A stretch of 64,000 bases of DNA from Sinomonas atrocyanea (GTDB taxonomy: Bacteria; Actinomycetota; Actinomycetes; Actinomycetales; Micrococcaceae), in the NCBI RefSeq assembly GCF_030811715.1, contig NZ_JAUSRH010000009.1, forward strand, positions 62,001 through 126,000, written 5' to 3'. A program made the translations under genes and the position numbers. Below, in pieces: positions 1 to 64,000 of this stretch. Every line of letters begins with the position of its first letter. The first letter of the stretch is position 1. The notes below the pieces were generated by a model. The model did not search any database, was not told the origin of the DNA, and saw only the letters and a list, made by a program, of their open reading frames with translations.

Positions 1-1
1 C

Positions 2-97
2 GTCTCCCCGGAGTCACTCACCAGGGTGCGAGAGTTCAAGCGCGAGCAGAAGGCCGCCGCGAGGGCCCACAAGGCGGCGAAGGGCCCGGCCTCGTAG
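2..97 (+). CDS. C-terminal end of a protein cut by the window start
   Basis: An open frame runs in from the left edge and stops at TAG (95-97). The last 31 residues are rich in Lys, Arg and Ala (for example REFKREQKAAARAHKAAKG), the composition of a basic, probably helical tail. No start or domain is visible, so the family cannot be named. The frame could be chance, but the composition looks coding and no competing frame on this stretch is better. Confidence 0.5.
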   Translation, partial: VSPESLTRVREFKREQKAAARAHKAAKGPAS

Positions 98-473
98 GGG
101 CGGCGGAGCGCTCGGCTGGACGTGGGCGCCGGAGATCTGCGAGGATCGGCCCAGCCGGATTGTCCGGCCCATCATCACGCCCTCGGCAGTGCGCCGGGGC
201 ATCCAGGACGCGCCGGCAGGCGCCACGAGGGGGAGCAGACGTGATCGCTGCAGTGAGCGGGGTGGCCGTTCCGGCCTGCTGCGCACCCCTGCGCCCGTCT
301 GCCCCCGCCGCCTGAACCAGGCTTCCCGAACCCTGGGCCCCGGCATGCCCGCGCCGCCGCGCCGGACGCCGCGCCGGGGCCTCCGCAGGCACCGCGGACG
401 GCAGACACCGCCCTTGCCATGCCCCGCTCAGACGAGCGCGGGCCCGAAGCGATGCCGCAAAGCGAGCCCTGCC
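98..473. other. 376-nt gap before the FBP-domain gene, no convincing gene
   Basis: Open frames exist here on both strands but they are Arg/Pro/Gly-rich and look like high-GC shadows. A 24-codon frame starting GTG at 241, after a GGGGGAG ribosome-site-like stretch, encodes a small Ala/Pro/Cys-rich peptide; I see nothing else to support it. The promoter of the gene at 474 presumably lies in the right part of this gap. Confidence 0.4.
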
Positions 474-968
474 ATGCAGAAGACCACCCTGAACCAGATC
501 CGTTCCTCCTTCATCAACGCCAGCCGGTCCGAGGCCGCCCGGCTCAGCCCGCCGAAGGACTTCGACGACCTCGACTGGGACGCCCTCGACGTCCTGGGCT
601 GGCGCGACCCGAAGATGCCCCTGCGCGGCTACCTCGTGGTGCCGCAGGCCGACGGGCGGATCGTCTCCGCCCTGCTCCGCGCGCCCGAGGGCGGCGCCCG
701 GAAGAACCGCGCCGTGCTGTGCGAGCTGTGCCGCTCGGTGGACGCCACGAACGATGTCCTCCTGTGGGTCGCCCGCCGTGCCGGGGCATCGGGCCGCAAC
801 GGCAACACCGTCGGCACCCTCATCTGCGCCGACTTCGAGTGCAGCGCCAACGTGCGCGTCGAGCCGCCGGCGGACCCCATCAACCCCGATCCGTCGCTCG
901 TCGTGGCGAAGCGGATCGAGGGCCTGGGTGCGCGCGCCGGGCTGTTCGTGGAGAAGGTACGCGGCTAG
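474..968 (+). CDS. FBP-domain (FusB/EF-G-binding C-terminal-like) zinc-finger protein
   Basis: The 164-residue protein carries four cysteines in the arrangement CELC (Cys83, Cys86) and CADFEC (Cys118, Cys123), the treble-clef zinc finger of the FBP_C family, related to the C-terminal domain of FusB/FusC elongation-factor-G-binding proteins. In those proteins this domain contacts EF-G and releases it from the ribosome; whether this actinobacterial homologue does so is inference. The N-terminal third (IRSSFINASRSEAARL) is also typical of the family. The ATG at 474 was chosen because the frame upstream to 189 has shadow-like composition. A perfect hairpin (981-1012) follows the stop and separates it from the convergent permease. 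Confidence 0.8.
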   Translation: MQKTTLNQIRSSFINASRSEAARLSPPKDFDDLDWDALDVLGWRDPKMPLRGYLVVPQADGRIVSALLRAPEGGARKNRAVLCELCRSVDATNDVLLWVARRAGASGRNGNTVGTLICADFECSANVRVEPPADPINPDPSLVVAKRIEGLGARAGLFVEKVRG

Positions 969-980
969 GGGAGGCGGCCT

Positions 981-1012
981 GCGCACGACGCCGGCCACCC
1001 GGCGTCGTGCGC
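981..1012. terminator. Perfect hairpin between convergent genes (repeat family A)
   Basis: GCGCACGACGCCGG (981-994), loop CCAC, then its exact complement (999-1012): a 14-bp stem, with GAGGC/GCCTC as outer flanks. It lies 12 nt after the FBP gene and 6 nt before the permease stop on the other strand, so it can end transcription from both sides. There is no T-tract. The same core recurs at many places in the window. Confidence 0.75.
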
Positions 1013-1018
1013 GGAGCC

Positions 1019-2458
1019 TCACCGCTCGCTGGAGGCGCCCGCCTGGGCGTGGCGCGGGCTGTCCGGGTTGAGCAGCGAGTGCCGGCGGGAGTAGCCGAAG
1101 TAGATCGCGAGACCGATCACGAGCCACACGGCGAACCGGACCCACGTCTCCCACGGCAGGGAGATGATCAGCCAGAGGGAGAACAGGACCCCGATCGCGG
1201 GGATCACCGGCATGAGCGGCGTGCGGAAGGACCGGGGGATCTCGGGGCTGCGGTAGCGCAGCACGATCACGGCCAGGCACACCACCACGAACGCGGAGAG
1301 GATGCCGATGTTAGTCAGCTCGGCGACCGTGTTGATCGGCAGGATGCCGGCCAGGATGGCCGAGCCGACTCCGACGATCCACGTGACCCGGGTGGGGACG
1401 TGCCGCTTCGGGTCGGTCCGGGCGAACCACTTGGGCAGCAGCCCGTCGCGGCTCATCGAGAACCACACGCGCGTCACGCCGAGCATGAAGGTGAGCATCA
1501 CCGTCAGGATCGAGACGATCGCGCCGACGGCGATCACGTCCGCCACCCCGGGGAGCCCCACCGCGGCGAACGCGCTCGCGAAGCCGGACTTCGGGTCGAT
1601 CTGCGTGTAGTTCTGCATCCCGGTGAGGACGAGGGTCGCCAGGACGTACAGGACCATGGCGATCACGAGCGAGTAGATGATGGCCTTGGGCATGTGCCGG
1701 GTGGCGTCGCGGGACTCCTCGGCGGCGGTGCTCATGGCGTCGTAGCCGAAGACGGCGAAGAACACTGTGGCTGCCCCGGTCATCACCCCGCCGAAGCCGA
1801 AGGGGAAGTACGGGTGGTAGTTGGCGCTGTTGATGTGGAACACGCCCAGGACCACAATGACCACGACGAGCAGCACCTTCAGGGCCACGATCAGCAGCTC
1901 GAACCGGCCGGTGCTCTGGATCCCGCGGGTGAGGATCCAGGCCGTGAGCAGGCACAGGATGATCGCGAAGACGTCCACCACGTGCCCGGGGCCCGTGCCG
2001 GGCGCACCGAGCATCCACGCGGGCAGGTCGACGCCGAGCTGGCCCACGAGGAACCCGAAGTACCCGGAGATGCCGATGGCGACCACGGCGACGATGGCCG
2101 TGTACTCGAGCAGCAGGTCCCAGCCGATGAACCAGCCCACCACCTCGCCGAGGGCCGCGTACCCGTAGGTGTAGGCCGAGCCGGCCTTGGGGATCATGCC
2201 CGCGAACTCGGCGTAGGAGAGGGCCGCGGCCGCGCTCGCGACCCCGGCGACGAGGAAGGAGATGAGCACGGCCGGCCCCGCGGTCTGGTGGGCGACGGCG
2301 CCGGCGAGCGAGAAGATGCCCGCGCCGATGATCCCGCCGACGCCGATCGCAGTGAGCTGCCAGAGCCCGAGGGTCCGGGACAGGTGCCCGATGCCTGGCT
2401 CGTCCTCGATCTCACCGATTGGCTTGCGCCGGAGTATGGACTGTCGTGAGCCTGACAT
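1019..2458 (-). CDS. APC-family (cationic amino acid transporter-like) permease
   Basis: The 479-residue protein is strongly hydrophobic with about 12-14 membrane segments. The first segment carries the APC-superfamily glycine motif GVGGIIGAGIF (about residues 39-49), which forms the unwound substrate-binding part of TM1. The overall pattern, including the C-terminal RYRSPEIPRSFRTP loop followed by two last helices, matches bacterial relatives of the CAT family (YfnA/RocE-like), which import amino acids by proton symport. The ATG at 2458 has an AGGAGG ribosome site. It lies 161 bp downstream of the PHP gene on the same strand with a hairpin between, so it is probably a separate transcript. 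Substrate is not determined. Confidence 0.85.
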   Translation of the reverse strand: MSGSRQSILRRKPIGEIEDEPGIGHLSRTLGLWQLTAIGVGGIIGAGIFSLAGAVAHQTAGPAVLISFLVAGVASAAAALSYAEFAGMIPKAGSAYTYGYAALGEVVGWFIGWDLLLEYTAIVAVVAIGISGYFGFLVGQLGVDLPAWMLGAPGTGPGHVVDVFAIILCLLTAWILTRGIQSTGRFELLIVALKVLLVVVIVVLGVFHINSANYHPYFPFGFGGVMTGAATVFFAVFGYDAMSTAAEESRDATRHMPKAIIYSLVIAMVLYVLATLVLTGMQNYTQIDPKSGFASAFAAVGLPGVADVIAVGAIVSILTVMLTFMLGVTRVWFSMSRDGLLPKWFARTDPKRHVPTRVTWIVGVGSAILAGILPINTVAELTNIGILSAFVVVCLAVIVLRYRSPEIPRSFRTPLMPVIPAIGVLFSLWLIISLPWETWVRFAVWLVIGLAIYFGYSRRHSLLNPDSPRHAQAGASSER

Positions 2459-2557
2459 CGCGGCCTCCTGGTGGTTGGCTCTCGATCCTCGGATGCTCCG
2501 CAGGGTACTCCTGTCCCGGCCTCCTGTCGCCGCCGGATCCGGGCCGGTCCGGCCCGG

Positions 2558-2609
2558 AGCACGACGCCGGCGGGCCGCCTCCCGCGAGGCGACCCGCCGA
2601 CGTCGTGCT
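2558..2609. terminator. Long imperfect hairpin after the PHP hydrolase gene (repeat family A)
   Basis: AGCACGACG and CGGCGGG on the left pair with CCCGCCG and CGTCGTGCT on the right, with GCCTC/GAGGC inside: a 52-nt near-palindrome 11 nt after the stop of the gene at 2620. It shares the ACGACGCCGG core with the hairpin at 981 and probably terminates the hydrolase transcript before the permease. Confidence 0.65.
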
Positions 2610-2619
2610 TCTGCGGCCG

Positions 2620-4194
2620 CTACTTGGACCCGAGGAAGATCGGGTTCGTCAGGGCGGCCATCGGCCCGAGGGGGAGGTCCGGGCCCATCTCGGTGCCGCT
2701 GCCCGAGGTGCCGTCGCCCTTCGGGTGGCGGACCTCGACGCGGAGGTAGGCGGCCAGCTGCGGGGTGGTGACCCACGTGACCGTGCCCTGGCCCGAGGCC
2801 GGCAGGGTGACCTGCTGCGTCTGGCCCTCGTCGGTGATGAAGCGCACCACGCCGTTCGGCACCCCGCCGATGTTCGCCGTCACCGTGACCGGGGCGTCCG
2901 GGGCGACGTCGAGCCGCTCGCCGATGCCCGCGGTCTTCCCGCCGGACTTCACGGTGAGGTCGAGGGTGATGTCCGCCGACTGCGCGATCCAGGACCGGCC
3001 GCTGCGGATGCCGTCCAGGATCGCGTCGTGCGAGAGCGCCGCGGCGTTGACCACGTTGTGCGGCCAGCCGATGACCTGCGGGGAGCTGTGCGCGTCGGAG
3101 TTGCCCATGGCCGGCAGCCAGCGGCCGTTGGTGCGGACGGAGTGGACGAGCATCGAGTCCCAGGTGCTGATGGACATCTCGTCGTCGTGGGTCCACGGGC
3201 CCGTCCAGACCTCGACAGCGTCGGCGTCGTCGTAGCCGAACTTCCAGCGGCACGCGACGTAGGGGCAGTACGGGTGGGCGGGGACCACGAGGCCGCCGCG
3301 GGCGTGGATGAGCTGCGCGGCGTCCTCGAAGCCCTTGTCCCGGGCGCGGTAGCGCCAGTCGATCCAGTCCCCGGGCGGCAGTCCGAGCGCGAGGTAGTGG
3401 CCGTTGCGCGTGGTCACCTCCTCGCCGGTGAGGATGAGGAGGTCGTTGCCGGCGAGCGGGCCCCACACCCCGTGCGAGGCGGGCGTGTTGTGGTCGGTGG
3501 AGATCATGAAGTCGAGGCGGGCGGCGCGGGCGCCCGCGGCCACCTCCTCCGGGGTCCGCTTGCCGTCCGAGTAGACGGTGTGGAGGTGGGCGTCGCCGCG
3601 GTACCAGCCCGCGCCCTTGCCGGCCACGGCCGGGGCCGGGTACTTCGGCTGGTAGGGGGCGCCGTCGGGGCCGTAGTCGAGGGTGACGGTGACCGTGTAG
3701 TCGAGGCCGGCCTCGGCGACCTGGTACGGGCCGAGGGCGATGTTCCAGGTGCCCTTGCCGATGGGGCCGGGGAGGTAGCCGGGCGTGGCCTCGGCGGCGC
3801 TGATGAAGAACTCGGTCCGGAAGCCGCCGGACCAGCCGCGGAAGCCCTTGCCCTGGAGCCGCGTGCCCCGCTCGTCGAAGATGCCGATGTCGCACGAGTT
3901 GGAGAGCAGGCCGGGGGCCACCGCGGGCCTGCTGTACGTGTAGGAGACGCTGATCCTGTTCACGCCGGCCGGGACCTCGACGGGCAGGTAGACGAAGTCG
4001 GCCGCCCCGGGGTCCAGATGGCCGGTGATCGTCTTGGTCTTCTGGGCACCGCTGTCCGCGGCCGCGAAGCTCATGGGCGTCAGGGTCACGGCGGCGCCGG
4101 CGAGGGCCGCTGCCAGGAAGCCCCGGCGCGAGGTGGAGAGGAGGGCAGGGGTGTCGCCGCTGTGGGCCTTGCAGGGGGAAGTCACCCGCGACAT
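2620..4194 (-). CDS. Tat-exported CehA/McbA-family PHP metallohydrolase
   Basis: The 524-residue protein begins with a twin-arginine signal (SRRGFLAA, residues 22-29) followed by an Ala-rich hydrophobic segment, so it is predicted to be exported folded. The middle part has the PHP-fold metal motifs GDAHLHT (about residues 200-206), STDHN (about 231-235), a GEEVT stretch and PAHPY, as in the CehA/McbA family, which includes the carbaryl hydrolase CehA. The last 120 residues look like a beta-sandwich. Members are assumed to hydrolyse esters or phosphoesters; the substrate here is unknown. Start at 4194 is the only Met ahead of the signal; its ribosome site is weak. Confidence 0.85.
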   Translation of the reverse strand: MSRVTSPCKAHSGDTPALLSTSRRGFLAAALAGAAVTLTPMSFAAADSGAQKTKTITGHLDPGAADFVYLPVEVPAGVNRISVSYTYSRPAVAPGLLSNSCDIGIFDERGTRLQGKGFRGWSGGFRTEFFISAAEATPGYLPGPIGKGTWNIALGPYQVAEAGLDYTVTVTLDYGPDGAPYQPKYPAPAVAGKGAGWYRGDAHLHTVYSDGKRTPEEVAAGARAARLDFMISTDHNTPASHGVWGPLAGNDLLILTGEEVTTRNGHYLALGLPPGDWIDWRYRARDKGFEDAAQLIHARGGLVVPAHPYCPYVACRWKFGYDDADAVEVWTGPWTHDDEMSISTWDSMLVHSVRTNGRWLPAMGNSDAHSSPQVIGWPHNVVNAAALSHDAILDGIRSGRSWIAQSADITLDLTVKSGGKTAGIGERLDVAPDAPVTVTANIGGVPNGVVRFITDEGQTQQVTLPASGQGTVTWVTTPQLAAYLRVEVRHPKGDGTSGSGTEMGPDLPLGPMAALTNPIFLGSK

Positions 4195-4271
4195 CGTGGT
4201 GCCCCTTACTTAACGGTAGGCAACGCGGGGAGGGCCGGGGCCTGAACACCGCGGGTGGATAGTCTGGCCCC

Positions 4272-5396
4272 ATGAATGCCACGCCCGCGCTGAGCCCGAT
4301 GCCCCGGACGCTCGAGGTCGAGTCCCTCGAGCGCTTCGATGCGCTCGTGGCGGGCGGTGCGACGGCGATGGCGGGGTGGCACCTCCAGTCGGTCGACCTC
4401 ACGGAGCGCTCGGGTCCGCTCAAGGCGCTCGACCCCTCGGGGGCGATGTTTCTGGGCTGCCGGCTGGCCGAGGGCATGGAGCAGTCGCTGCGCGCCCGCG
4501 GAGCCCTCGTCTTCCCGATCCTCCCCGGCGTCCCGTTCGACCCCTACCGGCCCACCCTCTATACCGGGCCCGAGCTGTACGAGGGCGTCACGGCCCGGCC
4601 CTACGAGCAGACCCCGGACGCCCTCATCTACGCGTGGACCAAGCGGCAGGGGCGCGCCGGCGTCGAGTCCGCGATCTCGGCCGCCCTCCACGACCACCAC
4701 ATCGGCGAGGCCCTCCAGGACGCGCTCGAGGGCGAGTTCGCCGGGCGCCGGATCGTGGGCGTCATGGGCGGCCATGTCGCCCCCCGAGGGAGCCGCACGT
4801 ACGACGACGCCGCCCGCCTCGGGCGCGGGCTCGCTGCGGCCGGGCTCGTGGTCGCCACCGGGGGAGGGCCGGGCGCGATGGAGGCCGCGAACCTCGGCGC
4901 CTACCTCTCGGCGTTCCCGGAGCGGGCGCTCGACGCGGCGCAGCGGCAGATCGCCGTCGTGCCCCTCTTCCGCCCGTCCGTGAGCGCGTGGGCGCGGGCC
5001 GCGCTCGGCGTCCTCGGCGGGTTCCCCGGCGGTGCCGAGAACCTCGGGGTGCCGACGTGGTTCTACGGCCACGAGCCGCCCAACATGTTCGCGACCCACG
5101 TCGCCAAGTACTTCGCGAATTCGGTCCGCGAGGCCGTGCTCCTCGAGAAGTGCACCGGCGGGGTCGTCTTCCTGCCGGGCGCGGCGGGGACCGTGCAGGA
5201 GGTCTTCCAGGACGCGTGCGAGAACTACTACGGCGCGGACGGGACCATCACCCCGATGGTCCTCGTCGGGGTGCGGCACTGGACCGAGGAGCTGCCCGCC
5301 TGGCCGCTGCTCTCGAGGCTGGCCGAGGGGCGCGGCATGGCGGGGCGCGTGCACCTGGTCGACTCGGTCGACGAGGCCGTCGCCGTCCTGCGCTGA
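4272..5396 (+). CDS. LOG-family (lysine-decarboxylase-like, Rossmann) protein
   Basis: The 374-residue protein carries the nucleotide-binding Rossmann features of the LOG family in its C-terminal half: GVMGGH, ATGGGPGAMEAAN (about residues 195-207) and FLPGAAGTVQEVFQ (about 300-313), the last corresponding to the PGGxGTxxE catalytic motif with Ala in place of the second Gly. LOG proteins hydrolyse cytokinin or purine nucleoside 5'-monophosphates to base plus ribose phosphate. The 150-residue N-terminal extension is not found in short LOG proteins, so this belongs to the longer bacterial branch whose substrate is not established. It ends 13 nt before the 21-bp repeat array. Confidence 0.75.
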   Translation: MNATPALSPMPRTLEVESLERFDALVAGGATAMAGWHLQSVDLTERSGPLKALDPSGAMFLGCRLAEGMEQSLRARGALVFPILPGVPFDPYRPTLYTGPELYEGVTARPYEQTPDALIYAWTKRQGRAGVESAISAALHDHHIGEALQDALEGEFAGRRIVGVMGGHVAPRGSRTYDDAARLGRGLAAAGLVVATGGGPGAMEAANLGAYLSAFPERALDAAQRQIAVVPLFRPSVSAWARAALGVLGGFPGGAENLGVPTWFYGHEPPNMFATHVAKYFANSVREAVLLEKCTGGVVFLPGAAGTVQEVFQDACENYYGADGTITPMVLVGVRHWTEELPAWPLLSRLAEGRGMAGRVHLVDSVDEAVAVLR

Positions 5397-5409
5397 CCCC
5401 GCCGGCCGC

Positions 5410-5513
5410 AGGGACATGACCCCACAACGCAGGGACATGACCCCACAGCGCAGGGACATGACCCCACAGCCAGGAGGCCGGTTGAGGGGTCATGTCCCTA
5501 GGTTGAGGGGTCA
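5410..5513. repeat. Repeat family B array: three direct and two inverted 21-bp units
   Basis: AGGGACATGACCCCACA occurs at 5410, 5431 and 5452, an exact 21-bp period. The inverted unit TTGAGGGGTCATGTCCCT starts at 5482, and a shortened one (TTGAGGGGTCA) at 5503, again 21 bp apart. Units 3 and 4 form a 14-bp perfect stem. The array fills the gap between the convergent LOG and MFS genes, and the TGA stop of the MFS gene lies inside the last unit. It could act as a bidirectional terminator; the regular spacing is more than that requires. Confidence 0.9.
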
Positions 5514-6836
5514 GTCCAGCTCGCGCCGGGTGCCCTCCGGGGTGGACAGGACGGCCACGAAGGCGACGAGCAGGATCGCGACCCAGAAGGCCGCGACCGG
5601 CCACAGGGCGCCGCCGGCGGCGAGGATCAGGCCCGTGATGACCATCGGGGTGAAGCCCGCGCCGAGCATCGAGGCCGTGTGGTAGGCCAGCGAGGCGCCC
5701 GTGTAGCGGTGCCGGGTCGGGAACTGCTCGGCCACGTACGCGGCGATGGGGCCGTAGAGGACGCCCTGGACCAGGCCGTTGCCGATCACGATCGCGAGGG
5801 CGAAGCCCCACAGGGTGCCGTTGGTCATCAGCAGGACCGTCGGGTACGCCGCGACGATGCCGAGCAGCGCCCCGAAGGCGAGCACGCGGCGTCGTCCGAG
5901 CCGGTCGGAGAGGCGCGCCGAGACGAAGCACATCACGAGGGTCAGGACCGCCGCACCGGCCTTGATGTTGAGCACGCCGTTCTTGTCGGCGCCCGCTGCG
6001 ACGGCCACGGAGACGCCCCACACCGTCGTCATCGCCTGGCAGACGTAGAAGGCGGTCGTCGCGGCGAGCCCGAGCAGGACGGCGCGCTTGGAATGGCGGA
6101 GCACCTCGACGATCGGCACGCGGCGCTTCTCGCTGGCGGCCTCGAGGCGCTGGAAGACGGGGGTCTCCGAGACCTTGAGGCGGATCACGAGGCCCACACC
6201 GATCAGCACGGCGGAGAGGAGGAACGGCACCCGCCAGCCCCAGACGAGGAACTGGCTGCCGGAGAGGGCGGCGAAGAGGGAGAGGCCGAGCGTGCCCAGG
6301 ATTGCGCCGGCGGGACCGCCCGCGTTGGCGAAGGACGCCGCGAAGCCGCGGTGCTTCTTCGGTGCATGCTCGATGGCCATCAGGGCCGCGCCGCCCCACT
6401 CGCCGCCCACGGCGACGCCCTGGACGAGGCGGAGCACCACGAGCGTGACGGGCGCGGCCATGCCCACCTGGGCGGTCGGCGGCAGCAGGCCGATCGCCAC
6501 CGTGCCCGCGCCCATGATGACCATCGAGAGGACGAGCACCTTCTTGCGGCCCACGAGGTCGCCGAAGTGGCCGAAGACCAGGCCGCCGAGCGGGCGCGCC
6601 ACGTAGCCGACGGCGAGCGTGACGAACGAGGCGAACAGCGCGAACCCGGGTCCGAGGTTCGCGAAGAACACCTTGTCGAAGACCAGGGAGGCGGCGGTCG
6701 CGTAGAGCATGAAGTCGTAGTACTCGATGGCGCTGCCGATGAAGGACGAGGCCAGGATGCGGCGCATGTCCTTCGTGTTGAGCGTCGCGACGGGCACGGC
6801 GGTCTGGGAGGCCATCGTGGTGCTTTCGGTGGTCAC
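5511..6836 (-). CDS. MFS transporter of the metabolite:H+ symporter (MHS) family
   Basis: The 441-residue protein has about 12 membrane segments and the MHS signatures: SFIGSAIEYYDF before TM1, RPLGGLVFGHFGDLVGRKK between TM2 and TM3, and GGEWGGAALMAIEH in TM5. MHS members (ShiA, ProP, KgtP) import organic acids or osmolytes with protons. The GTG at 6836 is preferred over the internal ATG at 6815 because only the former has a GAGGA ribosome site. It is 37 nt downstream of the MBL-fold gene and probably co-transcribed, so the pair may import and process one compound. Its stop codon lies in a repeat unit. Confidence 0.85.
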   Translation of the reverse strand: MTTESTTMASQTAVPVATLNTKDMRRILASSFIGSAIEYYDFMLYATAASLVFDKVFFANLGPGFALFASFVTLAVGYVARPLGGLVFGHFGDLVGRKKVLVLSMVIMGAGTVAIGLLPPTAQVGMAAPVTLVVLRLVQGVAVGGEWGGAALMAIEHAPKKHRGFAASFANAGGPAGAILGTLGLSLFAALSGSQFLVWGWRVPFLLSAVLIGVGLVIRLKVSETPVFQRLEAASEKRRVPIVEVLRHSKRAVLLGLAATTAFYVCQAMTTVWGVSVAVAAGADKNGVLNIKAGAAVLTLVMCFVSARLSDRLGRRRVLAFGALLGIVAAYPTVLLMTNGTLWGFALAIVIGNGLVQGVLYGPIAAYVAEQFPTRHRYTGASLAYHTASMLGAGFTPMVITGLILAAGGALWPVAAFWVAILLVAFVAVLSTPEGTRRELD

Positions 6837-6873
6837 AGGGGAGTCCTCTTCCAATGATGGGCTGCGGGCGGCG

Positions 6874-7899
6874 TCAGCGCTGACGGCCGAACGGGATGAC
6901 GTCGAGGTCCTTCGGGAGCACGAACCGGCCGGAGAAGTGCTCGGACGCCTCGGCCCACACGCTCTCGGGCGCGTGGCCGGGGACGAGGTGGTGCAGGGCG
7001 AGCGCCGCGGCGTCGGCGGCCTCGGCGGCCTTGGCCGCCTCGCGCACGCTCGTGTGGGACTTGTAGTGGTGGTCCCGGGCGGCGCGGGAGGCCTCATCTG
7101 TCCGGTCCCCGTAGAGGGACTCGACCCAGTCGAAGTCGATGGCCTCGTGCAGGAGCAGGTCGGTGCCCTGCGCGAGGGTGACGAGGTTGGGGGTGAAGCA
7201 CGTGTCCCCGGAGATCGTCACGGAGCCCTCGGCGGTGTCGAAGCGGAACGCGAACGCCGGCGCGATGGGCGGGTGCTCGACGAGGATCGCGGTGACGGTC
7301 ACGAGCTCGTCGCGGTAGACCTCGAACGGGGCCATCTCGGGGGTCGCGTTGGTGTTCGGGTGGTAGCCGATGCCCGCCGGGATCTCGATGTCCTCCGGGT
7401 GGAACACCTCGAGGGGGCTGGGCTTGAGCGAGTCCAGGATGCGGTCGTTGAGGTCCGTCGCGTGCGCGGCCATGAGCGCCTCGAACATCTCTCGCGTGCC
7501 CGGCGTCGGGTTCTGCGGGGCGAGTGGGGCCGGAGGCACGACGGCGCGCGGGGACACCGGGGGCAGCTCGCCGCGGTTGCCGGGGCCGATGATGCGCACC
7601 GGATCCGTGCCGGCCCGGTGCTGGAGGGCGTAGAGGCCGAAGATGCCGATCCCGGCGAGGTCGTAGACGTGGTCCGAGTGCAGGTGCGTGATGAACAGGG
7701 CCCGCATCCCGGCCAGGTCGAGCCCGGACTGCGCGAGCCGGCGCCCCGCGCCCTGGCCGGCGTCGACGAGGTAGAACGCGTCCCCGACCACCACGGCTGT
7801 GGCGATGCCGGTGCGCTCGCCGGCGTCGGCGGCGGCCCACCAGCGGGGGCCGCCCGCGGTGCCGAGGGTGATGATGCGGGGCGCGAGGCTCGGGGCCAT
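6874..7899 (-). CDS. MBL-fold metallohydrolase (RNase Z/arylsulfatase-like)
   Basis: The 341-residue protein has the metallo-beta-lactamase motif THLHSDH (His72, His74, Asp76, His77) and a second metal site around SGDTCFTPN, with a late HLVPGH. It is most like the RNase Z/AtsA-type branch that acts on small esters and lactones. It has no signal peptide and is predicted cytosolic. The ATG at 7899 has a CAGGAG ribosome site. The gene heads a probable two-gene operon with the MHS transporter and is divergent from a LysR-type regulator, an arrangement in which the regulator usually controls the neighbouring operon. Confidence 0.8.
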   Translation of the reverse strand: MAPSLAPRIITLGTAGGPRWWAAADAGERTGIATAVVVGDAFYLVDAGQGAGRRLAQSGLDLAGMRALFITHLHSDHVYDLAGIGIFGLYALQHRAGTDPVRIIGPGNRGELPPVSPRAVVPPAPLAPQNPTPGTREMFEALMAAHATDLNDRILDSLKPSPLEVFHPEDIEIPAGIGYHPNTNATPEMAPFEVYRDELVTVTAILVEHPPIAPAFAFRFDTAEGSVTISGDTCFTPNLVTLAQGTDLLLHEAIDFDWVESLYGDRTDEASRAARDHHYKSHTSVREAAKAAEAADAAALALHHLVPGHAPESVWAEASEHFSGRFVLPKDLDVIPFGRQR

Positions 7900-7962
7900 G
7901 GGTACTCCTGGAATCTCTGGACGGCGGTCTGGGATCCAGTGTGGTCAGCGCCACAGCTTTTG

Positions 7963-7968
7963 TATAAT
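7963..7968 (+). promoter_or_regulatory. Consensus -10 box (TATAAT) for the LysR gene
   Basis: A perfect TATAAT stands 34 nt before the LysR start in the 102-nt divergent spacer between the MBL-fold and LysR genes. No good -35 is seen 17 nt upstream. ATCAATCAAT follows directly; a LysR binding site is likely in this spacer but I could not single one out. Confidence 0.55.
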
Positions 7969-8001
7969 CAATCAATCCGTACAGAACGATCAGGAACACT
8001 T

Positions 8002-8934
8002 ATGTCTTCGGAGTTCACCCTCCGCCAGCTCGAGTACTTCGTGGCGGTGCTCGACGCCGGCTCCGTCACCGAGGCGGCACGGCGCAGCAGCATCTCCCAG
8101 GCGGCGGCGTCCATGGCCATCGGCCAGCTCGAGCGCGCGCTCGGCGTGGACCTGTTCGTGCGCGCCCGGTCCAAGCGGCTCGTGCCCACCGAAGCGGGGA
8201 CGGCGCTCGGCCTGCGCGCGCGGCGGGTGCTCGACGAGGCCGCCGAGATCCCCGCGAGCGTCCGGGCCGGGTGGGAGGAGCTGCGCGGGCGGGTCCGGCT
8301 CGGGTGCATGATCGCCATCAGTCCGCGCCTCATGCCCCGCCTCCTGGCCGAGACCGCGCGGCGGTGGCCGGAGATCGAGGTGGAGTTCGTCGAGGGCGCC
8401 GCGGAGGAGCTCCAGCGCGCGGTCGCCGACGGCGAGCTCGACGCTGCGGTCGTGTACTCGCTCCAGGCAGTGCCCGGCGTGGACTTCGTGACGCTCGCCG
8501 AGTCCCGCCCGCACTTCCAGCTGGCCGAGGGCCACCCGCTCGCGGGCCGCCCGTCGCTGCGGTTCGCCGACCTCGCCGAGTACGACGCCGTCCTCTTCGA
8601 TGTCCCCCCGAGCGCCGAGCGCGTCCTGGCCATGTTCGAGTCCGCGGGCGTGGCGCCGCGGGTGCGGTGGCGCAGCGTCGTGTCGGAGACGATCCGCGCG
8701 ATCGTCGCGAGCGGCCTCGGCTACTCGGTGACGAATGTCTGGGAGGGCGTCGAGGAGCTGTTCCGCGCCAGCGGCGTGGTGCTCGTGCCCGTCGCGGACC
8801 CGACGCCGCACAACGCGGTGGTCGCCGCCGTCCCCCCGGGCCTGCGCCGCCCTCGCCGGGTCGATGCCGTCCTCGGAGCCGCCCGCGACGTCGCGTCCCC
8901 GGGTCAGCCCTCGGGCGATCGCGTAGGGACATGA
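8002..8934 (+). CDS. LysR-family transcriptional regulator
   Basis: The 310-residue protein has the LysR winged helix-turn-helix at the N-terminus (LRQLEYFVAVLDAGSVTEAA, about residues 7-26, through residue 60) and a two-lobed effector domain (about 90-300). It is divergent from the MBL hydrolase/MHS transporter operon, its probable target, and the effector may be the compound those proteins handle. The C-terminus runs into the 21-bp repeat: the TGA stop (8932-8934) is the TGA inside the first GGGACATGACCCC unit, so the repeat may have set the present end of the protein. Confidence 0.88.
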   Translation: MSSEFTLRQLEYFVAVLDAGSVTEAARRSSISQAAASMAIGQLERALGVDLFVRARSKRLVPTEAGTALGLRARRVLDEAAEIPASVRAGWEELRGRVRLGCMIAISPRLMPRLLAETARRWPEIEVEFVEGAAEELQRAVADGELDAAVVYSLQAVPGVDFVTLAESRPHFQLAEGHPLAGRPSLRFADLAEYDAVLFDVPPSAERVLAMFESAGVAPRVRWRSVVSETIRAIVASGLGYSVTNVWEGVEELFRASGVVLVPVADPTPHNAVVAAVPPGLRRPRRVDAVLGAARDVASPGQPSGDRVGT

Positions 8935-9010
8935 CCCCTCAAGCTTGGGACATGACCCCTCAACGCTTGCACGGTTGAGGGGTCATATCCCTGTGGTGAG
9001 TGGTCACCCA
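8925..9010. repeat. Repeat family B array: two direct and two inverted 21-bp units
   Basis: AGGGACATGACCCCTCAA at 8925 and TGGGACATGACCCCTCAA at 8946 are 21 bp apart. Inverted units follow at 8975 (TTGAGGGGTCATATCCCT) and, degenerate, at 8996 (GTGAGTGGTCACCC), again exactly 21 bp apart. As at 5410, it lies between convergent genes. A lone family A copy (GGGCGTCGTCGTGCGCGG, 9038-9055) stands between it and the next gene. Confidence 0.88.
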
Positions 9011-9067
9011 AGCACCCGGCAGGCGCCTCCGGCGACCGGGCGTCGTCGTGCGCGGCTACCCGCGTCG

Positions 9068-10186
9068 CTAGCCGATGCCGACGCCGAAGAGGAACCCGAG
9101 CATGTACGTGACCGCGGCGGCGCCGAAGCCGATCGCGAGCTGGCGGAGGGCGCGGGTGAGCGGGGACGCGCCGGCGAGCAGCCCTACGATGGCGCCGGTG
9201 CCCAGGAGCGCGAGGCCCACGAGGGCCGCGGCCACCACGAGGGCGGGGATCCCGACCATGCCGAAGAGGAACGGCAGGATCGGCACGACCGCGCCGGAGG
9301 CGAAGAAGCAGAAGCTCGCGCCCGCCGCGCCCCACGCGGAGCCGATGGCCTCGTGCTCGTCCTCGGCGGTCTCGGCCTCGGGGTGCAGGGACAGGCTCGG
9401 GTCGCAGTCGCACGCGTAGTAGCCGAGGCGCTCGGCGGCGCGGTGCTCGGCCGCCTCCTGGCTCATGCCGCGCGCCTTGTAGACGAGCACGAGCTCGTTG
9501 GCGGTCAGGTCGAGGTCCGGCGCCGCCGCGAGCGTGACCTGGGTGGGCCTCGACGCGGAGAGGAGCTCGCGCTGGGAGCGCACCGAGATGAACTCGCCCG
9601 CGCCCATCGAGAGCGCGCCGGCGAGCAGGCCCGCCACGCCGGAGAGCAGCACGACGTGGCTCGCGACCCCGGAAGCGGCCATGCCTGCCACGAGGGAGAG
9701 GTTGCTGACGAGGCCGTCGTTGGCGCCGAACACCGCGGCGCGGAACATGCCGGAGAGGCGCAGGCGGCCGCGGACCGCGAGGCCGCGGACCACCTCCTCG
9801 TGGATGCGTTCGTCCGCCGCCATCGCCGGGGTCGCCGAGGGGTCAGTCGCGTACGGGGAGCGGCCCTCGGCGCGCTGGGCCATCGCGAGGACGAACACGC
9901 TGCCGAAGTGGCGGGCCAGGAATCCGATCAGCTGGCTGCGCAGCGAGGCCGGCCGGGGGCGGCCCACCTTGTCGCCGAGGAGGGCCAGCCAGTGGGCCTC
10001 GTGCCGGCGCTCGGCCTCGGCCAGGCCGAGGAGGATGTCGCGCTCCTCGCCCGTCCGCCGGCTCGCGAGGGAGCGGTAGATGGCCGCCTCGGCCTTCTCG
10101 TCGGCCAGGTACTGGCGCCAGCGGCGGATGTCTGCCGGGCTGGGCTCCGGGCGGTGGCCGGGCCCGTGGGGGGTGGTGGTGTGCAT
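9068..10186 (-). CDS. mbfA: Ferritin-like plus VIT1/CCC1 membrane protein (MbfA-like)
   Basis: The 372-residue protein has an N-terminal rubrerythrin-type domain (about residues 20-140) with metal-binding carboxylates and histidine in EKAEAAIY and AEAERRHEAHW, followed by a VIT1/CCC1 membrane domain beginning about residue 155 (FGANDGLVSNLSLVAG) with five helices. This is the domain order of membrane-bound ferritin A (MbfA), an iron or manganese exporter that protects against metal stress. A short loop with CDCDPS is also present. ATG 10186 has a CAGGAG ribosome site; a TACAGT -10-like box lies about 50 nt upstream. The family assignment is firm, the metal is not. Confidence 0.85.
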   Translation of the reverse strand: MHTTTPHGPGHRPEPSPADIRRWRQYLADEKAEAAIYRSLASRRTGEERDILLGLAEAERRHEAHWLALLGDKVGRPRPASLRSQLIGFLARHFGSVFVLAMAQRAEGRSPYATDPSATPAMAADERIHEEVVRGLAVRGRLRLSGMFRAAVFGANDGLVSNLSLVAGMAASGVASHVVLLSGVAGLLAGALSMGAGEFISVRSQRELLSASRPTQVTLAAAPDLDLTANELVLVYKARGMSQEAAEHRAAERLGYYACDCDPSLSLHPEAETAEDEHEAIGSAWGAAGASFCFFASGAVVPILPFLFGMVGIPALVVAAALVGLALLGTGAIVGLLAGASPLTRALRQLAIGFGAAAVTYMLGFLFGVGIG

Positions 10187-10314
10187 GGGTACTCCTGCGT
10201 GGACGGATGCTCGTGGCCCCGTTGCCCCCGCCACTGTAGACCTTTCCGGCTCGAGTTTTCGGCCGGTGGCCCGGAGTCCGGGAGTTCGGCGCACCGCAAT
10301 CAGGCGGTGCGCCC

Positions 10315-10363
10315 GACGCCGGGCGACGGCCCGCGCGTGGTGCGGCGGCGGCGTCGTGCGCGG
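10315..10363. repeat. Repeat family A copy, degenerate hairpin
   Basis: GACGCC at 10315 pairs with GGCGTC at 10350, the latter continuing as GGCGTCGTGCGCGG (10350-10363). It lies between the divergent MbfA-like and XRE genes, just upstream of the XRE promoter region, so here the element is not at a 3' end. Confidence 0.55.
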
Positions 10364-10390
10364 CCCCTTTGCGATGGGGGTGCCTGCTGG

Positions 10391-10404
10391 GCAACAGAAG
10401 TTGC
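10391..10404. promoter_or_regulatory. Palindrome GCAAC-AGAA-GTTGC upstream of the XRE-cupin gene
   Basis: A perfect 5-bp inverted repeat with a 4-bp centre lies 67 nt before the start of the XRE-cupin regulator, next to a TATGCT -10-like box (10407-10412). Size and position fit a helix-turn-helix dimer site, so autoregulation is the simplest reading. No other copy was seen nearby. Confidence 0.5.
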
Positions 10405-10470
10405 TCTATGCTGGACCGGATGCAGCCCGCGCCGTCGCCGCCGGGCCCTGCCGCGCAGGAGAGAGAACCG

Positions 10471-11046
10471 ATGAAAGCACTGCCCGTCGAGCCGAGCAAC
10501 GCCCCCGTGGCGATCGGCTCCCGCATCCGCGCCGCCCGGCAGTCCCAGCGCATGACCATCGAGCAGGTCGCCGACGCGACCGGCCTCACCAAGGGCTTCC
10601 TCTCGCGCGTGGAACGGGACCTGACCTCGCCCTCGGTCGCCTCGCTCGTGACGCTGTGCCAGGTGCTCTCGCTCTCGATCGGGGACCTCTTCGCCCAGCC
10701 GGAGACCCACCTCACGCGGGCCGCCGAGGCGCCGAGGATCTCGCTCGGGGGAGAGGGCATCGTCGAGAGGCTGCTCACGGCCCGCTCCGAGCGCCGCGTG
10801 CAGGTCCTCCAGGCGGACATCGAGCCGCGCGGCGCCGGCGAGTCGGAGCTGTACGCGGTGGACTGCGACGTGGACGTGCTCCACGTGGTGCGCGGACGGA
10901 TCGACCTCATCATGGCCAACGAGCGCTACTCCCTCGCCGCCGGGGACACCCTGACGTTCCCTGGCCGCGAGCCCCACACGTGGGTCAACCCCTCCGACGA
11001 GCCCGCCCGGCTCCTCTGGGTCCTCGTGCCGGCCGCCTCCCGCTGA
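10471..11046 (+). CDS. XRE-family regulator with C-terminal cupin domain
   Basis: The 191-residue protein has an XRE helix-turn-helix (about residues 15-70: IGSRIRAARQSQRMTIEQVA, then FLSRVERDLTSPSVASL) and a cupin effector domain (about 115-188, with DVLHVVRGRIDL and FPGREPHTWVNP). HTH-cupin proteins such as PuuR and SutR repress or activate nitrogen, polyamine or sulfur pathways after binding a small molecule. The ATG at 10471 has a CAGGAGAGAG ribosome site. The gene stands alone; polyamine or guanidino metabolism (an agmatinase-like gene lies 3 kb away) is one possible target but nothing here proves it. Confidence 0.85.
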   Translation: MKALPVEPSNAPVAIGSRIRAARQSQRMTIEQVADATGLTKGFLSRVERDLTSPSVASLVTLCQVLSLSIGDLFAQPETHLTRAAEAPRISLGGEGIVERLLTARSERRVQVLQADIEPRGAGESELYAVDCDVDVLHVVRGRIDLIMANERYSLAAGDTLTFPGREPHTWVNPSDEPARLLWVLVPAASR

Positions 11047-11067
11047 CCTCCGCCCCTCAGCTGAGGG

Positions 11068-11300
11068 TTTCGGGTACGCATCTCGTCGCGGTTTTCCCGT
11101 TTCGGGCACACGCCGCCGCCCGCCGCAGCGCCTCGCCCGCGGGAGGCGGACGACGCCGTCCGGTCGCCGAGCGCCGCCGGTGGCGCCCGGCGTCGTACGC
11201 GGGGCCGGAACCCCGCCGAGCCTCGTACCCGGAACGCCGAAAGGACGACGAGATGCGTACCCGGAATGCCGAAAGGGCGACGAGATGCGTACCCGAAGCG
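11068..11300. repeat. Repeat family C array: two direct, three inverted 32-bp units, with a family A copy inside
   Basis: GGGTACGCATCTCGTCGC begins at 11072 and its next, degenerate unit (GGGCAC) at 11104, 32 bp on. Inverted units with GTACCC at 11225, 11257 and 11289 are again exactly 32 bp apart; their body reads GACGAGATGCGTACCC. Between the two arms a family A element (ACGACGCCG at 11150, CGGCGTCGT at 11188) is nested. The array occupies most of the gap between the XRE and lipoprotein genes, which point the same way. Confidence 0.88.
11186..11217 (+). repeat. Extended family A element, intergenic reference copy
   Basis: CCCGGCGTCGTACGCGGGGC continues as CGGAACCCCGCC. The same extended string (with one or two substitutions) occurs inside the ThDP-enzyme gene at 15181 and, on the minus strand, inside cutC near 55700. 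This intergenic copy shows that the string is a dispersed element and not a protein motif. Confidence 0.7.
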
Positions 11301-11421
11301 GGGAGAGGGGGCGTGTGTATCGCTTCCGCAACGGCGCCTCCGGGCTCTGGTCAAACGGTTCGGGTGGTGGAACAGTGGGGCTCGAGCGCTCGGCATCCAT
11401 CGCGCTCGGGGGGATGAATCG

Positions 11422-12162
11422 ATGCACTCCGCACCTCTTCGGGGGCGCCGGTGGCCTGCCGCGGCCCACACCGTCGTGGCGCTGCTCGCCGCCGGCGTCC
11501 TCGTCGGGTGCTCCGCCGGACCGCCCGTCGTTCTGCCGCGGACGACGCCGGCCGGCCCCGCGCCGTCGTCGGCGTCACCGAGCGGGGCGTCGCCAAGCAG
11601 GGCGACCTCGGAGGCGACGCCGACGATCCACCGCTTCACTTCCCACCCGCTCTCCTTCCGGTACCCGTCCGACTGGTCCGTGGCGGCCGAGGTCCGGCCG
11701 ATCGGCCCGGGCGGGGAGGTGCGGGAGACGGCCACCGTCCTGGACGGCGCCGGGCGCCGGCTCCTCGACGTCTTCGTGAACTGGGCGCCGCAGGACGTGG
11801 GCACGGAGGTCACGCGCGCCGTCCTCGACGCCGAGCCCGTGCCCGGCCTCGGCTCGGCGGCCGTCCGCCCCGGCTACTACGCCTTCTATGCCGAGACCGA
11901 GGCAGGCGCCGTGGGCCCTGGCGGGGACCCGGTGGTCACCTACTCGATGACCCTCTCGCCGGGGCGCCCGCTGGACGGGCCGGCCCAGCGGCACGGCGGA
12001 CCGTTCGACAGCACGGTCCAGATCGCCGCGGGGTACTCGGTCGGGGCCGACGCGAGCGCCGACCTCATGACTTTCCGGGACGCGGCCGAGGCGCTCGGCT
12101 GGCTCGGCTCGGAGGACGGGCAGCGGCTGAAGGCGATCCTGATGAGCCTGACGGTGTACTAG
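11422..12162 (+). CDS. Secreted lipoprotein of unknown function
   Basis: The 246-residue protein has a lipoprotein signal: a basic start (LRGRRW), a hydrophobic core and the lipobox LVGC with Cys30 as the lipidated residue. A Ser/Pro/Ala-rich linker (about residues 31-65) leads to a globular domain starting TIHRFTSHPLSFRYPSDWSV, reminiscent of the PsbP/DUF1795-like folds often found behind such linkers. The function is unknown. The ATG at 11422 follows GGGGGG. It converges with the PAP2 gene with only 3 nt between the stops. Confidence 0.75.
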   Translation: MHSAPLRGRRWPAAAHTVVALLAAGVLVGCSAGPPVVLPRTTPAGPAPSSASPSGASPSRATSEATPTIHRFTSHPLSFRYPSDWSVAAEVRPIGPGGEVRETATVLDGAGRRLLDVFVNWAPQDVGTEVTRAVLDAEPVPGLGSAAVRPGYYAFYAETEAGAVGPGGDPVVTYSMTLSPGRPLDGPAQRHGGPFDSTVQIAAGYSVGADASADLMTFRDAAEALGWLGSEDGQRLKAILMSLTVY

Positions 12163-12165
12163 GTC

Positions 12166-13887
12166 CTAGCTGGCAGGCAGGACCACGAGTTCGGCCCTGC
12201 CGTCGGTGAAGAACTCGTCGCCGCTCGCGTTGTGCCCCATCTGCGGGTCGGTGCGCTGGAAGAGGGCGCCGGGGAGCCCGAGGGAGCCCGTGATGTACGC
12301 CCGCTCGGCGTCGACCTGGGGATCGATGTGGTGGGTGGGCAGCTTCGCGGAGCCGGCGAGCTCGATGCCGTCGTCGAAGCTGGCCGTCGCCTCCCACACG
12401 TCCCGCCCGTCCGGCGCGGTGAACCCGGTCCGCCAGATGCGGGTGTGGTGGCGCTGCCGCAGCGAGTTCGCGGCGGTGGCCTTCTGGAACGCGAGGGTCT
12501 CGGGCTGGGCGTCCATGAACGCCGGCGTGACGGGCGCCGAGGCGTACTGGCCGCCCTGCAGCCCCACCGCGAGGGCCCGCAGCGTGTTGGCGAGCGTCGA
12601 GGGATCGGCCTGCTGCCACCCGGCACGGGTGAAGGCCCGCACCACCTGGTCCTCGGTTCCGACGAAGACGAAGCTGGCAGGCTCCATCCGGCTCCCCGTG
12701 AGCGTCTCGCTGTAGAGCGGCAGCCGGGAGAACTCCGCGGCGTCCAGGGACGGGAGCGCCTGGGTGGCCGCCGGTGCCGTGTGCTCCTGCGGATGGACGA
12801 GGCCCGGCCCCAGCCCGACGGCGAAGACGAGCGCTGCCGCGGGCGCGACGGCGACGGCGCGGCTCGGGATGCCGGGGCGCCGCCGGACGGCGCCGAGGGG
12901 GAAGCGGTCGGCGATCTCGAGCGCGCCGATGACGGCCGCGAGGAGGGCGGTCCCCAGGAGCATGCCGCCCCAGACATCGGAGACGTAGTGCGCCCCGAGG
13001 TATACCCGGCTCATGGTCACCAGCAGGACCGCGAGGAGGTACGCCGACACCGTGAGCACGCGCGCCCACGTCGAGCGGACGGACCTGAAGACGAGGTAGG
13101 CGACGATCCCGAACACCACCGTGGCCCGCACCGCGTGGCCGCTCGGGAAGCTCGGGGAGGTCTCGGCCACGAGCGCGAGCGCGGAGTCCGGGCGGGGCCG
13201 CCCCCCGATGTCCTTTGCAGCGGTGAAGAGGAGCTCCTGCGCCGCCACGGTGCCCACCACGGCCGCGGCCAGGAGCCGCTCGCGCCGCCACCACAGGATG
13301 GCGGCGGCGAGCACGGTCATCACGAGGACCGACTGGAAGCTTCCGAGCGCGGTCGCGGCGGTGAACACGGCGGTCTCGCCGGGGGTGCGGACGGCGGGCA
13401 TGAGGTGGGCGATCCGGGCATCGACCTGGGTGAGCTGTCCGTGGGCCGCGACCGTGACGGCGAGCCGCAGGAAGGCAAGGAGGGGCACCGCCGCGACCAC
13501 GGCCGTCCCAGTGAGCCAGAGCCCAGTGGGGCGGTCGGTGCGGAACCTGTCCCGCAGCCAGGGGATCGGGCGCGCGTCCGTCGTCAGGGCCCGCACCACA
13601 TGCTCGTTGGTGCGCAGCCCGGACCAGGCCGAGGCGGCGAGGGAGCGGAGCATCGTCGAGGGCGCGGCGAGCGCCCGGAGGAGGGCGAGGACGAGGACGA
13701 GGAGGAAGACGACCTCGAGGAAGATCGCCGCGAGGAAGAGCATCGGCGACACGAACAGCGCGAGGGTCTGCACCGCGTAGAAGCACGCGACCATGAGCAC
13801 GAGCATGATGGCCGCCACCGCGAGGTGCCGTCCGGGTCCGCGCCGCACCGGGCCGCGGTCCACCAGGGTCTGACGGGTCGCTGTCAT
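12166..13887 (-). CDS. PAP2 phosphatase with LssY C-terminal domain
   Basis: The 573-residue integral membrane protein has the three PAP2 acid-phosphatase motifs: KDIGGRPRP (about residue 222), PSFPSGHAVRA (about 247) and SRVYLGAHYVSDVWGG (about 290), which supply the catalytic histidines. The last 180 residues match the LssY C-terminal domain. PAP2 membrane enzymes dephosphorylate lipid phosphates such as undecaprenyl pyrophosphate or phosphatidic acid at the outer face. The ATG at 13887 has a GAAGGA ribosome site. It is divergent from the agmatinase operon, so the tandem operator at 13965-13997 could affect both. Confidence 0.85.
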   Translation of the reverse strand: MTATRQTLVDRGPVRRGPGRHLAVAAIMLVLMVACFYAVQTLALFVSPMLFLAAIFLEVVFLLVLVLALLRALAAPSTMLRSLAASAWSGLRTNEHVVRALTTDARPIPWLRDRFRTDRPTGLWLTGTAVVAAVPLLAFLRLAVTVAAHGQLTQVDARIAHLMPAVRTPGETAVFTAATALGSFQSVLVMTVLAAAILWWRRERLLAAAVVGTVAAQELLFTAAKDIGGRPRPDSALALVAETSPSFPSGHAVRATVVFGIVAYLVFRSVRSTWARVLTVSAYLLAVLLVTMSRVYLGAHYVSDVWGGMLLGTALLAAVIGALEIADRFPLGAVRRRPGIPSRAVAVAPAAALVFAVGLGPGLVHPQEHTAPAATQALPSLDAAEFSRLPLYSETLTGSRMEPASFVFVGTEDQVVRAFTRAGWQQADPSTLANTLRALAVGLQGGQYASAPVTPAFMDAQPETLAFQKATAANSLRQRHHTRIWRTGFTAPDGRDVWEATASFDDGIELAGSAKLPTHHIDPQVDAERAYITGSLGLPGALFQRTDPQMGHNASGDEFFTDGRAELVVLPAS

Positions 13888-13964
13888 GCCCCGATCCTTC
13901 CCTGGGCGCTGGAAGGCCAATCTAGGAATCGCCCGTGAGGCGGCGGACCGGTTCCCGCGGGGTG

Positions 13965-13997
13965 GTTCGATGTAAACATCGTTCGATGTAAACATCG
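13965..13997. promoter_or_regulatory. Tandem operator: two copies of CGATGTAAACATCG
   Basis: The 14-mer CGATGTAAACATCG, a 6-bp inverted repeat around AA, occurs at 13968-13981 and 13984-13997; together with flanks it is a 16-bp unit (GTTCGATGTAAACATC) repeated exactly twice. It lies 66 nt before the agmatinase start and about 80 nt before the PAP2 start. Such a pair is a strong candidate for cooperative dimer binding. The cognate regulator is not adjacent; the palindrome type suits GntR or LacI families. Confidence 0.7.
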
Positions 13998-14062
13998 GGT
14001 GCATATGGGGCAACTTGTGCGGTAGGGTGGGGCCACGGTTCCCACACTATGGAAGGCCTGCC

Positions 14063-15055
14063 TTGGAAGAGCTGCGCATCGAGGAGAACGGCAACCTCGG
14101 TCCCATCGATTCGTCCCGGATCCCCCGCTTCGCGGGCGCGGCGACGTTCGCCCGCCTGCCCCGCCTCGACCAGGTGGCCCGCGCGGACGTGGCGATCGTG
14201 GGCGTCCCCTTCGACGCGGGCGTCTCCTACCGCCCGGGGGCCCGCTTCGGGGCCAACCACGTCCGCGAGGCCAGCCGCCTCCTGCGCCCATACAACCCCG
14301 CGCTGGACGCCTCGCCGTTCGCCAACGCCCAGGTGGCCGACGCCGGGGACATGGCGGTGAACCCGTTCAACATCCACGAGGCGATCGAGGCGATCCAGCA
14401 GGACGCGCTCGATCTGACGGCCGACGGCGCGCGCCTCCTCACGCTCGGCGGTGACCACACGATCGCCCTCCCGCTCCTGCGGGCCGCGTCCGAGCGGGCG
14501 GGGGAGCCCGTGGCGCTCCTGCACTTCGATGCCCACCTCGACACGTGGGACACCTATTTCGGCGCCGAGTACACGCATGGCACCCCCTTCCGCCGTGCGG
14601 TCGAGGAGGGCATCCTCGACACGGAGGCCATCTCCCACGTCGGCACCCGCGGCCCGCTGTACGGCAAGCGCGACCTCGAGGACGACCGCCGCTTCGGCTT
14701 CGGCATCGTCACCTCCTCGGACGTCTACTACCAGGGCGTGCGCGAGGTCGTCGCGAAGCTGCGGGACCGCATCGGCACCCGCCCGCTGTACGTCTCCGTG
14801 GACATCGACGTCCTCGACCCTGCCCACGCCCCAGGCACGGGCACCCCCGAGGCCGGCGGGATCACGAGCCGCGAGCTCCTCGAGATCCTGCGCGGCCTGC
14901 GCGGGCTCAACCTCGTCGGCGCCGACGTCGTCGAGGTCGCCCCCGCATACGACCACGCCGAGATCACCGCCGTCGCAGCGAGCCACGTCGCCTACGACCT
15001 CGTGACCCTCATGAGCGAGCTCCCCGCCCCGGCCGCCCCGCGGAGCGCCCGGTGA
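14063..15055 (+). CDS. speB: Agmatinase/ureohydrolase family enzyme
   Basis: The 330-residue protein has the ureohydrolase manganese motifs GGDHTIALP (about residue 128), [12 protein letters not shown] (about 151) and [16 protein letters not shown] (about 244). These enzymes hydrolyse guanidino compounds (agmatine, guanidinobutyrate, guanidinopropionate) to an amine and urea. The start is TTG 14063, chosen for its GGAAGG ribosome site 7 nt upstream and the family-like N-terminus [13 protein letters not shown]; an upstream in-frame GTG (14027) lacks one. Its stop overlaps the next gene's GTG (GTGA), so the two are translationally coupled. Pairing with a ThDP enzyme makes plain polyamine synthesis less likely than catabolism of a guanidino compound. 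Confidence 0.85.
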
Positions 15056-16875
15056 GCCCCGTCGAGTCGCCCTGGACGGGCGAGGCCCAGGCGCTCCAGG
15101 CCGCCGGGGCCCGGGAGCTGCAGGCCCGGGAGCTGCAGGCGCGCCAGGCGGCCGGCGCGGCGGGGGCGGAGGGCGAGGAGGCCGGCGTCGTGCGCGGGGC
15201 CGGACCCCGCAACGGCGGCGACCTCGTGGTCGAGACGCTCGAGGCGCTCGGCGCGAAGACCGTGTTCGGCATCCCCGGGCAGCACGCGCTGGGCCTGTTC
15301 GACGCGATGGGCCGGGGGAGCCTCTCCTTCGTCTCGAGCCGGGTCGAGAACAACTCGGCCTTCGCGGCGGACGGCTACTCGCGCGCCACCGGCGAGGTGG
15401 GGGTCCTGTTCCTCTCGACCGGCCCGGGCGCCCTGACCTCCCTCGCGGGCCTGCAGGAGGCCTACGCGACCGGCGTGCCGATGGTCGTCATCGCGAGCCA
15501 GATCCCCCTCGAGGGGCTCGGCGCGCGGCGCAAGGGCATGCTGCACCAGCTCGACGACCAGAAGGCCTCGGCCGCGAACGTCACGAAGAGCCAGCGCCTC
15601 ATCCAGCACGCCTCCGGCATCCCCTCGGCCATCCAGGACGCCTGGACGGACGCGATCTCCTCCCCGCAGGGGCCCGTGTGGGTCGAGATCCCGCAGAACG
15701 TGCTGCTCGATCCCGTCATGGTCCCGCCCGTCGAGGATGCCCTCGCCGAGGCCGCGGACAACCCGCCGCGGGTCGAGCTGGTCCGCGAGGCGGTCAACTG
15801 GCTGCGCGGGGCTCGCCGCCCGGCGATCATCGCCGGCGGCGGGACCCGGCGCGGGCACGCCGAGGCGTCCCTGCGCCGCCTCGCCGAGCAGCTGCGCGCC
15901 CCCGTGATCTGCACCCCCGGCGGCAAGGGCGCCTTCCCGTGGGAGCACCCGCTCTCGCTCCAGTCGTGGATCGAGGACCGGCACATGACCGAGGTCCTCG
16001 AGGACGCGGACGTGCTCGTGGTGGTCGGATCCTCCCTCGGTGAGGTCACCTCCAACTACTTCACGTTCGAGCCCCGCGGCCGGATCATCCAGATCGACGC
16101 CGAGCCGCGCGTGCTCGAGTCCAACCGGCCCGGCCTGGGCATCCGCGCCGACGCCGGGCAGGCGCTGGCCGCGCTCGAGACCGCGCTTGCCGCGCCTCCC
16201 GCCGGCACCGCCGCCTCCGCGGGCCCCGGCGCCGCCCCGGACTGGCACGGGAGGACGCCGGAGGAGGTCGTGGCCGAGGCGCTCGGGAAGGTCCGGGCGC
16301 GGCTTGAGTCCCAGGACCTGGCCAAGGAGCTGGCCTTCATGGCGGACGTCCGCGCCGCCGTGCCGGACGACATGCAGACCTTCTGGGACATGACGATCTC
16401 CGCCTACTGGGCCTGGAGCTGCTGGGACTCCCGCGAGGGGCAGTTCCACTCGGCCCAGGGCGCCGGCGGCCTCGGCTTCGGCTTCCCCGCGGCGATCGGC
16501 GGGGCCGTGGGCCTGGCCACGCTCGGGCGGCCGGCCCGGGTGCTGGCGGTCTCCGGCGACGGCTCCGCGATGTACTCGATCGCCGAGCTCGCCACCGCGC
16601 GCCAGCACAACGTGCCCGTCACCTGGCTCATCGTGGACGACGGCGGCTACGGGATCCTGCGCGAGTACATGGTCGACGCGTTCGGCAAGGCCACCGCGAC
16701 CGAGCTCGCCCGCCCCGACTTCGTGGCCCTCGCCGAGTCCTTCGGCGTGCCCGCCCGGCGCGTGCCGGTCGAGGGCGTGCGGCAGGCGCTCGAGGAGAGC
16801 CTCGCCGCGGACGGGCCCAACGTCGTCGTGGTCGAGACGCTCCTGAAGATGTTCGCCCCGACCCACCTCGGCTGA
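15052..16875 (+). CDS. Thiamine-diphosphate-dependent enzyme (acetolactate synthase/decarboxylase family)
   Basis: The 607-residue protein has the three-domain ThDP fold: the catalytic glutamate in [15 protein letters not shown] (Glu98), a central Rossmann domain, and the cofactor motif starting SGDGSAMYS (about residue 501) and ending IVDDGGYG, where the usual Asn-Asn is Asp-Asp. It is coupled to the ureohydrolase by a GTGA overlap, so it may act on the oxo-acid or aldehyde formed from the same substrate. Residues 13-53 are an odd Ala/Glu/Gln extension ([11 protein letters not shown]) in which residues 44-53, [10 protein letters not shown], are encoded by a copy of repeat family A. The reaction is not determined. 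Confidence 0.8.
15181..15210 (+). repeat. Family A element inside the ThDP-enzyme gene
   Basis: GCCGGCGTCGTGCGCGGGGC then CGGACCCCGC matches the intergenic copy at 11186 closely. It is read in frame as [10 protein letters not shown] in the poorly conserved N-terminal extension of the ThDP enzyme. Confidence 0.65.
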
Positions 16876-16915
16876 GGGGGAGCGCCGCCCACACCACCCT
16901 TCCCCGCCTTCCTCA

Positions 16916-16948
16916 CTGGGGGTCACGTTCTGGGAACGTGACCCCCAG
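16916..16948. terminator. Perfect hairpin after the ureohydrolase/ThDP operon
   Basis: CTGGGGGTCACGTTC (16916-16930), loop TGG, exact complement (16934-16948): a 15-bp stem 40 nt after the ThDP gene. Its core GGGGTCACGTTC resembles the family B core GGGGTCATGTCC, so it may be a related single-pair element. A family A half copy (CGCACGACGCCGG, 16961-16973) follows. Confidence 0.75.
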
Positions 16949-17012
16949 AGGCGTCTCCGGCGCACGACGCCGGCCTCCCGCCCCGTGTTACTAAGGTCAC
17001 CTACCGAATTAG

Positions 17013-17053
17013 TTTGCACAAGCAACCATCAGGCGTATAGTTGTTGCAAGCAA
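17013..17053 (+). promoter_or_regulatory. MarR promoter with two overlapping operator-like palindromes
   Basis: TTTGCA (17013-17018) and TATAGT (17036-17041) are spaced 17 nt and form a likely promoter. TTGC-ACAA-GCAA (17014-17025) covers the -35 and TTGC-AA-GCAA (17044-17053) lies just after the -10. Both are inverted repeats with the same half-site. They are well placed for repression by the adjacent MarR protein, which would control itself and the exporter downstream. Confidence 0.72.
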
Positions 17054-17073
17054 TCAATTGAGGAGGGGCGGCC

Positions 17074-17571
17074 ATGCCTGTCGATCCCGGAACGGCGCGG
17101 GAACTCATCCATCGCGTCTTCGACCTGCAGCGGGTGGTCCGCTGCCTGTCGACCTCCGAGCTCAAGCACGGAGAGCTCGGCGTCGCATCGCAGGGCGTCC
17201 TGCGGGTGATCGGCGAGCACGGAGGCCGCGCCGTCGACCTCGCCGGGAAGCTCGGCGTGAGCGCCCCGGTGCTCAGCCGGCACCTCGCCGAGCTCGAGGG
17301 CCTGGGGCTCGTGGAGCGCCACCGCGACCCGGAGGACCGGCGCGCGCAGCTCGTCGGGCTCACCGACCGCGGCTGCCGGGTCCTCGAGGAGATCGAGGAG
17401 CACCGCATCCAGCGCCTCCAGAGCTACCTCGCCGACTGGGACGAGGGCCGCGCGGCGGCCGCCGTCGCCGCGATCGGCCAGCTCTCCGACGCCCTGCGCT
17501 CCGGCTCCGGCCACCGCCCCGCCCCGACCACCACATCGACCGACAAGGAGGAAGCCCTTGCAGCCCGCTGA
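17074..17571 (+). CDS. MarR-family transcriptional regulator
   Basis: The 165-residue protein has the MarR winged helix (about residues 30-105: LGVASQGVLRVIGEHGG, then LSRHLAELEGLGLVERHRDPEDRR) flanked by dimerisation helices. The ATG at 17074 follows AGGAGG. Its 3' end overlaps by 14 nt the start of a DHA2-family exporter, the usual arrangement in which MarR represses its own operon and is released by a toxic or phenolic ligand. The TTGC...GCAA palindromes over the promoter are probably its sites. Confidence 0.88.
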   Translation: MPVDPGTARELIHRVFDLQRVVRCLSTSELKHGELGVASQGVLRVIGEHGGRAVDLAGKLGVSAPVLSRHLAELEGLGLVERHRDPEDRRAQLVGLTDRGCRVLEEIEEHRIQRLQSYLADWDEGRAAAAVAAIGQLSDALRSGSGHRPAPTTTSTDKEEALAAR

Positions 17572-19654
17572 CGCGGCGGCTCCGCAGATGAGCCACAAGC
17601 AGATCCTCGAGGCCCTCACCGGCCTCCTGGCAGCATTCTTCACCGCAATCCTCTCCTCGACGATCGTGGCGAACGCGCTGCCGACCATCATGGCGGACCT
17701 CAAGGGCACGCAGACCGACTTCGCCTGGGTCATCACGGCAGCGCTGCTCGCCAACGCCGTCACCACCCCGATCTGGGGCAAGCTCGCGGACCTGTTCAAC
17801 AAGAAGCTCCTGACGCAGCTGAACATCGTGGTCTTCGTGGCCGGGTCGGTCATGGCCGGCTTCTCCCAGAACGTCCCCTGGCTCCTCACCGCCCGCGTGA
17901 TCCAGGGCATCGGCATGGGCGGCCTCACCGCGATGGCCATGGCGATCATCGGCACGATGATCCCGCCGCGCGACCGCGGCAAGTACAACGGCTACATGGG
18001 CGCCGTCATGGCCGTCGGCACCGCGGGCGGCCCGCTCCTCGGCGGCTTCATCGTCGACTCCTCGCTCGGCTGGCGCTGGACGTTCTTCGTGTGCGTCCCG
18101 CTCGCCGTCATCGCCCTGTTCCTCATCCAGGCCACGCTGAAGATCAAGCACGTCAAGCGCGTCGCGAAGATCGACTGGCTCGGCACGCTGCTCCTGACCG
18201 CCTCGGTGAGCACCCTGCTCATCTGGGTCTCGTTCGCGGGCCAGCCGGACTACTACGACTGGTGGAGCTGGCAGACGGCGGTCATGGTCGGCGGCTCCGC
18301 CCTCGGCCTGATCCTCCTGGTCGTCGTGGAGTCCCGCGTGGCCATGCCGATCATCCCGCTCAAGATCGTCGCCAACCGCACCACCGCGCTCAGCATCATC
18401 GCCTCCGCCGCGATCGGCGTCTCGATGTTCGCCTCGTCCTCGTTCATCGGCCAGTACTACCAGGTGGCCCGCGGCGCCACCCCGACCGAGGCCGGGCTCC
18501 TGACCCTGCCGATGATCGCCGGCAACTTCCTCGGCTCCGTGGTCTCGGGCCAGCTCATCTCGCGCTTCGGCAAGTGGAAGCGGTTCCTGATCCTCGGCTC
18601 GCTGCTGATCGTCGCCGGCATGGGGCTGCTCGGGACGATCGACCACAGCACGGACCTCGCCCGCGCCGGCGTCTACACGTTCGTCCTCGGCCTCGGCCTG
18701 GGCATGACGATGCAGAACCTCGTCCTCGGCGTCCAGAACACCGTCCAGGCCAAGGACATCGGCACCGCGAGCGCCACCGTCGCGTTCTTCCGCTCCGTCT
18801 TCGGCGCGGTCGGCGTCTCGGTCCTCGGCGCCGTGCTCAACAACCGCTCCGAGGAGCTCATCACCGACGGCCTCGCGGCCAAGGGCATCCACGCCCCGGC
18901 CGGCAGCGGCGGCGCGAGCCTGGACCTGACGGACATGCCGGCACCGATCGCGGACATCGTCCGCGGCGCCTTCGGCGACGCCTCCGCGCGGTCGTTCCTC
19001 ATCGCCGGGATCGTCGGCATCGTGGCGTTCATCGCGATCCTCTTCATCAAGGAGGTGCCGCTGCGCCGCACCGTGGACATCGTCAAGCCCGCCCAGGCCG
19101 GCGGCGCTCCCGGCGCGGACCCGGCCACCGCCGCGATCCCGTCCGTCGCCCCGATCGGAGCGCACGACGCCGCGGCCTCGCCCGAGGCGACCGGCTCGCC
19201 GTCGTCCGTGGCCGCCGCAGACGAGGGGGAGCCCGCCCCGGCCGGCCGGCCGTCCGCCTCGGCCGCGCGCCGGGCAGCGATCCGCGAGGTCCTCGCCGGC
19301 GCCGAGGGGGAGGGCACGGCCCTGGACACCGAGCTGCAGCTGCTGCTCGCCGAGGCCGTCCCGGCCGCGGGGCAGGCCCCCGCACCGGCCGCGGCAGGCA
19401 CGCTCGAGGCGCTGCAGGAGACCCAACGCATCCTGGCGCGCCAGCAGGCCCAGCTCGCCTCGCTCATGGAACGACTCGCCGACCAGCTCGACGAGCAGCA
19501 GCGGCTCGCCGCCGAGCAGGGCGAGACCGCGAGGGCGCAGGGGGCCACAGCGGCCCAGCTCGCCCAGCTCCAGCAGGAGCTCGCCGCCGAGCGGCAGCTG
19601 CAGAAGGAGGCGGCGCTGTACCTCGCCACGCGGGGGCGCCACAGCGCCAGCTGA
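17558..19654 (+). CDS. DHA2 (EmrB/QacA) drug exporter with a long coiled-coil tail
   Basis: The 698-residue protein has about 14 membrane segments in residues 15-497, with the MFS motifs KLADLFNKK and the DHA2 antiporter stretch GIGMGGLTAMAMAIIG. It is expected to export cationic or phenolic drugs against protons. The remaining 200 residues are unusual: an Ala/Pro-rich linker, then a Gln/Ala/Leu/Glu heptad region (about 616-690) predicted to be a cytoplasmic coiled coil. Start is TTG 17558, preferred over ATG 17588 because AAGGAGG stands 6 nt before it. A family A repeat copy (19160-19175) codes AHDAA within the linker. A strong terminator follows. Confidence 0.85.
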   Translation: MQPADAAAPQMSHKQILEALTGLLAAFFTAILSSTIVANALPTIMADLKGTQTDFAWVITAALLANAVTTPIWGKLADLFNKKLLTQLNIVVFVAGSVMAGFSQNVPWLLTARVIQGIGMGGLTAMAMAIIGTMIPPRDRGKYNGYMGAVMAVGTAGGPLLGGFIVDSSLGWRWTFFVCVPLAVIALFLIQATLKIKHVKRVAKIDWLGTLLLTASVSTLLIWVSFAGQPDYYDWWSWQTAVMVGGSALGLILLVVVESRVAMPIIPLKIVANRTTALSIIASAAIGVSMFASSSFIGQYYQVARGATPTEAGLLTLPMIAGNFLGSVVSGQLISRFGKWKRFLILGSLLIVAGMGLLGTIDHSTDLARAGVYTFVLGLGLGMTMQNLVLGVQNTVQAKDIGTASATVAFFRSVFGAVGVSVLGAVLNNRSEELITDGLAAKGIHAPAGSGGASLDLTDMPAPIADIVRGAFGDASARSFLIAGIVGIVAFIAILFIKEVPLRRTVDIVKPAQAGGAPGADPATAAIPSVAPIGAHDAAASPEATGSPSSVAAADEGEPAPAGRPSASAARRAAIREVLAGAEGEGTALDTELQLLLAEAVPAAGQAPAPAAAGTLEALQETQRILARQQAQLASLMERLADQLDEQQRLAAEQGETARAQGATAAQLAQLQQELAAERQLQKEAALYLATRGRHSAS
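19160..19175. repeat. Family A core inside the exporter's tail
   Basis: GCGCACGACGCCGCGG matches the family A arm except for the last bases and is read as AHDAA in the variable linker of the DHA2 exporter. A single core could be chance; its position in an unconserved linker is why it is listed. Confidence 0.4.
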
Positions 19655-19672
19655 CCGGCGCCGGAACCACTC

Positions 19673-19709
19673 AGGCAGCCTGCGGACAGAGCACGTCCGC
19701 AGGCTGCCT
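19673..19709 (+). terminator. Strong rho-independent-type hairpin after the DHA2 exporter
   Basis: AGGCAGCCTGCGGAC (19673-19687), loop AGAGCAC, exact complement (19695-19709): a 15-bp perfect stem 18 nt after the exporter stop. It separates the MarR-exporter operon from the ABC operon. Confidence 0.85.
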
Positions 19710-19804
19710 GATTAGTCCTCAGGGTGGATGCCCGCGGGCGCGCGCGAGGCCTACGCTGGACACGCCCCGCTCGGCACCGGCAGGGCCCGACCGCAAGGAC
19801 CTCG

Positions 19805-21568
19805 ATGCTCCTCACTCTGATCCGGCGCTACGGCGCCCGCTACTGGCCCTGGATCGCCGCCGTGGTGGTCTTCCAGCTCGCGACGACGATGGCCACCCTG
19901 TACCTGCCCAGCATCAACGCCCAGATCATCGACCAGGGCGTCGCCAAGGGGGACACGGACTACATCTGGCGCCAGGGCGCCCTCATGCTGGGCATCGCGT
20001 TCGTCCAGGTCCTCACCGCCATCGCGGCCGTCTACTTCGGCTCCAGGACCGCCATGGCGTTCGGCCGCGACCTGCGCCAGGGCGTGTTCCGCAGGGTCAC
20101 CTCGTACTCCGCCCAGGACCTCCAGCGCTTCGGTGCGCCCACGCTCATCACGCGCGGCACCAATGACGTCCAGCAGGTCCAGATGGTCATGCTCATGGGG
20201 CTGAACTTCATGGTCTCGGCCCCCATCATGTGCGTGGGCGGCATCATCATGGCGCTCAACGAGGACGCCGGCCTCTCCTGGCTCGTGTGGGTCTCGGTGG
20301 GCGTGCTGTTCGCCGTCGTCGGATTCCTCGTCTACCTGCTCATGCCGCTCTTCCGCAAGATGCAGTCCCGGATCGACTCGATCAACGGCGTGCTGCGCGA
20401 GCAGATCATCGGCATCCGCGTGGTCCGCGCGTTCGTGCGCGAGCGGTTCGAGGAGGAGCGGTTCGCGGACGCCAACCGGGCCCTGACGGACATCTCACTC
20501 AAGGTCGGGCAGATCTTCGTGCTGATGTTCCCGATCATCATGCTGCTGCTGCAGGCGGCCACCGCGGCCGTGCTGTTCTTCGGCGGCCACCGCGTCGACT
20601 CCGGGGACATGCAGATCGGCTCCCTCACCGCGTTCATGCAGTACCTGCTGCAGATCCTCATGGCCGTCATGATGGGCACCTTCATGGCCATGATGATCCC
20701 CCGCGCCACCGTGTGCGCCGACCGCATCGGCGAGGTCCTCGGCGTCGAGCCCTCCATGGCCGAGCCCGCCGAGCCCGCCGTGCCCGAGAAGGCCGAGGGC
20801 GTCGTCGAGTTCCGCAACGTCTCGTTCGCCTACCCGGGCGCCGAGGCCGCCGTGCTGAGCGGGATCTCCTTCACGGCTCGCCCCGGGCAGACCGTGGCCG
20901 TCATCGGATCGACGGGCTCAGGCAAGACGACCCTGCTGAACCTCATCCCGCGCCTCTACGACGCCGCCGAGGGCGAGGTCCTGCTCGACGGGGTGCCGCT
21001 GGCCCGGATGCCGCGGCGCGAGATCACCTCCCGCGTGGCGATGGTCCCGCAGCGGCCCTACCTGTTCTCCGGCACCATCGCGCACAACCTGCGCTTCGGC
21101 AAGGAGACTGCGTCCGACGACGAGCTGTGGGAGGCGCTCGAGGTCGCACAGGGCGAGGAGTTCGTCCGCGCCAAGGCGAAGGGGCTCGAGTCGCCGATCT
21201 CGCAGGGCGGCACGAACGTCTCCGGCGGCCAGCGGCAGCGGCTCTGCATCGCCCGCGCCCTCGTGGCCCAGCCCAAGGTGTACCTCTTCGACGACTCGTT
21301 CTCGGCCCTCGACGTCGCCACCGAGGCGCGGCTGCGGCGCGCGCTCAGGGACCGCATGCACGGGGCGACCATGATCGTCGTCGCCCAGCGGGTCTCCACC
21401 ATCATGGGCGCGGACCAGATCCTCGTCCTCGACGGCGGGAAGATCGTGGACCGCGGCACGCACGAGGAGCTGCTGGAGACCTCGCCGACGTACCAGGAGA
21501 TCGTCCAGTCGCAGATCAGCGCCGAAGAAGTCCAGAGCGTTGCGGGAGCCACGGGGGAGCAGGCATGA
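19805..21568 (+). CDS. ABC exporter half-transporter, degenerate-site subunit
   Basis: The 587-residue protein has six membrane helices (residues 15-310) and an ATPase domain with Walker A GSTGSGKTT (about 368), signature VSGGQRQRL (about 472) and Walker B LFDDSFSALD (about 492). The catalytic Glu after Walker B is replaced by Asp, as in the degenerate member of heterodimeric multidrug exporters (TmrA, TM287, LmrC types). The partner gene overlaps by 4 nt (ATGA). An AAGGA ribosome site precedes ATG 19805. Likely role: export of lipids or drugs; the substrate is unknown. Confidence 0.88.
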   Translation: MLLTLIRRYGARYWPWIAAVVVFQLATTMATLYLPSINAQIIDQGVAKGDTDYIWRQGALMLGIAFVQVLTAIAAVYFGSRTAMAFGRDLRQGVFRRVTSYSAQDLQRFGAPTLITRGTNDVQQVQMVMLMGLNFMVSAPIMCVGGIIMALNEDAGLSWLVWVSVGVLFAVVGFLVYLLMPLFRKMQSRIDSINGVLREQIIGIRVVRAFVRERFEEERFADANRALTDISLKVGQIFVLMFPIIMLLLQAATAAVLFFGGHRVDSGDMQIGSLTAFMQYLLQILMAVMMGTFMAMMIPRATVCADRIGEVLGVEPSMAEPAEPAVPEKAEGVVEFRNVSFAYPGAEAAVLSGISFTARPGQTVAVIGSTGSGKTTLLNLIPRLYDAAEGEVLLDGVPLARMPRREITSRVAMVPQRPYLFSGTIAHNLRFGKETASDDELWEALEVAQGEEFVRAKAKGLESPISQGGTNVSGGQRQRLCIARALVAQPKVYLFDDSFSALDVATEARLRRALRDRMHGATMIVVAQRVSTIMGADQILVLDGGKIVDRGTHEELLETSPTYQEIVQSQISAEEVQSVAGATGEQA

Positions 21569-23607
21569 GCCAGGACAGCAAGGGCGCCGCGGTGCCGGCC
21601 GTCGATCCGGAGGAGGCCGAGGCCGAGGAGGCCGCGGCCCCCGCCGGCGGCCGCGGGGGCGGAGGCTTCGGGCAGCAGATGCCCACCCAGAAGGCCAAGG
21701 ACTTCCGGGGGACGGCCCAGCGGCTCATCGGCCTGATCCGCTCGGAGATGGGCTGGATGGCCGTGGTGGTCGTCTTCATCATCGTCTCGGTGGTCCTGTC
21801 CGTGATCGCCCCGAAGATCCTCGGCAAGGCCATGGACGTCATCTTCGCGGGCGTGATCGGCAAGCAGATGCCCGCCGGGGTGACGAAGGACCAGGTCATC
21901 CAGGGCTTGCGCGCCCAGGGGCAGAACAACTTCGCGGACATGCTCTCGGCCATGAACCTCGTGCCGGGGCGGGGGATCGACTTCAACGAGCTGACGCTCC
22001 TCATCGCGGTCATCCTGATCATGTACTTCGTGGCGAGCCTGTTCATGTGGGCGCAGGGGTTCATCCTCAACCGCGTCGTGATGCGGATCGTCTACCGCCT
22101 CCGCCGGGACGTGGAGGCCAAGCTCAACAGGCTGCCGCTCGGCTACTTCGACACCCGGCAGCGCGGGGACCTGCTCTCCCGGGTCACGAACGACGTCGAC
22201 AACGTCCAGCAGGCGCTCCAGCAGGCGTTCTCGCAGCTGCTCTCCTCGATCCTCCAGGTGCTGGGCATCATCGTGATGATGTTCATCGTCTCGTGGGAGC
22301 TGGCCCTCATCGCCCTTGTCGCCCTGCCGCTCTCCGCGGTCGTGACGGGCGTGATCGGCACGCGCAGCCAGAAGCTGTTCAAGGCGCAGTGGAGGGACAC
22401 CGGCATTCTCAATGGGCACATCGAGGAGTCCTTCTCGGGCCACGAGCTGGCCATCCTGTTCGGCCGCGAGAAGGAGATGGTCGAGGGCTTCGACGGCAAG
22501 AACGAGGACCTCTACCGGGCGTCCTTCGGCGCCCAGTTCGTCTCGGGGATGATGTTCCCGATCATGAACTGGATCAGCTACCTCGCGTACGTGGGGATCG
22601 CCGTGGTCGGCGGCCTGCGGGTGGCGGCCGGGCAGATGACCCTCGGCGACGCGACGGCGTTCATCCAGTACTCGCGGCAGTTCACGCAGCCGCTCGGGCA
22701 GATCGCCGGCATGGCCAACATGCTGCAGTCCGGCGTGGCCTCGGCCGAGCGCGTGTTCGAGCTGCTCGACGCGGAGGAGCAGGAGCCCGAGACGGCCACG
22801 CGGCATCTGCCGGCGGCCACGGACGGGCACGTGGACTTCGAGCACGTCTCGTTCTCTTACTCGCCCGACAAGCCGCTCATCGAGGACCTGTCCCTGACCG
22901 CCGAGCCGGGCCACACGGTGGCGATTGTCGGCCCGACGGGCGCCGGCAAGACCACGCTCGTGAACCTCGTCATGCGGTTCTACGAGATCTCCTCCGGCCG
23001 GATCCTCTTCGACGGCGTGGACATCCGCGATCTCTCCCGGGACGAGCTGCGCTCCAAGGTGGGCATGGTGCTCCAGGACGCGTGGCTGTTCGGCGGCACG
23101 ATCTACGACAACATCCGCTACGGAAACCTCGACGCCACCGAGGAGCAGGTCATGGCCGCGGCGAGGGCCACGTATGTGGACCGGTTCGTGCGGTCCCTCC
23201 CCGACGGCTACAACACGGTGATCGACGAGGAGGGCACCAACATCGCTGCCGGCGAGAAGCAGCTCATCACGATCGCCCGCGCGTTCGTGGCCAACCCCTC
23301 GCTGCTCATCCTGGACGAGGCCACGTCCTCCGTGGACACCCGGACCGAGCTGCTCGTGCAGAAGGCGATGGCCGCGCTGCGGACCGACCGGACCTCGTTC
23401 GTGATCGCGCACCGGCTTTCGACGATCCGGGACGCCGACACGATCCTCGTCATGGAGAACGGAAAGATCGTCGAGCAGGGCCGGCACGAGGAACTCCTCG
23501 AGCGCGGGGGCGTCTACCACCGGCTCTACATGAGCCAGTTCGCCGGGGGGATCGACGTCGAGGCGGAGGAGGCGGCGGCCTCAGCCGGTGCGACCCCCCG
23601 CACCTGA
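21565..23607 (+). CDS. ABC exporter half-transporter, catalytic-site subunit
   Basis: The 680-residue protein has an acidic and Gly-rich N-terminal tail, six membrane helices (about residues 60-370) and an ATPase with Walker A GPTGAGKTT (about 456), a non-canonical signature IAAGEKQLI (about 562) and a canonical Walker B LILDEATSSVD (about 580). The normal Walker sites here pair with the normal VSGGQ of the upstream subunit, while this odd signature pairs with its Asp-containing site: one active and one degenerate site, as expected for a heterodimer. The extra loop between TM1 and TM2 (about residues 105-155) is long. Ends just before the family C array. Confidence 0.88.
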   Translation: MSQDSKGAAVPAVDPEEAEAEEAAAPAGGRGGGGFGQQMPTQKAKDFRGTAQRLIGLIRSEMGWMAVVVVFIIVSVVLSVIAPKILGKAMDVIFAGVIGKQMPAGVTKDQVIQGLRAQGQNNFADMLSAMNLVPGRGIDFNELTLLIAVILIMYFVASLFMWAQGFILNRVVMRIVYRLRRDVEAKLNRLPLGYFDTRQRGDLLSRVTNDVDNVQQALQQAFSQLLSSILQVLGIIVMMFIVSWELALIALVALPLSAVVTGVIGTRSQKLFKAQWRDTGILNGHIEESFSGHELAILFGREKEMVEGFDGKNEDLYRASFGAQFVSGMMFPIMNWISYLAYVGIAVVGGLRVAAGQMTLGDATAFIQYSRQFTQPLGQIAGMANMLQSGVASAERVFELLDAEEQEPETATRHLPAATDGHVDFEHVSFSYSPDKPLIEDLSLTAEPGHTVAIVGPTGAGKTTLVNLVMRFYEISSGRILFDGVDIRDLSRDELRSKVGMVLQDAWLFGGTIYDNIRYGNLDATEEQVMAAARATYVDRFVRSLPDGYNTVIDEEGTNIAAGEKQLITIARAFVANPSLLILDEATSSVDTRTELLVQKAMAALRTDRTSFVIAHRLSTIRDADTILVMENGKIVEQGRHEELLERGGVYHRLYMSQFAGGIDVEAEEAAASAGATPRT

Positions 23608-23640
23608 CTAACCTCCCCCACCCACCCCGCCCCACCCCCG

Positions 23641-23734
23641 TTTCGGGTACGCATCTCGTCGCCTTTTCGCCCTTCCGGGTACGAGCGTGCGTACCCGGAA
23701 CGCGTTGTGGGCGACGAGATGCGTACCCGAAAAG
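23641..23734. repeat. Repeat family C array: two direct and two inverted 32-bp units
   Basis: GGGTAC occurs at 23645 and 23677 and GTACCC at 23691 and 23723, so both pairs have an exact 32-bp period. The first unit reads TTTCGGGTACGCATCTCGTC and the last its near-complement (GACGAGATGCGTACCCGAAA). The whole array is a large palindrome centred near 23684. It fills the gap between the convergent ABC exporter and SDR genes and could terminate both. Confidence 0.9.
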
Positions 23735-23761
23735 GCCTATAGGCTCAGGGCCTCTCCAGAC

Positions 23762-24505
23762 CTAGACGGCGGTGTAGCCGCCGTCGACGGCGAGCACGGC
23801 CCCGACCACGAACGATGCCGCGTCCGAGGCGAGGAACGCGATGGCCTCCGCGATCTCCTCGGGCCTCGCGAGCCGGCCGATGGGCTGCCTCTCAGCCATC
23901 GAGGCGCGCACGGCCTCCGGCAGGCCGGCGACGAGGGGCGTGTCGGCGTAGCCGGGTGCAACGGCATTGACCCGGATCCCGCGTGGGGCGTACGTCGCGG
24001 CCGTGGACCGTGTCAGGTTCGCCACGGCGGCCTTCGCCGCGGAGTAGGAGGTGCTGTTGGGCTGCCCGACCGTGCCGAGGATCGAGGAGACGTTCACCAC
24101 CGCGCCCCGCCCGGCGGCCACCATGTGCCGCAGGGCATGCTTGCCGCACAGTGCCACCCCGGTCAGGTCGATCTCGATCACGCGTCGCCATGCGGCGACA
24201 TCGAGTTCGTGCAGCGGTGCCTTCGGCTCGGCGATGCCCGCGTTGGCCACGAGCACGTCGAGCGAGCCGAACTCCGCCGCGGCGCGGTCCATGAGCGCGG
24301 CCACCGAGTCCTCGTCGGTCACGTCCGTGGGGACGAACAGCGCCCGGTGGCCCTCGTCGCGGAGGCCGCGCGCGACGTCGTGCGCGCCCTCCGCGACGTC
24401 CCCGATCACCACGGCGGCCCCTCGGGAGGCGAGCAGGCGCGCCGTAGCCTCCCCGATGCCCGACGCCGCGCCGGTCACCACCGCGACCCGCTGGTCGAAC
24501 TGCAC
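23762..24505 (-). CDS. Short-chain dehydrogenase/reductase, last gene of the catabolic cluster
   Basis: The 247-residue protein is a classical SDR: TGAASGIGEA (NAD(P) binding, about residues 10-19), NAG (about 87) and the catalytic Ser...YSAAK (about residues 137-156). An acidic residue at the end of the second strand (IGDVAEG) suggests NAD preference. Start is GTG 24505, whose first base is shared with the TAG of the upstream SDR (TAGTG), so the two are coupled. As part of the cluster it probably oxidises a hydroxyl of a ring intermediate; the substrate is unknown. Confidence 0.85.
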   Translation of the reverse strand: MQFDQRVAVVTGAASGIGEATARLLASRGAAVVIGDVAEGAHDVARGLRDEGHRALFVPTDVTDEDSVAALMDRAAAEFGSLDVLVANAGIAEPKAPLHELDVAAWRRVIEIDLTGVALCGKHALRHMVAAGRGAVVNVSSILGTVGQPNSTSYSAAKAAVANLTRSTAATYAPRGIRVNAVAPGYADTPLVAGLPEAVRASMAERQPIGRLARPEEIAEAIAFLASDAASFVVGAVLAVDGGYTAV

Positions 24506-25272
24506 TACGCGTCCTGCCTGAGGTTGTTCCCCGCGGTCTCCCCGCCGTCGATCGCGAGGCAGGCCCCGGTCATGAAGCTCGACTCGTCCGAGGCGAGGAA
24601 CAGGACCAGGTCCGAGATCTCCTCGGTCTCGGCGTCGCGGCCGAGCGGGATCTGGCCGAACCCGCGGGCCAGGCCCGCCGTCATGGGAGTCTTGACCGAG
24701 CCGGGGTGAACCGAGTTGACCCGGATGCCGTACGGGCCGAGGTCCATGGCGCTCGTCTTGGTGAGTCCTTGGACGCCCCACTTCGCGGCGGCGTACGCGG
24801 CCCGGTTCCTGAACCCGACGAGACCCGCGATCGACGAAATGTTGATGATGGAGCCGCCTGCGGCCTTCATGTGCGGCACGGCCGCCTTCATGCCCAGGAA
24901 GTTGCCGGTCAGGTCGATCTCGATCGTCCGGCGCCACTCGTCGACGTCGGCGTCCTCGACGGACCCGCGGGTGAAGATCCCGGCGTTGTTGACGAGCACG
25001 TCCAGTCTGCCGAAGCGTTCGACGGCGGCGCTCACCGCCCGCTCCCAGCTCGCGTAGTCCGTCACGTCGAGGGGGGCGAACATCGCCACCTCGGTCCCGG
25101 TTTCGGCGTTGACCTTCTCAACGAGCGCGCGCCCCTCCTCCTCGAGCAGGTCCGCGACGACGACGCTCGCACCGTGGGCCGCGAGCGCGCGGGCATGTGA
25201 GGCGCCCATCCCGCGCGCCCCGCCGGAGATCAGCGCGACCTTCCCGGCGACGCGGTCCGACCCGCGGGTCAT
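24505..25272 (-). CDS. Short-chain dehydrogenase/reductase (hydroxysteroid-dehydrogenase-like)
   Basis: The 255-residue protein has SGGARGMGASHARAL (cofactor loop, about residues 16-30), VVADLLEEEG (acidic residue favouring NAD), NNAG (about 95) and Ser...YAAAK (about 145-164). The GGARGMGxxHA loop and the C-terminal SSFMTGACLAIDGG are typical of the 3-alpha/20-beta-hydroxysteroid dehydrogenase-like branch, which is annotated by similarity and acts on many cyclic alcohols. It overlaps the upstream flavoprotein gene by 4 nt (ATGA). Confidence 0.85.
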   Translation of the reverse strand: MTRGSDRVAGKVALISGGARGMGASHARALAAHGASVVVADLLEEEGRALVEKVNAETGTEVAMFAPLDVTDYASWERAVSAAVERFGRLDVLVNNAGIFTRGSVEDADVDEWRRTIEIDLTGNFLGMKAAVPHMKAAGGSIINISSIAGLVGFRNRAAYAAAKWGVQGLTKTSAMDLGPYGIRVNSVHPGSVKTPMTAGLARGFGQIPLGRDAETEEISDLVLFLASDESSFMTGACLAIDGGETAGNNLRQDA

Positions 25273-27002
25273 CGCACGCCGCCCTCGATGAGCCCACGCT
25301 CGATCCCGCGTGCGGCGGCGAGGGCCGCGATGTCACGTCCGGCCCGGTAGCCGAACACGAGGGCCGCGCCGATGTGCGAGCCGTAGCCCGGGTAGCCGCC
25401 GCCGAACACGCTGCGGGCGGCCGCGCCCACGGCGAGGAGGCCGGGGATCGGCGTCCCTTCCTCCGTGATGACCACGTTGTCGGAGTCGACGGCGATGCCG
25501 GCGAAGGTGCCCAGATCGCCCATCTGGATCTTGGCCGCGTAGTACGGCCCCTTGTCGAGGGGTGCAAGGTTCGGGTTGGGCCTGTGCTCCATGTCCCCGC
25601 GGAAGTGGTTGTACTCGGTGGAGCCTCGCCCGAACTGCGGGTCCTCGCCGGCCCGCGCGCCCGCGTTGAACTCGGCGACCGTCTGCTTCAGCCCCTCGGC
25701 GTCGACGCCGAGCTTGCCCGCGAGCTCCTCCAGCGTCCGTCCCTTGACCAGGTACCCCATCCTGTAGAAGTAGCCGCGGGGCATGGGCCACGGCTTGGCG
25801 TAGCCGATCCCGTACTTGTGCATGGACGTCGCGTCGCCGATGACGTAGCCGAACGTCTGCTCCTCGCCGGCGCTGTGGGCGATCATCTGCCCGCCGAAGT
25901 CGTGGTAGCTCAGAGCCTCGTTGCCGAATCGCTTCCCGTGGCGGTCCACGGCGATGAGCCCGGGCAGCCCGATGGCCCGCAGGTGCGGGAAGAGGCGTTG
26001 GCGCCCGTCGCGGAACCGGAAGACGGTCACCGGCGCCCACGAGCCGACCGAGGAGACCCTGTCATCGATGTGGCCGCCGGCAGCGAGTGCCATCGCAGCG
26101 GCGTCGCCGCCGTGGCCCACGGTCGGGGTGAAGTGGTTGGTGCCCGCCGGGTCGTGCGGGAAGTACCGCTTGCGCAGCTCGGTGCTGCCCGAGAAGCCGC
26201 CCGCAGCCAGGATGACGCCGAGCTTCGCCTCGACGTGCACGGGGTGCTCGCCGCCGAGCACCGCTCCGGTGACGGCGCCGTCGTCGCCCCTGGTGAGCGA
26301 GACGACGGGGGAGGACTTCCACATCCGCACGCCGGCGTCGTAGGCGCTCTTGACCATGAGGGTCATGAGGGCGTTGCCGTTCGAGCGCAGCACGGGCCGG
26401 CGGTAGCGGGCGGCGTCGAACCAGGTGCGCAGGAGCTTCTTGGCGACGTAGACGAAGGACTTCACGGACTGGTTGACGTGGAAGAACTCGTTGATGTCCG
26501 GACCCACCTGCGGCATGTACCCGAACACCGTGTAGGAGGACATGTACGGCTGCATGAGCAGGCGCTTGTCGCCGAGAATGCGCGCGTCGGTGTCCTTCGG
26601 GAGGATCGCTCGGCCTCCGAGACGCGCCCCCGGCAGGTCCATCTGGTAGTCGGGGGCCTTCTCGGGGTAGACGAACTCGACCGCGGTCTGGCGCTCGAAG
26701 AAGTCCAGCGCCTCGGGAACGGTGTCCAGGAACTGGGCCACGCCGTCGGCATTGTAGGTGCTGGGGGCGAGGTTCTGGAGGTAGGTCTCGACCTCTTCGC
26801 GGCTGTCCCCGGCGGCCGCGCCGGCGCGGTTGCCGGGGACCCAGGCCCAGCCGGCGGAAATGGCGGTGGTCCCTCCGAAGTACTTCTCCTTCTCGGCGAC
26901 GATCACGCTCAGGCCCTGGCTGGCCGCCTTGAGCGCTGCCGCCATGCCGGCGGCGCCGGATCCGACGACGAGGACGTCGCACGCTGCTGTCTTCTGTCCC
27001 AT
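25269..27002 (-). CDS. FAD-dependent oxidoreductase (KstD/fumarate-reductase family), second copy of the cluster
   Basis: The 577-residue protein has the FAD-binding GSGAAGMAAALKAA motif (about residues 14-27), the family stretch KYFGGTTAISAGWAWVPGN, and near the end PGLLAVGAAARSVFGGGYPGYG, as in 3-ketosteroid delta1-dehydrogenases and flavin fumarate/urocanate reductases. No signal peptide or heme motif is seen, so it is probably cytosolic. It may desaturate a ring ketone or reduce an enoate. It shares the family with the gene at 28716, implying two redox steps on related intermediates. The AAGGAG ribosome site stands 12 nt before ATG 27002. Confidence 0.82.
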   Translation of the reverse strand: MGQKTAACDVLVVGSGAAGMAAALKAASQGLSVIVAEKEKYFGGTTAISAGWAWVPGNRAGAAAGDSREEVETYLQNLAPSTYNADGVAQFLDTVPEALDFFERQTAVEFVYPEKAPDYQMDLPGARLGGRAILPKDTDARILGDKRLLMQPYMSSYTVFGYMPQVGPDINEFFHVNQSVKSFVYVAKKLLRTWFDAARYRRPVLRSNGNALMTLMVKSAYDAGVRMWKSSPVVSLTRGDDGAVTGAVLGGEHPVHVEAKLGVILAAGGFSGSTELRKRYFPHDPAGTNHFTPTVGHGGDAAAMALAAGGHIDDRVSSVGSWAPVTVFRFRDGRQRLFPHLRAIGLPGLIAVDRHGKRFGNEALSYHDFGGQMIAHSAGEEQTFGYVIGDATSMHKYGIGYAKPWPMPRGYFYRMGYLVKGRTLEELAGKLGVDAEGLKQTVAEFNAGARAGEDPQFGRGSTEYNHFRGDMEHRPNPNLAPLDKGPYYAAKIQMGDLGTFAGIAVDSDNVVITEEGTPIPGLLAVGAAARSVFGGGYPGYGSHIGAALVFGYRAGRDIAALAAARGIERGLIEGGVR

Positions 27003-27022
27003 GCGGTTCGGAATCTCCTTGA

Positions 27023-28417
27023 TCACTTCGTGGGAGCCGGATGGCCCGAGACGGCCTTGAGGTACGGCCCGCCGAGCTCGTCGACGGGGGTGTGCGCGGT
27101 CTCGCGCGAGCTCGCGGTGGCGATCACCGCGGCGAGGGCGCACGCCGTCCCGAACACGGCCACGGGCACCCACCCTGCGGGTCCGGCGGTCATGAGCAGG
27201 CCGCCGATCATGGGCCCGAAGCCGGCGACGAGGAGGCCGAGCTGGTTGCCCAGCGCCATGCCGGAGTAGCGGACGGGTGCCGCGAAGAGCTCGGCGAAGA
27301 AGCCCGGCCACACGCCGTTGAACCCGGAGTAGAGCACCGTCATGAACACGAAGCTGGCGGCGGCAACGACGACGAGGTTGCCCGTGCCGAGGGCCCAGAA
27401 GTAGGCGAACAGCGCGCCCGAGCAGCCGATCATCGCGATGAGGAGCAGCGGCTTGCGGCCCACCCGGTCGGAGAGGGCGGCAACGGGGGGCATCACGAGC
27501 ATCGAGAGGCCGATGGCCACGGCGTTGATGGTGAGGATGGCGCCCTTGTCGAGGCCGCCGTGGGCGGTCGCGTAGGAGAGCCCGAAGACGGTGAAGATGG
27601 TCTGCATGACGGAGAAGATCGACATGAACAGGACCCGGACCACGTCCCCTGCCTGATAGCGGAGCACCTGGCCGAGGGGGAGCTTGCGCACCTCGCCCTC
27701 AGCGCGGGCCTCCTTGAAGACCGGTGTCTCCTCGAGGTGGGTCCGCACCCAGTAGGCGATCGCGAGGACGGCCGCGGAGCACCAGAAGGGGACCCGCCAG
27801 CCCCAGGTCATGAGGTCCTCCTTCGGCAGGGCCGTGATCGGGACGAACACGACGGTGGCGAGGACCATGCCGGACGCATAGCCCGCCATGACGAACGAGG
27901 TGAAGAAGCCGCGCTTCCCCTCAGGCGAGTGCTCGAGGGTCAGGGTCGAGGCGCCCGCTGATTCGGCGCCGGCCGAGAAGCCCTGCAGGAGCCGGCCGAG
28001 CGTGAGCAGCACGGGTGCGAGCAGGCCGACGGAGGAGTAGGTGGGGAGGAAGCCGATCCCCAAGGAGGCCAGCCCCATGAGCGTGAGCGTCATGAGGAGC
28101 ACGTTCCGGCGTCCGAGGCGGTCGCCGAAGTGGCCCATGACCATCCCGCCCAGCGGGCGGGCGACGTACGCGACCCCGAAGGTTGCGAAGGCGGCCACGA
28201 GGCCCGCGGTCGGATTGTCCGCTGGGAAGAAGAGCGCCGGGAACACCAGCGCTGCGGCGGTGCCGTAGATGAAGAAGTCGTAGTACTCCAGAGTGGAGCC
28301 GAGGAACGACGCGAGGGCCGCTTTCTTCGGCGTCTTGCGGTGGGCGCCCGGGCTCTGGGAGGAGGCCGCGGACGACGGCGTGTGGCCGGCGTGGGCTGGG
28401 CGAGCGGCAGTGCTCAT
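27023..28417 (-). CDS. MHS-family MFS transporter of the catabolic cluster
   Basis: The 464-residue protein has a 35-residue Ser/Ala/His-rich N-terminal tail, then about 12 membrane helices with the MHS motifs FLGSTLEYYDFFIYG, RPLGGMVMGHFGDRLGRR and GRLLQGFSAGAESAG. Members import organic acids (shikimate, alpha-ketoglutarate, aromatic acids) with protons. Its start overlaps the Dabb gene by 4 nt (ATGA). Its presence suggests the cluster's substrate is a charged carboxylate that must be imported. Confidence 0.87.
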   Translation of the reverse strand: MSTAARPAHAGHTPSSAASSQSPGAHRKTPKKAALASFLGSTLEYYDFFIYGTAAALVFPALFFPADNPTAGLVAAFATFGVAYVARPLGGMVMGHFGDRLGRRNVLLMTLTLMGLASLGIGFLPTYSSVGLLAPVLLTLGRLLQGFSAGAESAGASTLTLEHSPEGKRGFFTSFVMAGYASGMVLATVVFVPITALPKEDLMTWGWRVPFWCSAAVLAIAYWVRTHLEETPVFKEARAEGEVRKLPLGQVLRYQAGDVVRVLFMSIFSVMQTIFTVFGLSYATAHGGLDKGAILTINAVAIGLSMLVMPPVAALSDRVGRKPLLLIAMIGCSGALFAYFWALGTGNLVVVAAASFVFMTVLYSGFNGVWPGFFAELFAAPVRYSGMALGNQLGLLVAGFGPMIGGLLMTAGPAGWVPVAVFGTACALAAVIATASSRETAHTPVDELGGPYLKAVSGHPAPTK

Positions 28418-28719
28418 GGGGTGTCCTTGGTGATCTCGAAGTCGACGGAGATGATCTGCTCGCTGTTCGGGAAGGAGTACTCCTTCAGCGGTTCGTGCAG
28501 GGGATGGGTGTTGTACACCTCGATGTCGGCGACGGACTCGAAGTCCGCGACGATCGCGTAGTCGAAGGCCCGCCCCGAGCGGATGACGTCGGGCCCGTGG
28601 GTGAGGGCGATCAGGCCCGGGATCTTGCCGCGCATGCGGTCCAGGCCAGCGGTCCAGGCGTTGCGCTCCTCGGTGGGAAAGCCGGGCTTGAATTTGAAGA
28701 GGACGGCGTGGCGGATCAT
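28414..28719 (-). CDS. Dabb-family (stress-responsive alpha/beta barrel) protein
   Basis: The 101-residue protein is a single Dabb domain: it starts MIRHAVLFKFKPG and has the conserved HGPDV, DYAIVADFES and YNTHPLHEPL stretches. Dabb proteins are dimeric ferredoxin-like barrels; plant olivetolic acid cyclase is one, and bacterial members sit in catabolic operons with mostly unknown roles. It is coupled on both sides by 4-nt overlaps. A role as an isomerase, cyclase or hydrolase on a cluster intermediate is inference. Confidence 0.85.
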   Translation of the reverse strand: MIRHAVLFKFKPGFPTEERNAWTAGLDRMRGKIPGLIALTHGPDVIRSGRAFDYAIVADFESVADIEVYNTHPLHEPLKEYSFPNSEQIISVDFEITKDTP

Positions 28720-30398
28720 CGGGCGGCCTCCGCCCCGGCCAGCGCGGCCTCGTAGGCCGCCGGCTGCCCGGCGATCGTGCGGCCCGCGAGGTAGCCCATG
28801 GTCATGAGCGGACCGAGCGTTGCTCCGGCGCCGGGGTACCCGGCGGCGTAGGCGCTCTCGGTGGCGTTGCCCACGGCGTACAGCCCCGGGATCGGGGCTC
28901 CGTCGACGTCGAGGACGCGCGCGGAGCCGTCGGTTGCGATGCCGCCGTTGGTGCCGAACGCCCCGTTGACCACCTCCATGGCGTAGAACGGGCCGCGTTC
29001 GAGGGGTGCGAGGGACGGGTTGGGCCACGTGTTCCCGCCGTCTCCCCAGTACCGGTCGTACGCCGTCTCGCCGCGGTGGAAGTCGGGGTCCTCGCCCTTG
29101 CTGGCGAACGCGTTGAACCGCTCGACCGTCGCGACCAGGTTTCCGGCCGGCACCCCGATGGTGCCCGCGAGCTCTGCCAGGGTGGCGCCCTCGGCGAGGT
29201 ACTGGGGGGTGGGTTCGCCGGCGCGGTGGGAGAGGATCCCGTAGCGCTCGAGGTAGGCCTCGTCGAACACCACGTAGGCGGGGGTGTTGAGGGTGGTGTT
29301 GTTGGGGGAGTCCCACGACTGGAGGCACCGGGCCAGGTCGTTGTAGTTCTGGGACTCGTTGGCGAAGCGCTTTCCGTGGCGGTTGACCATGATCGAGCCG
29401 GGCCCCTGGCGCTCGAAGCGCAGGAGCGTGCCGATCGGCTTCCCATCGCGGGTGTCGCCCGTGATGGACATGGGCGCCCACCACGCCTCGCGCGTGCCCC
29501 GGGTCTGGGCCCCGATGCGCTGGGCCATGCGCAGGCCGTCGCCCTCGTTGGTGGGTGGGGAGCACATCGTGTAGAGGCGGCTGGCGAGCATCGAGTCGGC
29601 CAGGGACCGATCCCACTCGAAGCCGCCGGTGCCGATCACCACCGCCTCTCTGGCGGCGATCTCCTCCCCGGTGGCCAGCACCACTCCGGTGACCCGGCCG
29701 GCGTCGTGCGCCGGACCGTCGTCGCGGAGCAGGCGCTCACCGCGGGCCTCGACCGCCACGTGCGCACCTTCACGCACCGCGGCGGCGAGGAGCATCGCCA
29801 CGAGGGCGCGGCCCTTGGCGACGAGGCCGGACTCGGCCCGGGCGCCGAGCTCGTCCCAGGGGAACCGGGTGAACGCGCCCCAGTCCTCGTACTCCTGCAT
29901 GGTGAACGGGGCCCGGCCGTCGGAGCGGACGTGCTCGCCCAGGTCGCCCAGGAGCTCGACGATGTTGGCCAGCTGTGGCTCGATGGTCCGGCCGCCGTCG
30001 ACGGAGCCGGGGAGGTCCTGCCGATAGTCGGGGAAGTTGTCGAGGTAGAGGAACCTCACGCCGAGCTCCCGCTCGACGAAGCTGAGCATCGTATCGCCGT
30101 GTGTCACGGCGGCGGCCAGGAGCTCCTCGCGGCCGCGGCCCCGGGAGACGGCGCGGACGTAGTCGAGCGCCGTGTCCGTCGAGTCTTCGAAGCCCGCCTC
30201 GCGGGCGTGGTGATTCGCGGCGATCCAGAGCATTCCGCCGGAGACGGCGCTCGTGCCGCCGAGCAGCGAAGCCTTCTCGAGGACGACGACGGACTTGCCC
30301 GCGCGCGCCGCCGTGGCTGCTGCGGTGAGCGCTCCCGCACCCGAGCCGAGCACGACGACGTCGTACGCGGCCTGCGGTCTGCCGGTGAGGTACTTCAT
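28716..30398 (-). CDS. FAD-dependent oxidoreductase (KstD/fumarate-reductase family), first gene of the cluster
   Basis: The 560-residue protein has the FAD motif VLGSGAGALTAAATAARAG (about residues 16-34), LLGGTSAVSGGMLWIAAN and, near the C-terminus, PIPGLYAVGNATESAYAAGYP. This is the 3-ketosteroid dehydrogenase/flavin reductase family. A short insertion, GPAHDAG (about residues 226-232), is coded by a copy of repeat family A. AAGGAG precedes ATG 30398, and this ribosome site lies in one arm of an inverted repeat (30400-30444). The operon continues with Dabb, MHS transporter, a second flavoprotein and two SDRs. Confidence 0.82.
   Translation of the reverse strand: MKYLTGRPQAAYDVVVLGSGAGALTAAATAARAGKSVVVLEKASLLGGTSAVSGGMLWIAANHHAREAGFEDSTDTALDYVRAVSRGRGREELLAAAVTHGDTMLSFVERELGVRFLYLDNFPDYRQDLPGSVDGGRTIEPQLANIVELLGDLGEHVRSDGRAPFTMQEYEDWGAFTRFPWDELGARAESGLVAKGRALVAMLLAAAVREGAHVAVEARGERLLRDDGPAHDAGRVTGVVLATGEEIAAREAVVIGTGGFEWDRSLADSMLASRLYTMCSPPTNEGDGLRMAQRIGAQTRGTREAWWAPMSITGDTRDGKPIGTLLRFERQGPGSIMVNRHGKRFANESQNYNDLARCLQSWDSPNNTTLNTPAYVVFDEAYLERYGILSHRAGEPTPQYLAEGATLAELAGTIGVPAGNLVATVERFNAFASKGEDPDFHRGETAYDRYWGDGGNTWPNPSLAPLERGPFYAMEVVNGAFGTNGGIATDGSARVLDVDGAPIPGLYAVGNATESAYAAGYPGAGATLGPLMTMGYLAGRTIAGQPAAYEAALAGAEAAR
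29696..29717. repeat. Family A copy inside the first flavoprotein gene
   Basis: GGCCGGCGTCGTGCGCCGGA followed by CC looks like the extended family A string with a short deletion. On the coding (minus) strand it reads GPAHDAG, between two regular beta-strand segments of the flavoprotein. Confidence 0.5.
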
Positions 30399-30399
30399 G

Positions 30400-30444
30400 G
30401 GGACTCTCCTTCGAGCCGGTGAACTGGCTACTCACGAGAGTCCC
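30400..30444 (-). promoter_or_regulatory. Inverted repeat enclosing the ribosome site of the cluster's first gene
   Basis: GGGACTCTC (30400-30408) and GAGAGTCCC (30436-30444) are exact complements separated by 27 nt. In the minus-strand transcript the 3' arm is GAGAGTCCC, directly after AAG of the AAGGAG ribosome site and 1 nt before the ATG. Pairing would hide the ribosome site, so translation of the first flavoprotein may be controlled by this leader. Confidence 0.55.
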
Positions 30445-30470
30445 TGCGGACGATGTATTGCACATCACAC

Positions 30471-30489
30471 CTTCCCGATGATCGGGAAG
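30471..30489. promoter_or_regulatory. Perfect 19-bp palindrome, candidate IclR operator
   Basis: CTTCCCGAT-G-ATCGGGAAG has 9-bp arms around a single base, too tight for a hairpin terminator but right for a protein dimer. It lies between the IclR gene and the flavoprotein operon, about 75 nt before the operon's first ATG. A second imperfect site, GATGT-ATTGC-ACATC (30452-30466), is adjacent. Confidence 0.65.
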
Positions 30490-30501
30490 CCGTGCTGTTC
30501 G

Positions 30502-31284
30502 TCAGAGGCTGCGACGGATGGCGTCCCGGAGCGTGCCGTCCCAGCCGAGCGCGCGCGAGATGCCCCGCGCAGCCGTCTGGAGCGCGGTGATCGACGCCTG
30601 CACCGGACCGCCCTCGCGGGGGATCACGACGCTCAGGCCGGCGATGGCCGTCCCGTCCGCGGCGAAGACCGGCACGGCGACGCCCGTCGACTCGGGAACG
30701 ATGGTCCCGGGCATGACGCAGAACCCGGAATGACGGATCTCCGCGAGCATCCGCCGCAGCTCGTCCGGGTCCGTGACGGTGGTGTTCGTGAGCTTCGGCA
30801 GGCGGCGCCGGAGGAACGTCTCCTGCGCCTCAGCCGGACCGAATGCCGTGAGGACGAGGCCCGTGGACGTGGCGTGGATCGGCAGGCGCCCTGCGACGCG
30901 CGTGATGTTGATGGTGGAGGTGTTCGAACCGAGGCGTTCGATGTAGAGCACATCCTGCTGGTCGATCACGCCGAGGGTCGTGTGGTGCCCCACGACGGCT
31001 TGGACGTCTTCCATGAACGGCAGGGCAGCCTCCCGGAGGCCCAGGACCTTGGAACCGCGGGAAACGAGCTCCCACAGCCGCGTCCCGAGGCGCAGCCGTT
31101 GGCCGTCCCGGTCCAGCAGGGATTCGGCGAGCAGCTCATCGACGATCCGGTACGCCGTGCTGCTCGGCAACCCCGCCCTGCGGGCGAGCTCGGCAGCACT
31201 CAGCGTCGGGTGCTCGCCGTCGAAGGCGGCGATGATGCGCACCAGACGGTGGACCATCGAGTCACCGGACGCGGAGTTGGCCAT
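30502..31284 (-). CDS. IclR-family transcriptional regulator
   Basis: The 260-residue protein has an N-terminal winged helix (about residues 10-65: LVRIIAAFDGEHPTLSAAEL and LPSSTAYRIVDELLAE) and the IclR effector domain (about 75-250) with HATSTGLVLTAF and the conserved GFCVMPGTIVPESTGVAVPV stretch. IclR proteins control catabolic operons in response to aromatic acids, glyoxylate or related acids. It is encoded directly upstream of the flavoprotein-SDR cluster in the same direction, with the palindrome at 30471 in the 103-nt gap, so it most likely controls that cluster. Confidence 0.88.
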   Translation of the reverse strand: MANSASGDSMVHRLVRIIAAFDGEHPTLSAAELARRAGLPSSTAYRIVDELLAESLLDRDGQRLRLGTRLWELVSRGSKVLGLREAALPFMEDVQAVVGHHTTLGVIDQQDVLYIERLGSNTSTINITRVAGRLPIHATSTGLVLTAFGPAEAQETFLRRRLPKLTNTTVTDPDELRRMLAEIRHSGFCVMPGTIVPESTGVAVPVFAADGTAIAGLSVVIPREGGPVQASITALQTAARGISRALGWDGTLRDAIRRSL

Positions 31285-31309
31285 GGTGCTCCAGAGCGCG
31301 GGCGCCCGC

Positions 31310-31756
31310 TCAGTAGTCCCGCGCGGTGGTCTCCTCGGGCTCTGCGCCGAGCTGGAAGTGGCGGCCCTCGATCGAGGTGGGCGCGATCTCCACGTACACG
31401 CTCTTGGAGGTGGGAAGCCACGTCTCGATGTTCACGGCCTCGGCCTCTGCGATCTCGTGGGAGTGCTCGAGCACGCGGGCAGTGCCCTTGATGACCACGC
31501 TCCACGCCTCGTCCTGCATGATGCCGTCCGCCTCGAAGGCGACCTGGGGGTGGATGGTCAGCTCTGCGAGCTTGGTGCCGGGAGTCGTCTTGAGGTACAG
31601 CTTGCCGCCCGAGGACCTGAAGTTGATCGGGACGATGTCCAGCTCGCCCGCGGCCGCCGTGGCGAGGCGGCCATGGCGGGCACTGTCGAGGAGCTCCCAG
31701 CTCTCCGCATCCGTCAGGACGCGGATCGGCTCATCATCGTGGTGGTCGAACAGCAT
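31310..31756 (-). CDS. Pyridoxamine 5'-phosphate oxidase-like (split-barrel FMN) protein
   Basis: The 148-residue protein has the split-barrel features of the PNPOx-like family: LDSARHGRLATAAAGELDIVPINF near the N-terminus, then VAFEADGIMQDEAWSVVIKGTAR. Such small actinobacterial members bind FMN, F420 or heme and have diverse redox roles. It lies 25 nt upstream of the IclR gene on the same strand and may be co-transcribed with it. Whether it belongs functionally to the cluster is unclear. Confidence 0.78.
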   Translation of the reverse strand: MLFDHHDDEPIRVLTDAESWELLDSARHGRLATAAAGELDIVPINFRSSGGKLYLKTTPGTKLAELTIHPQVAFEADGIMQDEAWSVVIKGTARVLEHSHEIAEAEAVNIETWLPTSKSVYVEIAPTSIEGRHFQLGAEPEETTARDY

Positions 31757-32070
31757 GGCGTTCCCTCTTCCCCCGGCCGGCCGGCCGGACACCGTCGCTT
31801 GATCGAGCGGGCCACCTCCCCGAAAGCGGTCGGACGGGGGGCCCTGCATCCATCGGGAGCTGACTCCATCCTAGCCACGCACTCCGCCAGCCGGGACGAG
31901 CGCCGTAACCGCGATTAAACGCAGGCGTCACCCTCGCGCAAGATCGCTTTCCTAGGCTTGAACCAGGCCGCGGGGACGGCGTCGGCGGGGCACGGAGCGC
32001 CCCGGACGCCGCCCGCGGCAGGAACACACTTCCGCCGCGACGGCGGAGGCGGTGTGGTAGACACGAAAAG
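31757..32070. other. 314-nt divergent spacer with one hairpin
   Basis: The gap between the PNPOx-like gene and the thioesterase contains the promoters of both. A hairpin with GGCGTC and CGGGGC on the left and GCCCCG and GACGCC on the right spans 31978-32010, 60 nt before the thioesterase start; it may be a leader structure. No gene was found. Confidence 0.45.
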
Positions 32071-32535
32071 GTGAGCAGCGAGCGGCTTCGCGTCATGGTC
32101 CCCATGCGCTGGGGGGACATGGACGCCTACGGGCACATCAACAACGTCCAGATCGTCCGCATGCTCGAGGAGGCTCGCGTGGCCGCCTTCGGGCCCCCCG
32201 GGGGCACGGGAGCGGCAGGCATCGAGCCGCTCGTGCCGCTGTTCTCGGCGGTCCCGGACGGGACGCTCGCGCTCGTCGTCGAGCACCGGGTCCGGTACGT
32301 GCGCCCGCTCGACTACCGCAACGTCCCCGCCCAGGTGGACGTGTGGGTGAGCGGCCTCAAGGCCGCCGCGCTGACCCTCGACTACCTCGTGCACGACCCC
32401 GTCGACGGCCACGAATGCGTGCGGGCGACGACGCAGATCGCCTTCGTGGAGGAGTCCACCGGCCGCCTCATGCGGCTCACGGATGACCAGCGCCGCCGCC
32501 TCGAGCCCTACGTGGGAGCCGGACTCTTCGCCTAG
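32071..32535 (+). CDS. Acyl-CoA thioesterase, 4HBT hotdog family
   Basis: The 154-residue protein has the hotdog-fold catalytic stretch MRWGDMDAYGHINNVQIVR (about residues 12-30; the Asp in GDMDAYGH is the usual catalytic residue) as in 4-hydroxybenzoyl-CoA thioesterases and YbgC. It hydrolyses acyl-CoA thioesters; chain specificity cannot be told. GTG 32071 is chosen because the preceding residues MSSERLRV match the family's usual lead into the first strand; ATG 32095 is the alternative. Confidence 0.8.
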   Translation: MSSERLRVMVPMRWGDMDAYGHINNVQIVRMLEEARVAAFGPPGGTGAAGIEPLVPLFSAVPDGTLALVVEHRVRYVRPLDYRNVPAQVDVWVSGLKAAALTLDYLVHDPVDGHECVRATTQIAFVEESTGRLMRLTDDQRRRLEPYVGAGLFA

Positions 32536-32691
32536 GCGCACTCCATCGCAGAGGGCGTGGCGGCGCGCAAAGGAATCCCGCGCGCCGTGGCGCATGGGCC
32601 TTGCGCGGCCGGCATGGAATACTCATCGCGGCGCGCTTTGATGTCCTAGCGAGGGGTTGGGACAGCGCAGCCTGAATCCAGGGGGGATTCC

Positions 32692-33561
32692 ATGACTCAT
32701 CCTCAGTCGCCCGAGCAGCCGTCGGCCCCGGGCCCGCACCCGCAGACCGGATCCGCACCGTTCGGCAAGCCGGGGCAGGCCACCGCTGAGGGCCAGCCCT
32801 ACCCGCAGCCGAACGCGCAGCAGGGCCAGCCGTACGGGCAGCAGGGCCAGCCCTACCCGCAGCAGGGCCAGCCGTACCCGCCGCAGGGCCAGCCGTACCC
32901 GCCGCAGGGGCAGCCGTACCCGCCGCAGGGGCAGCCGTACCCGCCGCAGGGGCAGCCCACCGGTCCGTTCGGCCCGCAACCGAACAAGACGCTGGCGATC
33001 ATCTCGATCGTGGCGGGCGGCCTCGCCGTCCTGTTCGGCCTCCTTCCGGTCATCGCGTGGCCGCTGGCGGCGGGCGCGATCGTGTGCGGCATCATCGCGC
33101 TCGTGAAGAAGCTCGGAGGCAAGGGCCTCTCGATCGCCGGCATCATCCTCGGCGCGGTGGGGGCGATCATCGCCCTGATCACCTTCATCGTCGCGATGGC
33201 CTTCGTGTCCTCTGTGGAGAAGACGTCCGGGAAGAGCCTCGGCGAGCTCCAGTCCTCGCTCGCCTCGGCGAGCGCCGCCGCCAACGCGGAGCACACGGTG
33301 CAGTACAAGGTCACCACCAACGGCAAGGCCAAGGTCAGCTACTCGGATGCTGCAGGCAACAGCGACGAGGACATCACCGCCCCGTGGACCAAGGACTTCA
33401 AGGACAGCGGTTTCGTGCTCGCGAACGTGTCGGTGATGGCCGACGGCAACGCCGACACCGCCCAGGTCACGTGCGAGATCCTCATCGACGGCAAGACCGT
33501 GTCGAAGAAGAGCGACACCGGGGCGTACGCGTCCGCCTACTGCTCCGGCAGCACCCGCTGA
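32692..33561 (+). CDS. Membrane protein with Gln/Pro/Tyr repeats and a DUF4190-like segment
   Basis: The 289-residue protein begins with a disordered Pro/Gln/Gly/Tyr region in which QGQPYP(P/Q) recurs seven times (residues about 43-88, a 21-bp DNA repeat). Two membrane helices follow (about 102-125 and 138-165, IAGIILGAVGAIIALITFIV), the DUF4190-like hairpin, then an extracytoplasmic domain of about 115 residues with a Cys pair (CEILID...YCSG) like MmpS or DUF4333-type domains. Function unknown; such proteins are common in Actinobacteria. The GGGGGG ribosome site lies in a small stem (GAATCC/GGATTC, 32674-32690). Confidence 0.78.
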   Translation: MTHPQSPEQPSAPGPHPQTGSAPFGKPGQATAEGQPYPQPNAQQGQPYGQQGQPYPQQGQPYPPQGQPYPPQGQPYPPQGQPYPPQGQPTGPFGPQPNKTLAIISIVAGGLAVLFGLLPVIAWPLAAGAIVCGIIALVKKLGGKGLSIAGIILGAVGAIIALITFIVAMAFVSSVEKTSGKSLGELQSSLASASAAANAEHTVQYKVTTNGKAKVSYSDAAGNSDEDITAPWTKDFKDSGFVLANVSVMADGNADTAQVTCEILIDGKTVSKKSDTGAYASAYCSGSTR

Positions 33562-33566
33562 CCGCA

Positions 33567-33608
33567 GGCGCTGCCCGCCCGCACGCTGTCCGGCGGGCGG
33601 GCAGCGCC
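33567..33608 (+). terminator. Strong hairpin after the DUF4190-like gene
   Basis: GGCGCTGCCCGCCCG (33567-33581) and its exact complement (33594-33608) with a 12-nt loop, 5 nt after the stop. No T-tract, as usual in high-GC genomes. A TAGACT -10-like box (33613-33618) for the next gene follows at once. Confidence 0.85.
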
Positions 33609-33610
33609 CC

Positions 33611-33825
33611 GGTAGACTTGGACCGGCGGAGACCTGGGCGGGCCGGCCACGCGCAGGACGCGTGGACGTAACCCCGGCGAAACCAGGACATGCCACGGTG
33701 GGGCGCAGCTGCTGTACGGCGCGTCACACTCGGTCACCGACAAGGCGACCCAGGAGTAACCGGCCAGCATGGACATGGAGTGCGGCATGGGGCTCCGCCG
33801 GAAACGCAAGGAACAAGGGGAAGCA
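33611..33825 (+). promoter_or_regulatory. Long structured leader of the X25-domain gene
   Basis: Between the TAGACT box and the ATG at 33826 are about 200 untranslated nucleotides. They contain CCACGCG-CAGGA-CGCGTGG (33647-33665), a perfect 7-bp hairpin, enclosed by CCTGG (33633-33637) and CCAGG (33683-33687), giving a possible multibranch fold. I cannot match it to a known riboswitch class. Confidence 0.35.
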
Positions 33826-34611
33826 ATGGCGAGGAACGCGAACGCGGCAGAGAAGCTCGATCTCCGTCTCAAGGCGGTGCTGGACGGGCTGGCGGAGGCG
33901 GCATTCACTGATCAGACGGCGGATGCCCGCGAAGTCCTGACCGCGGCGGTCGCCGCCGTGCCGTTCGACGAGCACGAGGCGGTGCTCCTCTCCGGCGGCA
34001 TCCCGCGCGGCCACAAGGCGCTCACCGCTGCCACGGCCAAGCTCGTCAAGGCAGGCTGGATGGTCAAGGGCCGCAGCGGCTGGGCGATCACCGAGGACGG
34101 CCTCCGCGCCACGGTCGCCTTCCCGACGGGGCAGGCTCTCGCGGCCGCGCTCGCGGACGGGACGCCGGTGCCCGCCGACACCCCGGTCCCCACGGCAGCA
34201 CCCGCGAAGAAGAAGGCGGCCCGCAAGGCGCCCGCCAAGAAGGCATCCGCTGCCAAGGCGCCCGCGGCCGAGCAGGCCGCCCCGGCGGCTGAGCCGCTCG
34301 TCGTCGACCTCGACCAGCCGCAGTCTGTGGCGATCGCCGGCGACTTCGCATCCCACCTGGGTGCGTCCGCCGACTGGGAGCCGAGCGCGGACGCCGTGCA
34401 GATGGGCCTCGACGCGGCCTCCCGCCGCTGGGTCCGCACCGTGGACCTCCCCGCGGGCCACTACGCGTTCAAGATCGCGATCAACCGCTCCTGGGACGAG
34501 AACTACGGCGCGTTCGGCGCCTTCGACGGCCCCAACCACGAGCTGACGCACGACGGCGGCCCGGTCACCATTGCCTACGACCACACCACCAAGGACATCG
34601 CCTACTCCTGA
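33826..34611 (+). CDS. Protein with C-terminal pullulanase X25-like domain
   Basis: The 261-residue protein has three parts: a winged-helix-like N-terminal region (about residues 1-100, with LSGGIPRGHKALTAATAKLVKAGWMVKG), a Lys/Ala/Pro linker (about 120-150, AAPAKKKAARKAPAKKASAA) and a C-terminal immunoglobulin-like domain (about 155-261) with VAIAGDFASHLGASADWEP and GHYAFKIAINRSWDENYGA, the hallmark of the X25 domain of amylopullulanases. No signal peptide or catalytic domain is present, so it may be a glycogen-binding or regulatory protein. ATG 33826 was chosen for its AAGGGG ribosome site; an in-frame ATG lies at 33769. Confidence 0.7.
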   Translation: MARNANAAEKLDLRLKAVLDGLAEAAFTDQTADAREVLTAAVAAVPFDEHEAVLLSGGIPRGHKALTAATAKLVKAGWMVKGRSGWAITEDGLRATVAFPTGQALAAALADGTPVPADTPVPTAAPAKKKAARKAPAKKASAAKAPAAEQAAPAAEPLVVDLDQPQSVAIAGDFASHLGASADWEPSADAVQMGLDAASRRWVRTVDLPAGHYAFKIAINRSWDENYGAFGAFDGPNHELTHDGGPVTIAYDHTTKDIAYS

Positions 34612-34618
34612 TCCCGGC

Positions 34619-34644
34619 GGGCGCCTCTCCACATAGGGGCGCCC
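34619..34644 (+). terminator. Hairpin after the X25-domain gene
   Basis: GGGCGCC at 34619 pairs with GGCGCCC at 34638-34644, extended by wobble pairs; 7 nt after the stop codon. It probably ends the X25 transcript. Confidence 0.6.
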
Positions 34645-34713
34645 GAGGCCAGGATTGTCGGCGGCCTCCCGTACGGTGGAACGGTCTTGTCAACCACCGG
34701 CGGGGGGCCGTCC

Positions 34714-35457
34714 ATGCTTCAGCGTTCATCCCGGCGCCTTCCGCGACGCGGGCGCCCTCGCAGGGCCGCGGGCGTGGCGGCCGCCGGGGCACTCGTCGCC
34801 GCGGCGCTCGGCTGGTTCGCCGGCCTCATCCAGGTCCCCGGCCTCGAGTCGCCGCTGACGGCGCAGTCGCAGATCGGCGGAGTCCCTGCTGCGCAGCTCT
34901 CGGCCGCGAAGGCCTCGCTCGCTGCCATCCCCGTGAAGGGGCGTGCGCCGAAGACCGGGTACACCCGGAACGAGTTCGGCCAGGCATGGGCCGACACGGA
35001 CCACAATGGCTGCGACACCCGCAACGACATCCTCGCGCGGGACCTGCGCTCCCCGGTGTTCAAGGCCGGCACGCGGGACTGCGTGGTCCTCTCCGGCAGG
35101 CTCGAGGACCCGTACACCGGCGCTTCGATCGCCTTCCAGCGCGGTGAGCGGTCCGCGGACGTCCAGATCGACCACATCGTGCCCCTCTCGGACGCCTGGC
35201 AGAAGGGCGCCCAGCAGTGGACGGCCCAGAAGCGCCTCAGCTTCGCCAACGACCCGGCCAACCTGCGCGCCGTGGATGGCCCGGCGAACCAGCAGAAGAG
35301 CGACGGCGACCTCGCGACCTGGCTGCCCGCGAACAGGTCGTTCCGCTGCGAGTACGCGGTGAACGTCGTCGACGTCAAGGCCGCCTACGGGCTGTGGATG
35401 ACCCAAGCGGAGCATGACAAGGCCGCGGAGCTCCTCGGCGCCTGCCGGGCCGAGTGA
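34714..35457 (+). CDS. Secreted HNH (DUF1524/GmrSD-C-like) nuclease
   Basis: The 247-residue protein has an Arg-rich start and one hydrophobic segment (about residues 22-42), so it is exported or membrane-anchored. The rest contains the HNH-type motifs of the DUF1524 family: WADTDHNGCDTRNDIL, VQIDHIVPLSDAW (the catalytic His in DHIVP), NLRAVDGPANQQKSD. Such proteins are taken as extracellular DNases in Actinobacteria. ATG 34714 follows GGGGGG; TTG 34687 is an alternative start. Two cysteine pairs fit an extracytoplasmic location. Confidence 0.82.
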   Translation: MLQRSSRRLPRRGRPRRAAGVAAAGALVAAALGWFAGLIQVPGLESPLTAQSQIGGVPAAQLSAAKASLAAIPVKGRAPKTGYTRNEFGQAWADTDHNGCDTRNDILARDLRSPVFKAGTRDCVVLSGRLEDPYTGASIAFQRGERSADVQIDHIVPLSDAWQKGAQQWTAQKRLSFANDPANLRAVDGPANQQKSDGDLATWLPANRSFRCEYAVNVVDVKAAYGLWMTQAEHDKAAELLGACRAE

Positions 35458-35496
35458 ACGCGGCCGAGTGAACCGCGGCCGGGTGAAGGGGCACGC

Positions 35497-36201
35497 TCAG
35501 GAGGCCTTGAGGTACCGCTCGCGTGAGCCCCTGGGCAGCTTCTCGACCGCGTACCTGAGGGCCACCCGGGCCATCCGCGGCGCGCACCGGTCCAGGAACG
35601 CCTCGAGCCCCGGCGTCCCGACGGCCCGCAGGGCCCAGCCTGTGGCCTTCTGCACCGACTCGTCCGGGTCGTCGGCGAGCAGGGTGGCGATCTCGAACAG
35701 ATCCTGCGGATCGCCGAGCCCCACGAAGTAGGTCGCCGCGACGATCGCCGTCCGCCGCTCGCTCGGCCGCGGCGAGCGTGCGAGACCGTACAGCGGGTCC
35801 CGCGGCTTGTCGGCGAGGTAGCTGCCCACCACGTGCACCGCAGCACGGTCCACGAGGTCCCAGGAGTCGATCCGGTCGTGGCGGCGCAGGTACAGCTCGT
35901 AGAGCTCGCGCCGCCTCGGCGGCGGCGTGCTCGGGCTGCGGGCCTGGAAGTCCATGATGCTCACCGCCCCCGCGCGGGCTTCGTGCCATGGGCTGTCGAG
36001 GAGGGCCTCGACTTCGTCGAGCGGCATCTCCGCGGACGCGCGCGCGAGCTCGAACACGGTTCCCATCGGGACCCCGAGGAACCTGTCGCCCCCACGCCGC
36101 GCGAGCGGGAACGCACGCTTGTACTTCCTCAGTTCATCACCGGAACTCAGCGACTCCAGCGCTGCCAGGAAGGCCCCGGCGGTACGCATTCCGAAGACCA
36201 T
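35497..36201 (-). CDS. DNA alkylation repair (AlkD-like, HEAT-repeat) protein
   Basis: The 234-residue protein is made of helical pairs with the AlkD features VFELARASAEMPLDEVEALLDSP, WHEARAGAVSIMDF, WDLVDRAA and ALRYAVEKLP. AlkD-type glycosylases remove positively charged alkylated bases without base flipping; this branch is broader than true AlkD and activity is not assured. ATG 36201 is taken; in-frame GTG 36207 and ATG 36189 are alternatives, and GGGGG upstream suits the first two. TTGTACAA (36229-36236), a palindrome, lies 28 nt upstream. Confidence 0.72.
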   Translation of the reverse strand: MVFGMRTAGAFLAALESLSSGDELRKYKRAFPLARRGGDRFLGVPMGTVFELARASAEMPLDEVEALLDSPWHEARAGAVSIMDFQARSPSTPPPRRRELYELYLRRHDRIDSWDLVDRAAVHVVGSYLADKPRDPLYGLARSPRPSERRTAIVAATYFVGLGDPQDLFEIATLLADDPDESVQKATGWALRAVGTPGLEAFLDRCAPRMARVALRYAVEKLPRGSRERYLKAS

Positions 36202-36274
36202 CCGCACACCCCCGCGAGATGCCTGATTTGTACAAGTTTTAGGCTAACCCGGGAGGGGCCCGAAAGTGCCGGGT

Positions 36275-36646
36275 CTAAATGCCCTTCCCTCGAGCCTTCA
36301 GGGTGCCCTCGATCTCGGCCGCCCGCGCCGCGAAGATGGCACGCAGGACCTCGTCCGGCACCGGGTGCGCCGCCGTGAAGCGGAGGGTCCCCTTGGCCCA
36401 GTCGAAGTCCTCCAGCCGGTCGGACAGGGCGCCCAGCACGCGGCCGCTGAAGGGGAAGACCGAGAGGTGGTCCTTGGCCCTCATGGCGCTCGCATAGCCC
36501 TTGCCGTGGACGAGGAGGGCAGGCATCCCGTAGCTGCGCCCCTCGGCCGCCTCGGGGCACACCTCGAGCGCGACGGCGTACACGTGCCTGAGCGCCGCGC
36601 CGTCCGGCCCGTCCAGGCCCGCGAGATAGTCGGTGACCTCGCCCAT
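36275..36646 (-). CDS. DUF1801/YdhG-type small protein
   Basis: The 123-residue protein has the family pattern: an N-terminal helix region (VTDYLAGLDGPDGAALRHVY), EGRSYGMPALLVHGKGYASAM, and HLSVFPFSGRVLGAL with a C-terminal LRFTAAHPVPDEVLRAIFAARAAEI. DUF1801 proteins belong to a superfamily that includes CyaY/Fra-type iron chaperones and MmcQ/YjbR DNA-binding proteins; function is unknown. It lies 73 nt upstream of the AlkD-like gene in the same direction. Confidence 0.75.
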   Translation of the reverse strand: MGEVTDYLAGLDGPDGAALRHVYAVALEVCPEAAEGRSYGMPALLVHGKGYASAMRAKDHLSVFPFSGRVLGALSDRLEDFDWAKGTLRFTAAHPVPDEVLRAIFAARAAEIEGTLKARGKGI

Positions 36647-36785
36647 GCCCCCATCGTCCGCCCCTCAGGGTGAGGAACGGAAGAAGGCGCTGCGGGGCGG
36701 CGCGGTCGCACCGCACCGCAGGGGCAACCGCGCAGCCCCGCGCGTTATGGTGATGCAGGGGAGCGTCCTGGAAGGGGGAGCGGAC

Positions 36786-38426
36786 GTGGTCAAGCTACTG
36801 GATGTGCTGCTGCTGGGGCGGGCCCGGTTCCACGAGCTGAGCATGCGGGGGCGGGTCATGCTCAGCCAGCTGCCCGCCAACCTCACGCTGCTCCTCGTCC
36901 TCGTGGTCGTCGCCGCGGCGGCGCCCGAGAAGCTCACCGAGCCCGCCTTCGTCGCGGGCCAGGCGATCGCCGTCCTGCTCCTCGTGCTCTCCGGTTCGCT
37001 GCCGTGGGAGCGGCTCCCGTACGGCTCCTTCCTCGTGGTGCCGTTCCTCGACTTCATTCCCATCGGCCTGGTGCAGGCCTCAGCCTCGGACCGGCTCCCG
37101 GGGCTGGCCTTCCTCGCGCTGTTCCCCATCATGTGGGTCGCGGGCTCGGGGTACCGTCCCCGGCTCATGGTGCCGCTCAGCGGCGCAGCAGCCCTCGCCA
37201 TGGTCTGGACGCCGCTCTTCCTCGCGGGAACCCCGGATCCGCGCGTCCTGGCCGGACACCTCCTCGCGCCGTTCATGCTCCTTGCCGTGGGAGTGGGCAC
37301 CTCGGTGATGACGCTGAGCGGAATGGCCCAGCAGGCGCGTGTGGAGGAGCTGCTGGCCCAGGCCGAGAACCGGGAGCGGCTCCTGGACGCGGTGCTCGAG
37401 ACCGTGGACGTCGGCGTCGTCGTGATCGACACCGAGGGCCGCGGGACGTTCACGAACACGAAGCAGGTCGAGGTGTACGCGGCGGCGGTGCCCACCGAGG
37501 AGGAGGGGCCGGAGACCGGCATGATGATCTACCGGGACGGCTCCGAGGAGGCGCTGCCCCCCGAGCAGTGGGCGCTCGAGCGCGCGCTGGCGGGCGAGCG
37601 GGTGGAGCACGAGATCTTCCGGCTCGGTCGCGGCCGCGACGCCCGCACGGTCTCGGTCACGGCCCGGGACTTCCTCGATGCGGACGGCGGGCTGGCGGGA
37701 ACGGTGCTCGCCTCCTCGGACGTCACCGACGTCGTGCACGCCGTGCGCGCGAGGGACAGGTTCCTCTCGACGCTCTCGCACGAATTCCGCACCCCGCTCG
37801 CGAACATCCTCGGCTACGCCGAACTCGTCGCGGACGATCCGGATCTCTCGGACGGTTCCCGCGCGGACATCCAGGTCATCGCCCGCAACGCCCAGCACGT
37901 GGCGAGCATGGTCGACGAGCTGCTCGTGGTGGCGGTGACCGGCGCCGGAGCCGCCGTCCGGCTGCCGCTGGACGTCGCGGAGATCGTTCGTGAGGCCGCC
38001 GAGTCGTCCGCCGCCAGCGCGAGCGTCCGGGGCATCCGGCTCCACGCCGAGACGGACGGCGCGCTCATGGTCCTCGCCGACCGCACGGGCCTGGTGAGGG
38101 TCGTCGACAACCTCGTCTCCAACGCGCTCAAGTACTCCGGAGCCGGGACCGAGGTCCGGCTGCGCGCCGCGCGGGACGGGCGGTGGGCCGTGGTCACGGT
38201 CGAGGATCGCGGCATCGGCATCGCCGAGGAGGACCTCGTGCACATCTTCACCCGCTTCGGCCGCAGCGACGGCGTGCTCGGCGAGGACATCCCGGGCGCG
38301 GGACTCGGCCTCGCGTTGTCCAAGGAAGTCGTGGAACGCCACGGCGGCTCCCTCGAGTGCGCGAGCAGGGTGGGGGAAGGCAGCACCTTCACAGTGCGGC
38401 TCCCGCTGCGGGGCGAGCCCCGTTGA
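36786..38426 (+). CDS. Membrane sensor histidine kinase with PAS domain
   Basis: The 546-residue protein has about six membrane helices in residues 35-190, a PAS-like domain (about 205-310), a HisKA domain with the phospho-acceptor in LSTLSHEFRTPLAN (His332) and an HATPase domain with NLVSNALKYS, EDRGIGIAEEDL and GAGLGLAL. It is probably the partner of the OmpR-type regulator at 39033, from which it is separated by one minus-strand secreted-protein gene. GTG 36786 was chosen for the AAGGGGGAG ribosome site. Its location suggests it senses a surface or membrane signal that controls the TasA/SipW genes. Confidence 0.85.
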   Translation: MVKLLDVLLLGRARFHELSMRGRVMLSQLPANLTLLLVLVVVAAAAPEKLTEPAFVAGQAIAVLLLVLSGSLPWERLPYGSFLVVPFLDFIPIGLVQASASDRLPGLAFLALFPIMWVAGSGYRPRLMVPLSGAAALAMVWTPLFLAGTPDPRVLAGHLLAPFMLLAVGVGTSVMTLSGMAQQARVEELLAQAENRERLLDAVLETVDVGVVVIDTEGRGTFTNTKQVEVYAAAVPTEEEGPETGMMIYRDGSEEALPPEQWALERALAGERVEHEIFRLGRGRDARTVSVTARDFLDADGGLAGTVLASSDVTDVVHAVRARDRFLSTLSHEFRTPLANILGYAELVADDPDLSDGSRADIQVIARNAQHVASMVDELLVVAVTGAGAAVRLPLDVAEIVREAAESSAASASVRGIRLHAETDGALMVLADRTGLVRVVDNLVSNALKYSGAGTEVRLRAARDGRWAVVTVEDRGIGIAEEDLVHIFTRFGRSDGVLGEDIPGAGLGLALSKEVVERHGGSLECASRVGEGSTFTVRLPLRGEPR

Positions 38427-38453
38427 GGAGCGGCCGCGGCCGGGGGACGCTCC
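38427..38453. terminator. Small hairpin between the kinase and the secreted-protein gene
   Basis: GGAGCG (38427-38432) and CGCTCC (38448-38453) frame a GC-rich loop in the 30-nt gap between the two convergent stops. It is a modest candidate for a shared terminator. Confidence 0.4.
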
Positions 38454-38456
38454 CTG

Positions 38457-38888
38457 TCAGCAGGTGTGCGTGAGCGTCCAGACAGCCCCGGACCACGAGC
38501 CCAGGAGGCCTTGGACCGTCAGCGTGTAGATCCGGTTCCCGGCCGAGGTAGAGGTGCGCGTGAGCGGTGCGGGCAGGACGACCGCCCCGCTGCTCGGCGG
38601 TCCCACCGTCGAGGACGCAGTGCTGCCGTCGGGCGCTGTCAGCACGAAGCGGTAGCCGGTGGCGCGCGGCACCTCGCTGTAGGCGCTCACCGTGGCCGTC
38701 GCGGACTTCCCATTGGAGCCGTTGCAGGCGATGGCCGCGCCCACACTCGCCGGGGCGGCCACCTGATAGGTGCTCGCCGTGAAGCCAGACGAGTCGGTCG
38801 AGTTGAAGGCGCCCAGGGCGGCCATGGGGGCCAGCGCCAGGAAGAGGAGGGCGCCGAGGAACGCGGCCAGCATCCGCCTCAGTGCCAT
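38457..38888 (-). CDS. Small secreted protein of the SipW/TasA-like locus
   Basis: The 143-residue protein has a signal peptide (basic start, hydrophobic stretch to about residue 26, cleavage near AALGAF) and a mature Ser/Thr-rich beta domain with two cysteines, one of them the last residue (TLTHTC). The sequence after the signal (AFNSTDSSG) resembles that of the TasA-like protein at 40884 (AFTSTTSAS), so it may be another SipW-processed surface protein. ATG 38888 has an AAGGAG site. It shares a divergent promoter region with the response regulator. Confidence 0.7.
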   Translation of the reverse strand: MALRRMLAAFLGALLFLALAPMAALGAFNSTDSSGFTASTYQVAAPASVGAAIACNGSNGKSATATVSAYSEVPRATGYRFVLTAPDGSTASSTVGPPSSGAVVLPAPLTRTSTSAGNRIYTLTVQGLLGSWSGAVWTLTHTC

Positions 38889-38948
38889 GGTGTCTCCTTC
38901 CCCTCTTCTACCAGTCCTCGGGCCGTGGCCCCATCCTCCCAGCACGCC

Positions 38949-38988
38949 CTCAAGCCGGGCCCGCCGCCATCTTCAAGATTTGCTCAAC
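38949..38988. promoter_or_regulatory. CTCAAG-type direct repeats upstream of the response regulator
   Basis: CTCAAG (38949), TTCAAG (38972) and CTCAAC (38983) occur in the same orientation, the last two exactly 11 bp apart (TCAAGATTTGCTCAA). Direct repeats at one helical turn are the usual binding pattern of OmpR-family regulators. The same arrangement occurs upstream of the TasA-like gene (41592-41642). It lies between the divergent secreted-protein and response-regulator genes. Confidence 0.6.
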
Positions 38989-39032
38989 GAGGGGCCACCG
39001 TCGCGGCCCGAACATCTGCGAGACTCTGTGGC

Positions 39033-39806
39033 ATGGGGACAGATTCCGCCGAACGCCGCGCCGTGGTCATTGAGGACGACGCCGACATGCAGAGCCTCCT
39101 GGCCCGGACGCTCCAGCGGCACGGTTTCGACGTCGCGGTGGCGGGGACGGGGGCGGAGGGCCTCCGTCTGGTCGGCGAGCACACGCCCGACCTGGTCACC
39201 CTGGACCTGAACCTGCCCGATCTGGACGGCACCGAGGTCTGCCGCAGGATCCGGGCCGTCTCGGACGCCTACGTCATGATGATCACCGGCAGGGCCGACG
39301 AGATCGATGAGCTGATGGGGCTGCAGATCGGGGCCGACGACTACATCAGCAAGCCGTTCAGCCCGCGGACCGTCCAGGCCCGGGTGGAGGCCATGTTCCG
39401 ACGCCCCCGCACGGCGGCGCAGGCCCCGGCCGGGGCGCCGTCCCGGGACGCGGCCGCCGCCGCGGCCGCCCCCGCCGCGGCCCGGACCCTGGACGGGACG
39501 AGCCTGGCCCACGGGGCGTTGGTGGTCGACGTCGACGCCCGGCTCGCCGTGCTGGACGGCGAGGAGCTGCCCCTGACCCGGACCGAATTCGATCTCCTCG
39601 CCCTCCTGGTCGGGGCGCCGAGGAGGGTGTGGACCCGGGAGATGCTGCTGCGGTCGGTGTGGGGCGACGAGTGGGCCTCGGATGCGCACCTCGTCGAGGT
39701 CCACGTCGGCAACCTGCGCCGCAAGCTCGGCGACCGGGGCAAGGACTCCCGCTTCATCAGGACCGTGCGCGGGGTCGGCTACGGGATGGTCCCTCCGGTC
39801 GCCTGA
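39033..39806 (+). CDS. OmpR-family response regulator
   Basis: The 257-residue protein has a receiver domain with acidic pocket EDD (about residues 14-16), phospho-acceptor Asp58 (TLDLNLPD) and Lys107 (SKPFS), an Ala-rich linker (about 125-150), and an OmpR-type winged helix (about 160-255, LPLTRTEFDLLALLVG ... VHVGNLRRKLGDRG ... VRGVGYGMV). It is probably phosphorylated by the kinase at 36786. It likely controls the flanking secreted-protein and TasA/SipW genes, both preceded by CTCAAG repeats. Confidence 0.88.
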   Translation: MGTDSAERRAVVIEDDADMQSLLARTLQRHGFDVAVAGTGAEGLRLVGEHTPDLVTLDLNLPDLDGTEVCRRIRAVSDAYVMMITGRADEIDELMGLQIGADDYISKPFSPRTVQARVEAMFRRPRTAAQAPAGAPSRDAAAAAAAPAAARTLDGTSLAHGALVVDVDARLAVLDGEELPLTRTEFDLLALLVGAPRRVWTREMLLRSVWGDEWASDAHLVEVHVGNLRRKLGDRGKDSRFIRTVRGVGYGMVPPVA

Positions 39807-39822
39807 GCCGCCTGCGGGCAGG

Positions 39823-40185
39823 TCAGCCGCCAGCCAGGAGGTCCTCGAGCGCCTGCGCGACGGCGTCCGCGCTGCGCCGCAGGTCGGTCACCGAGGCCCG
39901 CGCCGACGGGAGGTCGACGGCGCGGACGGCCCGGTCGGTGCAGCGGGCGGCCTGCTCGAGCCGGAGGGCCCCGACCATCTCGGCTGACGTCGCCAGGCTC
40001 AGCAGCGCCACGTGGGCGTCGTCGGTGCGTCCGGCTTCGACGGCGGCGGCGACGGTCCTGAGCCTGCGGGGGAGCAGGTCCAGGAACAGCGCCGCGAACG
40101 TCAGGGCGTCGGCGGCGGAGCCGAGGTCGCCGGCGATGTCCCGCAGGCGGGTCTGTTCGAGGATGGGCAGCTCATCGGGTGCCAT
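39823..40185 (-). CDS. Hpt-like four-helix protein lacking the phospho-acceptor histidine
   Basis: The 120-residue all-helical protein matches the Hpt pattern FLDLLPRRLRTVAAAVEAG followed by LLSLATSAEMVGALRLEQAA. In true Hpt domains this second segment reads AHxLKGSAxxxGA; here Leu stands where the phosphorylated His should be and Ala where the Lys is. It overlaps the SipW gene by 14 nt and is last in the TasA-SipW operon, next to the response regulator. It may be a degenerate Hpt that binds a receiver domain without transferring phosphate. The fold assignment is by pattern only. Confidence 0.55.
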   Translation of the reverse strand: MAPDELPILEQTRLRDIAGDLGSAADALTFAALFLDLLPRRLRTVAAAVEAGRTDDAHVALLSLATSAEMVGALRLEQAARCTDRAVRAVDLPSARASVTDLRRSADAVAQALEDLLAGG

Positions 40186-40849
40186 GGCTCCGCTCTCCCT
40201 TCGTGGACGGGGACGCAGCCTCGGGGTTCCGCGGTGTGGACGCTGGGCGGCCCCAGATCGAGGACAGTCCGATGGCGAGGAGCAGGACCGGGGCCCCGAC
40301 CATGAGCGCCGTCCGTGCGGCCGGGGAGCGCAGGGCGCGGATCGCGTCGCCGAGATGCGGGATCACGGCCGCGGTGGTGTAGACGGAGTCGTCGGTGATG
40401 ACGGCCGTCCACGGGTCTGCGCCGTTGTTGGCGTCGCCTTTGGTCCTGATGGCGGTTGCGCCTCCGGGATTCCGGGTGACCTCGACGACGCGGTGGGTCT
40501 CAACCCGCTGGTCGTCCACGGGGATGCGGTAGGTGATGATGTCCCCGACCGCCAGCTGCGCGGTCGGGATCTTCACGCTCACCACGACGTCTCCGGGGTT
40601 GATGAGCGGAGCCATGGACCCGGTCAGCATCGTCGAGGTCTGGTAGCCGAGGAACCGGGGCCCGACCGCCAGGAACAGGAACAGTGCTGCGGCCGCGGCG
40701 AAGACGAGGGCGAGCACGGAGCGTGACGCACGGCGTGCGGCCCTGCGCCAGGGGCCGGCCGCCCCGCCGCCGGACCTGCCCGTCGAGGGCTCGGGCCGGC
40801 GGCGCGGGAGCGCGGCTGCTGCGTCCTGCGGGGGGAAGGTGGTGCTCAT
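40172..40849 (-). CDS. sipW: SipW-type (ER-type) signal peptidase I
   Basis: The 225-residue protein has two membrane helices (about residues 43-65 and 178-198) and the ER-type signal-peptidase boxes: STMLTGSMAPLINPGDVV with the catalytic Ser, DQRVETHRVVEV with His in place of the bacterial Lys, and IRTKGDANNGADP. SipW-type peptidases process TasA/CalY-type fibre proteins. It lies 34 nt downstream of a TasA-like gene, its likely substrate. AGGAAG precedes the ATG. Confidence 0.85.
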   Translation of the reverse strand: MSTTFPPQDAAAALPRRRPEPSTGRSGGGAAGPWRRAARRASRSVLALVFAAAAALFLFLAVGPRFLGYQTSTMLTGSMAPLINPGDVVVSVKIPTAQLAVGDIITYRIPVDDQRVETHRVVEVTRNPGGATAIRTKGDANNGADPWTAVITDDSVYTTAAVIPHLGDAIRALRSPAARTALMVGAPVLLLAIGLSSIWGRPASTPRNPEAASPSTKGERSHGTR

Positions 40850-40883
40850 GACAGGTCTTCCTGGGGTGTCCGCTGGCCGGGAG

Positions 40884-41501
40884 CTACTGGTTGGTGGCGC
40901 TGCGCTGCGTGCCGGTGAAGGCGAAGTTCACCGTGCTGGTGATGCCCTGGAACGTGTTGTCCGCGCCGGCGGGCAGCGTCATGGTGACCCGCAGGTTGTC
41001 GGTGTGGCCTGCGGTGACGGCGCCGACGTTGGCCAGGGCAACGTTGGACCCGATGACGGCCTTGGTGGCCAGGACCGAGGTGACGGTTCCGGAGCACGTG
41101 TAGGTGTAGGCCGGGGAGGTTCCGGCCTCGGTCCACGGGACCGAGCAGGCATCGATCGCCAGCTGGAGGCCGTTGACGGCGTCGGTGTCGAGCTTCGACG
41201 AGGGCGCCGCAGTGGTGGCCAGGGTGATGCCGGCGAGGTTCTGCGTCCCGGAGTTCGTGAGCGTGACGGCGCGCTGCACGCTGTCCCCGGGCACGAGGCC
41301 CGTGGCTCCCACACTCAGGCGGTTCGCGGCCCCGGTGGCACCGAGGTTCACCGCGACGGTGCCTGAGGCGACGTTCGAGCTCGCGGAGGTCGTGGACGTG
41401 AAGGCACCGTAGGTGCCGAGGCCGGCCACGCTCGCGGCTGCGCCGACGAGGGCGGCCGAGGCCAGAAGCTTGCCGGACGTGGACTTGAGGCTGAGACCCA
41501 T
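40884..41501 (-). CDS. TasA/CalY (camelysin)-like surface protein
   Basis: The 205-residue protein has an N-terminal signal of SipW-substrate type (LLASAALVGAAASVAGLGTYGAFTSTTSAS) and a mature all-beta domain with NVASGTVAVNLG and LVPGDSVQRAVTLTNSGTQNL, the pattern of TasA/CalY proteins, which form surface fibres in Bacillus. In Actinobacteria the role is not established. It is the first gene of an operon with SipW and the Hpt-like protein. ATG 41501 has a GGGGGAG site; CTCAAG repeats lie about 90-140 bp upstream. Confidence 0.78.
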   Translation of the reverse strand: MGLSLKSTSGKLLASAALVGAAASVAGLGTYGAFTSTTSASSNVASGTVAVNLGATGAANRLSVGATGLVPGDSVQRAVTLTNSGTQNLAGITLATTAAPSSKLDTDAVNGLQLAIDACSVPWTEAGTSPAYTYTCSGTVTSVLATKAVIGSNVALANVGAVTAGHTDNLRVTMTLPAGADNTFQGITSTVNFAFTGTQRSATNQ

Positions 41502-41591
41502 GTTCTCCCCCTTGATCGGGCCGGGCAGCGCGCCCGGTCTGCTGTCGTCGCCAGCCCCATCGGCTGACAGAGACAACTCTCCGGTCCGGGT

Positions 41592-41642
41592 TTCAAGGCC
41601 ACCGCCCGCCAGCGGACAAGAAAGCCTCAAGATCCGCTCAAG
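41592..41642. promoter_or_regulatory. CTCAAG-type direct repeats upstream of the TasA-like operon
   Basis: TTCAAG (41592), CTCAAG (41626) and CTCAAG (41637) run in one direction; the last two are 11 bp apart (CTCAAGATCCGCTCAAG). The set mirrors that at 38949-38988, near the response regulator, and is the natural candidate for its binding site. The end of the mcrC gene lies only 11 bp further. Confidence 0.6.
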
Positions 41643-41652
41643 CCCCTGGCGC

Positions 41653-42804
41653 CTAGAGGTAGGGGGCCACGGCCGCGATGAACTGCTCCCGCACGAGGAC
41701 CGAGGCGACGGAGAGGTCCACGGTCGCGGCGCCGAGGCGGTGGCCCGAGGAGAGGAACGACTCGGCGAGCGGGCTGCCGGCGGAGGGGTACAGGAGCAGG
41801 CCGCCGGCCTCCAGGGAGGCCGGGTCTGCGGCGGACTCCTGTTCCCGCACAAAGGCGTAGAGCTGATAGAGGTGCCCGGAATCGAGGGTCTCGCGCGCGA
41901 AACGTCCGGGCCGGATCGCCGCGGTGAACCGTGTGTCGACGATGAGTCGGCGGCCCGTGGCGGGCGCGTCGATCCACACGTCGGTGACCATGTGCGGCAG
42001 GACCGCCGCCATGCCCAGGGTGGCCCCGCTGGCCTTCCATCCGACCTTGCGCCCGCGCTGGACGGACCACCCGCGGCTGCGCCCATGCACGGCGTAGAAC
42101 CCGCCCACCGCACGCTCGAACAGGTGGCGGAACTGGCGCTCGTCGAGGGTGCCGCGCCCGTGGCCGGGATTGCTGCGGCCGAAGGGCAGCGAGAGCTGCA
42201 GGGCGAGCCGGGCCGCGAGCAGCACGGAGCGGTCCTGCTGGTCGTTGCGGGTCAGCCGCGCAGCGACCGACGCCGACTGGTCGCGCTGGCCCGCGCCGGC
42301 ATCGAGGATGCCGACCCCGAGCTGGGCGAGGCGCTGCGACTGCCCCTGGCAGCGGCGCACGAGCTCCTCGTCGCCGCACAGGCGCGCGATTGAGGCCAGC
42401 GCCGTGCGGATGAGCCGGTTGCGGGGCGTGTCCACCGTCAGCTCCTCGAACCGGCACGCGACGAGCCCGCGCGAGAGCAGCTGGTGGGACTCGGTGCGGA
42501 GCGTGTCGATGCCGCCGCGCACCCGGGCGAGGTCGCGCGAGGTCTTCCTGAACGACGGCGTGAGCGGCCTCCGCAGGCGGTCCTCGGCGCTCGCGACGAG
42601 CAGCTCGGCGAGGAGCTCGGGGAGCTTCTCGGGGTACTCCTCGATGCCGTCGAACGCCTCGGGCCCGGACTGGTAGAACTCCGAGGCGTACAGCAGCAGG
42701 AGCCAGACGTTGCGGACGGGGATGCGCACCCCGCCGGCGACGACGACGGAACCGTCGGCAGCCGCCGTCGTGCGCTCCGGACCAGACGGGTCCGCAGGGC
42801 TCAC
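41653..42804 (-). CDS. mcrC: McrC nuclease subunit of a type IV restriction system
   Basis: The 383-residue protein has the McrC pattern: RIPVRNVWLLLLYASEF near the start, FRKTSRDLARVRGGID and TPRNRLIRTALASIARL in the middle, and the nuclease core near the C-terminus (MVTDVWI ... RLIVDTRFTAA) with the PD-(D/E)xK-like Asp residues. McrC is recruited by McrB and cuts DNA with modified cytosines. It starts at GTG 42804, overlapping the mcrB stop by 4 nt (GTGA), so the two are translationally coupled. Confidence 0.85.
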   Translation of the reverse strand: MSPADPSGPERTTAAADGSVVVAGGVRIPVRNVWLLLLYASEFYQSGPEAFDGIEEYPEKLPELLAELLVASAEDRLRRPLTPSFRKTSRDLARVRGGIDTLRTESHQLLSRGLVACRFEELTVDTPRNRLIRTALASIARLCGDEELVRRCQGQSQRLAQLGVGILDAGAGQRDQSASVAARLTRNDQQDRSVLLAARLALQLSLPFGRSNPGHGRGTLDERQFRHLFERAVGGFYAVHGRSRGWSVQRGRKVGWKASGATLGMAAVLPHMVTDVWIDAPATGRRLIVDTRFTAAIRPGRFARETLDSGHLYQLYAFVREQESAADPASLEAGGLLLYPSAGSPLAESFLSSGHRLGAATVDLSVASVLVREQFIAAVAPYL

Positions 42805-45014
42805 GCGAGGCCCTCGAGGAGCGCGGCCGACGCCGACTCGGCCTTCGCCGCGTCGTCGAACCAGTACTCCTCGAGGGTGGGCACGATCTCGGTGTCGACG
42901 ACGCCGCGGAACCAGTCCGCGAAGGAGGTGACGCGCTCCTCGGCGGGGGGAGTGACGAACGAGTGCCCGAGGCGGAACTCGGAGCCGAGCGCCGGGTCGT
43001 CGGCGATGCGGTCGTTGAGCGCCTCGAAGCGGAAGCGCACGAGCTCGAGCTCCTTGGAGTCCACGCCGTGCCGGGCGGACATCCACGCCTGCCACGCGTC
43101 GTTCACGCTCGGCTCGAGCGAGACGAAGGCGAAGCGGCGGCGGAACGCGAGGTCCATGATCGCCAGCGACCGGTCCGCGAGGTTCATCGTGCCGATGATG
43201 TAGAGGTTGCTTGGCACGTGCACGCTCTCGGTGCCCGAGCGGGGGTAGGCGAGCTGGAGGGACTCGCGCGGGGAGCGCTTGCCGGCCTCGATCAGCGTCA
43301 GGAGCTCGCCGAAGACCTGCACGGGGTTGCCGCGGTTGATCTCCTCGATGAGCATCACGTGGGGGACGTCCGGGTTCGCGTTGGCCCGCTCGACCATCTC
43401 CAGGAACGGCCCGTCCACGAGGGTGAGCTTCCCGTCGGAGCCGGGGCGCCAGCCGCGCACGAAGTCCTCGTAGCTCGAGTTGGGGTGGAACTGGGTGGCG
43501 CGCAGGGCGGACTTGTTGTCCCGCGTGCCGATGAGCGCGTACGCGAGGCGGCGGGCGAGCCAGGTCTTGCCGGTCCCCGGAGGGCCCTGGAGGATGAGGT
43601 TCTTCTTGGACCGCCACCGGGCGAGGTAGCCGTTGAGGTCGGACTCGTCGATGAAGCAGCCGTCCGCCACGATGTCGCGCACCGTGTAGCTCGCCTGCGG
43701 GGACATGGGCGTGGGGTCGTCCTCGGGTTCGGGCGCCTCGCCGGCCGTGCCAGAGTCGGCGTGCGCGCCGTGGCCGTAGCGCTCGAGGTAGGCGGTCCAG
43801 GACAGCTCCGGGAAGGAGTGGACGGCGAACTGCGGGTCCTCGAACTTGGAGGCCAAGGTGTCCAGCAGGGTGACGTACGCGGCGCCGTCGGCCGTGAAGA
43901 AGTCCTGGTCGAGCATGAGCTCGGTCTTGAGGTACTGGCGGGAGCGGCCGTCGAGCGGGAGGTAGTTCCAGGGGCGCACCCAGAACAGGCCCATGGTGAG
44001 CTTGGTGCCCACGCGGTAGATGTCCCGGGCCCTGTCGTAGGCCGCGGCGAGGCGGAAGCGCTCGTGGTCCTCGCTCGAATCGGCCGCGGCCAGGGCTGCC
44101 TCGAACACGTCCCAGAGGCTGTCGATGTCGTCCTTCTGGCGGGTGCCCGCGGGCGGGAAGAACCAGGAGTTCTGGTTGTTCAGCAGCGGGATGCCGTCGA
44201 AGCCCGTCGGCGCCGGGGCGTCCACTCGGAGGAAGGCCGCCCAGTCGGCGGCGATCTCGGTGCGCTTGGCCGGGCTCGCGCCCCGGTTGAACGTGCCCAT
44301 GACGGTGAAGGGGCAGATGTCCTTCAGCGGTACGGGGTTGTCCCGCCAGTCGCGGTCCATCAGGAAGCCGAGCTCCTCGTGCCGCTCCTGCATCGCCCGC
44401 AGGTGGGCGAGCAGTTCGCCGCGGCGGCGGCGGAAGCCGAGCAGCGCCGTCGCCATCGCCTCGTAGAAGGCGGTCCACTCGAAGCGCTGCTCCGGGGTGG
44501 GGTCGACGTCGCCGAACCGCTTCGCCCAGGCGGGGTCGTTGCGGAAGCGGTCGGTGTCCTGGGGCTCTCCGAGGAAGGTGAAGCGCAGGAGCGCCTCGCG
44601 CATCCAGTGGCCCGGGGTGACCTTCCAGATGGTGTGCCGGCCGGTGTAGAGGTACCACTCGCGGGGGCGCGCGGCGCGGGTCCAGTCGACGCCGATCTTG
44701 CGCCCGTCGCCCGGGTTGGCGGTGATGACGCCCACGGCCCGGACGGCCAGCACGGCAGCGGCATGGCCGTGGGTCTCGAACGGGAGGCCTGTGCGGCGGA
44801 CGTAGGTGGACTTGAGGGCGATCCTGTCGCCGACCTTCATCGACTTCACCGTGTCCAGGTAGCGGTCCTCGAAGCCGTTCTCCCAGATGCCCTGCGAGAT
44901 GAACCGCTCGGCCTGGTCCTGGGACTCCTGGTCGGCGCCTGAGGACCCGACGAACCAGTATTGACCCTCGGGAACGCCCGCTTCCACCATTGACTGCCCT
45001 GCCTTCAGATCCAT
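42801..45014 (-). CDS. mcrB: McrB AAA+ GTPase with N-terminal EVE-like reader domain
   Basis: The 737-residue protein starts with a PUA-superfamily EVE-like domain (about residues 15-125: GQYWFVGSSG, GIWENGFEDRYLD, KVGDRIALKSTYVRR, VGVITANPGDGRKIGVDW), then a helical region, then the McrB AAA+ domain with Walker A GPPGTGKTW (about 476), Walker B VMLIEEINR (about 553) and the McrB signature GTMNLADRS (about 605). EVE-like domains bind modified bases and here would select the DNA to be cut, with GTP-driven translocation by this subunit. Upstream spacer is only 98 nt; no other defence genes flank the pair. Confidence 0.88.
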   Translation of the reverse strand: MDLKAGQSMVEAGVPEGQYWFVGSSGADQESQDQAERFISQGIWENGFEDRYLDTVKSMKVGDRIALKSTYVRRTGLPFETHGHAAAVLAVRAVGVITANPGDGRKIGVDWTRAARPREWYLYTGRHTIWKVTPGHWMREALLRFTFLGEPQDTDRFRNDPAWAKRFGDVDPTPEQRFEWTAFYEAMATALLGFRRRRGELLAHLRAMQERHEELGFLMDRDWRDNPVPLKDICPFTVMGTFNRGASPAKRTEIAADWAAFLRVDAPAPTGFDGIPLLNNQNSWFFPPAGTRQKDDIDSLWDVFEAALAAADSSEDHERFRLAAAYDRARDIYRVGTKLTMGLFWVRPWNYLPLDGRSRQYLKTELMLDQDFFTADGAAYVTLLDTLASKFEDPQFAVHSFPELSWTAYLERYGHGAHADSGTAGEAPEPEDDPTPMSPQASYTVRDIVADGCFIDESDLNGYLARWRSKKNLILQGPPGTGKTWLARRLAYALIGTRDNKSALRATQFHPNSSYEDFVRGWRPGSDGKLTLVDGPFLEMVERANANPDVPHVMLIEEINRGNPVQVFGELLTLIEAGKRSPRESLQLAYPRSGTESVHVPSNLYIIGTMNLADRSLAIMDLAFRRRFAFVSLEPSVNDAWQAWMSARHGVDSKELELVRFRFEALNDRIADDPALGSEFRLGHSFVTPPAEERVTSFADWFRGVVDTEIVPTLEEYWFDDAAKAESASAALLEGLA

Positions 45015-45111
45015 GCCGCGTCCACGGCACCCAGAGCATTAGATCATGTTCTGCTGGACGACGCGCCCGGGATCCGGGGGCCTCCCGGGGGCTCCGGAGG
45101 GGTCCTCGCGG

Positions 45112-45660
45112 CTAGGCGCGGACGGTGTAGTGCACGTACACGAAGCGGCCGATCCGGCGCTCGTCGACGAGGTCGAGGTCCAGCCTCGCCTCGGGCAGCG
45201 CGGGCGTCCCGCCGCCCACCGCGACCGGGGCGATGAACAGCCGCACGTCGTCCACGAGACGCGCCCCGAACGCCTCCGCGGCCAGTCCCGCGCCGCCGAC
45301 CTCGAGGTCGGTGTGCTCCTTGAGGGCGCGGACCGCGGCTGGGTCGAAGCTGCGCTCGAGGCGCGTGCGCGCCGTCGTGACCTCCGGCAGGGTGCGGGAG
45401 TAGACGATCTTCTGCGCGGCCCGCCAGATCTGGGCGAAGTCGCGGACGACGCCGGCCGGCCCGGCGTCGATGACCGGGTCCGCCCAGGCGCGCATCACCT
45501 CGTACACCCGCCGGCCGTACAGGTAGGTGCCGACGGGCCGGAGGATGTCGTTCACCGCCGCGTGGACGTCCTCGTCAGGCTCGGCCCAATCGAAGCTGCC
45601 GCTGCGGTCGGCGATGTAGCCGTCGAGCGACGTGAGGTTCATGTACAGGAGCCGGCCCAT
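45112..45660 (-). CDS. Dihydrofolate-reductase-like (RibD C-terminal) oxidoreductase
   Basis: The 182-residue protein has the RibD-C/DHFR-like fold pattern: LLYMNLTSLDGYIADRSGSFDW, TYLYGRRVYEVM, KIVYSRTLPEV, DLEVGGAGLAAEAF and DDVRLFIAPVAVGGG. These single-domain proteins bind NADPH; most have no known substrate. ATG 45660 has a GGAG site. It follows the transporter gene at 45733 (72 nt) on the same strand. Confidence 0.8.
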   Translation of the reverse strand: MGRLLYMNLTSLDGYIADRSGSFDWAEPDEDVHAAVNDILRPVGTYLYGRRVYEVMRAWADPVIDAGPAGVVRDFAQIWRAAQKIVYSRTLPEVTTARTRLERSFDPAAVRALKEHTDLEVGGAGLAAEAFGARLVDDVRLFIAPVAVGGGTPALPEARLDLDLVDERRIGRFVYVHYTVRA

Positions 45661-45732
45661 GACTCCACTGTCGGTGCCGCCGGCGCGCCCCGGCAAGGGC
45701 CCGCTCAGCCCACGGGCCTCAGCCCACGGACC

Positions 45733-47709
45733 TCACCCCACGTGAACCCAGGGCCGCTGGGTGACGTCCGGGACGGCCTGGCGGAGCACCTCGCGGGTCA
45801 CGGGGGCGATCTCGCCCTCGCCGAAGAACATGAACCGCAGCAGGTTCCGCACGGGGTTGCCCTCGGTCCAGCGGAAGTAGATGTGCGGCATGAGGCCGGT
45901 GACGTCGCGGATGTGCAGCAGCACCGAGGCGATGGTGTTCGGGACCACGGGTCCGTGGACCTCGAGGACCCGGTAGCCGTGGCGCATGACGCCGTGGACG
46001 TCGAGCTCGGTCTCGAAGTCGGAGGAGTCGTCGACGATGACCTCGAGGAAGATGACGTTCTCGTCGAGGGGGAGGTGGCTGACCTCGCTCGCGGAGGCGA
46101 GCTTGTCGCGGTACGCCTGGCTCGTGAGCCTGAGCGGCTCGTGGGCGATGATCTGGATGGGCCCCGATTCTGCGGAGGCGATGAACTCGATGGCCTTCTC
46201 GTCGAAGTGGATCTGGGTCGCGTGCAGCTCGAAGGAGCGCCGGGCCCTCGAGATGAAGGAGACGACGATGATCGCGGCGATGAAGATCGCGGCGATCTGG
46301 ATGCCCTCGGGACGCTCGATCATGTTCGCGGCGGTGGTGTAGACGAACACGGCGGCGATGGTCCCGAAGCCGATCGTCAGCTTCCGCTGCCCGCGGTGCC
46401 GCGCCGAGAGGGTCACGGCGACGGCCGCGGAGGTCATGAGGACGAGGACGCCGGTGGCGTAGGCGCCGCCCTGGGCCTCGACGCTGGCCTGGAAGATGAG
46501 CGTGACCATGAAGGCGACGAACGTGAACACCAGGACGAGGGGCCGCGTGGCGCGCGTCCACTGGGGCGCCATGCCGTAGCGCGGCAGGTAGCGCGGCACG
46601 AGGTTCAGCAGGCCCGCCATGGCCGAGGCGCCGGCGAACCAGAGGATCGCGATGGTGCTGATGTCGTAGACGCTGCCGAAGCCCACGCCCATGTACTCGT
46701 GGGCGAGGAGGGCCAGGGCTCGGCCGTCCGCGGCGCCGCCGGGCTCGAACTCCTTCTGCGGGATCAGGACCACGCTCGTGAAGCTGCTCGTGATGAGGAA
46801 CGTGCTCATGATGAGCGCCGCGGTGGTCAGGAGCCGCTTGGTCCCGCGGATGCGCCCGGCCGGGTTCTCCTCGGTGTCGCTCGCGTCCCCGCGGATCTGG
46901 GGCATGACGGCCACGCCGGTCTCGAAGCCGGACATGCCGAGGGCGAGCTTGGGGAAGACCAGGAGGGCGACGCCCACCATGAGGATCGGGCTCCCGTGCG
47001 AGGTGGTGAGGGCGTGCCACCAGTCGCCGACTAGGAGGGGATGGGCGAGCGCCTGGCCGAAGGTGACGACCACGAGGACGGCGTTGAGGATGAGGTAGAC
47101 CCCGACGAGGACGACGGCGACGCCGATCGCCTCCTTGAATCCGCGCAGGAACACGGCCGAGAGCAGCGCGAGCAGCACGAGCGTGACCACGAGGTTCTGG
47201 TCCTGCAGCCACCCGGGCACGAGCGGGTTCGCGATCAGGTGCGCGGCAGCGTCCGCGGCGGAGAGCGTCATGGTGATCATGAAGTCCGTCGCCGCGAAGC
47301 CCAGCAGGGCCAGCACGAAGAACTTCCCGCCCCAGCGGGGGAGGAGGCGCTCGAGCATCGCGATGGAGCCGGAGCCGCTGTGGCTCTCGACCGAAACCCT
47401 CCGGTAGACCGGCAGCGCGCCGAAGAGGGTGACGATCACGAGCACCACTGTTGCCAGCGGGGACAGCACCCCGGCCGCGACCACGGCGATGGCGGGCGCG
47501 TACCCGAGGGAGGAGAAGTAGTCCACGCCGGTGAGGCACATGACCTGCCACCACCGGTGCTTCTTCTCATGGCCCTGGGGGATCGCGTGCGGCCCCTGGT
47601 GGATGGCCTGCGGCTGCTGCAGGTCGTGCAGCAGCCAGGCCCGGAAGGAATGGGCCTTGGTCTCCCGTCCGAATCGGGGTTCGGCGGGTGGGCGGCTCAA
47701 CGTGGTCAC
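45733..47709 (-). CDS. APC-superfamily transporter with large soluble C-terminus (KUP/KimA-like)
   Basis: The 658-residue protein has about 12 membrane helices (residues 55-480) with the family stretch [24 protein letters not shown], and a soluble C-terminal domain (about 485-658) containing [21 protein letters not shown] and [21 protein letters not shown]. This architecture is that of actinobacterial APC proteins related to the KUP/KimA potassium importers. Substrate is inferred only. It starts at GTG 47709; its ribosome site AGGAAGG lies in one arm of a perfect inverted repeat (47711-47760), suggesting leader control. Confidence 0.75.
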
Positions 47710-47710
47710 C

Positions 47711-47760
47711 GGGGTACCTTCCTGATCGTGCCGCTGGTGCGACAGCCGAAAAGGTACCCC
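47711..47760 (-). promoter_or_regulatory. Leader hairpin enclosing the transporter's ribosome site
   Basis: GGGGTACCTT (47711-47720) and AAGGTACCCC (47751-47760) are exact complements separated by 30 nt. In the minus-strand message the 3' arm is AAGGTACCCC, one base before the GTG start, and AAGG is the end of the ribosome site. Pairing would block initiation. The leader is short (95 nt from the upstream stop), too short for a ydaO-type c-di-AMP riboswitch. Confidence 0.6.
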
Positions 47761-47804
47761 GTCCCAGGGCCCTCAGACCCAGTGTTTTACGGGATCTTTA
47801 TGGC

Positions 47805-48116
47805 TCAGGCGGCCGCGGACTCGGGGCAGAGGACGAAAACGTCCCCGCGGACCCCGATGCGCACCGGCTCGCGCACGGGGAGCACGGACATGACGTCGAG
47901 CCCCACCGCGAGCGTCCCCGAGCGCCGCTCGTCGCTGCGCGGGCTCCACAGGACGGAGCGCTCGGCGCCGTTGACCGAGACCGTGACGACCGCGGGCGCG
48001 GTCGGGAACGCTGCGAGCGCGCTGCCCGGGATCCTCAGGACTTCGGAGTTGCGGTCGGATTCGGTCACCGGCTGCGAGGCCACCACGCGTTCATAGTCGT
48101 TCTCCCACGTCTGCAT
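47805..48116 (-). CDS. Small hypothetical protein upstream of the transporter
   Basis: The 103-residue protein is not recognised. It has no signal or membrane segment; its regular alternation (LRIPGSALAAFPTAPAVVTVSVNG, VLWSPRSDERRSGTLAVGLDVMSVLP, VRIGVRGDVFVLCPES) suggests a small beta protein. It lies 95 nt upstream of the KUP-like transporter on the same strand and may share its transcript. ATG 48116 lacks a clear ribosome site. Confidence 0.55.
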   Translation of the reverse strand: MQTWENDYERVVASQPVTESDRNSEVLRIPGSALAAFPTAPAVVTVSVNGAERSVLWSPRSDERRSGTLAVGLDVMSVLPVREPVRIGVRGDVFVLCPESAAA

Positions 48117-48183
48117 GCCTCAACCACTATCACGTGGACCCTCACGGACCGGGAGCCCGGCGCGTAACACCGCCCAGAAGACC

Positions 48184-48252
48184 TTGACAGTGGTGCGCAT
48201 CACATCCAAAATCTCCTTGGGATCCCAAAAAGGTATCCCAAAAAGGGATCCC
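48184..48252 (+). promoter_or_regulatory. NCS1 promoter and triple operator, 13-bp period
   Basis: TTGACA (48184-48189) and CAAAAT (48207-48212) are spaced 17 nt. Just after the -10 come three copies of the 8-mer GG(G/T)ATCCC followed by AAAAA or ACAGG, at 48219, 48232 and 48245, an exact 13-bp period. The first is also the palindrome TTGGGATCCCAA. Sites placed across and beyond the start of transcription indicate repression by an unlinked, probably GntR-type, regulator. Confidence 0.7.
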
Positions 48253-48327
48253 ACAGGAACGGGCCACCCGTCTGCTCCCGGTCCCCAGTTGCGCGCCTCC
48301 CTTGCTAGTTCTGACCTAGGAGTCACC

Positions 48328-49809
48328 ATGAGCGGTGAGCCGTCACTGCAGCAGCTGGACCCGTCCGGGCGGCTGTACAACGAAGACCTTGCCCCCGCCA
48401 GCGAGCGGAAGTGGAAGGCCTACAACTTCTTCGCCGTGTGGATGTCGGCGATCCACAACATCGGCACCTACACCTTCGTCGCGGGCCTCTTCGTGCTCGG
48501 ACTCAACGGCTGGCAGGTGCTGGCCTCGATCCTCATCGGCACAGGGATCCTGTTCGTCGGGATGAACTGGGCCGGCCGCATGGGCCAGCAGACGGGCGTG
48601 CCTTTCCCCGTGATGGCACGGATCAGCTTCGGCATCTGGGGAGCCAACCTCCCCGCCCTCATCAGGGCCGTGATCGCCATCTGCTGGTACGGAATCCAGA
48701 CCTACCTCGCCTCGATGGCGGTGGTGGTCCTCCTTCTGCGGATCGACCCGGCCCTCCAGGAGTACCAGGAGCAGTCCTTCCTCGGGCTCTCACTGCTGGG
48801 CTGGGCCTGCTTCCTCCTCCTCTGGGTGCTCCAGCTGCTCGTCATCACGCGGGGCATGGACGCCGTGCGGAGATTCCAGGACTGGGCGGGCCCCATCATC
48901 TGGCTCGTCATGCTCGCCATGGCGCTGTGGCTCTTCGCCCTCGCCGGCTGGAACATCCCGATGGACCTCTCCATCCATCCCCTGCCGGGCGGGGAGGCCT
49001 TCCGAGGCGTCTTCACCGGGGCGTTCCTCCTCGTCGCCACCTACGCCACGATGCTGCTGAACTACTGCGACTTCACCCGCTTCGCCACCTCGCGCAAGGC
49101 CGTGGTCCGCGGCAACTTCTGGGGAATCCCCGTCAACTTCGCAGCCTTCGCGGCCATCAGCATCACCATGACCATCGGCACCGTCGTGGTGTTCGGCCAG
49201 GCCATCACCGATCCCGCCCTCATCATCGCCAAGGTGCCTGACACGGCAGTCCTCGTGGTCGGCGCGGTCATGTTCATCGTGGCCACCATCGGCGTCAACG
49301 TGGTGCTGAACTTCGTTTCGCCGGCCTATGACCTCGCGAACGTCTGGCCGAAGCACATCACGTTCAAGCGCGGAGGCATGATCAGCGCCGTCCTGGCACT
49401 GCTCGTGATGCCGTGGAACCTCTACTCGAACCCCGTGGTGGTGAACTACTTCCTCGGCGGCCTCGGAGCCTTCCTCGGTCCCCTGTTCGGGATCATGGCC
49501 GCGGACTACTACCTCATCCGGCGCGGACACGTCGACATCCGCGAGCTCTACCGGGCCGACGAGCACGGACAGCACTTCTTCCGCCGCGGGGTGAACCCGA
49601 AGGCGATCGGGGTCTTCGTCCCGACCGCGGCGCTTGCCGCGGTCCTCGCCCTCGTGCCGGCGTTCGCGGACGTCGCGCCGTTCTCGTGGCCGATCGGGGT
49701 GGTCCTGTCTGCGGCCGCGTACTACTGGGCGGCGCGGCCCGCGCGCGCCGGGGCGGCCGCCGCCGTCCCGGAGGCGGTCGCGGTCGAGGCCGAGCCCGCC
49801 GTGGACTGA
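48328..49809 (+). CDS. NCS1-family nucleobase/hydantoin permease
   Basis: The 493-residue protein has about 12 membrane helices and the NCS1 features: SERKWKAYNFFAVWMSAIHN at the start of TM1, GIQTYLASMAV, NYCDFTRFATS and NVVLNFVSPAYDLANVWP. NCS1 members (PucI, Mhp1, CodB types) import allantoin, hydantoins, cytosine, uracil or thiamine precursors with Na+ or H+. The ATG at 48328 has a TAGGAG site. It is monocistronic between a triple operator and a terminator, so its substrate is not indicated by neighbours. Confidence 0.87.
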   Translation: MSGEPSLQQLDPSGRLYNEDLAPASERKWKAYNFFAVWMSAIHNIGTYTFVAGLFVLGLNGWQVLASILIGTGILFVGMNWAGRMGQQTGVPFPVMARISFGIWGANLPALIRAVIAICWYGIQTYLASMAVVVLLLRIDPALQEYQEQSFLGLSLLGWACFLLLWVLQLLVITRGMDAVRRFQDWAGPIIWLVMLAMALWLFALAGWNIPMDLSIHPLPGGEAFRGVFTGAFLLVATYATMLLNYCDFTRFATSRKAVVRGNFWGIPVNFAAFAAISITMTIGTVVVFGQAITDPALIIAKVPDTAVLVVGAVMFIVATIGVNVVLNFVSPAYDLANVWPKHITFKRGGMISAVLALLVMPWNLYSNPVVVNYFLGGLGAFLGPLFGIMAADYYLIRRGHVDIRELYRADEHGQHFFRRGVNPKAIGVFVPTAALAAVLALVPAFADVAPFSWPIGVVLSAAAYYWAARPARAGAAAAVPEAVAVEAEPAVD

Positions 49810-49834
49810 GCCTCGGCACGGGCAAACCCCACGT

Positions 49835-49880
49835 ACGACGGCGGGTGGCCGGCCAGCGCGGCCCGGCCACCCGCCGTCGT
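49835..49880. terminator. Perfect 18-bp hairpin between convergent genes (family A-like)
   Basis: ACGACGGCGGGTGGCCGG (49835-49852) pairs exactly with 49863-49880 around a 10-nt loop, followed by GCGCGG. The arms share the ACGACG...CGTCGTGCGCGG edge with repeat family A. It lies between the NCS1 permease and the convergent Usp gene and can serve both. Confidence 0.85.
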
Positions 49881-49890
49881 GCGCGGCAGG

Positions 49891-50319
49891 CTAGCTGCCG
49901 ACGGTCTTGACGATGTAGACGTCGCACGGGGCGGTGTGCGCCACCTTGTTGGCGACGCTGCCCAGCAGGCGTCCGAGGCCCTGCATCCCGCGGTTGCCGA
50001 CCACGATCATCTGCGCGTCGAGCCGCTCCGCCTCGGCGACGATCGCCTCGGCCGGCTTGCCGCGCGCCGCGGCGTACGTGACCGTCAGGCCCGGCGCCTC
50101 GAGCGCGCGGGCCGTCTCCTTCGCGATCGCCACGGTCGTGTCCGCGTCCGAGACGATCCACGTGTCGCTGCCGCTGCCGAGGACCTCGGTGCGGTCGGAG
50201 TCGAACGCGGAGACGATGTGCAGCCGCGCCCCCAGCGCGATGGCGAGCTGCTTGGCCTGCGCGGCGGCGCGCTCGGCGGTCTCGCTGCCGTCCACGCCGA
50301 CCACGATCGGTCCAGTCAT
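49891..50319 (-). CDS. Universal stress protein (UspA family)
   Basis: The 142-residue single-domain protein starts with IVVGVDGSETAERA and ends with the ATP-binding signature GNRGMQGLGRLLGSVANKVAHTA (G-2x-G-9x-G-S type), so it probably binds ATP. Usp proteins are induced by starvation and redox stress. ATG 50319 has a GAGGGG site. It lies 85 nt downstream of the NAD(P)-binding protein gene on the same strand. Confidence 0.88.
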   Translation of the reverse strand: MTGPIVVGVDGSETAERAAAQAKQLAIALGARLHIVSAFDSDRTEVLGSGSDTWIVSDADTTVAIAKETARALEAPGLTVTYAAARGKPAEAIVAEAERLDAQMIVVGNRGMQGLGRLLGSVANKVAHTAPCDVYIVKTVGS

Positions 50320-50404
50320 GTTGTGCCCCTCCTCAAGGATGACCTGATGTGGCCACCGTACCCGGCGCCGTGCGTGGGCCGCGCGAAGCGGCCCGTTCTG
50401 CCGG

Positions 50405-51055
50405 TCAGAGCGAGCCGAGGGCGTCCTCGATGGTGGTCTGTCCCTGGTTGAACCCGACGAACTGGCGCACCGTGCGCGGCTCGCGCAGCGCGGCGGCGGC
50501 GACCGCGGCGACGTCGGCCCGGCTCACGCTGCGCGAGTCGGAGGGGTCCGCGAGCTCGATCCTGCCGGTGCCGGGATCGGAGGTGAGCGTCGAGGGGCCG
50601 AGGATGGTCCAGTCCAGCGACGTCCCGCGCAGGTGCTCGTCCGCCGCGGCCTTGGCCTCGGCGTAGTGGAAGAACGGGTTCGACTCCGGGACGCCGTGGT
50701 CGGGCCCGGCGCCGAGGTAGGAGACCATGATGTAGCGCGGCACGTCCGCGGCCGAGGCGGCGCGCATGGAGCGGATCGCGGCGTCGCGGTCCACGGCGCG
50801 GGTGCGCTCGGGGCTGCCCCCGCCGGCGCCGGCGGACCACACGACGGCGTTGTGCCCGGCGAGGATCTCGGCCAGGCCCTTCTCGTCGAGCGACTCGACG
50901 TCCGCGACGACGGCCGTGGCGCCCGTCGCCTCGACGTCGGCCACGTGCTCGGGGTTGCGGACGATCGAGGTGACCTCGTCCCCGCGCTGGACGAGCAGGG
51001 GTGCGAGGAGGAGGGCCACCTTGCCGTGGCCTCCGATGATGGCGATGCGTGACAT
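50405..51055 (-). CDS. NmrA/SDR-like NAD(P)H-binding protein
   Basis: The 216-residue protein has an atypical-SDR nucleotide site (IAIIGGHGKVALLLAPLLVQ, about residues 4-23), WSAGAGGG after strand 4 and YAEAKAAADEHLRGTSLDWTILGP, with the YxxxK-like pair in the place used by SDRs. This family (YwnB/YtfG-like) includes quinone reductases and redox sensors. AAGGAG precedes ATG 51055. Function unknown. Confidence 0.8.
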   Translation of the reverse strand: MSRIAIIGGHGKVALLLAPLLVQRGDEVTSIVRNPEHVADVEATGATAVVADVESLDEKGLAEILAGHNAVVWSAGAGGGSPERTRAVDRDAAIRSMRAASAADVPRYIMVSYLGAGPDHGVPESNPFFHYAEAKAAADEHLRGTSLDWTILGPSTLTSDPGTGRIELADPSDSRSVSRADVAAVAAAALREPRTVRQFVGFNQGQTTIEDALGSL

Positions 51056-51152
51056 GCGCTGCTCCTTCTTGCCGGTGGGCTCAAGACCACGTCCCACCTT
51101 GCCACGGCCGGGCCCTTCCTCCCACTTCCGTGTCCGAAGCCGCCCCGGGCGC

Positions 51153-51620
51153 CTATGCCCGCCGCTCCGCCTCCCACTCGTCGAGGAGCCCGGGCATCCG
51201 GCGGGTCAGGAAGCGGTAGAAGTCCGCCGTCTCCTGCGCCCGGGCCCGGGCCGGGCCGTCGGGGAGCTCGTCCGCCAGCGCGGCCGCGAGCCCCGCGAGC
51301 CGCTCGTACACGGGGTTCTGCCGCAGCGTGGCCACGTACCACGGGTCCTCCGGGAGGGCGTACCGGTCGCGGCGGCTGCCCGGCTGCGAGACCCGGTGGA
51401 CGAACCCGACCGTCTGCAGGTAGCGGACGGCGCCGGAGACCGCGGCCGCGCTCGCGCCGAGGGCCTGGGCGAGCTCCGCAGCGGTCAGCGCGCCGTCCTC
51501 GGAGGCCACGAGGGCCAGCAGGGCCCGCGCGGGCATCTTGGGGAAGCCGGCGGCGGCCATGACGGCCGCGGAGGCCTCGGCCGCGTCGGGCAGGCGGCGC
51601 TGCTGCGGCTGGACGCTCAC
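51153..51620 (-). CDS. MarR/GbsR-type regulator of the ABC operon
   Basis: The 155-residue protein has a winged helix (about residues 30-100: FPKMPARALLALVASEDGALT, ALGASAAAVSGAVRYLQTVGFVHR, SRRDRYAL) of the GbsR-like MarR branch often encoded with ABC-2 exporters. GTG 51620 overlaps the permease stop by 4 nt. It is the last gene of the ATPase-permease-regulator operon, so it probably regulates its own operon through the palindrome at 54259. Confidence 0.82.
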   Translation of the reverse strand: MSVQPQQRRLPDAAEASAAVMAAAGFPKMPARALLALVASEDGALTAAELAQALGASAAAVSGAVRYLQTVGFVHRVSQPGSRRDRYALPEDPWYVATLRQNPVYERLAGLAAALADELPDGPARARAQETADFYRFLTRRMPGLLDEWEAERRA

Positions 51621-53239
51621 GCGGACCCGACCTCGCGCCGCCGCATGAGCGCGAGCGCCGCCGCCACGGCCACGACGGAGAGGCCGAGCATCCAGAACCC
51701 GCCGGTCCAGTCGGTGCCCCCGGGGCCCGGCACCGGGGTGTGCGCGAACGGCGAGAGGTCCTGGAGGGACTTGTCGACCCCGATGAGGCCCCCGAACACG
51801 CCGAGCAGCACGGCGGCGCCCAGGAGGGTCCAGGCGGCCGGGATGGTGGCCGGCGGCCAGACCACGAACACGAGCGCGGGCAGGGACAGGAAGACCAGCG
51901 CGGCCGGGATCTGGTCGATCGCGGTCATCCACACGTCCCCCACGGCCGAGGAAGTGTCCCCGGAGGCGAGGAGCGAGACCCACGCGCCGAGCGCTGTCAG
52001 GAGCAGCACGGCGACGATCGTGAGGGTGCCGAGGGCGAGGTAGTCCGCGAACCACCGGATGCGTCCGAGCGGCTGGGACACGAGCCAGGCCCCCGTGCCG
52101 CCGGCCTCCTCCTGGCGGGCGCGGATCACCGCCTGGAGGGCGCATGCCGCCGCGAGGACGCCGGCGAGGAGGAAGAAGACCGAGATCAGGAGCTGGGAGG
52201 TCGAGGCGCCCTCGGCCTCGAGCATCTTGCGCAGCGCCGTGGTCGTGTCCGGGTTCGCACTGGTGATCGAGTTGACGGCCGAGCCGAGGCCGCCGGTCAG
52301 GAGCCCGGTGGCGAGACCCCCGATGCACCAGCCGATGATGGATCCCATCTGCAGCCGCGCGGCCAGTGCGAAGGAGCCGCTGAGGATTCCGCGCGCGTCC
52401 GCCCGGCCGCTGCGCCCGGCTAGGAGCGCGGCGCCGACGTCGCGTCGGTCCATGATCAGCGCCGTGGCCGCGATGCACACGGCCCCGAGCGCCAGCGGCA
52501 GCACGAGCGGCCACCAGCGGTCTCCGGTGAACGCGTACGTCTGCTGCCCCCACCCGATGGGGGAGATCCAGCTCGGCCAGCCCGCCGTCATCGACATGCC
52601 GTCGGCGCCGGGGGTGCCGGCGGCGTCGCCGAACCCGCGCAGCAGGTAGGCAACGAGCACGAGCGAGGCCGAGACCGCGTTCGCCCCGCGCGGGGTGCTC
52701 ATGAACTCCCCGGCGAGCAGCCCGACACCGAGGAAGCAGATCCCCACGGCGCCCGCGGCGGCCCCGCTGAGGACCGAGCCCGCCGGGTCGAGGCCCGCGG
52801 CGACGAAGGCGAGGGCGATCGCGGCCGCGGCCAGGATGTTCGCCACGATGCCGTGCAGCACCGTCGCGGCGAGGGGGAGCATCCGCCCGGCCGGCGTCGC
52901 CGAGACCAGCTCGGAGCGCCCGGCCTCCTCCTCGGCGCGGGAGTGCCGGACCGCCATGAACGTGCTCATCCAGCCGGTGAGCATTGCGAGGAAGGTGTAG
53001 ATCTCGAAGAACGTGAACGCACCGAGCCCTGGCCCGCGGGCCAGGCCGCGGAAGATGAGGATCACCGGGGTCGCGAGCGCCACCTTGAGGATGTCTTCCT
53101 GTTCGGTGAAGCTGCCGTAGGTCTTGGCGACGGCGGCCACGGCGAAGACGGCCATGGCGCCGGTGCCGATCGCCCAGCTCACGAGCTGCCAGCGGTCCCG
53201 GCGCAGCCGCTGCCGGTAGAGCATGAGGAAGGTGCGCAT
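51617..53239 (-). CDS. ABC-2 type exporter permease
   Basis: The 540-residue protein has about 12 membrane helices and no ATPase motif. It starts with RTFLMLYRQRLRRDRWQLVSW, typical of actinobacterial ABC-2 antibiotic-export permeases of the TipC/multidrug type, and has conserved extracytoplasmic Trp-rich loops (GWPSWISPIGWGQQTYAF). One base separates it from the ATPase gene upstream. Together they form an exporter for an unknown, probably antibiotic-like, compound. Confidence 0.83.
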   Translation of the reverse strand: MRTFLMLYRQRLRRDRWQLVSWAIGTGAMAVFAVAAVAKTYGSFTEQEDILKVALATPVILIFRGLARGPGLGAFTFFEIYTFLAMLTGWMSTFMAVRHSRAEEEAGRSELVSATPAGRMLPLAATVLHGIVANILAAAAIALAFVAAGLDPAGSVLSGAAAGAVGICFLGVGLLAGEFMSTPRGANAVSASLVLVAYLLRGFGDAAGTPGADGMSMTAGWPSWISPIGWGQQTYAFTGDRWWPLVLPLALGAVCIAATALIMDRRDVGAALLAGRSGRADARGILSGSFALAARLQMGSIIGWCIGGLATGLLTGGLGSAVNSITSANPDTTTALRKMLEAEGASTSQLLISVFFLLAGVLAAACALQAVIRARQEEAGGTGAWLVSQPLGRIRWFADYLALGTLTIVAVLLLTALGAWVSLLASGDTSSAVGDVWMTAIDQIPAALVFLSLPALVFVVWPPATIPAAWTLLGAAVLLGVFGGLIGVDKSLQDLSPFAHTPVPGPGGTDWTGGFWMLGLSVVAVAAALALMRRREVGSA

Positions 53240-53240
53240 C

Positions 53241-54239
53241 TCAGGCCCCCGCGCCGGTCGTGGAGCGGTGGCGCCGGGCGCGGCGGCCGCCGTCGTGCTT
53301 GCCGTTCTCCTGCGGGGCGACCGTGTCGCCGTAGTGCCGCAGGAAGAGCTCCTCGAGCGAGGCCGGCGAAACGAGCAGGCTCTGCACGCCCAGGCTGCCC
53401 AGGAGTGGCAGGACCTCGGCGACGTGGTCGGAGTCGGCGCCGAACTTGACCCGGCCGTCTGCCACGGTGAGGTCGTGGACCTCGGGGCGGAGCCCGAGCG
53501 CCGCGGTGTCGATGTGGCTGGCCGTGCCCGGAGATCCGGCGGAGAAGGAGATCTCGGTGCGGGTGAGGTGGCGCAGCGCCTCGAGCGTGCCGCCGTCGAC
53601 GATCTTCCCGGAGCGGATGATGCTCACCCTGTCGGCGAGCCGCTCGACCTCGGAGAGGATGTGGCTCGAGAGGAGCACGGTGGCGCCGTTCTGGGCGAGC
53701 GCGCGGACCTCACGGGTGAAGACGGCCTCCATGAGCGGGTCCAGGCCGCTCGTGGGCTCGTCGAAGAGGTACAGCTCGGCGTCGGTCGCGAGGGCGGCGA
53801 TGAGGGCCACCTTCTGGCGGTTGCCCTTGGAGTAGGCGCGGCCCTTCTTGGTGGGGTCGAAGTCGAAGGTCTCGCACAGCTCCTTCTTGCGCGCCCTGTA
53901 CCTCGCGTGGTCCGCGGTGCCGCCGCGGAGCCGGGAGATCAGGTCGATCGCCTCGCCGCCGGAGAGGTTGGGCCAGATGCTCACGTCCCCGGGGATGCTC
54001 GCGATGCTGCGGTGCAGCTCGACCGCGTCCGTCCAGGGGTCCCTGCCGAGGACCGTGGCCGTGCCCGAGGTGGCGCGCGCGAGCCCGAGGAGGATGCGCA
54101 GCGTGGTCGACTTCCCGGCGCCGTTGGGTCCGAGGAAGCCGTGGATCTCCCCGCGCGCGACCTCGAGGTTGAGCCCGTCGAGGGCGCGCACGGGGCCGAA
54201 GTGCTTGTGGAGCTCGACGGTGGAGATCACGGTGTCCAT
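53241..54239 (-). CDS. ABC-2 exporter ATP-binding protein
   Basis: The 332-residue protein has Walker A GPNGAGKST (about residue 38), a modified signature YSKGNRQKV (about 137) and Walker B LYLFDEPTSGLDP (about 156), then a C-terminal beta domain of 100 residues as in drug-resistance ATPases. The start at ATG 54239 has no clear ribosome site. A palindrome (54259-54274) lies 20 nt upstream. First gene of the operon with permease and MarR-like regulator. Confidence 0.86.
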   Translation of the reverse strand: MDTVISTVELHKHFGPVRALDGLNLEVARGEIHGFLGPNGAGKSTTLRILLGLARATSGTATVLGRDPWTDAVELHRSIASIPGDVSIWPNLSGGEAIDLISRLRGGTADHARYRARKKELCETFDFDPTKKGRAYSKGNRQKVALIAALATDAELYLFDEPTSGLDPLMEAVFTREVRALAQNGATVLLSSHILSEVERLADRVSIIRSGKIVDGGTLEALRHLTRTEISFSAGSPGTASHIDTAALGLRPEVHDLTVADGRVKFGADSDHVAEVLPLLGSLGVQSLLVSPASLEELFLRHYGDTVAPQENGKHDGGRRARRHRSTTGAGA

Positions 54240-54258
54240 GGCAGCAGTGTGTGCCGGT

Positions 54259-54274
54259 TTCACAATCTTGTGAA
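54259..54274. promoter_or_regulatory. Perfect palindrome TTCACAA-TC-TTGTGAA, candidate operator
   Basis: A 7-bp inverted repeat with a 2-bp centre lies 20 nt before the ABC ATPase gene and 65 nt before the divergent deaminase. It suits a winged-helix dimer; the MarR-like regulator encoded at the end of the ABC operon is the obvious candidate. Confidence 0.68.
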
Positions 54275-54338
54275 TGTTCAGAAGCGCAAAGGTTCCGTAA
54301 GGAATCCGGCCCGGCTGGCGTATGCGAAGGTAGTGCGC

Positions 54339-55349
54339 ATGACGTCCCCTGCCCTGACCCTCCCCAAGGCCGAGCTCCACCTGCACATCGAGGGCACGCT
54401 CGAGCCCGAGCTCGCCTTCGAGCTCGCCGCCCGCAACGGCGTGCGGCTCCCGTTCGGCTCGGTCGAGGAGCTGCGGGCCGCGTACCGGTTCGCGGACCTG
54501 CAGTCCTTCCTCGACCTGTACTACGCGTGCATGGACGTGCTGCGCACCCGGGAGGACTTCCGCGACCTCGCCGCCGCCTACCTCCGCCGGGCCGCGGCCG
54601 AGGGCGTGCGGCACGCCGAGCTGTTCTTCGACGCCCAGGCGCACACCGCCCGCGGCGTCGCCTATGCGGACGTCGTGGCCGGGCTGCGGGACGCGCTCGA
54701 CGACGCCGCACGCCAGGGCGTGACCGGCGGCCTCATCCTGTGCTTCCTCCGCGACGCGCCGGTTGCCGAGGCTGAGGCGGTCTGGGCCGAGGCGAAGCAG
54801 CGGCCGGAGGAGCTGCTCGGCGTGGGCCTGGACTCGGCCGAGGTGGGCCACCGCGTGGGGCCCTTCGCGCCGATCTTCCGCGAGGCCCGCGGGCTCGGCC
54901 TGCACGCGGTGGCGCACGCGGGGGAGGAGGGCGGCGCCGACTACGTCTGGGAGGCGCTGCGGGAGCTCGGCGCCGAGCGGATCGACCACGGCATCCGGTC
55001 CCTCGAGGACCCCGAGCTGGTGCGCCACCTCGCCGAGGACCACGTGCCGCTGACCGTCTGCCCGTTCTCCAACGTGCGCCTGCGGGCCGTGGACACGCTC
55101 GCGGACCACCCGCTGCCGGCGATGCTCGCCGCAGGCCTGCACGTGACCGTCAACTCGGACGACCCGGCGTACTTCGGCGGCTACGCGGGGGAGAACCTCG
55201 CCGCCGTGGCCGAGCAGTTCGGCCTGGGCGCCGCGGATCTGGCCCGGCTGGCGCGCAACTCCGTCACGGGAAGCTTCGCGCCCGAGGACCGCCGCCGCGA
55301 GCTCCTGGCCGAGGTGGACGCGTGGGAGCGTGAGGCGTCCGCCCGTTAG
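54339..55349 (+). CDS. Adenosine/adenine deaminase family aminohydrolase
   Basis: The 336-residue protein has the zinc-site motif AELHLHIEGT (His14, His16), AVAHAGEEGG, ERIDHGIR and TVNSDDPAYFGGY. The last, with SDDPAYFGGY, is the form seen in adenine deaminases of the ADA fold, while true adenosine deaminases usually have TDDP followed by other residues, so adenine is the more likely substrate; this is from memory of the families. AAGG precedes ATG 54339. The 3' end overlaps the convergent cutC gene by 86 nt. Confidence 0.82.
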   Translation: MTSPALTLPKAELHLHIEGTLEPELAFELAARNGVRLPFGSVEELRAAYRFADLQSFLDLYYACMDVLRTREDFRDLAAAYLRRAAAEGVRHAELFFDAQAHTARGVAYADVVAGLRDALDDAARQGVTGGLILCFLRDAPVAEAEAVWAEAKQRPEELLGVGLDSAEVGHRVGPFAPIFREARGLGLHAVAHAGEEGGADYVWEALRELGAERIDHGIRSLEDPELVRHLAEDHVPLTVCPFSNVRLRAVDTLADHPLPAMLAAGLHVTVNSDDPAYFGGYAGENLAAVAEQFGLGAADLARLARNSVTGSFAPEDRRRELLAEVDAWEREASAR

Positions 55350-56058
55350 CCACCGCCCGGGCGATGGCCGCCGCAGCAGCCGGGTCGATCGCCCCGTGCG
55401 CCCCGCGCGCCGAGGCGTGCACCGCGTGCACGCCCGCCTCGAGGAGTGCGGGCACGAGGCCCGCGGTCACGCCGCCACCCGCCATGATCTGCAGGCCCGG
55501 CGCATGCTCGCGCGCCAGCACCACGAGATCGCGCAGGCCGTGGAGCCCCTGGCCGCAGTCCGGGGCGCCGGCGCTGGTCAGCACGCGGTCCGCGCCGGCC
55601 GCCGCGAGCCGGGCGAGGGCCCTGGCGTGGTCCGCCCCCGCGGCCAGCGCGGCGTCGAACGCGCGGTGGAACGTCACCTCCGCGCGGGGCCCCTGCCCAC
55701 GCACGACGCCGGCCACCCGCCGGAGCGCCTCGGCGTCGGGGCCGCCGTCGGGCGCCAGCATCCCGACGACGACCCCTGCGGCGCCGGCCCGGAGGGCGAG
55801 CACGCAGTCCCGCTCGATGGCCCGCGTCTCCTCGGGCGAGTAGGCGAAGCCGCCGGGGCGCGGGCGGACGAGGACGTGCACGGGCAGCCCCACATCGCAC
55901 GCGGCCTCGATCGTGGCCTGGCTGGGCGTGATCCCGCCGGTCGCGGCCAGCGCCGCGCACAGCTCCACGCGCACGGCGCCCGCTGCGGCCGCGATCCTTG
56001 CCCCGGCGGCGGACTCGACGGCGAACTCGAGGCCCGGTGCGGTCAGAAGCCCTGCCAC
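55264..56058 (-). CDS. cutC: CutC family protein
   Basis: The 264-residue protein is a TIM barrel with the CutC motifs [50 protein letters not shown] and VLTSAGAPD. CutC was linked to copper tolerance in E. coli, but the enzyme role is unclear. Start GTG 56058 lies 16 nt inside nagB. The last 30 residues ([14 protein letters not shown]) are low-complexity and antisense to the deaminase gene. Residues 116-125 ([10 protein letters not shown]) are coded by a family A repeat. Confidence 0.8.
55696..55714 (-). repeat. Family A element inside cutC
   Basis: On the minus strand GGCCGGCGTCGTGCGTGGG (55714-55696) continues into CAGGGGCCCCGCG, close to the extended string at 11186 and 15181. It is read as [10 protein letters not shown], almost the same peptide as in the ThDP enzyme. 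Confidence 0.55.
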
Positions 56059-56819
56059 GCCGGCTTCCGGCCGTAGGTGTACTGGTAGTACTCCGTGTGT
56101 GCGAGCTGCGAGGCCGCGGCCGCGTCAACGAGCACCGTCACGTGGGGGTGCAGCTGGAGCGCCGAGGCGGGGCAGACGGCGGCGACGGGACCCTCGACGG
56201 CGGCCGCGACCGCCGCGGCCTTCGCCTCCCCGAGCCCGAGGAGCAGGAGGTGGCGCGCCTCGAGGATGGTGCCGAGCCCCTGGGTCAGGACGTGCTCGGG
56301 GACCTGGTCCGGGCTGGCGAAGAAGCGCGCGTTGTCCCGCCGCGTCTGCTCGGTGAGGGTCTTGATCCGGGTGCGCGAGGCGAGCGAGCTCATGGGCTCG
56401 TTGAACCCGATGTGCCCGTCGGTGCCGATGCCGAGCAGCTGGACGTCCACCCCGCCCGCTGCGGAGATCGAGGCCTCGTAGCGGGCGGCCTCGGCGGCCG
56501 GGTCGGCGGCCTCGCCGTCGAGCCCGTGGACGGCGTCCGCCGCGAGGTCCACGTGCCCGGCGAACTCGCGCCGGATCACCGAGCGGTACGACTCGGGATG
56601 TGCCGAGGGCAGGCCCACGTACTCGTCGAGCAGGAACGCCTGGGCCTCCGCGAAGCTCAGGCCGTCCCGGTGCCGTCCGATGAGCTCGCGGTACGTGCCC
56701 AGCGGGGTGGACCCGGTCGCGAGGCCCAGGACCGAGGGGCCGCGGCGCACCCGCTCCTCGATGATGTCCGCGGCCGTGCGCGCCACGGCGTCGGCGTCGG
56801 GAAGGACGATGATCTCCAT
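56043..56819 (-). CDS. nagB: Glucosamine-6-phosphate deaminase
   Basis: The 258-residue protein has the NagB motifs [15 protein letters not shown] (about residues 32-46), [10 protein letters not shown] with the catalytic Asp, and [15 protein letters not shown] with the catalytic Asp/His. It converts glucosamine 6-phosphate to fructose 6-phosphate and ammonia, the last step of GlcNAc use. Two nt separate it from the EIIC gene upstream. No nagA is in the window. Confidence 0.93.
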
Positions 56820-56821
56820 GC

Positions 56822-58069
<1,248 letters not shown>

Positions 58070-58132
58070 GGGATGCACCTTTGCGGGTTCGGGTCTGGGG
58101 TCTTGTGGACATCCGGCCTGTGCCGGTACTGT

Positions 58133-58146
58133 CTGGTTATGACCAG
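58133..58146. promoter_or_regulatory. dre-like site CTGGT-TATG-ACCAG for the DasR-type regulator
   Basis: A perfect 5-bp inverted repeat of the TGGT-n4-ACCA type, the core of the DasR responsive element, lies in the divergent spacer between EIIC and EIIB. It is the expected place for control of both transcripts by the GntR regulator at 59016, with release by glucosamine 6-phosphate. Confidence 0.75.
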
Positions 58147-58258
58147 TTCAGTGTGAGACGGGCCACCGCGGGGTGTCAAGGGGGTGACCCCGCCCACCGT
58201 TCCCGCCCACACTGGCCACCACCGCTGGTCGAAGCAGCACAGTCAGAGAGGACATGCC

Positions 58259-58489
58259 ATGTCGAAGGCAGAGAAGATCGTCGCGGGCCTGGGCGGCGCC
58301 GCCAACATCGTCGAGGTGGAGGCCTGCATCACGCGCCTGCGCACCGAGGTCAAGGACGCCTCGCTCGTGAACGAGGCCGCGCTCAAGGCGGCGGGCGCGC
58401 ACGGCGTGCTCGCAGCCGGCAGCGCGGTCCAGGTCATCGTGGGTCCCGAGGCGGACACCCTCGCCGAGGACATCGAGGACCTCCTCTGA
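58259..58489 (+). CDS. PTS EIIB component, glucose/GlcNAc type
   Basis: The 76-residue protein is a free EIIB domain with the phosphocysteine in EACITRLRTEV (Cys24) and IVAGLGGAANI before it. It takes phosphate from EIIA and passes it to sugar bound by EIIC. GAGAGGAC precedes ATG 58259. Its TGA overlaps the EIIA ATG by one base (TGATG). Confidence 0.9.
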   Translation: MSKAEKIVAGLGGAANIVEVEACITRLRTEVKDASLVNEAALKAAGAHGVLAAGSAVQVIVGPEADTLAEDIEDLL

Positions 58490-58956
58490 TGGCCGGAGCG
58501 CTCGTGGTCCTGGCCCCGCTGGCCGGGCGCTCGATGCCCCTGGCCGAGGTGCCCGACCCCGTGTTCGCGGCCCAGATGGTCGGCTCGGGCGCGGCGGTCG
58601 AGCCGCCCGCGGGCGAGTCATTCGACGTCGTCTCCCCGGTGGCCGGCACGATCGTCAAGCTCCTGCCCCACGCGTTCGTGGTGGTGGACGGCTCGGGCCG
58701 CGGTGTCCTCACCCACGTCGGGATCGACACGGTGAAGCTCAAGGGCGAGGGCTTCGAGCTGCTCGCCGCCAAAGGGGACACGGTCGACGCCGGCGCCCCA
58801 GTCATGCGCGTCGACCCGGCCGCCGCGGTGGCCGCCGGCTACTCGATGGTGAGCCCCGTCGTCGTGCTCGACACGAAGCCTGACACCGCGACCGTGCTGG
58901 CCTCCGGCCAGGTCACGGCGGGGGCCGAGCTGTTCTCGGTCAACGGCGCCGGCTGA
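58489..58956 (+). CDS. PTS EIIA component, glucose type (Crr-like)
   Basis: The 155-residue protein has the EIIA-Glc pattern FDVVSPVAGTIVKLLPHAFVV with a conserved His, and GVLTHVGIDTVKLKGEGF with the phosphorylated His (about residue 86). It relays phosphate from HPr to EIIB. Because EIIB and EIIA are separate, this EIIA may also serve other glucose-family transporters. Coupled to EIIB by a one-base overlap. Confidence 0.9.
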   Translation: MAGALVVLAPLAGRSMPLAEVPDPVFAAQMVGSGAAVEPPAGESFDVVSPVAGTIVKLLPHAFVVVDGSGRGVLTHVGIDTVKLKGEGFELLAAKGDTVDAGAPVMRVDPAAAVAAGYSMVSPVVVLDTKPDTATVLASGQVTAGAELFSVNGAG

Positions 58957-59015
58957 GCGCCACCGCGCCGGCTGAGCACCGTCCCGGCGGGTGAGCGCAG
59001 TCGAAGCCCCGGACC

Positions 59016-59765
59016 CTACAGCCGCACCTCCATGCTGAGCGCGTACCGGTCCGAGCGGTACCACGAGCGGGCGTGCTCGATCGGCAGCTCGCCCGAGTAG
59101 GAGACGCGGTCGAAGAACAGGATCGGGGCGCCGGTCCCGGTGCCCAGGAGCACGCCGATGTCCGAGGGCGCCCCCTCGGCGCGGACGGTCTGCCGGGCGC
59201 GGTCGATCTGGTGGCCGAACTCGGTCGCGAGCGCCTTGTACACCGAGCCGGTCAGGTCGATGCCCAGCAGGCCGGCGGCGTGCGCCGGGTGGTACCACGC
59301 GTCGTCGACGCTCACCGGGCGGCCGTCGGCCAGGCGCAGGCGGCGGAGGTGGATCGCCTCGGTCCCCGGGGCGAGGCCGAGCGCCTCGGCGGTGTCCTCG
59401 GGCGCCGCCGCCTCCTCGGCGGTGAGCACCACGGTGCTGGCGGTGAGCCCGCGGCCTTCCATCTCCTGGGTGAAGGAGGCCAGGTGGAGCGTGGACTGGA
59501 TGGCGGAGTCCGCCACGAAGGTGCCCTTGCCCGGCGCGCGCACGAGGTGGCCCTCGGTGACGAGCCGGCCGATCGCGGCGCGGACGGTGATGCGCGAGAC
59601 CCCGTAGGCGTCCATGAGGGCCCGTTCGCTGGGCAGCCGGTCGCCCGGGGCCAGCTCCTCCTTGGCGAGTCTGAGGATGATCGAGCGCAGCTGCTCGTGC
59701 TTGGGCACGCTCGAGTTGTTGATGGCGCCGCCCGCGGCCCGCACGTCGGACTCAGTCGCTGGCAC
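59016..59765 (-). CDS. dasR: GntR/HutC-family regulator, DasR-like
   Basis: The 249-residue protein has a GntR winged helix (about residues 20-90: EELAPGDRLPSERALMDAYG, VSRITVRAAIGRLVTEGHLV, APGKGTFVA) and a UTRA effector domain (about 105-245). Location next to the GlcNAc PTS and a dre-like site there point to DasR/NagR function: repression relieved by glucosamine 6-phosphate. GTG 59765 was chosen for its AGGAGG site 5 nt upstream. A half dre site (GGACCACT, 59813-59820) lies about 50 nt upstream, so autoregulation is possible. Confidence 0.83.
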   Translation of the reverse strand: MPATESDVRAAGGAINNSSVPKHEQLRSIILRLAKEELAPGDRLPSERALMDAYGVSRITVRAAIGRLVTEGHLVRAPGKGTFVADSAIQSTLHLASFTQEMEGRGLTASTVVLTAEEAAAPEDTAEALGLAPGTEAIHLRRLRLADGRPVSVDDAWYHPAHAAGLLGIDLTGSVYKALATEFGHQIDRARQTVRAEGAPSDIGVLLGTGTGAPILFFDRVSYSGELPIEHARSWYRSDRYALSMEVRL

Positions 59766-59865
59766 GGGGGCCTCCTCGCTCGTGGTTCGCTGCTCGTGGT
59801 TCGATCCAGATAGGACCACTAGGCGCATTATGCCATGTACGGTGGGCACTACAGGAGGAGGATTC

Positions 59866-60525
59866 ATGACCTTTGAGACCATCGCCGCCCGCGCCGTCCT
59901 GCTGGACATGGACGGAACGCTCGTGAACTCCGACGCCGTGGTCGTGCGGCTCTGGGCGGAGTGGGCCGCCGAGCAGGGCCTCGCCTGGGACGCCGTGGAG
60001 CCGCTCATCCACGGCCGGCAGGGGTGGCTGACCATGTCCCTGCTGCTGCCCGACCGGCCGCACGCCGAGAACCTGGCCGACGAGGCGCGCATGCTCGACG
60101 CGTCCCGCGAGGACATGGCCGGGGTCGTCCCGGTCCCGGGCGCCGCGGACTTCCTCGCCGCGCTCGCCGGCATCCCGCACGCCCTCGTCACTTCCGCCGA
60201 CGACGACCTCGCACGCCGCCGCATGGCAGCCGCGGGCCTGCCCTTCCCGGAGCTGGCCGTCACCGCCGAGATGGTCGCGGCGAGCAAGCCGGACCCGGAG
60301 GGCTTCCTCCTCGCCGCCTCGAAGCTCGCCGCCCTCCCGGGGGAGTGCCTCGTCCTCGAGGACTCCGAGGCGGGAATCATGGCGGGGCTCGCCGCGGGGG
60401 CGAGGGTGCTCGGCGTCGGCGAGCGCGCGGCGTCGTACTCGCCGACCTACTGGGCCGCCGACCTCACCGAGGTCTCCCTCCGCCGGACGGACGACGGCGC
60501 CGCCCTCCTCACGCTCGCGGGCTGA
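59866..60525 (+). CDS. HAD-superfamily phosphatase (sugar-phosphate type)
   Basis: The 219-residue protein has the HAD motifs LLDMDGTLVNSDAV (nucleophile Asp15), LVTSADDD (motif II), ASKPDPEGF (motif III) and LEDSEAG (motif IV), and a small helical cap, as in beta-phosphoglucomutase-like sugar phosphatases. It removes phosphate from a small sugar phosphate. Divergent from dasR, it could belong to the same amino-sugar regulon. GGAGGAGG precedes ATG 59866. Confidence 0.85.
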   Translation: MTFETIAARAVLLDMDGTLVNSDAVVVRLWAEWAAEQGLAWDAVEPLIHGRQGWLTMSLLLPDRPHAENLADEARMLDASREDMAGVVPVPGAADFLAALAGIPHALVTSADDDLARRRMAAAGLPFPELAVTAEMVAASKPDPEGFLLAASKLAALPGECLVLEDSEAGIMAGLAAGARVLGVGERAASYSPTYWAADLTEVSLRRTDDGAALLTLAG

Positions 60526-60626
60526 GGTTTCGGCCCCGCTCAGCCGCCCGGGCCCGGACAATGGGTGGCCGCGACGGTTCCGGGGTACGAGAACCAGCGT
60601 TGGACGAGGCGACTCAGGAGGAATTC

Positions 60627-61487
60627 ATGGCAACCACGGCAGCAGTGCTCGGGACGGGCATCATGGGCGCAGGCATGGCGAAGAACCTCGCGAAGGCGGG
60701 CTTCGACGTCGTGGTCTGGAACCGCAGCCACGACAAGGCAGCGGCGCTCGCGGACAGCGTCTCGCGGGTCGCCGGGAGCCCCCGGGAAGCGGTGGCGGAC
60801 GCGGACATCGTCGTGACCATGCTCTTCGACGAGGACGCCGTCAGGGACGTCATGGCCGAGGCGCTGCCCGCCATGAAGGACGCCGCCGTGTGGGTGCAGA
60901 GCGCCACGATCGGCGTGGAAGGGGCGCAGCGGCTCGCGGAGCAGGCCCGGTCCGCGCGCGTTGCCTTCGTGGACGCGCCGGTGGTCGGCACCCGGCAGCC
61001 GGCCGAGGAAGGAACCCTCACCGTGATGGCGGGATGCGCGCCCGAGCTGCGGGACGCCGTCGCCCCCGTCTTCGATGCGGTCGGCGCGAAGACGGTGTGG
61101 GTCGGCGACGAGCCCGGGGACGGGCAGCGGCTCAAGCTCGTGATGAACTCCTGGGTGCTCACCCTCGTGGGCGGGACGGCGCAGGCGATCAGCCTGGCCC
61201 GCGGCCTCGGGATCGACCCGCAGCTGTTCCTCGACTCGATCGCCGGCGGCGGGACCGACAGCCCCTACGCGCAGCTCAAGGGCAAGGCCATGATCGCCGG
61301 CGAGTTCCCGCCCGCGTTCCCGCTCGCCGGCGCGGCGAAGGATGCCGGCCTCATCGCGGACGCCCTGCGCGCCGCCGGGGTGAGCCCGGTGCTCATGGAC
61401 GCGCTGCGCGACCGCTTCGAGGCCGGGATCGCCGCCGGGCACGGGGACGAGGACATGGCCTCCGTCGCGGAGGCGTTCAAGCAGTAG
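60627..61487 (+). CDS. Beta-hydroxyacid dehydrogenase (3-hydroxyisobutyrate dehydrogenase family)
   Basis: The 286-residue protein has the NAD(P) site LGTGIMGAGMAKNLAKAGFDV (about residues 8-28), the substrate loop DAPVVGTRQPAEEGTLTVMAGC and the catalytic Lys region GQRLKLVMNSWVL. Arg at the end of strand 2 (WNRS) favours NADP. Family members reduce or oxidise 3-hydroxyisobutyrate, tartronate semialdehyde or succinic semialdehyde. CAGGAGG precedes ATG 60627. Confidence 0.85.
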   Translation: MATTAAVLGTGIMGAGMAKNLAKAGFDVVVWNRSHDKAAALADSVSRVAGSPREAVADADIVVTMLFDEDAVRDVMAEALPAMKDAAVWVQSATIGVEGAQRLAEQARSARVAFVDAPVVGTRQPAEEGTLTVMAGCAPELRDAVAPVFDAVGAKTVWVGDEPGDGQRLKLVMNSWVLTLVGGTAQAISLARGLGIDPQLFLDSIAGGGTDSPYAQLKGKAMIAGEFPPAFPLAGAAKDAGLIADALRAAGVSPVLMDALRDRFEAGIAAGHGDEDMASVAEAFKQ

Positions 61488-61499
61488 GCCGCACGGGTC

Positions 61500-61525
61500 C
61501 GGCCGGGGCGGCACGCCCCCGGCCG
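61500..61525. terminator. Hairpin between convergent genes
   Basis: CGGCCGGGG (61500-61508) pairs with CCCCGGCCG (61517-61525), an 8-nt loop between them, 12 nt after the dehydrogenase stop and 18 nt before the end of the convergent gene. It is a plausible bidirectional terminator. Confidence 0.65.
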
Positions 61526-61542
61526 CCGGAGGGCGCCCCGCC

Positions 61543-62211
61543 TCAGGACCGCGCCCTGCGGTACGAGTGCTCGCGCAGGCGGCGCGTCCACCCGTACGTG
61601 CCCGCCGTGGGCAGCGGGCTGAGCAGCGGGTCGAAGCGGAGCGCGGTGTCCCGGACGGCCCCGTCGGGCCCGAGCGCGGGCGTCAGGTGCAGCGCGCCGC
61701 AGCGGTGCCACCGGCCCAGCGGCGTGGCCCAGGAGAGCGCGAGGGTCCAGGTCGCGCTGTCCCGGACGCGGCCCGGCGCGCCGGGATCGGGTCCGAGCGT
61801 CCGCGCGCCGACGAGCACTGGGCCGCGCGACCCCCGGTACGGCATGAGCGAGGTCAGCCGGGCCGCCCCCGCCGTGCGGTGCGCGGTCAGGAAGAAGCGG
61901 CCGGGCACGCGCCATCCGGTGGAGGCGAGCAGGAGGTCCGCGGCGCCGTCGTCCGTGGGGAAGCGCAGCGCGAGCCCGAGGATGTCCGGCCAGCCCCCCG
62001 GCAGGCCGAGCGAGCGGGACAGGCGCGCCGCCACCGTCCGCGAGGAGGGGGTGTCGAGGAAGGGGATGCCCGAGGTGCCGCCGGTGATCTCGAGGGTCCC
62101 GTTCATGAGCACGCCCTGAGGATGGATGGGGCGGTCCGGCCGGAGGGCCTTCACGGCGCCGAAGCCGGCGGCGAACAGGCGCCCGAGGAAGGTGGTCGGG
62201 TGGTGGGCCAT
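61543..62211 (-). CDS. Conserved hypothetical protein, weak catalase-like resemblance
   Basis: The 222-residue protein has no signal or membrane segment. The stretch IHPQGVLMNGTLEITGGTSG faintly resembles the HxKG...GTF region of heme catalases, and LPGGWPDILGLALRF and SWATPLGRWHRCGALHL are other distinct parts. I do not recognise the family with confidence. It looks like a small-molecule-binding beta protein. The start at 62211 lacks a strong ribosome site. Confidence 0.6.
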   Translation of the reverse strand: MAHHPTTFLGRLFAAGFGAVKALRPDRPIHPQGVLMNGTLEITGGTSGIPFLDTPSSRTVAARLSRSLGLPGGWPDILGLALRFPTDDGAADLLLASTGWRVPGRFFLTAHRTAGAARLTSLMPYRGSRGPVLVGARTLGPDPGAPGRVRDSATWTLALSWATPLGRWHRCGALHLTPALGPDGAVRDTALRFDPLLSPLPTAGTYGWTRRLREHSYRRARS

Positions 62212-62317
62212 GGGAGCGTCCCTCTCTGGGTCGGCGGGGCAGTGGGGCCGGTGGGTCACCGGGCCGCCGTCTGGGTAATACCCACCCGCATTCCAGCAAT
62301 CGGCACTTGGAGGAAGT

Positions 62318-63031
62318 ATGAGCAGGATCCTGATGATCGTCACCGCCGCCACGGAGCTCCGCCTCGCCGACGGCACCCCGCACCCCACCGGCTTCTGGGC
62401 CGAGGAGCTCGCCACCGCCCACCGCGAGCTGACCCGAGCGGGCCACGACCTCGTCATCGCGACGCCGGAGGGCGAGACCCCCACGCCCGATGCGGTCAGC
62501 CTCGACGCCGAGCAGGTCGGCTCCCAGGAGAAGGCCGACGAGCTCGCGGCCTACCTCCGCGAGATCTCCGGCGAGCTCGAGGCCGCCGTGCCCATCTCCT
62601 CGGTGGACGTCTCCGAGTTCGACGCCGTGGTGGTCCCCGGAGGCCACGGCCCCATGACCGACCTCGCCTTCGACGCCCCCACCGGCCGGGTGCTGGCCGC
62701 GGCGAACTCGGCGGGCACGGTCATTGCGCCCTTCTGCCACGGCCCGGCCGCGCTCCTGGCCGCCAAGGCCGAGGATGGCACGAACGTCTTCGCCGGGCGC
62801 CGGGTCACGGCCTTCACCAACGAGGAGGAGCGCACGGGCGGCACCGGCGAGAAGACCCCCTGGTGGGTCGAGTCCGCGCTGCGCGACGCGGGCCTCGAGG
62901 TCGAGACGGCGCCGGCCTGGAGCGACCACGTGGTCGTGGACGGGAACCTCATCTCGGGGCAGAACCCCCAGTCGAGCGCGTCCGTGGCCCGCGAGGTGCT
63001 CGAGGCCCTCGGGCGCGGCGCCGCCGGCTGA
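62318..63031 (+). CDS. DJ-1/PfpI-family (type 1 glutamine amidotransferase-like) protein
   Basis: The 237-residue protein has PGGHGPMTDLAFD and the nucleophile elbow APFCHGPAALL (Cys about residue 140), with an early Glu and the long form seen in Hsp31/YhbO-related glyoxalase III-type proteins. Such proteins detoxify methylglyoxal or act as stress chaperones or deglycases; activity here is inferred. TTGGAGGAAG precedes ATG 62318. Confidence 0.85.
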   Translation: MSRILMIVTAATELRLADGTPHPTGFWAEELATAHRELTRAGHDLVIATPEGETPTPDAVSLDAEQVGSQEKADELAAYLREISGELEAAVPISSVDVSEFDAVVVPGGHGPMTDLAFDAPTGRVLAAANSAGTVIAPFCHGPAALLAAKAEDGTNVFAGRRVTAFTNEEERTGGTGEKTPWWVESALRDAGLEVETAPAWSDHVVVDGNLISGQNPQSSASVAREVLEALGRGAAG

Positions 63032-63084
63032 TCGCCCGGGCCTGCTTGACTGCCCCCAGCACACCCCCGGCCGAAGGAGTCCGC

Positions 63085-64000
63085 ATGCCCGCCACCCGCA
63101 CCATCCGCGGCGCCGTCCTCAACACCCTGGGCGCCGAGCCGCCCTACGCGGACTCCCGCCCCATCACGGTGGACGAGCTCGAGCTGGAGGGCCCCGGCCC
63201 CGGCGAGCTGCTGGTCCGCATCGAGGCCGCCGGGCTGTGCCACTCGGACCTGTCCGTGGTCAACGGCTCCCGGCCCCGCCCCCTCCCCATGCTGCTGGGG
63301 CACGAGGCCGCGGGGATCGTGGAGGAGGTGGGCGACGGGGTGGAGTCCGTGCGGCCGGGCCAGCGCGTGGTGATGACCTTCCTGCCGCGCTGCGGCGAGT
63401 GCGCCGCGTGCGCCACCGAGGGCCGGCTGCCGTGCGAGCGGGGGAGCGCGGCGAACACGGCCGGGACGCTCCTCACGGGTGCCCGGCGCCTGAGCCGCTC
63501 GGGGGAGACGGTCCAGCACCATCTGGGGGTCTCCGGCTTCGCGACCCACGCCGTGGTCGACGAGCGGTCCGTGGTCCCGGTCGGCGACGACGTCCCGCCG
63601 CACGTCTCGGCCCTGCTCGGCTGCGCCGTGCTCACCGGTGGCGGGGCGCTGCTGAACGCGGGCAGGATCACGCCCGAGACCACCGTTGCCGTGGTGGGCC
63701 TCGGGGGCGTGGGCATGGCCGGGCTGCTCACGGCGCTCGCCACGGGGTGCCGGGTCGTGGCGGTGGACGCGCAGGAGGCCAAGCTCGCCACCGCCCGCGA
63801 GTGGGGCGCCGCCGAGGCTCTCACCCCGGCCCAGGCGATCGAGCGGGGCGTGCAGGCCGACGTGGTCCTCGAGGCCGTGGGGCACCCGAGGGCGTTCGAG
63901 ACCGCGTACCGGCTGCTCGGCCTCGGCGCGACGCTCGTGACCGTCGGGCTGCCGGCCCCCGGCGCGACCGCCGAGATCGAGCCGCTGCAGCTGACCGCGA
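63085..64000 (+). CDS. Zinc-dependent alcohol dehydrogenase, cut by the window end
   Basis: The 305 residues present have the medium-chain dehydrogenase pattern: catalytic zinc site AAGLCHSDLSVV and LLGHEAAGIVEEVG, structural zinc cysteines in PRCGECAACATEGRLPC, and the NAD site VVGLGGVGMAGLL with Asp after strand 2 (AVDAQ), favouring NAD. It is of the class III-like or mycothiol-type branch; the aldehyde/alcohol is not known. AAGGAG precedes ATG 63085. The last 60-70 residues lie beyond the window. Confidence 0.88.
   Translation, partial: MPATRTIRGAVLNTLGAEPPYADSRPITVDELELEGPGPGELLVRIEAAGLCHSDLSVVNGSRPRPLPMLLGHEAAGIVEEVGDGVESVRPGQRVVMTFLPRCGECAACATEGRLPCERGSAANTAGTLLTGARRLSRSGETVQHHLGVSGFATHAVVDERSVVPVGDDVPPHVSALLGCAVLTGGGALLNAGRITPETTVAVVGLGGVGMAGLLTALATGCRVVAVDAQEAKLATAREWGAAEALTPAQAIERGVQADVVLEAVGHPRAFETAYRLLGLGATLVTVGLPAPGATAEIEPLQLTA

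Follow-up and report, generated by a model that had tools for sequence, protein, structure and literature searches.

The window, a 64,000-nucleotide stretch of the Sinomonas atrocyanea genome (hereafter the home genome), carries two arrays of a short repeat, family C, at 3′ ends of genes (Table 1). Re-reading both sites bore out the coordinates and the 32-bp period reported in an earlier note, and five matches to the 18-mer of the repeat at ≤3 mismatches, against 0.20 expected, place it far above chance in the window. Each element is built from inward-facing arms: direct copies, a centre, then inverted copies. Two direct copies per site had been counted; their spacing is indeed exactly 32 bp, but the full direct 18-mer occurs once per site (11072 and 23645), the second copy holding little beyond the core (at 11100, TTTCGGGCAC; at 23673, TTCCGGGTAC). 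The two or three inverted copies resolve into two full units plus an inner core at site 1, and one full unit plus an inner core at site 2. Site 1 has a tandem context, the next gene called by our home-made codon model being 11476–12162 (+). The inner cores of site 2 lie 27 bp apart (23673 to 23700), the shortest step of a 27 + 10.5k series.

Table 1. Family C and B arrays in the window, with the genes that border the C sites
Feature	Position	Strand	Remarks
Family B array 1	5411–5498		GGGACATGACCCC three times with an exact 21-bp period, followed by a single inverted copy
Family B array 2	8926–8991		direct pair with 21-bp spacing and a single inverted copy
Gene upstream of site 1	10471–11046	+	3′ end ~20 bp before site 1; home-made codon model
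Site 1, C unit 1, left arm	11068–11089	+	core TTTCGGGTAC 11068–11077; 18-mer 11072–11089
Site 1, degenerate second core, left arm	11100–11109	+	TTTCGGGCAC; 32 bp past first core
Site 1, centre between arms	11110–11224		inner-core distance 11100 to 11234 = 134 bp
Site 1, inner core, right arm	11225–11234	−	5′ end at 11234
Site 1, C unit, right arm	11245–11266	−	18-mer 11245–11262, one mismatch
Site 1, outermost C unit, right arm	11277–11298	−	18-mer 11277–11294 exact; core variant CTTCGGGTAC read off sequence
Gene ending just 5′ of site 2	22111–23607	+	ABC transporter by inspection only
Site 2, C unit 1, left arm	23641–23662	+	18-mer 23645–23662
Site 2, inner core, left arm	23673–23682	+	TTCCGGGTAC; 32 bp past first core
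Site 2, inner core, right arm	23691–23700	−	5′ end at 23700
Site 2, C unit, right arm	23711–23732	−	18-mer 23711–23728
Convergent gene ending just 3′ of site 2	23762–24505	−	called gene

The window also holds two arrays of family B. The B period is 21 bp, or two helical turns, in 60/60 spacings (from loci fetched with a pattern allowing 16–22 bp), with one 19-bp pair seen besides; the C period of 31–32 bp is about three turns. Inverted B arms are also helically phased, on few data, and the B context count leaves out three of 25 clusters. The proposal that one plan in both families reflects one mechanism gains support from the whole-turn periods, the phased arms and the paralogous nuclease genes framed by both. 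Contrary to the earlier claim, the two sequences are not wholly unrelated, because the opposite-strand B core GTTGAGGGGTC has GTTNNGGGKWC in common with the C core GTTTCGGGTAC.

Family C across the genus

Further copies, anticipated elsewhere in the genome, are present: 85 18-mers at ≤2 mismatches, with none for the reversed control. They are not leftovers of a single duplicated segment, an origin raised earlier, because clustering by flanking sequence divides 156 loci from 7 genomes into 66 site clusters. Genus-wide only the 11-bp core GTTTCGGGTAC is fixed; the other positions of the unit vary by lineage, as dialects whose period matches the reported 32 bp in some lineages and is mainly 31 bp in others. 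Where loci were picked regardless of spacing, within-arm spacing is 32 bp in 65/65 cases in the home genome and in 55 in G013, which has one further spacing of 40 bp. Across eight genome sets, 520/528 spacings of the 28–36 bp range are 31 or 32 bp, most loci of G004, G005, G006, G007 and G009 having been found with spacing-bound patterns (29–35 bp; 32 for G005). G001 and G007 mix 31- and 32-bp spacings (66/24 and 30/22, respectively), and exceptions comprise 33-bp pairs in G001 and G006 plus eight spacings of 15, 17 or 26 bp in G006. The G001 loci were drawn from one core variant and one listed place, and the G006 loci leave out places on contigs C52 and C60.

Between the home genome and G013, spacers diverge by 29.7%, outer flanks by 17.7% and cores by 6.1% (an unequal comparison at L018, where the G013 stretch is shorter). 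Spacers thus change more than outer flanks, and cores far less, which argues that spacer length, not sequence, is kept. A permutation test supports in situ duplication of host flank in G009 and G004 (p = 0.0025 and 0.0005); the same test was negative in G013 (p = 0.25) and gave p = 0.036 in the home genome, a value inflated by arms whose outer core escaped the pattern. Indels inside arrays were also counted from alignments, omitting on grounds of length a pair from G013 and another from S. atrocyanea, but the counts proved too noisy to serve as evidence.

The arrays are extragenic and lie mostly just downstream of stop codons, between convergent or tandem genes. Divergent contexts account for 2/37, 3/36, 1/27 and 0/13 clusters in four genome sets, counted without clusters ≤300 bp from a locus end and without four that have no called gene on both sides (one home, one G013, two G009). 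Loci become scarcer away from dnaA, the farthest quarter holding 7/78. In Sinomonas, a soil bacterium, the repeat thus belongs to a set of dozens of gene-end arrays, whose sites tend to share one face of the DNA helix.

Helical register between arms

Counting each site, and each residue modulo the unit length, once only leaves 60 distances between inverted arms. These are phased: their periodogram peaks at 10.50 bp, with R = 0.66 and a Rayleigh p of 5e-12. Sorted modulo 31.5, the distances fall 23, 23 and 14 to the three 10.5-bp classes; two control distances gave no phasing (R = 0.13 each), and the result is robust to four core definitions. A follow-up set of G001, G006 and G007, analysed after a phase of ~6 had been noted, returned a phase of 5.9 (n = 32, R = 0.59); this set is partly independent, 27/32 distances lying at sites common to the first four genomes, and the five distances at new sites gave R = 0.72 (p = 0.07). 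Arm distances that track the helical repeat point to arrays being read by a protein at the level of DNA rather than as RNA.

We consider an RNA-level role improbable, in which the repeats would be 3′ UTR elements or REP-like bidirectional terminators whose arms pair into long hairpins. Their position past stop codons and their inverted arms would suit such a role, and the centres partly fold more stably than shuffles (z < −2 in 20/60, median −1.1); pairing, however, requires neither a fixed core at all loci nor a 10.5-bp register of the arms. Some arrays come after an ordinary hairpin-type terminator (L217, L225 and L227, by inspection), and at window site 2 the spacers of the two arms are not complementary. 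An Rfam search of 13 loci yielded three tRNAs only, and no known RNA family for the repeats. A hairpin within the single unit was dropped too because, by inspection, only the 32-bp dialect has complementary bases before the core. A likeness to SigB-type promoters was likewise set aside, their spacing being different.

A nuclease gene framed by arrays

A gene for an AbiEi-like/Vsr-type nuclease has C cores on both sides in 11/11 genomes with an orthologue, inward-facing in 10; these are not 11 independent events, because all are orthologous copies of a single framing locus. The orthologue is absent from exactly four of 15 genomes (G003, G008, G012 and G014; best match 30–36%), and these four have 0–1 exact two-unit arrays (0, 0, 0 and 1, respectively). 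The p values for this co-absence (0.0037–0.0088) ignore phylogeny and rest on about three lineages. G002 has the gene, yet one exact two-unit array, and the gene is frameshifted in G005 and G011, both still array-rich; its reading frame is intact in the home genome and G013. Nuclease type agrees with array dialect in 11/11 genomes, better than with the species tree. The home nuclease and its closest copies (at least 78%) come from the four genomes whose dialect is ATCTCGTCGC with a 32-bp period; the 56–60% group comes from genomes in which the period is mainly 31 bp, among them G002 and G004, two that the species tree splits from the remaining 31-bp genomes (support 100). Being alike in presence, absence and sequence type, gene and arrays suggest a previously undescribed nuclease-and-repeat partnership; a search of open-access literature returned nothing on these repeats, nor on such a nuclease with repeats.

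Thirty of the nuclease matches were fetched. The alignment of 23 members omits the frameshifted C-type copies of G005 and G011 as well as L344, L349, L359, L360, L361 (the same gene as L340) and L364. AbiEi models match 22/23 members (E ≤ 0.01, best 5.7e-16), the C copy weakly (1.2e-4 over residues 103–143). MTES_1575 matches 12/23 (E ≤ 0.01) and DUF559 6/23, the C copy reaching 20.9 bits against MTES_1575, a weak match beside the curated cut-off of 38.2. NCBIfam models matched 0/23 members, and solved structures gave no match to the nuclease profile. Some paralogues have separate arrays around them, family B among these. Tandem arrays occupy both flanks at 6/18 loci outside the C-type versus 1/145 control genes (p = 5e-6, loci not independent); adding L332, a locus retrieved on account of its B arrays and a source of bias in a first count, makes this 7/19. 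The two-flank threshold is missed by 12/19 non-C-type and 8/11 C-type loci. The control initially comprised 20 window genes and was extended to 145; one of the stretches supplying control genes and background was S. mesophila locus L069, which was compared with home loci and stands outside all array counts. No relatives of the B-framed nuclease were confirmed in viral contigs.

The arrays might instead bind a host DNA protein of gyrase, nucleoid or roadblock type at transcription-unit ends, the nuclease gene being a passenger between two of them. Helical phasing needs merely some DNA-binding protein, and the sites' preference for convergent or tandem 3′ ends, their rarity between divergent genes and their thinning away from dnaA all sit well with this; we nevertheless think it unlikely, as it leaves the co-absence, the dialect match and the paralogue-framing arrays unexplained. 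No nucleoid protein was identified as an array partner. Still less do we expect the elements to be transposon ends, with the nuclease as transposase and the short elements as MITEs. Ends of Mu, Tn7 and IS21 have inward-facing arms of repeated binding sites, and here too inward-facing direct-repeat arms surround a gene, some elements have their arms nearly joined, and G002 and G012 are without any unit at the L030 site. Against this very improbable reading, the sites look inherited rather than jumping: 27/29 fetched home loci and both window sites have a matching array locus in G013 (the other two had none in the fetched set), 3/33 G013 loci match none of the home genome, and 9/66 site clusters are common to home/G013 and G001, G006, G007 and G009. 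No transposase was identified, and no target duplication was seen by eye at L030, the one site inspected. Viral contigs searched with C and B patterns, plasmids with one C and one B query, and phages with one C query gave no matches.

Proposed working and known counterparts

Phasing, core conservation, gene-end position, nuclease framing, co-absence and dialect match can be read directly from the sequences. The interpretation that we somewhat favour is that family C consists of asymmetric 11-bp protein-binding sites at gene 3′ ends, their likeliest partner being the nuclease encoded between C arrays. What we infer is binding, cutting, subsequent repair and whatever advantage the host may gain. 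The AbiEi-like part would bind the core, and several nuclease copies would assemble on a single helix face, 31–32 bp (three turns) apart within an arm and in 10.5-bp register across the centre. Close to bound arrays, DNA might then be nicked or cut by the C-terminal Vsr/DUF559-type domain, and repair would duplicate whole units, at times with adjacent host sequence, and may copy units between loci. Such cutting and repair would explain how units are gained and lost, why dialects go with the nuclease and why genomes lacking it are poor in arrays. A broader proposal, to which we give an even chance, is that Sinomonas, and possibly a wider group, has a novel class of nuclease systems that frame themselves. 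Each AbiEi–Vsr paralogue would have its own dialect, in direct-repeat arrays with helical phasing that it builds and homogenises at gene ends. Such a system would parallel REP/RAYT with unrelated components, and its arrays would be read through cooperative assembly on a single face of the helix.

It is difficult to recognise helical register in sequence alone; here it is plain in unaligned distances, which makes part of the protein geometry predictable ahead of protein study. If the nuclease is the reader, a partnership of enzyme and repeat like that of RAYTs would have arisen here independently. Joint dialect change of dispersed short repeats would then be open to direct test: the genus contains paralogues that differ in dialect, and genomes without the gene are natural controls.

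AbiEi proteins are type IV antitoxin-like winged-helix regulators that bind cooperatively to repeats. The AbiEi-like part matched in the nuclease family differs in being fused to a nuclease and in its candidate sites, dozens of dispersed arrays. DNA uptake sequences of Neisseriaceae often form inverted pairs, in copy numbers far above those of the Sinomonas arrays. Both have a short conserved core with lineage dialects, described for uptake sequences in passages of PMC3630211; Sinomonas differs in its far fewer copies, tandem helical arrays and framed nuclease. The C-terminal domain of the candidate nuclease weakly matches MTES_1575/DUF559. Passages of PMC3710099 assign MTES_1575 to the Vsr fold and describe it as a fusion in a HEPN protein, with no repeat association in those passages, whereas the Sinomonas nuclease gene is framed by arrays.

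The best reading, on the comparisons made here, is a nuclease–repeat system that would work like RAYT/REP but is unrelated to it. REP/BIME elements, in passages of PMC2817692 and PMC3733652, are dispersed extragenic repeats lying mostly 3′ of genes, with the enzyme gene framed by inverted copies and several families having their own enzymes; the extragenic, mainly 3′ arrays and inward-facing cores around the nuclease gene resemble this. RAYTs, however, are Y1, IS200/IS605-like transposases and the Sinomonas enzyme is AbiEi-like/Vsr-type; a RAYT partner, suggested in the earlier note, is absent, with Y1 (PF01797) in 0/15 genus genomes by a search that finds it in 5/14 control genomes. The C unit is not palindromic and forms inward-facing direct-repeat arms with helical register, whereas REPs alternate. 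With RNA parameters, the folding energies of five units, taken from four genomes, range from −2.4 to −8.2 kcal/mol, versus −20.5 for an E. coli REP. A REP-type GTAG/CGTC end tag was not found; the 32-bp unit has CGTC internally, a motif not common to the 31-bp dialect units examined (by inspection).

At two loci, L023 and L033, other genes without a Pfam match lie between the arms. By tblastn over the fetched loci, the L023 gene occurs only in the home genome and G005, and the L033 gene only in the home genome, G005 and G013.

Family C units and their gene context

An 18-mer from the family C unit of this genome matches its Sinomonas source 85 times at two mismatches or fewer (47 and 38 by strand), against 0 matches for the reversed-sequence control, bearing out the further copies anticipated in an earlier note. 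That note had also described two direct copies followed by inverted ones at an exact 32-bp period; units do lie exactly 32 bp apart at both window sites (see table), but the second direct copy retains little beyond the core. In a genome collection that may omit very near relatives, the 28 stretches from named species that carry the exact two-unit pattern belong to S. atrocyanea (27) and S. mesophila (one).

C elements run from direct units through a centre to inverted units, so both arms face inwards, with one arm only visible in some elements under the patterns used. The majority sit directly beyond a stop codon, and one (L231) has an apparently genuine upstream position. Flanking genes, classified with a home-made gene caller whose individual calls may err, are convergent, tandem and divergent in 20, 15 and 2 cases in the source genome (n = 37), 19, 14 and 3 in genus genome G013 (n = 36), 16, 10 and 1 in G009 (n = 27) and 6, 7 and 0 in G004 (n = 13); background gene pairs of the window give 11, 36 and 11 (n = 58). 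Array loci are rare far from dnaA on the G013, G009 and G004 chromosomes, with 7 of 78 lying in the most distant quarter (KS p 0.17, 0.013 and 0.034, respectively); these counts are not independent because some loci are shared between genomes. GC-rich hairpins whose stems are of the ACGACGGCGGG...CCCGCCGTCGT type recur between genes, standing alone or within C elements (in the centres of several) and occurring in array-poor genomes too; they are probably a separate terminator-like repeat. A further 21-bp repeat in the window, of the CAGCCGTACCCGCCGCAGGGG type, probably lies in coding sequence.

Repeat features of the window and motif upstream of nuclease genes
Feature	Position	Remark
Family C, site 1	11068-11300	
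Family C, site 2	23641-23734	
Family B arrays	5411-5498 and 8926-8991	period exactly 21 bp
GC-rich hairpins	964-1029 and 49829-49886	
CAGCCGTACCCGCCGCAGGGG-type repeat	32785-32973	
TGTGGATAA	5′ of nuclease paralogues	e.g. L332, L350, L352, L362, L363, L366

Dialects and growth of arrays at shared sites

Four of 15 genus genomes are rich in the 18-mer and the rest have 0–1 copies, but the 12-mer GTTTCGGGTACG is found in 14 of the 15 (1 to 82 copies), and a two-core pattern occurs in 12 of the 15 and in none of 380 genomes from the family's other genera. Only the first 11 bp of the unit are invariant across the genus; in one dialect group the unit measures 32 bp and carries ATCTCGTCGC, and in the other genomes it is mainly 31 bp, with a different sequence beyond the core. 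The fetched G013 array loci match 27 of 29 fetched loci of the source genome plus both window sites, 3 of 33 having no counterpart there. Flanks are shared with source loci at 7 of 27 loci in G009 and 4 of 12 in G004, some on one side only. The 156 loci of seven genomes fall into 66 site clusters, nine of them common to the source/G013 pair and G001/G006/G007/G009, and one present in all seven. This sharing indicates that many arrays are old at their positions; the dialect is nevertheless lineage-specific at almost every array. Divergence between the source genome and G013 is 6.1% in cores, 29.7% in spacers, 20.9% in centres and 17.7% in outer flanks.

Unit number differs between these two genomes at 13 of 27 compared loci, the difference at L018 deriving from a shorter stretch. 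Beside some arrays (L019, L230 and L237), host sequence has seemingly been copied into spacers, stop codon included. Tested over arrays, host-flank copying gives p = 0.0025 in G009, 0.0005 in G004 and 0.036 in the source genome, the last inflated by two arms with a missed outer core; the same test is negative in G013 (p = 0.25). L235 of G009 is an apparent tandem duplicate of a whole element (++++--++++---), on which basis whole elements may be copied as well as units. At L023 the source genome has a gene between the arms whereas G013 (L177) has only about 130 bp, a contrast that points to gene gain in, or loss from, the element centre.

Helical register of C arrays

Within arms, 65 of 65 spacings are 32 bp in the source genome, and G013 has 55 at 32 bp and one at 40. 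Across eight genome sets, 31 or 32 bp accounts for 520 of 528 spacings of 28–36 bp; since the search patterns bounded spacing (29–35 bp for G004, G006, G007 and G009 loci, fixed at 32 for G005), only narrowness inside 29–35 bp counts for those genomes. Besides multiples of a unit, G006 has eight off-range spacings of 15, 17 or 26 bp. One of its C arrays (L302, G006:C155) has a 33-bp period over four spacings, outside the usual register.

Between arms, distances from inner direct to inner inverted core cluster at about 27, 37, 48, 58, 69, 80, 90 and 101 bp, and so on. In the first four genomes, those below 160 bp (n = 58) give R = 0.75 at 10.5 bp, with a best period of 10.45. A phase of about 6 was recorded before the analysis of G001, G006 and G007, which gave a mean phase of 5.9 (n = 32, R = 0.59, best period 10.35); as 27 of these 32 distances are at sites common to the first genomes (R = 0.63), the set offers support and not a fully independent test, the five at new sites giving R = 0.72 (p = 0.07). 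The main result comes from the deduplicated set, in which each combination of site and residue modulo a unit counts once: the 60 remaining distances give R = 0.66 (p = 5e-12), and their periodogram peaks at 10.50 bp. Unit gain or loss does not explain this register, because all three classes modulo 31.5 are filled (23, 23 and 14). Control distances give R = 0.13 in the same test, and the peak stays at 10.45–10.50 under four core definitions. The phasing of C arrays is firm; it is predicted by protein assembly on one DNA face, not by RNA pairing.

A candidate nuclease and its paralogues

Screening genes between arms yielded a weak match to a Vsr-type REase profile for a 313-aa protein (L016, by inspection neighboured by mfd and deoC), and likewise for a gene framed by arrays of family B, the second repeat family. 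Close orthologues of the L016 protein occur in 11 of 15 genus genomes, of which 10 have at least four exact two-unit arrays and G002 one. The other genomes (G003, G008, G012 and G014; three lineages in a tree from four gene pieces) carry only 30–36% paralogues and have 0, 0, 0 and 1 such arrays. C cores lie on both sides of the nuclease gene at 11 of 11 loci, oriented inwards at 10; G011 has one inverted-strand core per side. In the nuclease tree, a 32-bp group (source genome and G013, to which G005 and G011 belong by identity) stands apart from one with 31-bp units that includes G002 and G004, although the species tree places these two away from the remaining 31-bp genomes (support 100). Such agreement between enzyme and dialect, running counter to the species phylogeny, is the strongest indication that the two are functionally linked. 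The gene is frameshifted in G005 and G011, so the need for it may not be continuous.

AbiEi models match 22 of 23 family members (the C copy weakly); the MTES_1575 profile matches 12, DUF559 and a RecX helix domain six each, and Pfam AbiEi_4 two. Joining a DNA-binding head to a nuclease tail would suit a protein able both to read and to process its own repeats, and the candidate is likely the reader of C arrays. Most likely, this is a nuclease–repeat partnership that resembles REP/RAYT in its working yet is not a member: REP/RAYT has a Y1 enzyme and a palindromic unit, whereas the 15 Sinomonas genomes searched lack the former and the family C unit is non-palindromic. We infer DNA cutting, repair-driven copying and an effect on transcription ends. 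In the parts of the open-access literature consulted (including PMC2817692, PMC3733652 and PMC3710099), we found no earlier account of these repeats or of such a pairing.

Each genome has 1–7 nuclease-matching stretches. Tandem arrays (one period, at least 26 matches out of 30) occupy both flanks at 10 of 30 nuclease loci. Leaving out L332, a locus chosen for its B arrays, gives 9 of 29, and 6 of 18 when C-type loci are set aside too; control genes drawn from array-rich loci and the window give 1 of 145. The paralogue in G001 has GTTGYGGGGTC at 22 bp, seven per side; those in G005 and G012 are framed by family B at 21 bp, those in G006 and G008 have on one side GTTCAGGGGTC with a 32-bp period and, by inspection, related repeats opposite, and those in G003, G009 and G014 have other units. 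GTTNNGGGKWC is common to several paralogue units and absent from that of G009. At fetched loci, family B spacings are 21 bp in 60 of 60 cases; its elements are convergent in 16 of 22 classified, and inner distances are phased on few data (R = 0.97, n = 7; R = 0.79, n = 6). The exact two-unit B pattern occurs in 7 of 15 genus genomes, being absent from G001, G002 and G006–G011.

The DnaA-box-like word TGTGGATAA lies upstream of nuclease genes in 24 of 30 cases, compared with 4 occurrences in 284,911 background bases; it may link paralogue expression to DnaA or serve as part of the promoter. Eleven copies are at exactly −48 from the called start, and the others at −14 to −56.
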